Of a stretch of DNA of 39,246 nt, positions 1-39,246 are shown one piece after another. Each line of letters begins with the position of its first letter. The first letter of the stretch is position 1. This DNA comes from Candidatus Schekmanbacteria bacterium (GTDB taxonomy: Bacteria > CSSED10-310 > JACPHN01): positions 918 to 40,163 of the forward strand of contig JACPHN010000005.1 of the NCBI GenBank assembly GCA_016188575.1, in the 5' to 3' direction. Under the pieces are notes generated by a model, which did no database searches, was not told where the DNA came from, and worked only from the letters and a program-made list of their open reading frames with translations. The position numbers and the translations under genes were made by a program.

Positions 1-168
1 GGCTTCGCTGCCCTCCCTGGCCGGCGGACGCTATCCGAGCCGCCTTTGCGAGCGAGGTTTAGCCGCGGCCACCCGCGCGGAGCCCCTTGGACGGCGAGTT
101 TCAAATTGACACACCCGTTCCGCGGCGGTGGGGTGCCAGGACGCGACGAATGTGCCAGTACCAAGAGG

Positions 169-185
169 GCGGGCCAGAGGCCCGC
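169..185. repeat. 7-bp perfect inverted repeat, hairpin-forming
   Basis: GCGGGCC, a 3-nt AGA spacer, then GGCCCGC form a perfect hairpin 50-65 bp past the stop of the minus-strand gene ending at 234. There is no T-run, so it is not a convincing intrinsic terminator; it could help end the transcript or be a dispersed repeat. The rest of 1-233 shows no gene I can support. Confidence 0.4.
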
Positions 186-233
186 GGTCCCAGGTGTCGC
201 GCCGCTGATGGCGGGCGCGGCGCCGCCTGGCGA

Positions 234-1613
234 TTACCGGCCGCCAGGAGAAGCGCGCTGCTCCGCATGATCCCGCGCGCAGCGAACGCCCAGATAATGG
301 TACCGCCGCGACCCCGGTCCGTTGACCGAGCGTTTGGCGGCGCGCACGTCGGCGGCGCTGGCCCACCACGTATCGCCGCGGCCAATGCGCACCGAGCCGG
401 ATTCGGGGCCCGTCGGGTTTTCGTACGGGCTCTGTGCGTAGTAGCTCTCGTCATACCAGTCCGCGACCCACTCGGAGACGTTTCCGGCCATGTCGTGCGC
501 ACCATAAGCCGAGCGACCGAGGGGGTAGCTGCCAATCGCGACAGTATCGCCGACGCAGCCGTTAATGTTCGTCGTGGCGCAGTCCGGCGCCCCGTCACCC
601 CAGGGGAAGATGCGCCCGTCGGTGCCACGTGCCGCCTTTTCCCACTCGGCCTCCGTCGGCAGGCGTTTACCGCGCCACCGGCAGTACGCCTCCGCTTGCG
701 ACCACCACAGACAGTTGATCGGGTGATTCTCGTGGCTGGCACGGTGGGTGTTGCACGTCTCTTCGTAGTAGGTGGGGCTGCAGGCACCTGCCCGCTCACA
801 GGCCGCGTAGTCGCCTGCGGGAGCCTCATAGCTGTCCAGGTAAAACGCATCGAGCCAGACGGCGTGCGCGGGAGCTTCGTCGGAATCGCAGGTGTAGGGG
901 CCCTGCGCCCCGCCGCAGCCCATGGTGAACTCGCCGGCGAACACCAGCACCTCCTGGTCGGCCCGGTAGGCAAACGCGATCGAGGCGCTCAGGAAAGCCC
1001 CTCCGTTGATGCTCAGGCGATACGAATAGGTCGTTCCGGCGGTTACCGCGGCGTCGGTGTAGGCGCGGTCGGCGGGCGATAGGCCGATGACGGCGCGGCC
1101 CTGGGGAGCCGCCTCGCCGGCGACGCCGGCGAGGCCGGCGGCGATCGCGGCAACGGCGCCGCAAGTCAGTGCGAACGCGCGGGCGCGGGCGCGGGCGCGG
1201 GCGCGTCGACGTCGAACAGGCGGCGGGTCCAGGCCCACTCGCCTTCCTGCCGCCGCCGCGACCGCCACGACCGCCGCCATCAGCAGCAGTAGCGCGCCGG
1301 CGGCGCCATTCCCGACGGCCGGCACGGCGGGTTCGCCGGGCGCGTCTCGCTCCAGCACCAGGCTGGTCACGCCTATTGCCTCGGAGATCGTCCATTCCAG
1401 CTCGATCGCGGCCGGAGTGGACCGCGCGAGCGTGAAGGAAACCGGGGGCGTCTCCGCCGCCCCGCACGGCAACGCCCCTGACAGCATCAGCAGCAGCACC
1501 AGTGCCGTTCCGGCGGCGGCCCGCACCGCGGTTGACCCTGCGCCCGGCGAGAACGCGCGCGCCACGCCGGCGAGGCCTTCCAAATCACCACCTACTCCGC
1601 GACGTCTGCCCAT
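234..1613 (-). CDS. Membrane-anchored FGE/SUMF-like domain protein with split Fn3-like domain
   Basis: 459 residues. The ATG at 1613 follows a good ribosome site (AAAGGAG). A signal peptide lies at about 29-52. From about 55 to 90 the sequence reads like the first half of a fibronectin-III domain (IELEWTISEA). A hydrophobic segment (~98-120), a very basic loop (~121-147, RARARA repeats) and a second hydrophobic segment (~148-168) follow. The second Fn3-like half (~176-215, TTYSYRLSING) comes next, then a formylglycine-generating-enzyme-like domain (PF03781, ~222-447) with EFTMGC, RLPTEAEWEKAARG, FPWGD, GNVSEWVADWY and GVRCA. True FGEs use a C-x4-C copper/catalytic pair in the C-terminal part; I do not see it here, so sulfatase activation is unlikely. 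The likely role is a ligand-binding or other modifying ectodomain on the outside of the membrane. It lies 12 bp behind a paralogue of the same architecture, so co-transcription is likely. Function is inferred only at fold level. Confidence 0.85.
   Translation of the reverse strand: MGRRRGVGGDLEGLAGVARAFSPGAGSTAVRAAAGTALVLLLMLSGALPCGAAETPPVSFTLARSTPAAIELEWTISEAIGVTSLVLERDAPGEPAVPAVGNGAAGALLLLMAAVVAVAAAAGRRVGLDPPPVRRRRARARARARAFALTCGAVAAIAAGLAGVAGEAAPQGRAVIGLSPADRAYTDAAVTAGTTYSYRLSINGGAFLSASIAFAYRADQEVLVFAGEFTMGCGGAQGPYTCDSDEAPAHAVWLDAFYLDSYEAPAGDYAACERAGACSPTYYEETCNTHRASHENHPINCLWWSQAEAYCRWRGKRLPTEAEWEKAARGTDGRIFPWGDGAPDCATTNINGCVGDTVAIGSYPLGRSAYGAHDMAGNVSEWVADWYDESYYAQSPYENPTGPESGSVRIGRGDTWWASAADVRAAKRSVNGPGSRRYHYLGVRCARDHAEQRASPGGR
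1176..1205. repeat. Hexanucleotide (CGCGGG) tandem repeat inside CDS
   Basis: About five copies of a 6-bp GC unit encode the Arg-Ala repeats of the basic loop between the two hydrophobic segments of the protein at 234-1613. Unit gain or loss would change loop length without shifting the frame. Confidence 0.7.
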
Positions 1614-1625
1614 GCTGAGCTCCTT

Positions 1626-4600
1626 TCACCGCGACAGCGCACAGCGGAAGCCGGCGTCGTGCACGTGCGTCAGATCCGCATGCAAGTTGCGCCGAGCCGT
1701 CCGCAGGCCGTTCCAACTCGGAGCCGAGCTGAAGTCATCGCTCCGTTGCACGTGGCCCGGTCCCGACGCGGGGCCCGTAGGGTTCAGGTAGGGGCTCACA
1801 GCATAGTAACCCGCATCGTACCAGTCGCTCACCCACTCCATGGAGTTCGCGGCCAGGTGGTAAAGCCCATAAGGAGATCTGCCCTTTTCGAGCGTATCCA
1901 CCGGCAGCGTCTCGCCGACGCACATTACGTAGGGCGGACCGGGTTGAAAGTTGGCATAGGTGCAATCCGGCTCTTCGTTTCCCCATGGATACTTCCGCTG
2001 GTCCGTGCCGCGCGCGGCCTTTTCCCACTCCGCTTCCGTAGGCAAGCGCCTCCCTTGGGCCGCGCAATACGTGTACGCGCCTTCCCAGAACACCGTCACG
2101 ACGGGATGGTTCTCGTAGCCCGCCTGGACCGTGTAGATGCTGCCCTCGGCCGAAATTCGGCTGTACCACTGCTCGTAATCGTCCTCGTTCCGGACCTTGT
2201 TGCAAGCGCGACCGGGGGTGCCGGAAGCATCCGTACATCCACTGGCGTGGTTGGTCCCCGAGGCGTTGAGCCAGGCCGCATACTGCGCGTTGGTGACCGC
2301 GTACAAGTCAATCGCGTACGCATTCAGATAGACGGGGTGAACTGGCTGCTCCTCCTCGCAACAATACTCCGAGCCCATCATGAATTCGCCGGCCGGAATC
2401 TGCGCCATGGTGCCCGGGTCGAGCGTGGGCGTGGGCGTGAGCGTGGCCGCCGCCGTCGGGCTTGGTGTCGTTGCTGTCGGCGTTGGGGTGGCGCCCGCGG
2501 AGTGGCGCACCGTGACCCACTCGCTCGCGTCCGCTCTACCATTGACCGTCACCCGGTAGTCGTAGCTTTCACCGAGCTCGGCGGTGGCGTCCGTGTAGCT
2601 GCGAGACGCCGCGGGCAGCTCCACGGCCCAGGCCGCGTAGGCGTATGCGGCGGCGGAAGCGAGCAGCGCCGCGCCGATTCCGCTGGCGCTCGCCACCCGC
2701 CGGCACCGCGATACGAGCAGCAGGAGCACGCCGGACGCGGCCCATAGCGCCACCGGTCCCGCCGGCACGGACGGCGTCGACCGCCGCTCCAACGTCTGCT
2801 GTGCCACCGCGATCGCCTCGTCGACATCCCACTCCAGAGCCACGCCCTCCGGCGTGCTTTCGGCGCGTGTGATGGCGACTGCCGCCTGCAGCGCGCCGCA
2901 TCCGGACCACCAACAGGGGTTCTCGTCGATAAACTGCGTGATGGCGTCGTATTTCGGCGAGGCCCCCTGATCCTGATGCTCCAGCGCTCCCCAGCTCCCA
3001 TACTTGGACCAGCCGCCGGCGTTGGTGAAGTGCATGAAGAGCGTGCCACCGCGGTCGCGCCAGCCAGCGAACCAGCGCCGGTAGACCTCGCCCATCCGCA
3101 CATCGCGGTTCGCCGCGTGGAACAGCGCTTCCATGCTCGCGTCGTCCAGGAGCTCGCCGACGCCGACGAGGTGCTGGCCGCCCTCATAAGCTACGAGCTG
3201 CAGGCCGGGATAGCCGGCCGAGAGAAACTGTGCCTGCTCCTCCAGGGTGGTGAACCCCGCCGAGATCTCGGTGCTGTCGATATCGCCAAGAAGCTGGTCT
3301 ACCGTCCACCCGGAAACTGCGGTATTCGTCCCGTACTCGTACCCGAAATAGGCGGCGATGGCGAACGCATCGACCTTTTGGAAGGTGTTTTCCCAGGAGA
3401 GCAGTCGCTCGTGCATCCAGGTGTTGCCGTTCTGAGAGGCGAGCACCCGCACCAGCCGCGTCCGGCCGCCGAAGACCTCCGCGAAGAGCTCCCAGATCTC
3501 CGCGGACCGGTGGCTGTAGTAACGCTGTCGCGCGTCGTCGCACGCGTCGCTCCACTGCGGCCAGGGGTGACCTTCGCAGTAGACGCCGTTGCCCGCGGTC
3601 TGATCCTGATCACAGCCGGACGCCTGCAGGTCCGCGTATAGCGCGCAGCCCTGCGCGGCGGCCCAGGCTTGCGCGAGCGAAAACGGATAGCCCGGATTCC
3701 ACACTTCGTTGGAGTATTCGACGTACACGCGGTGATCGCCGGCCAGGCGGTCACGGAGGCGCGTGGCGAGCTCGCGGACGAAATCATCGGCGGCCTTGAA
3801 TGGGACCGTGATCCAGATATCCGCGCCAAGCTGGTTGCCGAGCTCGGCGATGATTTCCGCGGGAGCTGCCTGCCAGCGCGCCGTCTGGAGCGTCGGGTAA
3901 GAGGAATAGCTAACCAGATTCTCATCGTACAGCTCCATCCAGTTGAGGAAGCGGATGGCCTTGTACTGGCTCAGATTGCGCAGAAAGGTTGGATGGAAGG
4001 GCTGCGTGGCGTAGCTTTCCGAGAACGGCGTACAGGCGCCGGATGGGCAATCGGAGCTGTCGTTGCACGCGGTGAACGGGTCGGAGGCGCAGGCGCCGCC
4101 GGGCATCAGGATCCGGATGTTGCGCAGGTAGTTGGCGGGGTTGGTGGCGGTAATCGTCATCTGCAGACCACCAGCGGCGGGATCCATGCTGAGCACGTCG
4201 CGGCCCGGCGACGAGGCCGCCTCGTCGCGGGTGGCGCCGCCGGCATACTCGAGAGTCCCCTCGCCGTCGTAGAGCACGACGTAGGTCCCGGCGGGGTGGC
4301 GGCCGTTGCCGTCCCAGAACTGCAGGGTATGAGCGACCTGTCCCCCGTTGGGGTGGCCGGCGTCGAGCGAGCGGACCCATCCGGCGTCGTCGAGGTCGAG
4401 CGGGCCGGCGCAGTCCCAGCAGCCCCAGCGCTCGCCGGCGACCCATGGTCGGCTCGTCTTGAAGGCGTCGACGAACGGCCACTCCTCGATCCAGTCGGTC
4501 AGGAACAGCAGGTTTGTGCCGACAGGCGAGTCTTCAGGCGGGGGAGGGGCCGCAGTCGCTGCGGAGGTGAGCACGGCGGTGGCCGCGAAGGCCGTGGCAG

Positions 4601-4697
4601 CGAGAAAGGCGAAGGCAAGAAGGGCGGCGGTTCGAGCAGGGAGTGTGAGGGGTAGCGCGGTTGCTCGTGTGGGGGCGGGGTGGCGGCGGACCGGCAT
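1626..4697 (-). CDS. Secreted glycoside-hydrolase-like / Fn3 / FGE-like fusion protein
   Basis: 1023 residues, ATG preceded by AGGAGG. The signal peptide runs to about residue 49. A large ectodomain (~55-595) resembles clan GH-A TIM-barrel hydrolases: EYSNEVWN near 330 has the Asn-Glu of the acid/base strand, and AYEGGQHL near 503 could supply the nucleophile Glu. Substrate is unknown; a polysaccharide is plausible. An Fn3-like domain starts at ~605 (VALEWDVDEA), is broken by two hydrophobic segments (~642-662 and ~670-692) around a short basic RCRR loop, and resumes at ~693-733 (YDYRVTVNG). A Thr-Pro linker (~735-762) leads to a PF03781 FGE-like domain (MAQIPAGEFMMG, RLPTEAEWEKAARG, KYPWGN, MEWVSDWYD, GFRCA). 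The catalytic Cys pair of genuine FGE is not visible. Cys-rich inserts in the barrel suit an extracytoplasmic protein. It is paralogous to the next gene over its last ~420 residues and divergent from the kinase gene. Confidence 0.85.
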   Translation of the reverse strand: MPVRRHPAPTRATALPLTLPARTAALLAFAFLAATAFAATAVLTSAATAAPPPPEDSPVGTNLLFLTDWIEEWPFVDAFKTSRPWVAGERWGCWDCAGPLDLDDAGWVRSLDAGHPNGGQVAHTLQFWDGNGRHPAGTYVVLYDGEGTLEYAGGATRDEAASSPGRDVLSMDPAAGGLQMTITATNPANYLRNIRILMPGGACASDPFTACNDSSDCPSGACTPFSESYATQPFHPTFLRNLSQYKAIRFLNWMELYDENLVSYSSYPTLQTARWQAAPAEIIAELGNQLGADIWITVPFKAADDFVRELATRLRDRLAGDHRVYVEYSNEVWNPGYPFSLAQAWAAAQGCALYADLQASGCDQDQTAGNGVYCEGHPWPQWSDACDDARQRYYSHRSAEIWELFAEVFGGRTRLVRVLASQNGNTWMHERLLSWENTFQKVDAFAIAAYFGYEYGTNTAVSGWTVDQLLGDIDSTEISAGFTTLEEQAQFLSAGYPGLQLVAYEGGQHLVGVGELLDDASMEALFHAANRDVRMGEVYRRWFAGWRDRGGTLFMHFTNAGGWSKYGSWGALEHQDQGASPKYDAITQFIDENPCWWSGCGALQAAVAITRAESTPEGVALEWDVDEAIAVAQQTLERRSTPSVPAGPVALWAASGVLLLLVSRCRRVASASGIGAALLASAAAYAYAAWAVELPAASRSYTDATAELGESYDYRVTVNGRADASEWVTVRHSAGATPTPTATTPSPTAAATLTPTPTLDPGTMAQIPAGEFMMGSEYCCEEEQPVHPVYLNAYAIDLYAVTNAQYAAWLNASGTNHASGCTDASGTPGRACNKVRNEDDYEQWYSRISAEGSIYTVQAGYENHPVVTVFWEGAYTYCAAQGRRLPTEAEWEKAARGTDQRKYPWGNEEPDCTYANFQPGPPYVMCVGETLPVDTLEKGRSPYGLYHLAANSMEWVSDWYDAGYYAVSPYLNPTGPASGPGHVQRSDDFSSAPSWNGLRTARRNLHADLTHVHDAGFRCALSR

Positions 4698-4840
4698 GCC
4701 GTGGGGCCTCCTGGAATGTCGAGAGCGGGCTTGCTCGCGCGGAAGAGCCGCTGCAAAATGCGTGCCGCAAGCTCACGGAGCGGCGGCGCCGTGCTGATCG
4801 CGCTGCCCACCGCGATCACGGTCGCGCCGGGCGTCGCCGG

Positions 4841-4855
4841 TGACAACTGTTGTCA
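4841..4855. promoter_or_regulatory. Perfect 15-bp palindrome, candidate operator in divergent intergenic region
   Basis: TGACAACTGTTGTCA is a perfect palindrome around a central T. It sits in the 270-bp gap (4698-4967) between the glycosidase/FGE-like gene (minus) and the kinase gene (plus), 144 bp from one start and 113 bp from the other. Its size and symmetry suit a dimeric repressor or activator controlling both directions. I saw no clear -10/-35 pair here. Which protein binds is unknown. Confidence 0.5.
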
Positions 4856-4967
4856 GTCTCCCGGACGAAGCGCGGCACGGCAGCCGAGCCCACCTTGCGG
4901 CATGCCCGTCCGGCGGGTACTCTACCTCTGGTAGCGGCCCACCACGGTTTCCCCGCCCAACCTCAGG

Positions 4968-7900
4968 ATGTCATCCGCACCGCAACCGGCGGCAGCAGCA
5001 TTCCCCGAGCTCCCTGCGCGAATCGGCGCCTACGAGATCCTCGGCGTGATCGGCCGCGGCGGCATGGGCGTCGTCTTCGACGCTCGCGACCCGCGCACCG
5101 GGGAGCGCGTGGCGCTGAAGACCGTCATCGGCGTCCATGCCGCGCTGATGCCGCGCCTGCGCCGCGAGATCCACGCGCTCATGCGCATCCGCCATCCGGG
5201 CGTCGTCCGGTTTCTCGATGCCGGCGAGCATGCCGGTCTCCCGTGGTACGCCATGGAGTATCTCGCTGGCGTCACGCTGGGGCAATGGTCTCTGGACACG
5301 ACAGCGCCTGTGGTCGAGGCGGGCGCGACGCGGCCGCACACGCCCACGGAGGAGAACAGCACGGGGCTGGCGGGCGAGGCGGCACACGAGGATGCGGCCG
5401 GCAGTCAGCGCACGCGAACCGCCGTGCACGTCTCCACGCCCACCTTCGCGGTCGGTTTGCCCGCGGAACCGCCGGTGTCGATACCGGCCCGGCCCCGCCG
5501 CACGCGGCCGCTCGGCGAGGTCCTCACCGTGGTTCGCCGCCTCTGCCAGATCCTCTCCTACCTGCACGGCGAGGGCTTCGTTCACCGCGACCTCAAGCCG
5601 CAGAACGTGCTGGTGCGTGCCGGCGAGCTGCCGTGCCTGCTCGACTTCGGCCTCGCTCTCACCGTCAGCGTCGAAAGCGGCCGTGAGGCGCTGGAAGTGG
5701 AAACTGGCGCGGTCGGAACGGTCGCCTACATGGCGCCGGAGCAGATCTGCGGTGAGCTCGTCGACGCGCGCACCGACCTCTACGCAGTCGGCTGTATCCT
5801 CTATCAGCTCCTCACGGGCCGGACGCCGTTCGTCAGCCACACCGCCAAGGCGGGCCTGCGCATGCACCTGGAGCTGCGCCCCGACCCCCCGTCACGGTAT
5901 GCGCCCGGCCTGCCGCCGGAGCTGGACGCCACGGTGCTGAAGCTGCTCGAGAAGCAAGCGGATCGCCGGCTCGGGCACGCCGACGACGTCGCCCGGGTGC
6001 TCGGTCGGCTCGGCGGTGATGCGTGGCCCGGGGAGCTTCCCGTGCCGCGGGCCTACGTGTATCGGCCGCACCTGGCCGGTCGCGAGACCGAGCTCGGGCA
6101 GCTTGCCGCCGAGCTGGCGCGCCTGCAGGAAGGCGGGGGCGCCGTGGTGGCGCTCGGCGGTGAATCCGGAGCGGGGAAGACGCGGCTCATCGGGGAGCTC
6201 GGACGCCTGCTTGCCGGGGAAGGTTGCCTGGTGCTGACCGGTGAGTGCAAGGAAGTGGGCGCGAGGCCGCTGCATGGGTTCTCGGAGCCGCTGCGGACGA
6301 TCGGAGACCTGTGTCGCGAACGCGGCGAGGCGACCACAGCGATGTGGTTCGGCCGCCGCGGACCGGTGCTCGCGCGCTACGAGCCGGCGCTGGCAACGCT
6401 GCCGGGGCTGCAGCGCTACGACCTGCCCGCGGAGATCGGCGGGGCGGCGGAGCAGATCCGGCTGTACGCGGACCTCGCCGAGACGCTCGCGGCGGTGGCC
6501 GCCGAGCATCCGGTGATGGTCGCGATCGACGACCTCCAGTGGGCCGACGAGCTCACGATCGGCGCCGTCCGCCACTTCGCGCAGAGCGGTCGGTCGCAGC
6601 TCGCGCCGGTGCTTCTGGTCGGCGCATACCGGGCCGAGGAGGAGACGGACGAGCTGCGCGGCCTGCTCGGCGAGACGGCGGTCAAGCGGGTCGACGTCGG
6701 CAGGCTGGACGCGCCGGCGGTGGCGGAAATGATCATGGACATGCTCGCGCTGCACGATGAGCCGCGCGCGTTCGCGGCGTTTCTCGCCGAGCAGAGCGAG
6801 GGGAATCCGCTGTTCGTGGCCGAGGTGCTGCGGGCGGCCGTCGAAGAGGGGCTGCTGTGGCGCGACGATGCAGGCGAGTGGCAGGTGGCGCTGCCGGCGG
6901 TGGGCGAGGGCGAGGGCGAGAGCGGTGCGGTGGGGAAGGAGGCGTACGCGGCCTTGCCGCTGCCGCGGTCGCTGCGGGATCTGGTGGGGCGGCGGCTGGC
7001 GGGTTTGCCGGAGATGGCGAGGCGGCTGGCCGAGGCGGCGGCGGTGCTCGGGCGCGAGGTCGAGGCGCGGCTGTTGTGGGAGCTGAGCGAGCTGGAGGAT
7101 CTGGATCTCGTGGAGGCCGTCGATGCGCTCGTGCGGCGTCACGTCGTCGAAGAGGCCGAGGGCGGCAAGCTGCGGTTTGCGCACGACAAGATCCGCGAGG
7201 TGAGCTACGCGGGGCTCGCGGCCGAGCGGCGGCGCGAGCTGCACGCGGGGGCGGCGCGCGTGTTGCGGGCGGCGCGGGGGACGAACGCCGGCGCGGCGGA
7301 GGCGGAGATCGCGCGGCACCACGACGAGGCCGGCGAGCGCGCGGCGGCGGTGGCGGCCTACGGGCACGCGGGAGAGCACGCGCAGCGGGCGTATGCGAAC
7401 GCCGAGGCGCTGCGGCTATACGGGCGGGCGATCGAGCTGGCGGTGGAGCAGGACGCGGCGGCGGCGACCGCGGGGGCAACGGCGGGCGCGGGGGCAACGG
7501 CGGGCGCGGGGGCAACGGCGGGCGTGCGCGCGGATCTGCACCAGCGCCGCGCCGAGGTCGAGCGCCTGATCGGCCGATACGATGACGCCGAGCGCGACCT
7601 GGCGGCGGCGGAAGCGCTCGCGGGGGCGTCTGTCGACGAGGAGCGGCGGGTGCGCGTGCTCACCGATCGCGCCGAGATCGCCTGGCGGCGAGGGCGGGCG
7701 GCGGAGGCCGAGGCGCTGGCGGGGGAGGCGATCGCCGGGGCGGAGGGGCTGGGACGGGCCGTCCTGACCGCGGGCGCGCTGCGCCAGCACGCCATCGCGC
7801 GCTACTTTCAGGGCGACCTGGCCGGGGCGATCGCGGAGCTGCGGCGGGCGCTGGCCGTGGCGGAAGGCGCTGGCGAGCTGCCGCTTGTGCTCGCGTTGCG

Positions 7901-8849
7901 GCAGAGCCTGGCGTCGTTTCTGACGATGCAGTATCGCCACACTGAGGCGATCGGCCTGTTGGAGGGACTAGAGGCCGCGCACCGCGATAGCGGCAACCGC
8001 GACGCCCTGTGGCGAGCGCTCAACATGCTGGGGAGGGCATACCATTTGACCGGGAGCTTCGCTCGTGCTCTCGCCGCGTTCAGCGAATCGGCGCGGATGG
8101 CCCACGAGGTGGGCGAGCGGTACGGCGAGGCTAACGCTCTCGGCGGGTTGGCTTCACTCCTGAGCGAGCTCGGCCAGCAGGACCAGGCGGCAGATGTTCT
8201 GGGCCGCGCCGAGGCGATTGCTCATGAGCTCGGCGACCAGGCTCTCCTGGCCGGAATCCTACACACGGACGCCAGGGCCCGGCGCCTGGCCGGGCACCGC
8301 GACAAAGCATCCAGCCGGCTCGCGGCCGCGCGAGACGCCGCAGCCTTGGCAGGCTCCAGGTTTCTGGAGGTAGATATCGCAATCGAGGCGATGTTCCTCC
8401 ACATCGGACAGTCGTCGGTCGCCGATCTTCGGGAGAATACGATGCGAGTACTGGGCAGCACTTCGCCGAGCGAGGAGTGGCCTATAGGGTACATTTACCG
8501 CATCAATCTCGCCAGGATAGCGTTGCGCGCTGCAGCGCCGGTGCTTGCCCGTCAGCTCGCGGCCGACGCCCAAGAAATCATGCTTCGTAGTGGAAACTGG
8601 CACACCGGCGATCTGCCCTGGGAACGCATCCTGTTGCCGGCGTTGATCGCTGAGATGAGCTGCCTGCGGCCCGCGCTGCCAGGTGCAGAGCATCTGCGCG
8701 ATGATGACCTACCTCGTAAGGAATGGAACGACTGCCAGTGGGTTCTCTGGGGCAAGCGGGAGCTTGCCCGTCTCCTTGCGCAACTGCCCGTCGAGTTTCA
8801 TGCCGGCTTCCTGGCGCACCCCGACTACAGCCTCATGCGACTTGTGTAG
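4968..8849 (+). CDS. Ser/Thr protein kinase - AAA ATPase - TPR regulator
   Basis: 1293 residues, predicted cytoplasmic. The N-terminal Hanks-type kinase has a glycine loop (GRGGMGVV, ~29-36), Lys51 in VALK, HRDLKPQN at 206-213, DFG at 226-228 and APE at 256-258, so it looks active. A ~75-residue Pro/Ala/Thr-rich insertion (~108-182) separates the N-lobe/hinge from the helix before the catalytic loop. A predicted NTPase follows with Walker A GESGAGKT (398-405) and Walker B IDDLQWAD (520-527), as in the AAA_16/STAND ATPases of MalT- and PknK-like regulators. From about 750 to the end the sequence is Ala-rich helical repeats of TPR type. There is no DNA-binding domain at the C terminus, so output is probably phosphorylation or protein binding. 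The Shine-Dalgarno before the ATG is weak. Codon use becomes less GC-biased after about 8040, perhaps reflecting composition only. Confidence 0.93.
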   Translation: MSSAPQPAAAAFPELPARIGAYEILGVIGRGGMGVVFDARDPRTGERVALKTVIGVHAALMPRLRREIHALMRIRHPGVVRFLDAGEHAGLPWYAMEYLAGVTLGQWSLDTTAPVVEAGATRPHTPTEENSTGLAGEAAHEDAAGSQRTRTAVHVSTPTFAVGLPAEPPVSIPARPRRTRPLGEVLTVVRRLCQILSYLHGEGFVHRDLKPQNVLVRAGELPCLLDFGLALTVSVESGREALEVETGAVGTVAYMAPEQICGELVDARTDLYAVGCILYQLLTGRTPFVSHTAKAGLRMHLELRPDPPSRYAPGLPPELDATVLKLLEKQADRRLGHADDVARVLGRLGGDAWPGELPVPRAYVYRPHLAGRETELGQLAAELARLQEGGGAVVALGGESGAGKTRLIGELGRLLAGEGCLVLTGECKEVGARPLHGFSEPLRTIGDLCRERGEATTAMWFGRRGPVLARYEPALATLPGLQRYDLPAEIGGAAEQIRLYADLAETLAAVAAEHPVMVAIDDLQWADELTIGAVRHFAQSGRSQLAPVLLVGAYRAEEETDELRGLLGETAVKRVDVGRLDAPAVAEMIMDMLALHDEPRAFAAFLAEQSEGNPLFVAEVLRAAVEEGLLWRDDAGEWQVALPAVGEGEGESGAVGKEAYAALPLPRSLRDLVGRRLAGLPEMARRLAEAAAVLGREVEARLLWELSELEDLDLVEAVDALVRRHVVEEAEGGKLRFAHDKIREVSYAGLAAERRRELHAGAARVLRAARGTNAGAAEAEIARHHDEAGERAAAVAAYGHAGEHAQRAYANAEALRLYGRAIELAVEQDAAAATAGATAGAGATAGAGATAGVRADLHQRRAEVERLIGRYDDAERDLAAAEALAGASVDEERRVRVLTDRAEIAWRRGRAAEAEALAGEAIAGAEGLGRAVLTAGALRQHAIARYFQGDLAGAIAELRRALAVAEGAGELPLVLALRQSLASFLTMQYRHTEAIGLLEGLEAAHRDSGNRDALWRALNMLGRAYHLTGSFARALAAFSESARMAHEVGERYGEANALGGLASLLSELGQQDQAADVLGRAEAIAHELGDQALLAGILHTDARARRLAGHRDKASSRLAAARDAAALAGSRFLEVDIAIEAMFLHIGQSSVADLRENTMRVLGSTSPSEEWPIGYIYRINLARIALRAAAPVLARQLAADAQEIMLRSGNWHTGDLPWERILLPALIAEMSCLRPALPGAEHLRDDDLPRKEWNDCQWVLWGKRELARLLAQLPVEFHAGFLAHPDYSLMRLV
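7470..7523. repeat. Three exact copies of an 18-bp tandem repeat in the kinase gene
   Basis: Three perfect 18-bp units (GCGGGGGCAACGGCGGGC) encode repeated Ala-Gly-Ala-Thr-type hexapeptides in a linker within the helical-repeat half. The length is a multiple of three, so copy-number changes would keep the frame. Confidence 0.85.
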
Positions 8850-8881
8850 CCGCGTGGAGAGACTCCCGCTTCCCCTGCTCC

Positions 8882-9475
8882 CTACGGGGTGGGCGGCATG
8901 AACAGACCAGGAGGTGCAGCACACGGCACGAAGGTCAACGGATCCCCGGCATCCCAGACCAGCGCCAGCGCCGTGGTCGATTCGCCGCAGTAGGTTGGCA
9001 CCGCGCCCTCAGCGCTCGTCTCCCGGCGGCCCATGCCCTCGAAGGAATCGGGGTCGACATAGGCGACCCGAGCGTCTGCCGCGAACGGCCCCTCGTAGCT
9101 CGGAAGCGACGTCCAGGCGGTGGCCGCCGTCACCTGCGCGAAGCCGCCGCCATTGACCCGGCCTGTGCCGGCGTAGCCGTCGCAGCTCGTCAGCGAAGAC
9201 GCGAGCGTCACGGCAATCAGCTCCTGATCCGGCTCGGCCGCGACCGCGAAGTAGCCGTTGACGTCGGCCCGCCCGTGCGCGAGCTGGCGCCCGAGCTCCA
9301 CGTCATACACCGCCACCCTGGCTTGCCGGGCCGGCGACTCATCCGGGCAGAGCGCCTGCACCCACGTCTCCGTGGGGTCCGCCGAGGCGCTGCCCGCAAG
9401 CATCAGAACCGTTGCGGTTGCCAGTGCCCCGCGGCGCCAGACGCCGGTGGCCTTAGTGAAGCTGGATCTTGTCAT
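8882..9475 (-). CDS. Small secreted protein of unknown function
   Basis: 197 residues from the ATG at 9475, chosen because GGAGG lies 8 bp upstream; an ATG at 9502 is also in frame. A signal peptide is clear (RRGALATATVLMLAGSASA, cleavage near residue 33). The mature part has about four Cys, suggesting disulfides in the periplasm or outside the cell, and a segment (VAVYDVELGRQLAHGRADVNGYF) reminiscent of carboxypeptidase-regulatory-like beta sandwiches; that resemblance is by eye. It converges on the kinase gene with a 32-bp gap, so it has its own transcript. I do not recognise a family. Confidence 0.65.
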   Translation of the reverse strand: MTRSSFTKATGVWRRGALATATVLMLAGSASADPTETWVQALCPDESPARQARVAVYDVELGRQLAHGRADVNGYFAVAAEPDQELIAVTLASSLTSCDGYAGTGRVNGGGFAQVTAATAWTSLPSYEGPFAADARVAYVDPDSFEGMGRRETSAEGAVPTYCGESTTALALVWDAGDPLTFVPCAAPPGLFMPPTP

Positions 9476-9631
9476 TGCGCGTGCCTCCGTGTAATCCGAC
9501 ATGGCTTATGGCCTTTCAGTGTTGCACGCACCATGCCAGGTCTTCCCAACTACCGGCGCGGGCATCGCCGAGCACGGCTGACGCCTTTTCCTCCACCCTG
9601 CCGCCGTTGCTGCCCGCGCCACCCCCGCGCC

Positions 9632-10029
9632 GTCTCCGAAAAAGTGGCGGCGGCAGAATCTGCCTTACACCTGAGGCCGCGACGCAGCGGAGCGATTTGT
9701 CGCGCCCGGTCATCGGGGCCGGTCATCGCGCCCGGTCATCGCGCCCGGTTAGCGGGGCCGGCAACCGGGGCCGGCAACCCGGGCGGATCATTCTCGGCCC
9801 GGTGATCCCCGGCCCGGCATTGGGGCGCGATGAACCCACGAGATGCGCATCGCCTGGCACGCGCCCCCAAAGGCGAGAGCTTGCAGTTCTCCCACGGCGA
9901 GTTGCCCGCTCGGGACACCTTTTGACAGGGATTTCGCGCCTCCGCCACGGCCTCAGGTCGCTCCACCAAGCGAATCTGCCGCTCGCACCCCGGCGAAAAG
10001 CGGCGGAGAGGCGCCACTTTTTCGGAGAC
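9632..10029. repeat. ~398-bp non-coding segment bounded by 18-bp inverted repeats
   Basis: GTCTCCGAAAAAGTGGCG at 9632-9649 is the exact reverse complement of 10012-10029. The interior has no convincing ORF but holds a 13-bp tandem array. Size, non-coding content and perfect terminal inverted repeats suit a MITE-like element or a large cruciform. No target-site duplication was established. The right arm overlaps the start of the direct repeat beginning at 10015. The wider interval 9476-10556 holds only these repeats and no gene I can support. Confidence 0.5.
9705..9782. repeat. Six degenerate 13-bp tandem repeats
   Basis: Units read CCCGGTCATCGGG, GCCGGTCATCGCG, CCCGGTCATCGCG, CCCGGTTAGCGGG, GCCGGCAACCGGG and GCCGGCAACCCGG with an exact 13-bp period. 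The array lies inside the inverted-repeat-bounded segment and codes for nothing credible. Confidence 0.8.
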
Positions 10030-10460
10030 TCGCTGCGAGGCCCCGATACAGTCCTCACACCCGTACATGAAGCGGGGCTCCGAGCAGCCGGCGAGCGGGG
10101 TCCGCGCGCCGCATTCCCAACATGGGTGCGCTACCCCGACTTCGCACCGAGAGAACCGTCCCGCCGGCCATGAGGTCCTGCAGTGGCTCGGCGTGACCCG
10201 CGACGAGATTCAGCGAGAGGGTGCGTCGGCCCCAAGAGTTGGGAGCCGCGGCCGGCCATCTTTTCACCAGATAAAATATCTACGGCGAGAATGGCCGGAA
10301 ATTCCTCGAAAAACCGGCCATTCTTTCGCTAGATGCCGTATCCAGGCAGAATATGGCCGGAAATTGCCCGTTTTTTCGGCCATTTTTTCGTTAGATGGTT
10401 TATCTTCACAAAATTTGGCCGGCCTGCACCGGCCTGCACCGGCCATAGCGGCCGATGTGG
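10015..10460. repeat. Direct repeat copy A (~446 bp)
   Basis: Copy A matches 11221-11656 in the same orientation at roughly 90% identity by eye. Copy A has one extra 10-bp CTGCACCGGC unit near its end. It contains three 62-bp units with palindromic parts in its last ~200 bp. Together the copies flank the toxin-antitoxin pair. No transposase-like frame is present, so this is a non-autonomous repeat or the scar of a tandem duplication. Confidence 0.85.
10253..10429. repeat. 62-bp tandem units with dyads, copy A
   Basis: Units start with CGGCCAT at 10253, 10315 and 10377, an exact 62-bp spacing; the third is incomplete. Each carries an AGAT-N(4-5)-TATC dyad (perfect as AGATAAAATATCT in unit 1). 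Across unit borders the CGGCCAT pairs with the preceding ATGGCCG, for example AATGGCCGG...CCGGCCATT with a 15-nt loop. This looks like an array of protein-binding sites or structured DNA/RNA. Confidence 0.75.
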
Positions 10461-10556
10461 CGCTCGATTACGTCGGCGGGCGTGGGGTAAGGCCAGGCCG
10501 CATACTGCAATGAGAAACCCGTCGCGACGCTCTGAGGTCCGGCGCTCGACGCGATG

Positions 10557-10844
10557 TCACGGCAGGCGGAACAGACGTGCCCCATGGAAGACGGTCACAA
10601 CCTCGATCAGGTCAGGCCCAGCGCGGTAGACGACTCGGTAATTCCCAAGGATGAGCTCACGAAGCGTCTTGTCGCCGACCTCCGGGACGATGCGGCCGGA
10701 CACCGGGTGGGCCTCCAGACGCTCCACTGCAGCGACGAAGCGCTCAACCAGGAAAACGGCCGACTGCGGAGAGTCGCGTGCCACGTAGGCCCGAATGGCC
10801 TCAACGTCCTCGATCGCCAGTGGTGACCAGACGATCCGGGTCAC
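10557..10844 (-). CDS. RelE/ParE-family toxin of a toxin-antitoxin pair
   Basis: 95 residues with the RelE/ParE fold signature: N-terminal VWSPLAIEDVEAIRAYV helix pair, then HPVSGRIVPE, LRELILGNYRVVYR and a final strand ending HGARLF. Such toxins act on gyrase (ParE) or cleave mRNA on the ribosome (RelE); the sequence alone does not decide which. The start is a GTG that overlaps the antitoxin stop by 4 nt (GTGA), indicating translational coupling. The pair sits alone between two long direct repeats, typical of an addiction module in mobile DNA. Confidence 0.85.
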   Translation of the reverse strand: MTRIVWSPLAIEDVEAIRAYVARDSPQSAVFLVERFVAAVERLEAHPVSGRIVPEVGDKTLRELILGNYRVVYRAGPDLIEVVTVFHGARLFRLP

Positions 10845-11023
10845 CGCAGAAGCCGACGCCTGGCCTCGCTGTGCTCTACCCCCTGCCCTGCATCGAGCTG
10901 TGCCAAGCCCTCCTCGATCTTTGCCAGGAGCACCAATCGCTCGATCGCGTCCTCGACGGCGGCATCGGCTGGCAGCGACTCCATCGCTTCAAGGACCTTC
11001 TGCTTGGCGGTACTGGCCGACAT
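10841..11023 (-). CDS. Antitoxin partner of the RelE/ParE-like toxin
   Basis: 60 residues from the ATG at 11023, preceded by AGGAG at a 6-bp gap; in-frame ATGs at 11041 and 11029 are less well placed. Short, acidic and helical (VLEAMESLPADAAVEDAIERLVLLAKIEEGL), with a basic C-terminal tail. It resembles the small antitoxins found upstream of plasmid-stabilisation-type toxins and probably neutralises the toxin and represses the operon. No distinct DNA-binding fold is obvious. Confidence 0.75.
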   Translation of the reverse strand: MSASTAKQKVLEAMESLPADAAVEDAIERLVLLAKIEEGLAQLDAGQGVEHSEARRRLLR

Positions 11024-11220
11024 CGGCATCTCCTGGTCCATGCGTCAGGCGGTCTCAAGTTCCTCGAGGCGCCTGCAGAGCATTGTGCACTCTGTTCGTC
11101 GCGTCTTGCCAACCCGGCGCTCGGCCGGGTGCGCGCCCAGGATGGCAGCGTCACCAGACGCGTCTTTGCTGCGATCATTCAATCGCCGCTCGACTGGCGT
11201 GTCAATCCCTTGCTCAACCG

Positions 11221-11656
11221 CACTTGTTCGGAGACTCGCTGCGAGGCCCCGATACAGTCCTCACACCCGTACACGAAGCGGGGCTCCGAGCAGCCGGCGT
11301 GCGGGGTCCGCACGCCGCATTCCCAACATCGGTGCGCAACCCTGACTTCGCACCGAGAGAACTCTCCCGCCGGCCATAAGGTCCTGCAGTGGCTTGGCGT
11401 GACCCGCGACGAGATTCAGCGAGAGGGTGCGTCGGCCCCAAGGGCTGGAGGCCGCTACCGGCCATCTTTTCACCAGATAAAGTATCTACGGCGAGAATGA
11501 CCGGAAATTCGTTGAAAAACCGGCCATTCCTTTGCTAGATGCCGTATCCAGGGAGAATATGGCCGGAAATTACCCGCTTTCTCGGCCATTTTTTCGTTAG
11601 ATGTTTTATCTTAAGAAAATTTGGCCGGCCTGCACCGGCCAGAGCGGCCGATGTGG
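11221..11656. repeat. Direct repeat copy B (~436 bp)
   Basis: Second copy of 10015-10460, same orientation, ~1.2 kb downstream. It retains the start of the inverted-repeat arm (CACTTG then TTCGGAGAC) with one mismatch. It lacks one 10-bp unit near the end. Differences are spread over the whole length, so the copies are not recent. Confidence 0.85.
11459..11635. repeat. 62-bp tandem units with dyads, copy B
   Basis: CGGCCAT-starting units at 11459, 11521 and 11583 keep the exact 62-bp spacing seen in copy A although bases have diverged. The AGAT...TATC half-sites are largely kept, while the GGCCGG dyads have lost some pairs. Confidence 0.75.
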
Positions 11657-11713
11657 TGTTCGATCCGATGCACGCGCGACCCGCCAGGCCGCTGACCCGG
11701 CGGCGACGACCGG

Positions 11714-11740
11714 AGTGGCGGCGCGATTCCTCGCGCCACT
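11714..11740 (-). terminator. Hairpin downstream of the chimeric ORF
   Basis: GGCGCGA-TTCC-TCGCGCC (11720-11737) forms a perfect 7-bp stem with a 4-nt loop, extendable by AGT/ACT across a 3-nt bulge. It lies ~50 bp past the stop at 11788 on the minus strand. No T-run follows, so a terminator role is only possible. Confidence 0.3.
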
Positions 11741-11763
11741 ACTCCTGAGCCTCGCGATAATGC

Positions 11764-11818
11764 GTATCACGCGTCGCGACCCCGGCGTCAATCGCAATCG
11801 GCGAATTCAGGCGCGTAG
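11764..11818. repeat. 55-bp junction repeat, copy 1
   Basis: 52 of 55 bases match 14241-14295, same orientation. The copy at 14241 is the last codons of the GNAT gene plus ~24 bp after its stop. Here the same tail is joined to the duplicated gspD/Ig-protein segment, so it marks a recombination junction. Confidence 0.85.
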
Positions 11819-11919
11819 TAGGCCGCCGCTCCCAGCAGCGCCACCCCTAACAGTGCCAGGGCCCGCGACACTACCCAGCCGCGGAAGGACCCCTCGCGCT
11901 CTTCTCGCTTCCCAGTCAT
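11788..11919 (-). pseudogene. Chimeric 43-codon ORF: Ig-protein signal peptide fused to GNAT tail
   Basis: The first ~35 codons (MTGKREEREG... up to the hydrophobic LLGVALLGAAAYY) are a diverged copy of the start of the Ig-like surface protein encoded at 14863-16671. The last eight (APEFADCD, then stop) match the C-terminal codons of the GNAT gene. The membrane segment is kept but the Ig domains are gone. It overlaps the region just after the truncated gspD copy, as in the parent arrangement. Probably a non-functional fusion, though a translated 43-residue membrane peptide is possible. Confidence 0.7.
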
Positions 11920-12967
11920 CGCTATGGCCTCCACCATTTTCGCTGCTGCGGTCCTTCGATGAGCCTGTCGACCGCCGGAACGTCTTCGCGCGCAGCTTCC
12001 GTGAGCTGCGGTCCGCTCAACTCGTCGACGATGTGCGGAGTGATCATGATGATGAGCCCCGTGCGCCGATTCGAGACGGACTTGGAGCTGAGCAGCCGTC
12101 CGAGGATCGGGATGCGCTGCAGCCAGGGGATGCCGCCGCTGCCGCTGTGCGCCGCGGTGCGGATGAGGCCGTCGAAGATCAGGGTCTCGTCCGCGCGCAT
12201 GGCCACCGACGTCTGAACCTTGCGCTTCTGAATGGTCGGAGCCTCCGTGCCGCCGATGTTCGATTTCGCCACCTGTTCGGACACCTCCTGCGCCACCTCG
12301 AGCGTCACGAACTGGCTCTCCGTGATCCGCGGCTTCACCTTCAGAATGACACCCGTATCGCGGTACTGAATCGAGGTGTTGATCGGCGTCGTGCTCGGCG
12401 TGCCGCCCCCGGTTCCCGAACTGCATACCGAAACGGGGATCGGCACCTCATCCGCAACCTCGATCGATGCTTCAGTGTTGTTGGACGCCGTGATCTGCGG
12501 GCTCGACAGCACGATGAGCTTGGCGTCGTTGGCGAAGGCGTTGAGCAGCCCCTGGAACCGCGTGGCCTCGAAGATCCCACAGGTGAAGCCGGCCGCGGTC
12601 GGCGACGCGGATCCGTTCAGGCGCGCGTCGGAATCGAAGTAGTAGTCCTCGCCGTCGACGGTGAGGTTCCCCTGGCTCTTGAGCTGCCAGGTCACGCCGA
12701 ATTGCCACGAATCATCGAGGGCGACCTCAGCGATGAGCACCTCGACGAGCACCTGGCGCGGGAAGATGTCGAGCTTCTTGATCGTCTCCAGCACGTACGG
12801 CCAGCTTACCGGAGACGTGACAATGACGAGCGAGGTGGTACGCTCGTCCGAAACGACCTTGACGTCGCCTTGCACCGACCCGGACAACGAGGCGTCGCCG
12901 GCGTTCGGCGACGGCGGGGCGGGCCGCTCGGGTTGCGGCTCCGGCTGGGGTTGCGGCGCCTCCGGCG
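11815..12967 (-). pseudogene. Diverged partial duplicate of the gspD secretin domain
   Basis: This block aligns with 16567-17719 end to end with no net indel (constant offset 4752). The part from 11922 encodes the last ~345 residues of GspD: a final N-domain fragment, then the secretin domain (VEVLIAEVALDDSWQFG, SSPQITASNN, IPWLQRIPILGRL, IMITPHIVDEL). N0 to N2, the signal peptide and a start codon are missing; the open frame continues upstream to 13214 only through unrelated sequence. Substitutions include Tyr-to-Cys changes at two places (FTCGIF, SVCSSG). The frame is still open throughout, so selection may have been relaxed only lately, or the block is a donor for gene conversion. Confidence 0.85.
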
Positions 12968-13290
12968 GAACGGTCATCGCCGCCAGTGCGCCGGCCACCG
13001 GGCCAAAGGGGACCGGATTGTCGCTCGGAGAGTTTGTTCTCGAGGAAGAGGCACCGAGCGCCAATCGCGAGCCGTATGCGGCGCCCAAGGAGCTGGAGCC
13101 GGCGAAATACGGCTTCGACAGCCGCGAGCAGATGCGCAGCGCGGTCCGGCGCCGCCTGAGCGTACCCGAAGCGCTCGGCATCAGCCTCTTCACCGAGGCG
13201 ACCGAGGACGCCAAGGAGCGAGTGGTGATCGCTGTCTTCGCGCATGACGACGAAGAGTGGATCGGATCGGGGATGGCCCGAACGCAATGA
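12968..13290 (+). pseudogene. 3' fragment of an unrecognised plus-strand gene
   Basis: Directly after the end of the gspD homology, the plus-strand frame ending with the TGA at 13288-13290 reads like genuine protein with coding-type codon use (AAPKELEPAKYGFDSREQM, VPEALGISLFTEATEDAKER, VIAVFAHDDEEWIG). No start fits; upstream the frame runs antisense through the gspD copy. I read it as a gene cut by insertion of the duplicated block. Family not recognised. 13291-13409 shows nothing further. Confidence 0.55.
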
Positions 13291-13409
13291 GCCCGTAAAG
13301 AAGGGAGCTGCGGGTGGGCCGAGCAGTGGCTGGAGGCCGGAGCTAAGATCGAAGGCGGCGGGCAAGACGGGGCCGGAGACCGCGTCCGGGGGCTGCTAAC
13401 TCCAGCCGC

Positions 13410-13730
13410 TCAGTGCTTCCGGAAGGGGGGCCAATCCTCGGGCCGGCGCGCCACCTCTTCTCGGTAGAGCTCGATCAGGCGCTTCAGGGGATTCCAGGCA
13501 ATCCACTTCTCATCGCTGTCGCGGATGCTCGGCCGCTCCTCATTGAGATCGAGCGTCGCGCTGGCCATCGCTCGCCAGCTCACGGTACCCGCGTCGGCCA
13601 GGACTTCACGGGCCGCCTCGTGATGAAGGCTGCAGAGAACCGCGCTCCGGCCGTAGCGGCCGGCAATCCCCGCCTCGTTGAGGTTGACCGCCATGTCCTG
13701 GCCGCACACATCGCACTGGAGCCTGCTCAT
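13410..13730 (-). CDS. Small putative zinc-binding protein
   Basis: 106 residues from the ATG at 13730, which has GGAGG six bases upstream; a GTG at 13745 is also in frame. It begins MSRLQCDVCGQDM, followed ~25 residues later by LCSLHHE, a CxxC...CxxHH layout likely to bind zinc. The rest is helical with RLIELYREEVARRPEDW near the end. It is not a known transcription factor by eye. It sits among gene fragments in the rearranged region but appears complete. Confidence 0.65.
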   Translation of the reverse strand: MSRLQCDVCGQDMAVNLNEAGIAGRYGRSAVLCSLHHEAAREVLADAGTVSWRAMASATLDLNEERPSIRDSDEKWIAWNPLKRLIELYREEVARRPEDWPPFRKH

Positions 13731-13805
13731 ATTCACCCTCCGCACCCAGCACCAACCCGGATGACCTTCTGGACCCCGTGCCCTTGCAAGGGTCCAGCGG
13801 CCGCG

Positions 13806-14240
13806 CTAGCCCGGGCCTCGACCTCCCGGGAGCTCGTCGGCCACGTCGGCCATCCTGTCCATCAGGTCCCGGGCGGTCCGGGCCTGGAGGATCTCCCCCG
13901 GCTGGTGGTGGCGAATGCCCCAGTCGTTGATCTCGAAGCCCTTCGAGCTCTGGAAGAGTGCCAGGATCTTGCGCTGCAGCGGCGCGTTCTTCAGCAAATC
14001 CTGGACATTTGCCACCGCGGTGGCCTTGATCATGACCGTGGAGTCGAGCTCGCTCTGGCCTACCTGGACGTCCTGAGTGCGAAAGACGGTCTTGCCGACT
14101 TTGCTGGTCCAGCTCTCAGGATAGATCCGCAAGCCCAGCTCGTAAGGCCTGGCGAAGAACAGCGCGGTCTTGACGCTGTAGGAGCGGGCCTTGCTCGACC
14201 CGCTGGATGACGAGTGCGTCTCGCGCAGCAGGAACAGCTC
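13806..14240 (-). pseudogene. 5'-truncated gene cut at the 55-bp repeat
   Basis: The frame is open and protein-like from the repeat edge at 14240 to the stop at 13806 (ELFLLRETHSSSSG, ALFFARPYELGLRIYPESW, VQVGQSELDSTVMIKATAVA, RKILALFQSSKGFEINDWG). Immediately upstream an in-frame TGA occurs within the repeat, so no N terminus is available; a TTG at 14132 could only give a 108-residue remnant. Truncation coincides exactly with the junction repeat. I do not recognise the family with certainty. Confidence 0.55.
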
Positions 14241-14295
14241 GTATCACGCGTCGCGACCGCGGCGTCAATCGCAATCAGCGAAGTCAGGCGCGTAG
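14241..14295. repeat. 55-bp junction repeat, copy 2
   Basis: Same sequence as 11764-11818 apart from three bases. It spans the last codons and stop of the GNAT gene and ends at GTATCAC, where the truncated gene at 13806-14240 begins. This copy is likely the ancestral one because it is in its natural place at the GNAT 3' end. Confidence 0.85.
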
Positions 14296-14780
14296 GAGAC
14301 GACGCCCTGGCAGCGCGCCAGGGAGCCCGGCGTAAGCTCCAGGACCATGAATGCCGGTTCGGGCACCGGGAAGGGCAGGCGCAAGCCCGCCGCGGCGGCC
14401 GGGCGAAAGCCGAACCGCGGGTAGTACTCGGGGTGGCCCAGCACCACCACGATGTCGCCGTGCGCGCGCCGACACGCGGCGAGCCCGGCGGTCACCAGCA
14501 GCTTTCCGATGCCCTGGCGTTGTCGATCGGGCGCGACTGCAACCGGCCCGAGCCCCAGCGCCGATGACCCCGGCGCTGCCCCGTCGACCGTGACGGGGGA
14601 GAACAGAATGTGGCCGACGACCCGGTTGCGATCGACGGCCACGAGATCCACGACTGCCAGGCCGCGCGCCTGGAGCGCCGCGACCAGCCGCGCCTCATTG
14701 CGGCGGCCGAACGCGGCTTCTTCGACCGCGGCTACGCCGCTTGCGGCGGCAGGCGTCGAAATCCGGATGTCGATGGGCAT
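14265..14780 (-). CDS. GNAT family N-acetyltransferase
   Basis: 171 residues, usual length for the YhbS-like GNAT group. The acetyl-CoA loop is visible as VAPDRQRQGIGKLLV, after LGLGPVAV. Further motifs are VVLGHPEYYPRFGFRPA, PEPAFMVLELTPGSL and a C-terminal YAPDF. These match predicted N-acetyltransferases with the HPxYYxRFGF motif; substrate unknown. The ribosome site is weak. A strong hairpin lies 28 bp upstream, after the end of the T2SS operon, so read-through from that operon is possible. Its 3' end supplied the 55-bp repeat found again at 11764. Confidence 0.9.
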   Translation of the reverse strand: MPIDIRISTPAAASGVAAVEEAAFGRRNEARLVAALQARGLAVVDLVAVDRNRVVGHILFSPVTVDGAAPGSSALGLGPVAVAPDRQRQGIGKLLVTAGLAACRRAHGDIVVVLGHPEYYPRFGFRPAAAAGLRLPFPVPEPAFMVLELTPGSLARCQGVVSYAPDFADCD

Positions 14781-14807
14781 GGTATGATGTTGGCGAAGCC
14801 CCCGGGG

Positions 14808-14840
14808 CCGGCGCCGCCGGCCGTTTCGCGGCGGCGCCGG
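14808..14840 (-). terminator. 12-bp perfect GC-only stem after the T2SS operon
   Basis: CCGGCGCCGCCG, a 9-nt loop (GCCGTTTCG), then CGGCGGCGCCGG. It begins ~22 bp past the stop of the Ig-like gene and ends 28 bp before the GNAT start. There is no T-tract, so if it terminates it may need Rho; it could also pause transcription or protect the 3' end of the operon mRNA. Confidence 0.55.
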
Positions 14841-14862
14841 GGCGCGGGATTGCGATCCCAGG

Positions 14863-16671
14863 TCATGGGGTTGGGGCCGCCGTGGGCGTGGGTATTGCCG
14901 TTGGCGTGGGCTGCTTCACCTCGATCGTGACCTCGTCGAACAGCGAGCCGACGGTCGCGCGGATGACCGACGTGCCCTCCACGGTGCTGGAAAACGTGAA
15001 CGCGATCTGCCCAGCGCTTGTTGCGTCCTGTCCCTTGCTGAGGTTTCCAGGCCCCGACACGATGCTTAGCGTGACCACTGTGCCGTCCTTGACGGGTTTT
15101 CCATTCGCGTCCTGTACCGTGGCGGTCAGACTTGCGAGATCGCTACCGGTGGGGAAAATCAGATTACGGTTCGTCTCGAGCAAAACCGCATCGGGCACGC
15201 CGGGTGTCTGCGTAGGTGTCGCCTGAATCGTCGGCGTCGGCGTCGCCGTTGCGGGCGCCGGCGTCGGCGTCGGCCCCGAAACCGTCAGGCTCGTGCAGAC
15301 CTGCGTCAGCGTGAATTCGAGCACGGCGCACACCTGACCGGTACCGACACCCGGATCCACTGTCTCTCCGATGCTCACGGCCGCGGTGCCGACCTGCTCG
15401 TCCGCCGTGCAGTTTTCCGTGCCGATGTCTCCCGATCCGCAGATTTGAGCGAGCGCATCCTCCGCGGCGATGCCGCCGAGCGTGCTCGTGAATCCGATTT
15501 GCTGCGGGCACGGCGAGCGCGTGCAGCGGTCCGGGTCGTAGCGCGTGCCGTCCCGCAGCACCAGGGCGATTGCGTCGTTGACGCACCCTTCACACATCGT
15601 TCCCGACTGCAGCGTCACGAACATCGTGAATCCGGTGATGATGACCTCGGTCAGCTTGATCTTGATCGTGTCGAACGCGAGCCCCGAGTTCGCCGTGATC
15701 GCCGCGGTCGTCGGGTAGGTGGGGGACTTGAACGTCGTCACCGCCACCCCGGCGACGGTAGAAACCGGCGACCCGATCGTCCCGGCCGTGGTCGCAAACG
15801 TCACGCTCGTGCCGTCGGGCACCATCGTGCCGAACTGGTCGTAGACCGTAGCCGTGATGATCGCCGTGCTGTTGCCGTCCGCCGGCATCTCGTTGCGCGT
15901 CGTCCGCAGATCCAGCCGGGTCGGCGTGATCCGCTCGAAGTGCACCTTGGTGGACCCGGAATACTTGCCGCTCGAGCCCGTCACTCGCGCCACCCCTTCG
16001 TCGGTGACGCTGTGCAGGATCGCCGTGGCGAGGCCGAGCCGCGTCTCCGCGGATTCGTCGATCGTGCCGAGCGTGGTGTCGAAGTGAATGACCGTGCCGT
16101 CCGCCGCCGGATCGCCGTTTTCGTTGATGACGGTGGCGTGAATCGTGGAGGTGCTCAAGCCGTCCGCCGGAATGCGGTTTTGCGTCGCCGTCAGCACGAT
16201 GCCGCCGACGCCGGCCTTCGTAAACCGGACTTCCGTCGACCGTTCGATGTGGAACGAGCCGACGGAGGCCTCCCCGGCCGTGTAGGTGCCGCGCGCGTCG
16301 ATGCGGATGTGGGCGGTCCCCGAGATGATCCCCGCCGTGAGCGTCGCCGAAGCGCTGTTGCCCTCGAAGGCCGCCGCCGGCGCCTCGAAGGCTCCGAGGT
16401 CGGTGGCGAAGACCACCGAGCCGCTCGGAGTCGTACCGTCAGGCGCGACGATGATGACAGTGATCGTTACGGTCGACTCGCCGTCTGCCGGAATCGTGTC
16501 GCGGCTGATCGAGACTTCCATGCGTTCCTGAGACGCCGGCGACGTCGGGCTCGGCCGATCGCAGCCGTAGTAGACCGCCGCTCCCAGCAGCGTCACGCCG
16601 AGCAGCACCAGGGCCCGCGACATCACCCAGCCGCGGAAGGACATTTCGTGCTCTTGTCGCTTCCCAGTCAT
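14863..16671 (-). CDS. Bacterial Ig-like (Big_1/invasin-type) surface protein downstream of gspD
   Basis: 602 residues from the ATG at 16671, chosen because GGAGG lies 8 bp upstream inside the last gspD codons; an ATG at 16689 would overlap gspD by 16 nt. A basic N terminus is followed by a hydrophobic segment ending GAAVYYGC, which could be a membrane anchor or an atypical lipobox. Then come three invasin-type Big_1 repeats (~40-330), each with the hallmark IPADG- or MPADG-STxTIxATV and GTxVxFxTTxGTI. A Cys-rich middle section (~335-450), a Thr-Pro linker, a further Ig-like domain (~490-585, NGKPVKDGTVVTLSI) and a Pro/Thr tail complete it. Coupling to gspD suggests it is a T2SS substrate, a pilus/secretin accessory or an adhesin; this is inference. 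Its start was duplicated at 11815-11919. Confidence 0.85.
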   Translation of the reverse strand: MTGKRQEHEMSFRGWVMSRALVLLGVTLLGAAVYYGCDRPSPTSPASQERMEVSISRDTIPADGESTVTITVIIVAPDGTTPSGSVVFATDLGAFEAPAAAFEGNSASATLTAGIISGTAHIRIDARGTYTAGEASVGSFHIERSTEVRFTKAGVGGIVLTATQNRIPADGLSTSTIHATVINENGDPAADGTVIHFDTTLGTIDESAETRLGLATAILHSVTDEGVARVTGSSGKYSGSTKVHFERITPTRLDLRTTRNEMPADGNSTAIITATVYDQFGTMVPDGTSVTFATTAGTIGSPVSTVAGVAVTTFKSPTYPTTAAITANSGLAFDTIKIKLTEVIITGFTMFVTLQSGTMCEGCVNDAIALVLRDGTRYDPDRCTRSPCPQQIGFTSTLGGIAAEDALAQICGSGDIGTENCTADEQVGTAAVSIGETVDPGVGTGQVCAVLEFTLTQVCTSLTVSGPTPTPAPATATPTPTIQATPTQTPGVPDAVLLETNRNLIFPTGSDLASLTATVQDANGKPVKDGTVVTLSIVSGPGNLSKGQDATSAGQIAFTFSSTVEGTSVIRATVGSLFDEVTIEVKQPTPTAIPTPTAAPTP

Positions 16672-16673
16672 CG

Positions 16674-19163
16674 CTATGGCCTCCACCATTTTCGCTTCTG
16701 CGGTCGCTGGATGAGCTTGTCGACCGCCGGGACGTGTTCGCGCGCCGCTTCCGTGAGCTTCGGTCCGCTCACCTCATCGACGATGTGCGGGGTGATCATG
16801 ATGATGAGCTCGGTGCGCCGGTTCGACACGGACTTGGAGCTGAACAGCCGGCCGAGGATCGGGATGCGCTGGAGCCACGGTATGCCACCGCTGCCGCTGC
16901 GCGACGCGCTCCGGATGAGGCCGCCGATGATCAGCGTCTCGTCCGCGCGCATCGCCACCGACGTCTGGGCCTTCCGCTTCTGGATGGTCGGGGCCTCGGT
17001 GCCGCCGATGTTCGACGTCGCTCCCTGCTCGGAAACCTCCTGCGCGACCTCCAGCGTCACGAACTGGCTCTCCGTGATCCGCGGCTTCACCTTCAGGATC
17101 ACGCCCGTGTCGCGGTACTGTATCGAGGTGTTGATCGGCGTCGTGCTCGGCGTGCCGCCGCCCGTGCCCGAGCTGTAAACGGAGACCGGAATCGGCACCT
17201 CATCCGCCACCTCGATCGAGGCCTCCGTGTTGTTGGACGCCATGATCTGGGGGCTCGAGAGCACGTTCAGCTTGGCGTCGTTGGCGAAGGCGTTGAGCAG
17301 CCCCTGGAACCGCGTGGCCTCGAAAACGCCGTAGGTGAACCCGGCCGCGGTCGGCGACGCGGATCCGTTCAGGCGCGCGTCGGTGTCGAAGTAGTAGTCC
17401 TCGCCGTCGACGTTGACATTGCCCTGGCTCTTGAGCTGCCAGGTCACGCCGAACTGCCACGAATCATCGAGGGCGACCTCGGCGATGAGCACCTCGACGA
17501 GCACCTGGCGCGGGAAGATGTCGAGCTTCTTGATCGTCTCCAGCACGTACGGCCAGTTTACCGGAGAGGTGACGATGACGAGCGAGTTGGTGCGCTCGTC
17601 CGCGACGAGCTTGACGTCGCCTTGCACCGACCCGGACAACGAGACCTCGCCCACGTTCGGCGACCGCGGGGCGGGCGGCTCGGGTTGCGGCTCCGGCTGG
17701 GGTTGCGGCGCTTCCGGCGACTGCGGCCCCCGGTAGGTCCGATCTTCCTTTTCCTGCTGCTGCCGCGAGGTCGGCGCTTTCTGATCCTTCGCCGTCGCCG
17801 CGCCGCCGCCGTAGAGCTGGCCGAGCGTGGTGGCGAGCTTCGCGGCCTCGGCGTTTTCGACGTAGTAGACGTAGGTGCGCTCGCTCACGTAGATGTCGAC
17901 GTCGAGAATCTCGATGATCTTGCGGATGAACTCGATCTCGCGGCGGTTCGCGAAGATGATGAGCAGGCTGGAACGTTCGTCGGGGATGATGATGGGCTTC
18001 GCTGCGCCCTGGCCGACGGCGCGCACGACGAGCTCGTCCGCCGCGATGCGCACGGCTTCCGCATCCGGCGTGCCTTCACGGGGGATAGCCGGGAGCTGAC
18101 CCGCCTGCCCGCCCGCGCCCTTTCCGCCCTCCAGAATCTTGTTCAGCGTGTCCGCGATGTCCTTCACGGAGGCGTACTTGATGCGGATGACCTCGAGCTC
18201 GCGTTGCGACGTGTCGACGTCGATGATCTGGAGGATCTTCAGCATCCGGCGCACGATCGACTTGTAGTCGGTGACGATCAGGATGTTGGTGCCGCCGTGA
18301 GCGGCCACCGTGCCCGTGGCACTCTTCATGGTACCGAGCAGCGTCGCGACTTCCTGGGGCGTGACATAGCGCAGCGGCACGATCTGCGTGACCACGATGT
18401 CCTGATCGGCCACGTCCTCGGGCCGGCCGCCGACGCCGATCTCGCTCATCTTCTTGCCGGCCTCGGTGGTCGGCAGGATCTTGTAGTAGCGTCCCGAGCG
18501 CGCGACACTCAGGTTGTTCATCTCCAAGAGGCTCAGGAAGACGTCCCAGGCCTGCTCGGGCTTGATCTCCTCCGAGGAGTAGATGGTGATGCTTCCCGTC
18601 ACGGATTTGCCGACGATGACGTCGATCCCGAGGATGTCGGTGGCGAACTGGTGAATGACCTCGCGGATGTCGGCGTCCTCGTAGTTGATGAAGAAAGATT
18701 CGGTGACTCGCGGCTTGGGGAGCGGTTCGCCGAACATGCCGGCCGGTGATTCCGGGACGTCCGGACCTTCCGCGGCGGGCATCGCCGCTCGGCCGGGGGC
18801 AGTGTCCGCCGGCGGTGTCTCCTGGCCGGCGGCGGCCGGAGGCTCGGCGCTGGCCGGTTCGCCGCCGGTTGGGGTGCTTTCCGCGGCCGGCGCGGCCGCT
18901 TCTGCAGGCGCTTGCTCCGTCTCGGCCGGTGCGGCTGCGGCGGGCGCTTCTGCCGCAGGAGTCGATGGGGTCGCCGCGGTTTCTGCCGGCTCCGCGGCCG
19001 CACCCTCCGCCGCCTCTCCCTCCGCCGCGGCCCCGGCGGCCTCGGAGTCCGCTTGCGGCGGTTCCTGCTCCACCCCGGTTTGCGCCCCCTTCGTGCTCGC
19101 GCATGACCAACCGGCGAGCGCGATCATCGCGATCACAGCTATCCCGACTCGCAATCTACCCAT
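16674..19163 (-). CDS. gspD: Type II secretion outer-membrane secretin GspD
   Basis: 829 residues, forms the outer-membrane channel. The signal peptide ends at LAGWSC (Cys21), a possible lipidation site. An unusually long Ala/Glu/Pro-rich linker (~25-155) precedes N0 (FFINYEDADIREVIHQFA). N1 (VPLRYVTPQEVATLLGTM), N2 (EVIRIKYASVKDIADTL), N3 (TYVYYVENAEAAKLATTL), a Gln/Pro spacer and the secretin domain (VEVLIAEVALDDSWQFG, SSPQIMASNN, VGG-like GGTEAP, IMITPHIVDEV) follow. It is the last T2SS gene here, 56 bp after gspC, and its stop overlaps the ribosome site or alternative start of the Ig-like gene. A diverged copy of its last third lies at 11922-12967. Confidence 0.95.
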   Translation of the reverse strand: MGRLRVGIAVIAMIALAGWSCASTKGAQTGVEQEPPQADSEAAGAAAEGEAAEGAAAEPAETAATPSTPAAEAPAAAAPAETEQAPAEAAAPAAESTPTGGEPASAEPPAAAGQETPPADTAPGRAAMPAAEGPDVPESPAGMFGEPLPKPRVTESFFINYEDADIREVIHQFATDILGIDVIVGKSVTGSITIYSSEEIKPEQAWDVFLSLLEMNNLSVARSGRYYKILPTTEAGKKMSEIGVGGRPEDVADQDIVVTQIVPLRYVTPQEVATLLGTMKSATGTVAAHGGTNILIVTDYKSIVRRMLKILQIIDVDTSQRELEVIRIKYASVKDIADTLNKILEGGKGAGGQAGQLPAIPREGTPDAEAVRIAADELVVRAVGQGAAKPIIIPDERSSLLIIFANRREIEFIRKIIEILDVDIYVSERTYVYYVENAEAAKLATTLGQLYGGGAATAKDQKAPTSRQQQEKEDRTYRGPQSPEAPQPQPEPQPEPPAPRSPNVGEVSLSGSVQGDVKLVADERTNSLVIVTSPVNWPYVLETIKKLDIFPRQVLVEVLIAEVALDDSWQFGVTWQLKSQGNVNVDGEDYYFDTDARLNGSASPTAAGFTYGVFEATRFQGLLNAFANDAKLNVLSSPQIMASNNTEASIEVADEVPIPVSVYSSGTGGGTPSTTPINTSIQYRDTGVILKVKPRITESQFVTLEVAQEVSEQGATSNIGGTEAPTIQKRKAQTSVAMRADETLIIGGLIRSASRSGSGGIPWLQRIPILGRLFSSKSVSNRRTELIIMITPHIVDEVSGPKLTEAAREHVPAVDKLIQRPQKRKWWRP

Positions 19164-19219
19164 GAACCCCTCTTCCTCACTCGATATCCGCGTGGCTCAG
19201 TATCGCGCTGCCACTTTAG

Positions 19220-19894
19220 TCAGTCTTCCTCAGCTTCCGCAACCCTTCCGGGGTTGCGCCGCACGCGGTTCGCCGGCGGCCTCGCCTGGCCGCGGCGTTC
19301 CTGGGGCGTGAGCGGGCGCACTTGCGGCGGCATCTCCGGCTGCGGCGCCTCGCCCGCGGCCGGTGGCGGCCCACCCTCGCCGAAGCGGTGGAGCTCCAGG
19401 GTGATCTCCTCGCTTCCCTGCGCGAGCACCACGTGGTCGCGCTCGACCGTCGCCAGCGTGTAGCCGCCGACGTCGGACCCTTGTGGGAAGCCGAGCGGCT
19501 TCGGCCCGGACAGCAGGGAGGGGCTCTGCAGCATCGCGATGCGTTGATCGTTCATCAGCACGACGCCGACCAGGCTGAGGTCCGTTGGGGGCGGGGCGGC
19601 CGGGGGCTTGTCGGTGTCCGGTGTGGGCGTGACCTCAGGCCCAGGTTCGGTGCGGTCCGGCACGAACGGGTGTTTCTGAGCCAGGACCGCATAGCTGCCG
19701 GCAGCCGCTTCGCTGGGCTGGCGCCGCGGCCGCGGCGAGCGCGCCGGTGCCGGGTTATCCGCGGTGGGCGTCGCCGCCGCCACGGGGAGCTCGGGAACGT
19801 CGATCGGCGACGATACCTGTTCGTAGAGGGCACCGGAAAGTCCAATGGACCCCATTCCGAGCAGGGCAATGACAAGGCGATACTGGCGCAGCAC
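19220..19894 (-). CDS. gspC: Type II secretion inner-membrane protein GspC (PilP-like HR domain)
   Basis: 224 residues. GTG start three bases after the gspM stop. One N-terminal membrane segment (~5-25), a Pro-rich periplasmic linker, then a homology-region domain (SYAVLAQKHPFVPDR ... LSLVGVVLMNDQRIAML ... GGYTLATVERDHVVLAQGSEEITLEL) that docks on the N0 domain of GspD. There is no PDZ or coiled-coil C-terminal domain; instead a disordered Pro/Arg tail ends it. This short form lies between classical GspC and PilP. Position between gspM and gspD supports the call. Confidence 0.85.
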   Translation of the reverse strand: MLRQYRLVIALLGMGSIGLSGALYEQVSSPIDVPELPVAAATPTADNPAPARSPRPRRQPSEAAAGSYAVLAQKHPFVPDRTEPGPEVTPTPDTDKPPAAPPPTDLSLVGVVLMNDQRIAMLQSPSLLSGPKPLGFPQGSDVGGYTLATVERDHVVLAQGSEEITLELHRFGEGGPPPAAGEAPQPEMPPQVRPLTPQERRGQARPPANRVRRNPGRVAEAEED

Positions 19895-19897
19895 TGC

Positions 19898-20569
19898 TCA
19901 ATCCTCGCTTTCCGGCGCCCGCCGGTCCCGGGGGCTCCGATCCTCGGCCGCCGCGTCAGCCGGCGCCGCGGCCGTCGTATCGGCCGATGGTGGTGGGCCA
20001 TAGTAGCCCGTGATCGTCATGTCTACCTTGACCCGTCCGTCCGGCTCGCGCACGTTCAGCACGCGCAGCCGCGCCTTCGGGACGCGCATCAACCGCTTCT
20101 CCTCGAGCTCGACCGCGGACAAGAAAGCGGTGAGCTGGGTCATGTTGACCGTGATCCTGGTCTGGCAAAGCAGCTCCACGAAGGTACCCTTCTGCGGGCT
20201 CGGCGACGCACTGAACTGATCGACGGAGACTTGCAGTCGATCGGCGATTTCCTGCACCGTGCGCTGCAGCTCGCCGGCGGCGATCGTCGCTGAATCCCCG
20301 GGGAACAGGCGCTCCTTGATCGTGAGCTCCTTCTCGTCGACTTCTCTGGCTTTCCGCTCAAGCTTGTCGCGCTGCTTCAGCTTGTGCGCGTTCAGGCGCA
20401 GCTCGCGGCGGAGCTCCTCGGCCCGTTCGCGGGTCTCGGAAAGCGCGCCGAAGACCTGGTCGAAAGCACCATAGCCGAGAATCAGTGCCACCACCACACC
20501 ACCGGCGATGAGGACGCGCTTCTCGCGCGCGTTGATGTTGCGGAAAGCGTTCAGGATCTTCTCTTTCAT
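19898..20569 (-). CDS. gspM: Type II secretion inner-membrane protein GspM (PilO-like)
   Basis: 223 residues from the ATG at 20569, which overlaps the gspL stop as ATGA. A short cytoplasmic tail, one membrane helix (~20-40), a coiled coil (SETRERAEELRRELRLNAHKLKQRDK) and a ferredoxin-like periplasmic domain (~100-195) give the usual GspM/PilO layout. A disordered Ala/Asp/Arg tail follows. It pairs with GspL to form the inner-membrane platform. Confidence 0.87.
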   Translation of the reverse strand: MKEKILNAFRNINAREKRVLIAGGVVVALILGYGAFDQVFGALSETRERAEELRRELRLNAHKLKQRDKLERKAREVDEKELTIKERLFPGDSATIAAGELQRTVQEIADRLQVSVDQFSASPSPQKGTFVELLCQTRITVNMTQLTAFLSAVELEEKRLMRVPKARLRVLNVREPDGRVKVDMTITGYYGPPPSADTTAAAPADAAAEDRSPRDRRAPESED

Positions 20570-22197
20570 TGCTCGGGTCCTGTCTCGGGTCCGGTCTCGG
20601 GTCCGCGCTCCGGCGCGCGATCGGCGGCGCGCTCGCCTGCCGCTTCGGTTCGCGGCGCTGGCCCCGGCGCTTCTCGGGTTTCGGCGGCGGCGTCTTGACC
20701 CTCCTTGCCTTCCTCTTCCTTGGGAAGGTCGGGCGTAATGGCCATCGTCAGGTTGAAGGTGTCGCGCGAGCTCGATCCCTTCCACGCCACGTTCTGGAAG
20801 TAATCGGAATCCTCCAGGATCTTGGTGAGCTGGCTGGCGGTTTCCGAAGTGCCTCGGAGGTTGACGGCATCCGCCTGAATGTCAGCGTCGTTGACCCAGC
20901 TATCTTCCGGAAGGATGCGGGCCAGCTCCGCGAGCAGCACCAGGCGCGGCCGGTACCCCTTTTCCAGCTCTTCGTACGCGGCGATCCCCTTCTGATTGGA
21001 CTGCACGCGCTCCTCGAGCGCTTTCACCCGTTCGATAGCGGGTGCCCACGCCGCCTTGGTCTGCTCGAGCGCCGCCAGCTCCTCCTCCTGGTGATAGATG
21101 AAATAGCCGGCGTTGACGAGCAGCAGCCATACCGCGATGGCGCCGATCAACAGCGAGGCATAGACCGAGTAGTCGCGCAGCTCTACCTTGCGCTCCTGAG
21201 GGAGCAAATCGATGTCAAAGTAGGACGACTCGAAGGCGCCGATGGCCAGCGCGGCAGTGCGGAGGCTCGCCGGAGTCGCCTCGCGCTCACCTCGCTCGAC
21301 GTCCTCCGGCCACGGCAGGAGCTGCACCGGGCACTCCCACCGCAAGTTCAGCATGTCGCGGAAGGTGGTCATCGGCACACCCTCTCCGAGCAAACAGATG
21401 CGCTGAATGGTCCGCCGCTCGTAGGGGATCCAGGCGTTGGACATGGCCCGATTGAGCACCTCCGTCACGCGGACCGCCATGTAGTTGGCGATCTCCTGCG
21501 CCGCGGAGGCGATCCCCGGCGCCGTCGCGGAGAGCAGCTCCTCCATGCCGCCGCCCGGGCCGCCGAGCTGACTGACGTGGCGGGTGAAGAGCAACGTGCC
21601 GCCGCCCGTAATCGTAATTTCGATGCCGTCGTCGCGCAGGTCGACAAACGCCGTGTTGGCTTCCCAGTCTTTCCCCTCCGTGCGCGCGATCAGGTTAGAC
21701 AGCGCCAGGCCGCCGATACGGAGCTCGTAGGAGGGAAGCCCGAGCGCCTCCATCGCATCGAGAATGGGATCCAGCATCGAACGCTTGCCGGCCACCAGCA
21801 ACGAACGCATGGCGGTCGCTTCCTCGGCGTCCTTGACGGTTGCTCGTTCGACGCTGCAGTAGAGGTCGTCGAGCGAGAACGGCAAGTGGCGATCGGCCTC
21901 GAACCGCAGGATGCGGGGCAGATCGGCGTCCGGAACGGGTGGGAGGTTGACGAACCGAAGGAACGCCCAGGTGCGGGGAATGCCGATGACCGCCCGTTCC
22001 GGAGCCGCGGGGAGCTTCTGCAGCTCGGGTGCGAGAATCGCGCGGATGCCTTCGCGCCACTCCGGCATGCGCGGGTCGCCGAGCTGGGCGACGCGGATGT
22101 GGTCGGCGTATAGAAGCTCCGCCCGCCGCACTTTCTTGCCGAACAAGCCGATCTCGATTTCATCGGGACGAAAGTTGATGCCGAGAACTGTGTCCAT
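20566..22197 (-). CDS. gspL: Type II secretion protein GspL (PilM-PilN-like fusion)
   Basis: 543 residues. The cytoplasmic actin-like half (~1-330; GINFRPDEIEIGLF, VIGIPRTWAFLRFVNLP, FVDLRDDGIEITITGGG) contacts GspE. One membrane helix (~347-367, LLIGAIAVWLLLV), a coiled coil and a periplasmic ferredoxin-like domain (PEDSWVNDADIQADAVNLRG) match PilN. The C terminus is a disordered tail with repeated ETGP/RAPERGP units. It is 156 bp from gspK; that gap (22198-22353) shows no gene and no clear promoter. Confidence 0.9.
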   Translation of the reverse strand: MDTVLGINFRPDEIEIGLFGKKVRRAELLYADHIRVAQLGDPRMPEWREGIRAILAPELQKLPAAPERAVIGIPRTWAFLRFVNLPPVPDADLPRILRFEADRHLPFSLDDLYCSVERATVKDAEEATAMRSLLVAGKRSMLDPILDAMEALGLPSYELRIGGLALSNLIARTEGKDWEANTAFVDLRDDGIEITITGGGTLLFTRHVSQLGGPGGGMEELLSATAPGIASAAQEIANYMAVRVTEVLNRAMSNAWIPYERRTIQRICLLGEGVPMTTFRDMLNLRWECPVQLLPWPEDVERGEREATPASLRTAALAIGAFESSYFDIDLLPQERKVELRDYSVYASLLIGAIAVWLLLVNAGYFIYHQEEELAALEQTKAAWAPAIERVKALEERVQSNQKGIAAYEELEKGYRPRLVLLAELARILPEDSWVNDADIQADAVNLRGTSETASQLTKILEDSDYFQNVAWKGSSSRDTFNLTMAITPDLPKEEEGKEGQDAAAETREAPGPAPRTEAAGERAADRAPERGPETGPETGPEQ

Positions 22198-22353
22198 GTG
22201 TCGTCCTTCGCTCCGCTAGTGCGTCGCTCGCGCCGTTCTCCGGCCGGCGCGGTCCACTGCCTGCGCCGCTGTCGAATAGTAGCCTGCCCGCTCGCGCCTT
22301 TCCAGCGTGGCGGCTGGACTCGGAGTCACTGTAGACAGTCGCGCCGTCATTGC

Positions 22354-23622
22354 TTACTCACTCACCACGAGGTCCGGCGCGTCGGCCGCACCGTACGGAT
22401 CTTTGGGCCACGGAGCGTCCGGCAGCAAGGCCTGAACGTGCAGCAGCGCGCGCGCGCTGCTTCCCATCTTGCGGACGGTCGCGGCGAGTCGGTAGCGGGC
22501 GTCCCCGTGGCGGCCTTCCGAAGTCACGGTGAAATAGCTCGAGCGCTCAGAAACCTGGTAGTACCCCTGGGAAGCCCGCGCGGACATGATTTCGGTGGTC
22601 TTTTCCGGGTAGGCCAGCTCGATCAGCAGGGGAGATGCCGTGTTCTTGTTGAGCCGGACCTGGGTGCTGCCCGAGAATCCCCACACCGTGACGTACTGGG
22701 TGATTCCCGAGTATTCGCCGTCTTGCCCGGCCAGGAACCACGCGGGCAAGCTGGCGGCCGCCGAGGAAGCGCCTTGCTTGCCGCCGATCCGTTCCTGAAT
22801 GCGCTGCAGCAGCGCGAGCCCCGGCGGCAGCGCGGCGCTGCCAAAGAGCACCTGGGCCGTCACACCGCGCACCAGAAGAAGCTCGCTCACCGTGTCGAAC
22901 TTGCTGTTCTTGGCCTTGTAGGGGTGCAAGAACCCTTTGTCGCGGTAGTTGGCCTCGTACCAGTCGGTTTCCGCGCCGTTGGCCTGCCGGAAGTCATCCA
23001 GGTCGCGCCAGTCGATGATCGAGTCGGATATTTCATCAAGCGCCACGCCGCCTGGAACTCCGGTTCGCATGAGCAGCTCGCGGAAAAACTGATAGGGTGA
23101 GCGGGATTCACCTTGCGTCGCTTCGTCGCGCCGCACCATGCTGTTGAGGTTGAATCGGCTATCCTCGTCGACAATGACGTACGAGTAGCTGCCGCCGTGG
23201 TAGGGAACGCCGATTCGCTGCGGCGCCACGGGCAACTGCTGCTGCGCGGCCGGCACTTCGGCCGGATTTCCCGGAGGCCCCGACTTGGTCGGCCCGCCCG
23301 GGTTGTCCCGGCCGGTCGCGGCGTCCGCCGCCCGTCCGAGGTCCTGGCTGGCGAATGCGAGCTTGCCGTTGGTGTCGAGGTAGTTGAAGGCGAAAGGCGC
23401 CGAGATTTCCGCGATCGCCGCCTGAAAGCCGGCCATGGCGTTGAGCTGGGCCTGCAGCAGGTCGCGCGAGTTTCGCACGGCGTTGGTCTCATTGCGCGTG
23501 GAGAAAGAAAACTCGCCGGCGATTACCGCGAGCAGCACCATGACCCAGAGCACCATCATCAGTGCGACGCCGCGCTCACCAGGTGCAGCGCACCCGCGTT
23601 CCCTTTTGCCTGCCGTCTTCAT
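22354..23622 (-). CDS. gspK: Type II secretion minor pseudopilin GspK
   Basis: 422 residues from the ATG at 23622, four bases after the gspJ stop; an upstream in-frame start at 23655 would overlap gspJ. Prepilin peptide ends at Gly18 (ERG/VALMMVLWVMVLL); it lacks Glu at position +5 of the mature protein, as GspK does. Large inserted alpha domain with SRFNLNSMV, ISDSIIDWRDLDDFRQANGAE and LLLVRGV, all GspK hallmarks. It caps the pseudopilus tip with GspI and GspJ. Confidence 0.93.
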   Translation of the reverse strand: MKTAGKRERGCAAPGERGVALMMVLWVMVLLAVIAGEFSFSTRNETNAVRNSRDLLQAQLNAMAGFQAAIAEISAPFAFNYLDTNGKLAFASQDLGRAADAATGRDNPGGPTKSGPPGNPAEVPAAQQQLPVAPQRIGVPYHGGSYSYVIVDEDSRFNLNSMVRRDEATQGESRSPYQFFRELLMRTGVPGGVALDEISDSIIDWRDLDDFRQANGAETDWYEANYRDKGFLHPYKAKNSKFDTVSELLLVRGVTAQVLFGSAALPPGLALLQRIQERIGGKQGASSAAASLPAWFLAGQDGEYSGITQYVTVWGFSGSTQVRLNKNTASPLLIELAYPEKTTEIMSARASQGYYQVSERSSYFTVTSEGRHGDARYRLAATVRKMGSSARALLHVQALLPDAPWPKDPYGAADAPDLVVSE

Positions 23623-23626
23623 GGTC

Positions 23627-24472
23627 TTACCGCCCGTATTCCAGTCGCATCCCACCGATGATGGGCACGACGATTGGCGACATGGTGATCTCGCTGTCGT
23701 CGCGTCCCGCCATCTTCAACGTGATCTCGATGGCGCGCGGCAGCCGATACCGGAAATACCGCTCAAACGTCTTGAGGAGCCGCTCCTCGTCCGGCGCCGC
23801 TCCGCCCTCGCTTTCCTCGTCCGGGGCTCCGCCGATGCTCGCCAACACGTCCGGCAGGTCGGTGGCCTCGAGCTTTTCTGCGGAGCCACTCCACGCATTG
23901 AACCAGATCTCCTCGTCGGAAATCTGAAAGCGGCGCGTTGTTCCTTTGTCGTAGAAGAGGTACCGGAACGTGATTTCCTTGACGTCCGTATCGAGCAAAA
24001 TCGTGCGCATGCCGTCGGCATCGAAGGGTTCTTCGGCGCGCGGCAGCGCTTCGCGCAGGATCAGCCCCCGCTTGTTCTGCACGGGATCGTCGCTGACCAG
24101 GATCGTGATCGCCTTCATGCCGACAGGCGGGGTGATCGATGACACGAAGCCCGCCGTGGTGACCACTGAAAGCTCGTGGGCCCCGCCCTCGAACGCCATC
24201 GTCATGCGATTGTCGGCGCGCACCATGTAGGGGTAGGCACCGGCGATCTCGCGGCGGAGCAGATCGACGACCGCCCGCACTCGCTGTGCCTCGGTCACCT
24301 TTTCCTCGCCCTTTTGCCACGACGACACGCCGATGCGCAGCGAGGTGTAGATCACCACGGAAAGAAGTCCCAGGATGGCCGTCGCGACCATGATCTCGAC
24401 CAGCGAAAAGCCTGCCGCTTGTGGGCGTGGCGTGCGGCTTTTCGGTGCCGGATGCGAACCGCCGCCGGTCAT
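23627..24472 (-). CDS. gspJ: Type II secretion minor pseudopilin GspJ
   Basis: 281 residues from the ATG at 24472, overlapping the gspI stop as ATGA. Prepilin site AAG/FSLVEIMVATAILGLLS with Glu +5 conserved. The body (WQKGEEKVTEAQRVRAVVDLLRREI, ITFRYLFYDKG, LPRAIEITLKM) matches GspJ. An acidic insertion (GAPDEESEGGAAPDEE) makes it somewhat longer than usual. Confidence 0.92.
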   Translation of the reverse strand: MTGGGSHPAPKSRTPRPQAAGFSLVEIMVATAILGLLSVVIYTSLRIGVSSWQKGEEKVTEAQRVRAVVDLLRREIAGAYPYMVRADNRMTMAFEGGAHELSVVTTAGFVSSITPPVGMKAITILVSDDPVQNKRGLILREALPRAEEPFDADGMRTILLDTDVKEITFRYLFYDKGTTRRFQISDEEIWFNAWSGSAEKLEATDLPDVLASIGGAPDEESEGGAAPDEERLLKTFERYFRYRLPRAIEITLKMAGRDDSEITMSPIVVPIIGGMRLEYGR

Positions 24473-25008
24473 CGTTCCGCCTCCTGATCCTTGATCCATT
24501 GCAGTCGCAGCGTGTGCAGCGAAATTGACTTGTCGCCGTTGTCACCTCCGGGCCACAGCACCTTTACCGTCACTTCGTAGACCTTCAAGCTGTCTGTGGC
24601 CGCCGGCCCGCCTGGCGCCCCGCCGCGCGCCGCGTCCAGATCGATGCTCGCCTCGTCGGCGCCCTTGATGAGCCTGGAAATGGCGCCTTCGGCCTCGTCC
24701 GCTCCGGGCTCATACGGCTCGACGGTGCTTTCCCAGCGGTATTCGGTGCCCTCGAGCTCTCCGGAGTCGGTGCCCTCCTCGAGCATCGGCTTCATGGTCA
24801 GCTCCGTCATCTTGCTTTCCGCGAGGACGAGCGCCGCCGCGTGCTCCTTGGCCCGGCTCGCCGACGCCATGCCGGAGCTGAAGATGTTCATGCTGGCGAC
24901 GACGCCCATGGCCAGGATCGCCATCGCGACCATGACTTCAAGGAGCGTGAAGCCCGCCGCCGCGTGGCTCCGCGCCCTGGTTTGGCGCTCTCGCGCACCG
25001 CTGTTCAT
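24469..25008 (-). CDS. gspI: Type II secretion minor pseudopilin GspI
   Basis: 179 residues from the ATG at 25008, overlapping the gspH stop as ATGA. Prepilin cleavage at AAG/FTLLEVMVAMAILAMGV with Glu +5. ALVLAESKMTELTMKP is the typical GspI segment after the helix, and the C-terminal TVKVLWPGGDNGDKSISLHTLRL is also typical. It is longer than average GspI because of an Ala/Gly/Asp-rich loop in the middle. Confidence 0.92.
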   Translation of the reverse strand: MNSGARERQTRARSHAAAGFTLLEVMVAMAILAMGVVASMNIFSSGMASASRAKEHAAALVLAESKMTELTMKPMLEEGTDSGELEGTEYRWESTVEPYEPGADEAEGAISRLIKGADEASIDLDAARGGAPGGPAATDSLKVYEVTVKVLWPGGDNGDKSISLHTLRLQWIKDQEAER

Positions 25009-25658
25009 GAGGTGGCTCCTCCCATCCACGTCGTTTCCACGCGCCCGGTCAAGCCGAGGACCCGGATTCGGATCCGCTTGTCCTCATCGTTCACCAGCTC
25101 GATCTGCCCGCCGCTCGCGGCCCCCGTCGCCTGAAAGATGACGGCGACCACGCCTTGCTCGACCGGCGGATCACCGTCTGCAAACCCCTCCTTGTCCTGA
25201 CCGCCGAACGAGAAGTGCTCGAAGCGATACCCTTCGGGCAGCGTGTAGGCATGCCCCATGACCTCATCTTCGCCGGCATCCTCGGCCGGCGGCTCGCTTG
25301 CGGCGGCGCTCGCACCCTCCGCGGCCGTCGCGGCGGATTCGGCGTCGCTGGTCTCGGGTCCATCCTCCACCGGAGCGGCTTCGAGGTAGTAGGTGCCGTT
25401 GTCCAGATCGATCACCACCGCGTGCGGCGTCCAGCGCGTCATCGCCCGACTGCGAGCATAGCGCATCACCGCCTGGAGCGTCTGCGCCTCGCTGCGCAAC
25501 CGCATCTTGTCGAGCGAGCGGCCGATGTTGGGCAGCACGAGCCCGACGATGAGCCCCATGACCAGCAGCACCACCATGATTTCCATCAGGCTGAAGCCGC
25601 GTTCCGGGCGCGGTGGCGCCCACCGCGGCGGTCTTGCTTGCGTTTCTGGCAACATCAT
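25005..25658 (-). CDS. gspH: Type II secretion minor pseudopilin GspH
   Basis: 217 residues. Prepilin peptide ends ERG/FSLMEIMVVLLVMGLIVGLVLPNIG. LRSEAQTLQAVMRYARSRAMT is the conserved helix end of GspH. A long disordered insertion rich in Ala/Glu (~100-130) interrupts the globular domain before GYRFEHFSF. C-terminal RIRIRVLGLTGRVET resembles the final strands. 39 bp after gspG. Confidence 0.92.
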   Translation of the reverse strand: MMLPETQARPPRWAPPRPERGFSLMEIMVVLLVMGLIVGLVLPNIGRSLDKMRLRSEAQTLQAVMRYARSRAMTRWTPHAVVIDLDNGTYYLEAAPVEDGPETSDAESAATAAEGASAAASEPPAEDAGEDEVMGHAYTLPEGYRFEHFSFGGQDKEGFADGDPPVEQGVVAVIFQATGAASGGQIELVNDEDKRIRIRVLGLTGRVETTWMGGATS

Positions 25659-25697
25659 CGGGCTCCCGCTGTCTGGCCTCTGCGCCGCGCTCCCGGC

Positions 25698-26114
25698 CTA
25701 CTGGCAGAACTTTTCCTTACAATCAGCGGCTTTCTCCGAACCCGGGCAAATGCGCACACTCTTGCCGCTCGCGTCGACCTCATAGGTGTACGCTTGCCCC
25801 CACGGGTCGACCGGGAGCTCCTCGGCGTCGGCCAGGTACGGGCCGCTCCAGCACTCACCCGTGCTCGTCAAGAGACCCTGCAGACTATCCGGGTACTTGT
25901 CGCAATCGAGGCGATACTGATCGAGGGCTGCTTTCAAGTTCTTGATCTGACTCTTCGCCGTTCCGCATTTCGCGGTACTGAGCTTATCGAAGATGGCTGG
26001 ACCCACGAGCGCACCGAGCAACCCCATAATCATCACCACGACCATGATCTCGATCAGGCTGAATCCAGCTTCCCGGTCGTTTCCAAAGCGCCGTTTCACA
26101 GCAGATTTTTTCAT
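25698..26114 (-). CDS. gspG: Type II secretion major pseudopilin GspG, Cys-rich variant
   Basis: 138 residues, strong ribosome site (GGAGAGAGG). Prepilin site EAG/FSLIEIMVVVMIMGLLG with Glu +5; then KSQIKNLKAALDQYRLDCDKYPDSLQGL and LPVDPWGQAYTYEVD as in all GspG. It has six Cys (50, 71, 88, 123, 132, 137). The C-terminal calcium-site loop of classical GspG (the SxGxDGKxGG-like stretch) is replaced by a Cys-containing tail (VRICPGSEKAADCKEKFC). Disulfides may replace calcium in holding the fold. It builds the pseudopilus shaft. Confidence 0.94.
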   Translation of the reverse strand: MKKSAVKRRFGNDREAGFSLIEIMVVVMIMGLLGALVGPAIFDKLSTAKCGTAKSQIKNLKAALDQYRLDCDKYPDSLQGLLTSTGECWSGPYLADAEELPVDPWGQAYTYEVDASGKSVRICPGSEKAADCKEKFCQ

Positions 26115-26130
26115 TTCCTCTCTCCTTTTC

Positions 26131-27354
26131 CTAGAACGAGATATCCTGAGCCTGCATCATCGCCATCAGCAATGACGCCACGATGAAGCCGACAACAAGC
26201 CCCATGCTCAGAATCAATGCCGGCTCCAGCAGCGAGATCAGTCGCTTGACCGTTGACTGAATGTATTTCTCGTAGCGATCCGCGACCTTCTTGAGCATTT
26301 GCTCGAGCTGACCGGTTTCCTCGCCGACGCGGATCATGTGGATCGCGAGAGCCGGAAAGGTCTTGCTTTCCTCGAGCGCTTCCGCAATGTGACCGCCCTC
26401 GCGGATTTCGCCGTACGCGGCGATGAGCGAGTCGGCGATGACCCGGTTCTGCAGCGTTTCCTTGACGATGGACAGCGCCGACAGGAGCGGCACGCCGGAG
26501 GACAGCAGCGTCGAAAGTGTCTGCGCGAAGCGGGAAACCTCGAGCTTCTGGACCAGATCGCCAAACAGCGGCGACCGCAAGACCAGACCGTCGATCTTCA
26601 GCCGGCCTTCTTCGGTGTCCCGATAGCGGCGGAACGAGTAAATCGCGAAGCCGATCAGCCCGGCGAGCAGCCACCAGTAGCCCTGCACGAGCTTGGACAC
26701 CGCCATCAAGAACGCGGTCGACGCGGGGAGCTCGCGACCGGTCTGCTGCAGGATGCTCTCGAACCTCGGGATGACGAAGATCATCAGAAACGCTACGGAG
26801 ATTCCCGCCACGCCGGTCAGGATCAACGGGTAGGTCAACGCCGACACGACGTAGTCGCGCCGTTCCTTGGACACCTCCATGAAAACCGCGAGCCGATCGA
26901 GCACGAGCTCGATCACGCCGCCCTGCTCGCCGGCGCGCACCATGTTGACGTAGAGTCGCCCGAAGAGCTTGGGATGCTTGGCAAGCGCTTCCGCCATCGA
27001 GGCGCCACCCTGGACGGTCTTGAGAATCTGGCTGATGATGTCCTTCATGGCGTGCTTTTCTTGCAGACTGGCGAGGATGCTGAGGCTGCGGTCGAGCGGC
27101 AGGCCGGCGTTGAGCAGCGTCGCGAGCTGGTTCGTGAAGTCCATGATGTCCGCCTGCCGGACCCGCTCGCGGATCAATCTGCGCGGCGAGATCTCGAGCG
27201 ACATCGCCGACTTCTCGGCCTGCTCCTTGACCTCGAGCGGATAGAGGCTCTGGCTTTGGAGCCGGTCGATGACCAGTCGTTGCGTTCTGGCTTCCAGTGT
27301 TCCGGTGCGGATCTTTCCCGCGGTATCCGTGGCTCGATAGGCGTAGACTGGCAT
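26131..27354 (-). CDS. gspF: Type II secretion inner-membrane platform protein GspF
   Basis: 407 residues, family length. N-terminal MPVYAYRATDTAGKIRTGTLEA, two repeated T2SSF domains (~70-195 and ~275-395), each with the helix signature (QLATLLNAGLPLDRSLSIL; TLSTLLSSGVPLLSALSIV), and three membrane helices (~170-195, ~225-240, ~380-400). Recruits GspE to the pseudopilus base. Starts 18 bp after gspE. Confidence 0.96.
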   Translation of the reverse strand: MPVYAYRATDTAGKIRTGTLEARTQRLVIDRLQSQSLYPLEVKEQAEKSAMSLEISPRRLIRERVRQADIMDFTNQLATLLNAGLPLDRSLSILASLQEKHAMKDIISQILKTVQGGASMAEALAKHPKLFGRLYVNMVRAGEQGGVIELVLDRLAVFMEVSKERRDYVVSALTYPLILTGVAGISVAFLMIFVIPRFESILQQTGRELPASTAFLMAVSKLVQGYWWLLAGLIGFAIYSFRRYRDTEEGRLKIDGLVLRSPLFGDLVQKLEVSRFAQTLSTLLSSGVPLLSALSIVKETLQNRVIADSLIAAYGEIREGGHIAEALEESKTFPALAIHMIRVGEETGQLEQMLKKVADRYEKYIQSTVKRLISLLEPALILSMGLVVGFIVASLLMAMMQAQDISF

Positions 27355-27372
27355 TGCCGGCGACTCTCCGGG

Positions 27373-29127
27373 TTACTCGGCGGCGAGGACCATGGTTTCG
27401 TCCTGGGTCATCCGCAGGACCTCGTGAATGGACGTCTCGCCCTTCTTGACCTTGTCCCAGCCGTCTTGCCGGAGCGTCCGCATGCCCTGCGAGATGGCGT
27501 ACTTGCGCAGCTCCGCGGCGGGGATCTTGGCCGTAATCATGTCTCGCAAGCGATCATCGATGACCAGCAGCTCGTAAATGCCGGCGCGCGATCGGTACCC
27601 GGTGTTGTCGCAGTCCGGGCAGCCCGTGCCCTCGTAGATCACGAGCGCGGGCGTGACCTCGTCGAGCACGCCAAGCTGCTCGAAGAGCTCGCGTGGGGGC
27701 CGGACGGGGGTCTTGCACCGCTGGCAGATCATGCGCACGAGGCGTTGGGCGAGCACGGCTTCCAGGCAGGAGGCGACCATGTACGGCTCGACTCCCATGT
27801 CGACGAGTCGCGCCACGGTGCTCGGGGCATCGTTGGTGTGGATGGTGGAGAAGACGAGGTGTCCCGTCAGCGCCGATTGAATGGCGATTTCGGCCGTCTC
27901 GACGTCGCGGATCTCGCCGATCATGATAACGTCCGGGTCCTGGCGAACGATGGAGCGCAGGCCGGAGGCGAAGGTCAGGCCGATCTTCGGCTTGACGTGG
28001 ATCTGGTTGATGCCCTTGAGCTGATACTCGACCGGGTCTTCGACCGTGATGATCTTCTTTTCCGCCGAGTTGATCTTGTCCAGAGCGCCGTAGAGAGTGG
28101 TCGTCTTGCCGCTGCCGGTGGGGCCACTGACCAGGATGATGCCGTGGGGCCGCTTGACGAGCGACTCGAACGCGGTGAGGGTGCGCCGCTCGAAGCCGAG
28201 CTGATCGAGCGACAGAAACACGGTGCTGCGATCGAGGATACGCATGACCACGCTTTCGCCGTACACCGTAGGCACGGTGCTGACGCGCAAGTCGATGCGA
28301 CGTCCGCCGATCTTGAGGCGGATGCGTCCGTCTTGGGGGAGTCGGCGCTCGGCGATGTTCATCTCTGCCATGATCTTGACACGGCTGATGATCGCCGCGA
28401 CGAGCTTGCGCGGTGGTCGCTGGGCGTCGAAGAGCACGCCGTCGATGCGGTAGCGGACGCGCATTTCGTTTTCGAGTGGCTCGAAATGGATATCGCTGGC
28501 GCGCCGGTCGATGGCCTCGTTGATGACGAGGTTGACGAGCTTGACGACAGGCGCTTCCTGCGCCATGTCGCGCAGCAGGTCGATATCGTCGACTTCCTCG
28601 CTGCCGAGAATGTCGATATTTTCTTCCGCCATGTCCTCGATGATCGACTCGACGGTCGCCGCGCCCTCGCCGTAGAGGCGTTCGATCGCCTCGTCGATGC
28701 TCTGCTCGGTGGCCAGGCTGATGCCGAGGCGACAGCCGAGCGCCAGCTCGAGGTTGTCGAGGGTGTAGAAGTCGAGCGGGTCAGCGACGGCGATGTGCAG
28801 CTTGCCGCGCTCGTACTCGATGGGGAAGAACTTTTGCTGGCGCAGAAACTTGATGTTGAATGGCGGCACGGCCTCGGAGACGTGCTCGACTTTGGCGAGG
28901 TTGGCGATGGGGTACCCGAACTGCTCCGCCAGGGCTTCGAGCAAGTCTTCGTCGGAGATCTTTCCCGACTCGATCAACAACTGGCCCAGGGCCTTGCGAT
29001 CGGTTGGTTGCCGCTTGACCGCATCCTCGATTACCTCGCGAGTGACCTTTCCCTTGCGCAGCAGCAGGGTCCCCAGGTTGGTCACTTGAGGAGTCGACGA
29101 ATCGCTTCCGTAATGGGATCGGCTCAT
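27373..29127 (-). CDS. gspE: Type II secretion ATPase GspE
   Basis: 584 residues. N-terminal MshEN-type/N1E domain (~15-150), then the hexameric ATPase: Walker A GPTGSGKT (335-342), Asp box VEDPVEY (~362), Walker B IMIGEIRD (401-408), His box STIHTND (427-433). The tetra-Cys zinc element is C468/C471 and C503/C506. It powers pseudopilus assembly. First gene of the gsp operon here, 189 bp downstream of the nuclease-family gene. Confidence 0.96.
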   Translation of the reverse strand: MSRSHYGSDSSTPQVTNLGTLLLRKGKVTREVIEDAVKRQPTDRKALGQLLIESGKISDEDLLEALAEQFGYPIANLAKVEHVSEAVPPFNIKFLRQQKFFPIEYERGKLHIAVADPLDFYTLDNLELALGCRLGISLATEQSIDEAIERLYGEGAATVESIIEDMAEENIDILGSEEVDDIDLLRDMAQEAPVVKLVNLVINEAIDRRASDIHFEPLENEMRVRYRIDGVLFDAQRPPRKLVAAIISRVKIMAEMNIAERRLPQDGRIRLKIGGRRIDLRVSTVPTVYGESVVMRILDRSTVFLSLDQLGFERRTLTAFESLVKRPHGIILVSGPTGSGKTTTLYGALDKINSAEKKIITVEDPVEYQLKGINQIHVKPKIGLTFASGLRSIVRQDPDVIMIGEIRDVETAEIAIQSALTGHLVFSTIHTNDAPSTVARLVDMGVEPYMVASCLEAVLAQRLVRMICQRCKTPVRPPRELFEQLGVLDEVTPALVIYEGTGCPDCDNTGYRSRAGIYELLVIDDRLRDMITAKIPAAELRKYAISQGMRTLRQDGWDKVKKGETSIHEVLRMTQDETMVLAAE

Positions 29128-29184
29128 GGTATTCCGGCGCTCACGGGAGAGTACTTGTCACGAGGGCATGCGTGGGACAATAGC

Positions 29185-29221
29185 GCCCGTGACGATCTGT
29201 GTCGATAGCTCAGACACGGGC
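29185..29221 (-). terminator. Inverted repeat between the nuclease-family gene and gspE
   Basis: GCCCGTG (29185-29191) pairs with CACGGGC (29215-29221); an inner GTGTC/GACAC offers a competing stem. No T-run is present on either side. It could act as a weak terminator, attenuator or RNA-processing site just upstream of gspE. Confidence 0.3.
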
Positions 29222-29316
29222 GTTTGCGGAAAGTTCCCGGCGTGCATGCGTGCTCGGGACGCGGCACCGCGTCGCCGGACGGGGCGTCCTCGGCAGGGGC
29301 ATCCGCGGCGGCGAGA

Positions 29317-29829
29317 CTACATCTGGTACTTGCCGAAGTCCTCGGGCTTGAGCTTCTTGAGCCAGTCCTTGAGCTGCTTTTCGGATTCGTCGTCGCCGCT
29401 GTCGGTGGGCGGCTCGGCGGGCTCGGGCATTTCCACGGCGCGGGATTGCTCGACGACTTCCTCGGCCACGAAAATGGGGGCTCCAAAGCGCAACGCGAGG
29501 GCGATGGCGTCAGAAGGTCGCGAGTCGATTGTCAGGCGATTGCCGTTGGAGGTGATGTCGATATACGCGTAGTAGGTATTGTTGCGCAGCTCATTCACGA
29601 CAATGCGGTTGACTGTGCCTTTGAGCTCGTGAATGATGTTCTTCATGAGGTCATGAGTCATGGGCCTGGGCGTGTCGATTTGCTCGAGCTCCAGAGCAAT
29701 CGCATTGGCTTCGAATATTCCTACCCAGATCGGCAAGGCGCGTGTGCCGTCCTTGTCCTTGAGCATGATAATGGGCATATTGGTAAGCGGATCGAGCGTC
29801 AGGCCGCGGACTCTCATTTCGTAGAGCAT
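29317..29829 (-). CDS. Bifunctional nuclease family (DUF151) protein
   Basis: 170 residues from the ATG at 29829, which has GGAG six bases upstream; a TTG at 29841 is in frame but before that site. PF02577 features: MRVRGLTLDPLTNMPIIMLKD, LPIWVGIFEANAIALEL, RPMTHDLMKNII, DSRPSDAIALALRFGAPIFV. Members are annotated as DNase/RNase-type nucleases; exact role in bacteria is unclear. The acidic/Lys C-terminal tail after ~140 is variable in the family. It lies between miaB and gspE on the same strand. Confidence 0.92.
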   Translation of the reverse strand: MLYEMRVRGLTLDPLTNMPIIMLKDKDGTRALPIWVGIFEANAIALELEQIDTPRPMTHDLMKNIIHELKGTVNRIVVNELRNNTYYAYIDITSNGNRLTIDSRPSDAIALALRFGAPIFVAEEVVEQSRAVEMPEPAEPPTDSGDDESEKQLKDWLKKLKPEDFGKYQM

Positions 29830-29966
29830 GTCCATCTCCAAAGGGCCGACCGGCGGTTATCCGGGGCGATCGGAGCCACCAGACCACTGCGTCCGTGACC
29901 GTGGTCCCGCCTGACCTGGCGTATCGGCCCCGAGAGCGCTCAGGGTAGGCTGTCGGATCCCACATC

Positions 29967-30000
29967 ATTCTAATGTTGCAGCGACAGATGGGACTGTCAA
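29967..30000 (-). promoter_or_regulatory. Possible promoter upstream of the nuclease-family gene
   Basis: On the minus strand a perfect TTGACA (29995-30000) is followed by TAGAAT (29967-29972), about 138 bp before the start. The 22-bp spacer is longer than the usual 17, so a true start might use a weaker -10 nearer or an activator. Confidence 0.35.
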
Positions 30001-30033
30001 GCTCCTGGATCGCCGCCGCGTCCGCATGCTGCC

Positions 30034-31380
30034 TCAGCGCGAAGCAGCCGGGACCTCTGGCCTGCCGGCCGCGCGCCCGCTCAGGCTATAGGGCGTGGCG
30101 CCGGTGATTTCCACGGCAACCAACTGTCCGGTCAGCTCGTCGGGTCCGGCGAAGTTGACGACCTTGTTGTCCCTGGCGCGCCCGGTCAGCCGCTCCGCGG
30201 CTTTTTTGCTCGGCCCCTCAACAAGGACTTCCAGGTGGCGGCCGATGCGTCGTTGGTATGCCGCTCTGCTGATTTCGCGCTGCAGATCCATCAGTCGCTG
30301 CAGGCGCGTGGCGCCGATCTCGCGGGGGAGCTCGTCCAGCTTTTCGGCGGGGGTTCGCGGTCGCGGGGAATAGATGAAAGAAAAGAGCCCGTCGAAGCGC
30401 ACCTCGGCGATGAGGTCGAGGGTCGCCTGGAAGTCTTCCTCGGATTCCTCGGGGTAGCCGACGATCACGTCCGCGGTGATTCCGAGATTCGGTACCGCGG
30501 CACGTAGCAGTGCGATCTTTTGCAGGTACTCGGCGGCGGTGTGGCCGCGGTTCATGTGCGCCAGGATGCGGTCTGAGCCCGACTGAAACGGCAAGTGGAT
30601 GTGCTCGCACACCGCGGGCAGCGCGGCCATGGAGGCCGCAAGCGGCGCGTCGACGTCCACGGGGTGGGAGGTCGCAAACCGCACGCGGTCCAGCCCCGGG
30701 ACGGTTCCGACGGCGCGTAACACGTCGGGGAAACGCGCTTCGAGGCCGTCCCGCTTCCCGTAAGCGAGAACGCTCTGGCCGAGCAAGGTGACCTCGCGGA
30801 ATCCCCTGGCAATCAGGCCCCGGACCTCGGCCTCGATGTCCGGCAGTGGCCGCGACCACTCTCTGCCGCGAGTGTGTGGGACAATGCAAAAACTGCAGAA
30901 CCGGTCGCAGCCCTCCATGACGGTCACGAAGGCGCGCACCGATGCAGGCCGGCGAGCACCGACAAAGCTTTCCTGGGAGCTGCCCCGGTACCCGAAGGCG
31001 GTAACGGGCGTCGACTGGGTGCGCGCTGCCCGGAGCAACTCGGGGAAATCGGAGAGGCTGCGCGGTCCGAGCACGAGGTCGACGTGCGGCGCTCGCCGGA
31101 GCACCCGCTCGCGCTCCTGCTGCGCCACGCATCCGGCGACGGCGATCGTTGGTCCGCCGTCGGCCCGCTCCTTGAGATGCCGGAGCCTGCCAAGCTCGCT
31201 ATAGAGCTTGTGCGCCGCCTTTTCCCGGACACTGCACGTATTGATCAGAATCACGTCCGCGTCCTCAGCGGACGACGCCTCGGCATAGCCTTCCCCCTCG
31301 AGCATTCCGGCGAGGCGCTCGGAATCGCTCACGTTCATCTGGCAACCAAAAGTCTGAATATTGTAGCGCTTCGCGGTCAT
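30034..31380 (-). CDS. miaB: tRNA-2-methylthio-N6-dimethylallyladenosine synthase MiaB
   Basis: 448 residues from the ATG at 31380. Adds the 2-methylthio group to i6A37 of tRNA. N-terminal MTTase domain with cluster cysteines in TFGCQMN, NTCSVR and AGCVAQ. Radical-SAM motif CDRFCSFC (CxxxCxxC) follows, and a C-terminal TRAM domain (GRHLEVLVEG...). The usual QNVNSYG after the radical-SAM motif reads QSVLAYG here, a small departure. The GTG/ATG choice is set by the promoter: an upstream ATG at 31392 overlaps the -10 box, so it cannot be in the transcript. Confidence 0.95.
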   Translation of the reverse strand: MTAKRYNIQTFGCQMNVSDSERLAGMLEGEGYAEASSAEDADVILINTCSVREKAAHKLYSELGRLRHLKERADGGPTIAVAGCVAQQERERVLRRAPHVDLVLGPRSLSDFPELLRAARTQSTPVTAFGYRGSSQESFVGARRPASVRAFVTVMEGCDRFCSFCIVPHTRGREWSRPLPDIEAEVRGLIARGFREVTLLGQSVLAYGKRDGLEARFPDVLRAVGTVPGLDRVRFATSHPVDVDAPLAASMAALPAVCEHIHLPFQSGSDRILAHMNRGHTAAEYLQKIALLRAAVPNLGITADVIVGYPEESEEDFQATLDLIAEVRFDGLFSFIYSPRPRTPAEKLDELPREIGATRLQRLMDLQREISRAAYQRRIGRHLEVLVEGPSKKAAERLTGRARDNKVVNFAGPDELTGQLVAVEITGATPYSLSGRAAGRPEVPAASR

Positions 31381-31390
31381 CGGTAATGGC

Positions 31391-31420
31391 ATTATACTTT
31401 GGGACGACGCTGACTGTCAC
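31391..31420 (-). promoter_or_regulatory. Strong sigma70-type promoter of miaB
   Basis: Minus strand: GTGACA (31415-31420), 18-bp spacer, TATAAT (31391-31396). Transcription should start near 31383-31385, only 3-5 nt before the miaB ATG at 31380, implying a leaderless or nearly leaderless mRNA; indeed no Shine-Dalgarno is present. Confidence 0.7.
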
Positions 31421-31479
31421 CGGCCGCGGGGTGCCTGCAATCTGAGCGGAAGGAGCATCACGAGCGGCCCGCGCTGCGG

Positions 31480-32187
31480 TCACGCCACCGTGGCAGCCTG
31501 GTTGTCCCGGGCGTCGCCCAGCGCCGTGCACAGTGGACAGGTTGCGGGGGCATGCGGCGGCGCATCACCGCGATGGGCATCCAGGAGCTCCCTCGACAGC
31601 TCAGCGAGCTCCCGGCGGACTTCGCGTCGGCGGCCGCGAATGCGGGCGATGCGCATCGACTCGTAGCCCGTGGTCTGGTGTCGCAGCCAGGCGAAGACCG
31701 CCGCTTCAGCGCGCGCGGCGACAGAGAGTCGCCGCGTGCGGCCGACGGTGCCGCTGCCGACCGGCGTGGCCACGGCGCTTACGGCCGCCGCCAGGCGCCG
31801 GCCAAGCTCATCGTAGCGCGCGGAGAACCGCAGGAACGCGAAAACCTCGCGCTCGAACTGGTCCTCGTAGGCATTCTGCTCGCGCTCCCGTCGCGCCATG
31901 GCGCGCTCGCGATCGCGCGCGTAGGCGGCGGTTGCGCGCCGCGTCTCAAGCGCCTCTTGGGCGGCGGCGATCACTCCCGCAGGCGCCCAGACACCGCGCG
32001 AGAACAGCTTGCGGCCGCGTTTTTCGACGATTGTCCAGGAAGGGCCGGACTCCTTGACGTGGCGGGTCAGGCCAGCGTCTCCGGGTGGCAGCAGCTCCCA
32101 GCCGGCAGGTGGCTCGACGGTGGTGCCGTCGGCAGCGCGGAAGCGCCGCGGATGCGGCGTCGGGGACAGGGTCAGGGTCTCGTCCAT
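31480..32187 (-). CDS. DUF2293-like protein
   Basis: 235 residues. N-terminal PPAGWELLPPGDAGLTRHVKESGPSW, GRKLFSRGVWAP and a C-terminal helical part with AVFAWLRHQTTGYESM and RRREVRRELAELSRELLDAHR match my memory of DUF2293 proteins. A coiled, Arg/Glu-rich section lies in the middle (~85-125). A possible CPLC metal pair follows near the C terminus. Function unknown, probably nucleic-acid related because of charge. It lies upstream of miaB on the same strand but miaB has its own promoter; divergent from motA. Confidence 0.75.
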   Translation of the reverse strand: MDETLTLSPTPHPRRFRAADGTTVEPPAGWELLPPGDAGLTRHVKESGPSWTIVEKRGRKLFSRGVWAPAGVIAAAQEALETRRATAAYARDRERAMARREREQNAYEDQFEREVFAFLRFSARYDELGRRLAAAVSAVATPVGSGTVGRTRRLSVAARAEAAVFAWLRHQTTGYESMRIARIRGRRREVRRELAELSRELLDAHRGDAPPHAPATCPLCTALGDARDNQAATVA

Positions 32188-32285
32188 GGCGGCGGCTCCG
32201 GGGGCGTGCGTGAAGTGTCGCGATTATTGCTCCAATGCTCGCGGAGATCCAGGGCGCGGTCGATTCAGGATGAGCGCCCCTATTC

Positions 32286-32316
32286 CTCGGACAATCGACG
32301 CCGATAATTGTCTGAG
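32286..32316. promoter_or_regulatory. Inverted repeat upstream of motA, candidate operator
   Basis: CTCGGACAAT, an 11-bp spacer, ATTGTCTGAG: 9 of 10 arm bases pair. It includes GATAAT (32303-32308), which could serve as a -10 for motA ~105 bp downstream. It lies in the divergent gap between the DUF2293-like gene and motA (32188-32419). Confidence 0.45.
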
Positions 32317-32419
32317 GCCGTGTCGTGCGGATTTGCCACGCAGCCGCCGGGACGGCCTCACGCGAGGTCGCTCGACCGCGGACCGCGTGCCTCAACCTGA
32401 CTCCCCCGGAGCATAGACC

Positions 32420-33214
32420 TTGGATCTGGCATCAATCGTCGGGCTCGCCTTGGGCATAGCCGCCCTTGTCTTGACGGCGGTGCTCGAGGGCACCCATTTC
32501 TCCGCCCTGGTGAACATCCCCGCTTTCGTGCTCATCATTTTTGGGTCCTTCGGCGCCATGGCCATGTCGTTCACGTGGGGTGACGTGGCCCGCCTTGCCT
32601 TTTTCGTGAAAGAGGCATTCTTTACCTCGCACGGGGAATCCTTCGAACGAGCCAAGAAACTGGTCGAGATGGCCCAGGCCGCCCGCCGTGACGGGGTGCT
32701 CGCGCTCGAAGGTCACGCCGAGCAAATCGAAGACGCCTTTTTCCGCAGCGGCATGCAGCACGTCATCGACGGAAGCGAGCCCCAGATGGTGCGCGACATT
32801 CTCGAAAACGAGCTGGCGCTGGAGGAGGAACGGCAGAAGGCCGGCGACAAGATGTTCGAGGCGCTCGGCGGCTACGCGCCGACGCTCGGCGTCATGGGCG
32901 CCGTTCTCGGTCTGATGCACGCCCTCGGGCAATCAGACGATCCCCAAAAAATGGCTGCCGCGATCGCCGTCGCTTTCGTCGCCACGCTTTACGGCGTGGG
33001 GTTCGCCAACTTGTTGTTCCTGCCCATCGCCAGTAAGCTCAAGGTCCGGGTCGCCGAGCGCCGGCAACTGTGCGAGCTGACCATCGAGGGAATCGCTTCC
33101 ATCCAGTGTGGCGAGAACCCTCGCTTCCTCGTTTCGCGACTGGTCCCCTACCTCCCCGAGTCGGAGCGCGCGAAGTTCGTCGCGCTGTTCGACAGCGGTG
33201 GTGGCCGTGGTTGA
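32420..33214 (+). CDS. motA: Flagellar/gliding motor stator protein MotA
   Basis: 264 residues, TTG start with GGAG about 9 bp upstream. Four membrane helices with the MotA/ExbB pattern: IVGLALGIAALVLTAVLEG, VLIIFGSFGAMAMSF, then a ~100-residue cytoplasmic loop, GYAPTLGVMGAVLGLMHALG and AVAFVATLYGVGFANLLFLP. MotA and MotB form the ion-conducting stator. No flagellar structural genes are nearby, so a flagellum or gliding machinery is possible elsewhere. Confidence 0.93.
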   Translation: MDLASIVGLALGIAALVLTAVLEGTHFSALVNIPAFVLIIFGSFGAMAMSFTWGDVARLAFFVKEAFFTSHGESFERAKKLVEMAQAARRDGVLALEGHAEQIEDAFFRSGMQHVIDGSEPQMVRDILENELALEEERQKAGDKMFEALGGYAPTLGVMGAVLGLMHALGQSDDPQKMAAAIAVAFVATLYGVGFANLLFLPIASKLKVRVAERRQLCELTIEGIASIQCGENPRFLVSRLVPYLPESERAKFVALFDSGGGRG

Positions 33215-33307
33215 TCCGGAACCGAATGCCCGCCCGTTGCCCGTGCGGTGATTTCGCATGACGCGCTTTCGCGGCGCGCGCTCCCATCTTGACAAGGTGA
33301 AAACGGA

Positions 33308-34234
33308 ATGAAAAAGAAGGGCGGACACGACGAAGGCGGAGGCGGTGGTCACGGCGGCGGGGGGCTGCGCTGGCTGGTCACCTATGCCGACATGATCACC
33401 CTGCTGCTCGCGGTTTTCATTGTGCTCTACGCCATGAGCACGCTCGACCTACGCCGTTACAAGAGCACGATCAGCGCGTTCAAGAACGAGTTCTCGGGCG
33501 GCAAGATGGTGCTGTCCGGCGGCTCCGGCATTCTCGAAGGCAATCCCGACCCCTCGGTCTTTTCCGTGGATCGTCTGGGCCCGCCGTCTCCAAAGACGCA
33601 GGAGGCCACTGAAAAGGCCATCAAGGAGTTTCTCAAGAACGCTCAGATGGACGGCACGGTCAGCGTGAAACAGGAGGAACGGGGCACCGTTGTCAGTGTC
33701 GTCTCTGACAAGGTCTTCTTCGGCACCGGCAGCGCCGATGTCTCGTCGCAAGCAGCGGAGCTGCTGAAGAAACTGCTTCCCGTAATCAAGGGTTCCGGCC
33801 GGCAGATTCGCGTCGAGGGCCACACTTGCAATCTTCCGACCCGCTCGAGGTTCTACCCGAGCAACCTGGAGCTCTCAACGGCAAGGGCGACGGCGGTGGC
33901 GCGCGCCCTGATCAAGCAAGGCGTGGACCCGTCGCTGGTGAGCACCACGGGTTACGGTGAGAACCGCCCCAAGGTGCCGAACGATTCTCCGGCGAATCGC
34001 GAAAAAAACCGCCGCGTCGACATCGTCCTGCTCTCTGACAAGGCCGCGGCGATGGAGCCCGGAGCGGAATCCGCCGGGACGGTAGGGGAAAACGTCGACC
34101 CGGAGGATCCGGCGCTCCTCGAGGAAATCGGCAAGGAGGAAGCGGAGGAGGCGGCGGCCGGCGGCGAGACGAAAGAGCCCGCGGCCGTGGCCGGGCCGGA
34201 TGCCGCGGGGTCTTCCAATCCTGAGGACCTTTAG
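33308..34234 (+). CDS. motB: Stator protein MotB (OmpA-like peptidoglycan-binding)
   Basis: 308 residues. Gly/His-rich N terminus, one membrane helix with the essential channel Asp28 in TYADMITLLL, a plug/linker region and an OmpA-like domain (~145-250; SNLELSTARATAVA, GYGENRP, NREKNRRVDIVL). The usual HTDN reads HTCN here, with a Cys in place of the Asp. The C-terminal tail (~255-308) is acidic, low complexity and not part of the usual fold. Follows motA by 93 bp. A CGCGAC/GTCGCG stem (34235-34256) begins right after the stop. Confidence 0.93.
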   Translation: MKKKGGHDEGGGGGHGGGGLRWLVTYADMITLLLAVFIVLYAMSTLDLRRYKSTISAFKNEFSGGKMVLSGGSGILEGNPDPSVFSVDRLGPPSPKTQEATEKAIKEFLKNAQMDGTVSVKQEERGTVVSVVSDKVFFGTGSADVSSQAAELLKKLLPVIKGSGRQIRVEGHTCNLPTRSRFYPSNLELSTARATAVARALIKQGVDPSLVSTTGYGENRPKVPNDSPANREKNRRVDIVLLSDKAAAMEPGAESAGTVGENVDPEDPALLEEIGKEEAEEAAAGGETKEPAAVAGPDAAGSSNPEDL

Positions 34235-34465
34235 CGCGACCATCCCGCGTGTCGCGAACGAGCGACGAGTCGGGGGCGGCGTGCGCCCTCAGAGCGAAGC
34301 ACCATCACCATTTGGGAGAGGCTGGCCAAGCGCGCAGTGGAGCGTTGGAGCGGCAAGCCGCGGGAGGAGCCGGGAGGAGTCGAGAAGGTGATCCGGGCGC
34401 TGCGCGCTTCACCTGCGGAGCGAAGCGGAGTCAGGTGCAAGCGCTTGTTCCGTTGCCCCTCGCAT

Positions 34466-35437
34466 CTACTGGAGGACCACCGGATCGTCTCCTTCAGCAG
34501 ATTCTGTCTGTTCATCATCTCCACCAACCCAAAACTCTGCCTCATCATGCATGTCATATTTTCTTGCGACATCGGCATCTATAGTCGTCAAATAAACGCA
34601 TCCAGATTTTGTTCGTGAAGAGTCAATCGTTACGCCATCCACAAGCATGGCTTTCAAAATACCGGCGTCATCATGTAAAATATCGACTACCGTTTCAAGA
34701 GATTGCTCATAGCCTGTTAAGTTTCTGTTTTTCCAAATCCTAATGTATCTCTTCATATTTGAATAGACAGCATTCCAAAGTTCAATATACTTGGCTCGAA
34801 CATATTCATTCAATTTATTCGCAAAGTCAGAAGTCAGACCAAGTGTCTTAATCAGTTCAATGACGTCTGCCAGGTCCTTCATCCGATCTGCATTGCTTGA
34901 TCCTGAAGCCAATTTAAGCTCAATAAGTCCCTCTAGCTTTATGTATAGAATCCCATCTCGTTCAATTGTATTTCCCGCTGGATCCGGAAAAGATACTGGC
35001 TTTGGTTTTCCATCTCCAGGAAACTCGCCAGCAACCAAAAACTCGATCTTTACTCCATATTGGGTATCTCGAAGATTCTTGCTCCCTTCGAACGGTGGTC
35101 GATAGCCTAATCCTCGGAGTTTGTGATGAATTTCTTTCAACCCTTCACGAGTAACCAGGATATCCACATCCTCAGTAAATCTCCGGAATCCATGACTGAA
35201 TAGTGCCATTCCCCCAACTACCGCATAGTCGATGCCAAGTTCTCTAAGCCTGTATGCAATCATTTTCAGTGATTCTTGAACCGCACTCTTACCTTCAAAG
35301 AATTTACTTCCCTCGTTCATAGCCCACTCCAGGTCCTCATCCAACCGTTCTTGGTAGGTGCGAATGCGGAAAACTTTCTTTGCTTTTCGTTCATCAAGCG
35401 CAATACCTTCCCGCAACCTATCAGTTATCTGACTCAT
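34466..35437 (-). CDS. Predicted nucleotidyltransferase, AT-rich island gene
   Basis: 323 residues from the ATG at 35437, which has GAGGAGG upstream; longer in-frame readings have no site. The motif VVGGMALFSHGFRRFTEDVDILV fits minimal nucleotidyltransferases (GG...H...R.T.DVD) such as AbiEii/MNT-like proteins. The middle has KIEFLVAGEFPGDGKP and LEGLIELKLAS, also typical. The last ~90 residues (after WKNRNLTGYE) are unlike the family and may be a separate domain. Base composition is clearly AT-richer than all neighbours and codon use is different, so recent transfer is likely. It converges on motB and stands alone; no HEPN partner is seen. Confidence 0.8.
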   Translation of the reverse strand: MSQITDRLREGIALDERKAKKVFRIRTYQERLDEDLEWAMNEGSKFFEGKSAVQESLKMIAYRLRELGIDYAVVGGMALFSHGFRRFTEDVDILVTREGLKEIHHKLRGLGYRPPFEGSKNLRDTQYGVKIEFLVAGEFPGDGKPKPVSFPDPAGNTIERDGILYIKLEGLIELKLASGSSNADRMKDLADVIELIKTLGLTSDFANKLNEYVRAKYIELWNAVYSNMKRYIRIWKNRNLTGYEQSLETVVDILHDDAGILKAMLVDGVTIDSSRTKSGCVYLTTIDADVARKYDMHDEAEFWVGGDDEQTESAEGDDPVVLQ

Positions 35438-35486
35438 CCCATCCTCCTCGGCAAAAGAACGGTTTGACACTCCACGCCTCTCTTGG

Positions 35487-35492
35487 ATTATA
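35487..35492 (-). promoter_or_regulatory. -10 box of the nucleotidyltransferase gene
   Basis: Perfect TATAAT on the minus strand, ~50 bp before the ATG at 35437. No good -35 lies 17 bp upstream, so an extended or activator-assisted promoter is possible. Confidence 0.5.
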
Positions 35493-36131
35493 CCTGTACG
35501 GGGAAACTCTGGTCGTGTCCTGTTCAGGGGGCCGGTCCGGTAGCTTTGCGTCGGCGAAAATCGGCGAAGTCCGGCGTGGGGGAGGGAGTGAAACCGATAA
35601 CCTGCTGCATGATCAATTCCGCTTGCACGTCCAGCGCTCGAACACGCGCGTCGTGCAAGGCGAAAGCATGGAGACCCAGGCGCACCGTGTGATGCTGGTC
35701 GCCCCATCTTTGGAAGCACCAACCAGACCTGCTGTCTTGCGGTGGCAGGATGAACAGCGCAATATTCGGCCCTCGACCCCATCCCTTGCCCGCTCGGACC
35801 GAAAGATTCCCATGGTTCACAACACCCCGGTCGGGGTGGAAGGGTTCACGCAGCACAGCTCATCCAACGGTCGAGGCCGCATCCCGAACGCTCCGACGGA
35901 GGTTCCATTGTGTGTCCGCATTGCCGGCTCCTCCAGTCGTCCACTGTACAGATAACCGGCACGTGCACACCGTCAACCGTGAGCTCGGTCACCGCTGTCG
36001 AGAAATGCGCAGTCGGCGCGTTCAATCCCGGAACGTGAGGTCTGTCCCCGAACCGGACACGACCGACATTCGGCCGACGCCGGATTTTCTACCTTGTTTC
36101 ATGCCACCAGTCAGCTCCTGAGTCCGGCTCT
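35493..36131. other. ~640 bp without a credible gene
   Basis: Short open frames exist on both strands (for example 35524-35856 minus) but lack ribosome sites, recognisable domains and consistent codon use. The segment lies beside the AT-rich island and may be a decayed insertion. Confidence 0.4.
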
Positions 36132-36575
36132 CTATGAACGCGTCGCCACGCCAAGCAGCAACGTGAATGTTACCGACGCGAGTGTTGCTCGGGCCCATGC
36201 GGCAAGCGACGCCTGCGTCGCGTTCTCCGAAACGTTGATGAGGGGCATGGATTCGGTGCCCAGGCCCACGCCGGGGGCGAGATCCCGACACGCCGCGGTC
36301 GCAAACGAATCAGCACCGTTGCGGACGATCCCTTGAGCTTGGACGTAGTCGGCGAGGACCGTTGCCGAGCCGAGTCGGGGCGAGTGGTCGACCGCGATGG
36401 ACAGCGCCCGCGGTGGCTTTGTCGCAGTCACGCGATGACAAGCGACAGCCGGGAGCAGCAGGATGGCAAGGAGTGCCAGCGCCACGGCGGAGCGCAGCGC
36501 GCGCGGGCGGCTCATCATGGTTGCTGCTGGCGTTGTGAATGCGAGAGCAGGGCAGACGGTCGACGTGTGAAGCAT
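36132..36575 (-). CDS. Small putative lipoprotein
   Basis: 147 residues from the ATG at 36575, which has AGGAG seven bases upstream; ATGATG at 36518/36515 is an alternative. A hydrophobic stretch ends at LLPAVAC, a plausible lipobox, so the mature protein would be on the outer face of a membrane. The rest (RALSIAVDHSPRLGSATVLADYVQAQG, CRDLAPGVGLGTESM) is not recognised. The C-terminal third looks less like real protein, so the end could be a frame error. Confidence 0.5.
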   Translation of the reverse strand: MLHTSTVCPALAFTTPAATMMSRPRALRSAVALALLAILLLPAVACHRVTATKPPRALSIAVDHSPRLGSATVLADYVQAQGIVRNGADSFATAACRDLAPGVGLGTESMPLINVSENATQASLAAWARATLASVTFTLLLGVATRS

Positions 36576-36653
36576 GAGTGTACTCCTGGTGGGCGATGGA
36601 CGTTTCCACCGATACTGCAAGCATTTTTCGTGCCAGCGCGGATGTTCGGAGCG

Positions 36654-36842
36654 CTATTCATTGCGCTCGCCATTCTGCCTCCGCTCGGCGCGCCGCGTCA
36701 CCTTTGTTGCGCCGGCGCCGCTTTTTTGGCGCCGATGCGCCACGAGCGCTGGTGGATCAGCGGCGCTCGCGTCCGGCACGCAGTCGCCGTCCGCGTCCGG
36801 CCCCCACGCGATCGCGGCCGGCGCCTCGTCAAACGTCACCAT
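36654..36842 (-). pseudogene. Possible remnant with TSP3-like calcium motif
   Basis: 62-codon frame containing VTFDEAPAAIAWGPDADGDCVPDA, similar to thrombospondin type 3 calcium repeats (DxDxDxxxD). In frame upstream of the ATG is LTGCGG, which resembles a lipobox, but a TAG precedes it. The second half loses coding character. It lies 27 bp after the gene ending at 36870, same strand. Confidence 0.3.
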
Positions 36843-36869
36843 GGCCGTCGTGCCCCCGCAGCCGGTGAG

Positions 36870-37867
36870 CTACGGGGGTGGGAACGCGGGCTGGGCATAC
36901 CTGCCGGTGCGCAACACCGCGATGGTTCTCTTCAAGTTGGCCTCGACCTTCTTCAGCTCCGCCTTCGGGTCGAACCGCCGGCGCTCGTGGGGGGGCGCCG
37001 GGGAAATGTCTTCGAAGGCCCGGTAACCGGGGGTGGCGTGCTCGACGTTCCACCTCAAGGCCTCGAGGTATTTCTCCAGGTAGTCGGCGGCGCGGTCGTA
37101 GTTGCCTTGCTCGTTGGTGACGTGGTACGCCCAGTAATAGATGCCGGGAATCGTGGTCTTTTCCGCCGCTGCGGCGAAAAAGTGGCCGGCGGATTCCGAT
37201 TCGCAGCCGAGGCGGGGGAAGTGGCAGTATATGGCCCATTCGAAGTGGTACAGCGCCCGAGAATCGGCGGAGTCGTTGGCGAGGATGGTGAGCGGCTGCT
37301 CGGCGCGCACGAGCGACCCGTCGGCCCAAACCGCGGAGCACGCGATGCGGTGCTCGCCCACCGGCACCAGGGCGGTCACGGCGCCGCTCAAGGCCAGGTC
37401 GAATCGGGCGAGTGGGATAGGGTACTGCGGCCCCCTCTTGGGGTCGAAAAAAACGTATACGACGGTTCGAGGTCGCCATGACTCATGAAATGCTCCCACC
37501 AGGAAAACGGCACCTCCCCGCCGCCGGCGACCTCGATCCGGCACTGCACGGACTGCAGCCACTCGCGGGTGAAGACGACCTCCTTGGGATTGGGGCCACC
37601 CGGCCGGTACACGTCCCGCGAAAGGCGCGGACTATTGAAGCGGAGTACGAACGCGTACGGCGCGCCGCGCACCGCGATCGTCCAGGGCATGCGGGCGGTA
37701 TCGGGCGAAGAGGCTTCGTACGCGAGGAAGAGCAGATCGTCGCCGGGGCGCGAGTCGTTTGTGCTCAACAGCTCGATCTCCACCAGCGGCGTCTCTTCCG
37801 CTGCCGACGCCACCGCGGCGAGCAGCAGCGCGGCCAGAGTGATGGTACCACGAACGATTCTCGTCAT
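36870..37867 (-). pseudogene. Secreted protein gene interrupted by a frameshift at a T7 run
   Basis: The frame from the ATG at 37867 starts with a signal peptide (MTRIVRGTITLAALLLAAVASA) and reads well to SHGDLEPSYTFF. It then turns into nonsense, while another frame continues with FFDPKRGPQYPIPLARFDLA to the stop at 36870. The switch lies at seven consecutive T (plus-strand A7 at 37447-37453). Reading one base back on that run joins them into a ~330-residue product. Homopolymer sequencing error, a real indel or -1 slippage all fit. The downstream part has helical motifs (YDRAADYLEKYLEALRW) suggestive of TPR-like repeats. Family unknown. It starts 2 bp after the preceding gene stop, so they are one operon. 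Confidence 0.7.
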
Positions 37868-37869
37868 TC

Positions 37870-38709
37870 TTACCAGTCCTTGATGTCGAGCTTGCCCTGG
37901 TCCTGGTCAGGCGACGCCGGGCCGCACAGCTCGTAGGCTACGGTGACGTGCGAGTAGTCGGGAGGCGAGACGCCGGCGTGGTTAGCCTGGTAGACCGCCC
38001 ACACCGGCGCCCTGAGGGTGCAGCGGTCGCCGCCGGCCTCTGCCTGCAGCCGGCACTCCAGGCCCTCCGGCGCGGCCGGGCACTGATCGGGATTGCCGTG
38101 GTCGTCGATGCTGCTGGCGTGCAGCAGCTCGTGGGCGGCGATGTTGCGGATCAGAGACTCCCGAAACGCCAGCGGCGCGGGCTGGGTGTCCAATCTGATC
38201 TGCTGGATGGCGACCTTGCTGGGGCCGGCGCGGCCTGGCGAATCATTTCGGTCGATCATGCCCCAATAGTAGGGTTTGGGTTGAACAAAGGTCAGGTTTT
38301 TCAAGTGCGCGGCGTGTTGGCGGTCGCTGGCGACCCCGTGGGAGCTCACCTCCAACCATGCGCTGACGTCAGTGCCGTCGGGAACGACTCGGGGAACCAG
38401 AGCGATGTCGGTCGCCCACCCATAGCCCACTTGAAATCCATCGAGAGAGTTCTCGACCAGCACGAAAAGGTTCTTGCGCTGCGGGTCGGTGCGGATGTGC
38501 GTCGGCGGGTTGGTGGTGCCGAACACGAAGCCGCGGAACTCATCGTAGGCCACCAGCCCGTCTCCCGGCAGCGAAATCACCGCGTACCGATCGGTATCCT
38601 GGTCCGCGAGCGGGGCGATGGCCAGGCGGGGCGACACCGCCCGGTTCGGGGTGATCCAGTTGCCGTCGGGGATCGCCTCGCCAGGGCGGGTGAGGGGAAT
38701 CTGCATCAC
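37870..38709 (-). CDS. Putative zinc metalloprotease-like segment (HELLH) after an in-frame TAG
   Basis: 279 codons opening with GTG-ATG directly after a TAG and in the same frame as the ORF above. It contains IAAHELLHASSIDDHG, an HExxH zinc motif with a further His seven residues on, as in metal-dependent peptidases, though it differs from the metzincin spacing. Several Cys follow (DQCPAAPEGLECRL). No signal peptide of its own, supporting the idea that it is the C-terminal half of a larger exported protein. The closest ribosome-site candidate (TAGGTG) is too near the ATG. Confidence 0.65.
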   Translation of the reverse strand: MMQIPLTRPGEAIPDGNWITPNRAVSPRLAIAPLADQDTDRYAVISLPGDGLVAYDEFRGFVFGTTNPPTHIRTDPQRKNLFVLVENSLDGFQVGYGWATDIALVPRVVPDGTDVSAWLEVSSHGVASDRQHAAHLKNLTFVQPKPYYWGMIDRNDSPGRAGPSKVAIQQIRLDTQPAPLAFRESLIRNIAAHELLHASSIDDHGNPDQCPAAPEGLECRLQAEAGGDRCTLRAPVWAVYQANHAGVSPPDYSHVTVAYELCGPASPDQDQGKLDIKDW

Positions 38710-39246
38710 CTAGTCCGCGTCGGTGGCCGGCGGCGCGAGCGGGTCGAGGCCGATGGGGATCGGAGTCGTGGCATAGTCCGGTGTCCAGCGCGCGGCGAAG
38801 AACCCCTTGGCGCCGAAGTCGGTGGATTGCGCCGTGAGCTGGACGACGCCTTTGGGGGCCTGCGGCGTGACGTGGTCGTAGGTGGCCGTCCAGTAGGCGG
38901 TGCGGCCGTCGTTGAAGAACGGGTGTACGGCGGCGGCGAACGGGTCGACCCACGGCGCGGCCCACGGGGTCGTCGTCGCGGGCGTGGTCTGCGCACCGGC
39001 GGTCACCGGGGTGAAGATCATGTCGTCCTCGTTGGTGGACACCGAGCCGAGCGGCCAGTTGCTCGCGATCCCGGGGAAGCGGCTCGTGGCGAAGGCGAGC
39101 TCGAGCTTTGCCTGGCTGAAGGCAAAGTTTGGCTTGGCCTCGATGCCGAAAGTCAGGGTGCTGCCAGCGGGCGCGCCGGGGTTGGCGATGTCGCCCTCGG
39201 GGAGGTAGCCGGCGGGCGGGCCGTTTTGCAACCAGGCGTGCCAGGA
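38710..39246 (-). CDS. Partial gene, N-terminal part of the metalloprotease-like protein
   Basis: Open frame running off the right edge of the window (no start needed at 39231) and ending in the TAG at 38710-38712. Beta-rich, extracellular-type sequence (STLTFGIEAKPNFAFSQAKLELAF, GRTAYWTATYDHVT, GVVQLTAQSTDF) with a Thr/Pro/Ala stretch in the middle. The same frame continues immediately after the stop as the HELLH protein. Either two coupled genes or one gene with a nonsense codon. Confidence 0.6.
   Translation of the reverse strand, partial: SWHAWLQNGPPAGYLPEGDIANPGAPAGSTLTFGIEAKPNFAFSQAKLELAFATSRFPGIASNWPLGSVSTNEDDMIFTPVTAGAQTTPATTTPWAAPWVDPFAAAVHPFFNDGRTAYWTATYDHVTPQAPKGVVQLTAQSTDFGAKGFFAARWTPDYATTPIPIGLDPLAPPATDAD

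Follow-up and report, generated by a model that had tools for sequence, protein, structure and literature searches.

Tags of the PEP-CTERM, IPTL-CTERM and VPDSG-CTERM kinds, which go with exosortases, sit at the C-terminus of their proteins and combine a short proline motif with a membrane helix and an arginine cluster. IPTL-like sequences are the motif class of exosortase H. Mid-protein sorting tags, in turn, have so far been noted only as rarities or as the name of a family. According to PMC11980579, such tags do work within a protein, and for the internal MYXO-CTERM tag of MXAN_5598 it was proposed that processing occurs there (PMC11980579). The family is NF033207, called 'midcut-by-XrtH', a name that lets one expect a mid-protein cut by exosortase H; no paper using it was found in the literature we searched. 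As for the domain of main concern here, the passage of PMC11666773 that cites Dutta et al. 2005 describes an Fn3 domain severed in the C-D loop: the two peptides reconstitute a domain that still binds its target, albeit with lower stability. In the genome studied here, a member of a rare uncultured phylum, mid-protein tags are common, lie within a single foldable domain and are joined to a segment that resembles a signal peptide.

Split Fn3 modules in P1, P2 and their relatives

The window, i.e. the whole stretch of DNA that was analysed (39,246 nucleotides; contig JACPHN010000005.1 of a Candidatus Schekmanbacteria bacterium, positions 918 to 40,163), holds two adjacent open reading frames, both on the minus strand, whose existence as earlier described was borne out (Table 1). 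Their products, P1 and P2, each start with a signal peptide and have an FGE-sulfatase domain at the C-terminal end (Pfam PF03781; E 2.4e-45 for P1 and 4.5e-42 for P2). In P1, the split Fn3 module lies directly between the two, while in P2 it is preceded by about 550 residues without a Pfam match and followed by a T/P-rich linker. The P1 insert consists of VPAVGNG with a hydrophobic stretch, a basic loop (RRVGLDPPPVRRRRARARARAR, read also as RRRRARARARAR) and a second hydrophobic segment; its P2 counterpart runs from VPAGPVALW... through RCRR into a segment with the end AYAYA.

The arginine loop of P1 is encoded by a (CGCGCC)n hexamer repeat (window 1179-1244), in which a change of length is possible with the frame kept. 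Elsewhere in the window, a type II secretion operon on the minus strand (11922-29127) comprises E, F, G, pseudopilins, K, L, M and D and has two secretin genes (11922-13214 and 16674-19163) with a Big_1/invasin-domain gene between them. Two closely similar stretches at 10067-10513 and about 11150-11500 (HSQHGCATPTSHREN...VTRDEIQREGASAPR), where there are no clear genes, suggest a direct repeat.

Table 1. Features of P1 and P2 in the window (aa, residues of the respective protein).
Feature	Window position	Strand	Basis
P1, 459 aa: signal peptide, split Fn3, FGE-sulfatase	234..1613	-	ORF; PF03781
P1 N-terminal signal peptide, aa 1-53	1455..1613	-	sequence: basic n-region, VLLLMLSGALPCGAA
P1 Fn3 first half, strands A-B-C, aa 58-96 (predicted)	1326..1442	-	ordinary-Fn3 HMM; family-vs-ordinary-Fn3 hhalign E 6e-21
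P1 hairpin segment 1, VPAVGNG + hydrophobic helix, sorting-tail-like, aa 97-123	1245..1325	-	VP enrichment; terminal-tail HMM
P1 basic loop RRVGLDPPPVRRRRARARARAR, (CGCGCC)n repeat, aa 124-145	1179..1244	-	sequence
P1 hairpin segment 2, signal-peptide-like, aa 146-168	1110..1178	-	signal-peptidase-like sites enriched in segment 2 of the family
P1 Fn3 second half, strands D-G, aa 173-216 (predicted)	966..1097	-	ordinary-Fn3 HMM; matches other family members
P1 FGE-sulfatase domain, aa 218-447	273..962	-	PF03781
P2, 1023 aa: signal peptide, N-terminal domain without Pfam match, split Fn3, T/P-rich linker, FGE-sulfatase	1626..4697	-	ORF; PF03781
P2 Fn3 first half, aa 606-643 (predicted)	2769..2882	-	ordinary-Fn3 HMM
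P2 hairpin segment 1, VPAGPVALWAASGVLLLLVS, aa 644-663	2709..2768	-	sequence; VP/tail comparison
P2 basic loop RCRRVAS, aa 664-670	2688..2708	-	sequence
P2 hairpin segment 2, end AYAYA|A, signal-peptidase-like, aa 671-688	2634..2687	-	site scoring
P2 Fn3 second half, aa 689-734 (predicted)	2496..2633	-	ordinary-Fn3 HMM
P2 FGE-sulfatase domain, aa 763-1020	1638..2411	-	PF03781

The first-pass annotation had seen the split as conserved in two diverged paralogues. Both indeed carry it, but it is not limited to them: a profile search for homologues with the same split returned 21 full-length modules on many contigs of the own genome (9.2 Mb; candidate division CSSED10-310) with E values from 2e-44 to 4e-10, plus partial ones, as well as two modules in a genome from another family of the same phylum (G002) and one full-length case from another phylum (G070). 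The own-genome proteins differ widely in their other domains, and the modules are diverged in sequence (about 20-40% identity). An assembly artefact as the source of the splits is ruled out, as they recur on different contigs and in different genomes.

While the G070 case came from a sample of 386 genomes, no further full-length Fn3 split was found in 24 genomes of its phylum or among the best 10 candidates per genome from 394 other genomes; in both large samples the best 10 candidates per genome were scored, and more cases may exist. A genome-contig scan with the Fn3 subfamily returned no relative, own-genome records being possibly outside that scan. Widespread Fn3 splitting is unsupported by this single full-length case beyond the phylum, and the Fn3 form of the split appears concentrated in this lineage. 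Three variants may be mentioned here. The Fn3-splitting hairpin of G070 (L099) has a second segment that ends in AFASCGGG, like a lipoprotein signal peptide. At C221:6928-7215 (L058) in the own genome, a hairpin and an Fn3 second half stand behind a cohesin/dockerin-like region and lack an Fn3 first half. An orphan second half at C66:19720-20000 (own genome, minus strand) is accompanied by an out-of-frame hairpin with a (TTCC)n tract immediately upstream; this may represent a decayed copy or another type of phase-variable gene.

That an Fn3-type domain is split in both proteins by two hydrophobic segments around a basic loop, as had been noticed from the letters, held up when an HMM built from 12 ordinary Fn3 domains, all of other genomes, was run on the 21 modules with and without the hairpin. 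With the hairpin kept, 20 of the 21 modules match in two parts (about model positions 2-42 and 45-94) that flank it; with the hairpin deleted, nearly all of them match in one unbroken stretch and score higher. The exception, C97, matches by its second half only, whether the hairpin is in or out. P1 (19.0 bits) and P2 (15.7 bits, hairpin deleted in both) are the lowest-scoring of the 21 modules, yet far above the best of 420 shuffles (5.3 bits). Consistent with this, hhalign of the uncut family against ordinary Fn3 covers 91 columns (E 6e-21) with the halves aligned and the hairpin as a gap. Individual modules also reach Pfam fn3 (PF00041; cut-off 25 bits): C70 matches positions 2-83 of 84 at 36.2 bits without its hairpin and 2-44 only with it, and the G070 module scores 34.6 bits once the insert is removed. 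Since Pfam fn3 alone matches neither P1 nor P2, their assignment to Fn3 rests on the family. Strand C (YxVxR) precedes the insert and strand D follows it, which places it in the C-D loop, and by homology the split region of P1/P2-type modules is a single predicted Fn3 domain. AlphaFold2, run on the P2 module with P1 as the only second row, gave a pLDDT of 44.8, too poor to use.

The two segments of the hairpin

Genuine C-terminal tails of the own genome read VP[AVL]xxG, transmembrane helix, RRR. An HMM made from 15 of these terminal tails scores segment 1 of the Fn3 modules at a median of 5.5 bits versus 0.0 for 651 control helices that have basic residues after them (p 2.5e-5), and VP precedes segment 1 in 17/21 Fn3 modules compared with 79/651 control transmembrane segments (p 4e-12). 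Helix and basic residues are present in all 21, while VP is absent in four, including both of G002. The earlier impression that segment 1 looks like a C-terminal sorting tail captured in mid-gene is thereby strengthened, and the placing of both Fn3 halves outside is likewise supported by a topology that agrees with the positive-inside rule. Relatives show IPTL-like motifs in segment 1 (IPTLSVTG, VPTLGLLG). The hairpins do not stand at the extreme C-terminus; the second half-domain and further domains come after them, and of about 24 hairpin proteins inspected whose C-terminus is complete, none has a terminal tail besides the hairpin.

Other profile comparisons were mixed. Four own-genome tags from CarboxypepD_reg domains (see below) did not exceed controls with the terminal-tail HMM, and one CarboxypepD_reg locus, L281, missed the NCBIfam tag cut-offs (TIGR04174, 12.8 against 20.5 bits; TIGR02595, 14.6 against 16), while an isolated 24-residue piece of C111 passes TIGR03382 and TIGR03501. 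As for the enzyme, one exosortase was detected in the own genome (C106:10913-11350), which matches XrtH (TIGR04177) at 86.5 bits with a cut-off of 86 and has the Cys, Arg, His pattern of the XrtH family. Exosortase-family proteins are encoded in all eight phylum genomes tested.

Segment 2 begins at the basic loop and ends with small residues at the would-be -3 and -1 positions, so that basic n-region, hydrophobic core and small residues at -3/-1 together give it the makings of a type I signal peptide. A strict signal-peptidase-like site is found in 29/38 second segments, in 33/63 N-terminal signal peptides and in 90/216 outward helices of polytopic proteins, the difference between the first and the last (p 8e-5) being indicative, given a hand-set rule and related sequences. 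Site scores are similar to those of N-terminal signal peptides; the length of segment 2, on the other hand, is much like that of a true membrane helix (18.6 residues; by the same rule, signal peptides have 16.8 and control helices 16.7). Some modules without VP still have a good site of this kind. In three further proteins (C141, L303 of G003 and L307 of G064), a tag and, after it, an ordinary-looking signal peptide stand between apparently complete domains, and these junctions suggest how the hairpin element arose, namely from a gene ending in a sorting tail that became joined to the signal peptide of the next gene.

The same hairpin in CarboxypepD_reg domains

A hairpin scan of 1.58 Mb of the own genome uncovered the same element within CarboxypepD_reg (transthyretin-like) domains. 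For instance, C195 matches PF13620 at positions 1-81 of 82 (38.4 bits) without its hairpin and at 16-81 with it. A profile of the CarboxypepD_reg split finds full-length matches in six of eight phylum genomes (own, G001, G002, G003, G006, G007), mostly in FGE proteins, and all seven loci of one set from the genome scan (L277-L283) read signal peptide, split CarboxypepD_reg, FGE-like domain. The hairpin is peculiar neither to Fn3 nor to the P1/P2 paralogues, and specificity for FGE proteins is ruled out by its occurrence with many other domains.

AlphaFold2, given the split sequences of L277-L283 alone and without ordinary domains, returned a model of mean pLDDT 66.9 and pTM 0.38, with two antiparallel helices at about 80 pLDDT and strands in both halves. 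While Foldseek found no significant match to this model, VIA-align superposed 62-70 residues, spread over model positions 1-130, onto individual domains, with Z 4.5 (2.4 A) for the transthyretin-like domain of human carboxypeptidase D (5aq0), Z 4.9 for carboxypeptidase N (2nsm) and Z 5.3 for pilin GBS52 (3phs). These Z scores of 4.5-5.3 are modest and cited since the alignments span both halves; indeed, both must contribute, the second half being no more than about 48 residues long. So with moderate confidence, the two CarboxypepD_reg halves are predicted to form a single sandwich. The earlier idea that the halves reassemble into one sandwich hence draws on Fn3 homology and on this moderate model, but not on a confident model of P1 or P2.

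In one CarboxypepD_reg-split subfamily, segment 2 contains, always at one position close to its end, a run of 9 to 25 G (L239, L240, L241, L242, L328-L330, L332, L334 and own-genome C111:1-900). The frame is read through in C151 (G13) and C2 and shifted in C139, C53, C237 (two), C74 and C111, so that the tract is probably one of phase variation, or else a homopolymer assembly problem.

Cleavage or anchoring, and comparison with known systems

Our best reading, which we put forward tentatively, sees the insert as an internal sorting tag plus signal peptide that is cut in the membrane, with the Fn3 halves re-associating. Accordingly worded, an internal copy of the genome's own C-terminal tag (VPxxG, membrane helix, arginine cluster) would be fused head-on to a signal-peptide-like segment in the C-D loop. 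The precursor would be exported via its N-terminal signal peptide, the chain would dip into the membrane at the tag and turn in the cytoplasm at the arginines, and segment 2 would re-export it, both Fn3 halves folding together outside. Most likely, the tag would be recognised by the genome's exosortase XrtH and segment 2 by signal peptidase I, and cuts by the former at the tag and by the latter after segment 2 would excise the hairpin. The N-terminal chain would then be fixed to the envelope like other tagged proteins, and the C-terminal chain with its FGE domain would be held by non-covalent re-association of the Fn3 halves. What the sequences show is the split with its position and recurrence, the tag motif, the signal-peptidase-like end and the presence of an exosortase; that the two cuts occur, what becomes of the N-terminal chain and that two chains result is what we infer. 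For the hairpin at C221:6928 reassembly cannot apply because the Fn3 first half is absent there. In its general form, by which tag and signal peptide in a sandwich domain are both cut, the membrane segment is removed and the domain recloses as two chains, this membrane-level 'excision without ligation' would serve for display and concern some thirty proteins of one genome, be found across the phylum and affect at least two domain folds, a generalisation that seems possible but doubtful to us.

A permanent two-helix anchor would leave the chain uncut, with the Fn3 domain on the outer face of the inner membrane and the helices hanging from its C-D loop. Such an anchor fits the positive-inside topology, the length of both segments (about 19 residues) and the two well-predicted antiparallel helices of the CarboxypepD_reg model, but it needs neither the VP motif of C-terminal tails nor a signal-peptidase-like end on segment 2; to our minds it is less likely than excision but the main rival to it. 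The first-pass annotation had proposed a membrane-hairpin anchor; while the hairpin is there, its permanence becomes one of two options, since segment 2 resembles a signal peptide with a signal-peptidase site. Cleavage might also be confined to a single site, either to VP, in which case the hairpin would go on anchoring the C-terminal chain, or to the signal-peptidase site, whereby that chain would be freed and segment 1 would anchor the N-terminal one. Each site is plausible by itself, and some modules lack VP and have a good signal-peptidase-like site, but the two features go together in most modules, which makes this improbable. Lastly, the hairpins could be scars of gene fusion between a sorting tail and the signal peptide of the next gene, with no function as a unit. 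While the tail and signal peptide junctions between apparently complete domains (C141, L303, L307) look the part and an internal MYXO-CTERM motif has been explained as a fusion (PMC11980579), scars hardly account for one insert position in one domain across 21 Fn3 modules despite their divergence, nor for the same arrangement being kept phylum-wide in CarboxypepD_reg, so we give this option very little weight.

If the processing of tag and signal-peptide-like segment does occur, it would explain how a cut protein stays together at the surface and would offer a direct assay for exosortase H. Independent of mechanism, our data carry a warning for annotation: a membrane hairpin inside Fn3 or CarboxypepD_reg can hide the domain.

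Among described systems, NF033207 comes close by name, and the own genome encodes XrtH. CarboxypepD_reg-split modules match this family across the hairpin, and partly in the second half (e.g. positions 3-82, 25-155), at about 20-32 bits; the best score in the phylum, 31.6 bits, stays below the cut-off of 45, and P1 and P2 gave no match. Compared by family name and profile match, NF033207 may be related to the split sandwich domain. FGE-sulfatase proteins (PF03781) are the other frame of reference, as P1, P2 and L277-L283 end in or contain this domain; here, the N-terminal split domain is an addition, and the hairpin occurs with other domains, too. The split monobody, as far as the passage in PMC11666773 describes it, has the same Fn3 loop interrupted and halves that re-associate without a covalent link, but is engineered from synthetic peptides and has no membrane segment. 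Together with the statement that mid-protein tags are functional (PMC11980579), the re-forming of an Fn3 domain split at C-D, as reported in that passage, makes two-chain processing credible. MXAN_5598 likewise has a tripartite tag in mid-protein that is proposed to be processed there (PMC11980579), yet this tag separates an adhesin region from an outer-membrane barrel rather than interrupting one domain, and pairs with a myxosortase rather than an exosortase. With PEP-CTERM, IPTL-CTERM and VPDSG-CTERM tags our insert shares the proline motif, helix and arginine cluster, but while those are C-terminal, the tag here is internal and is followed by a signal-peptide-like segment. So as a kind, the internal sorting tag is known in outline; what appear to be new are its position inside a single domain, its coupling to a signal-peptide-like segment, its occurrence in Fn3 and how abundant it is.
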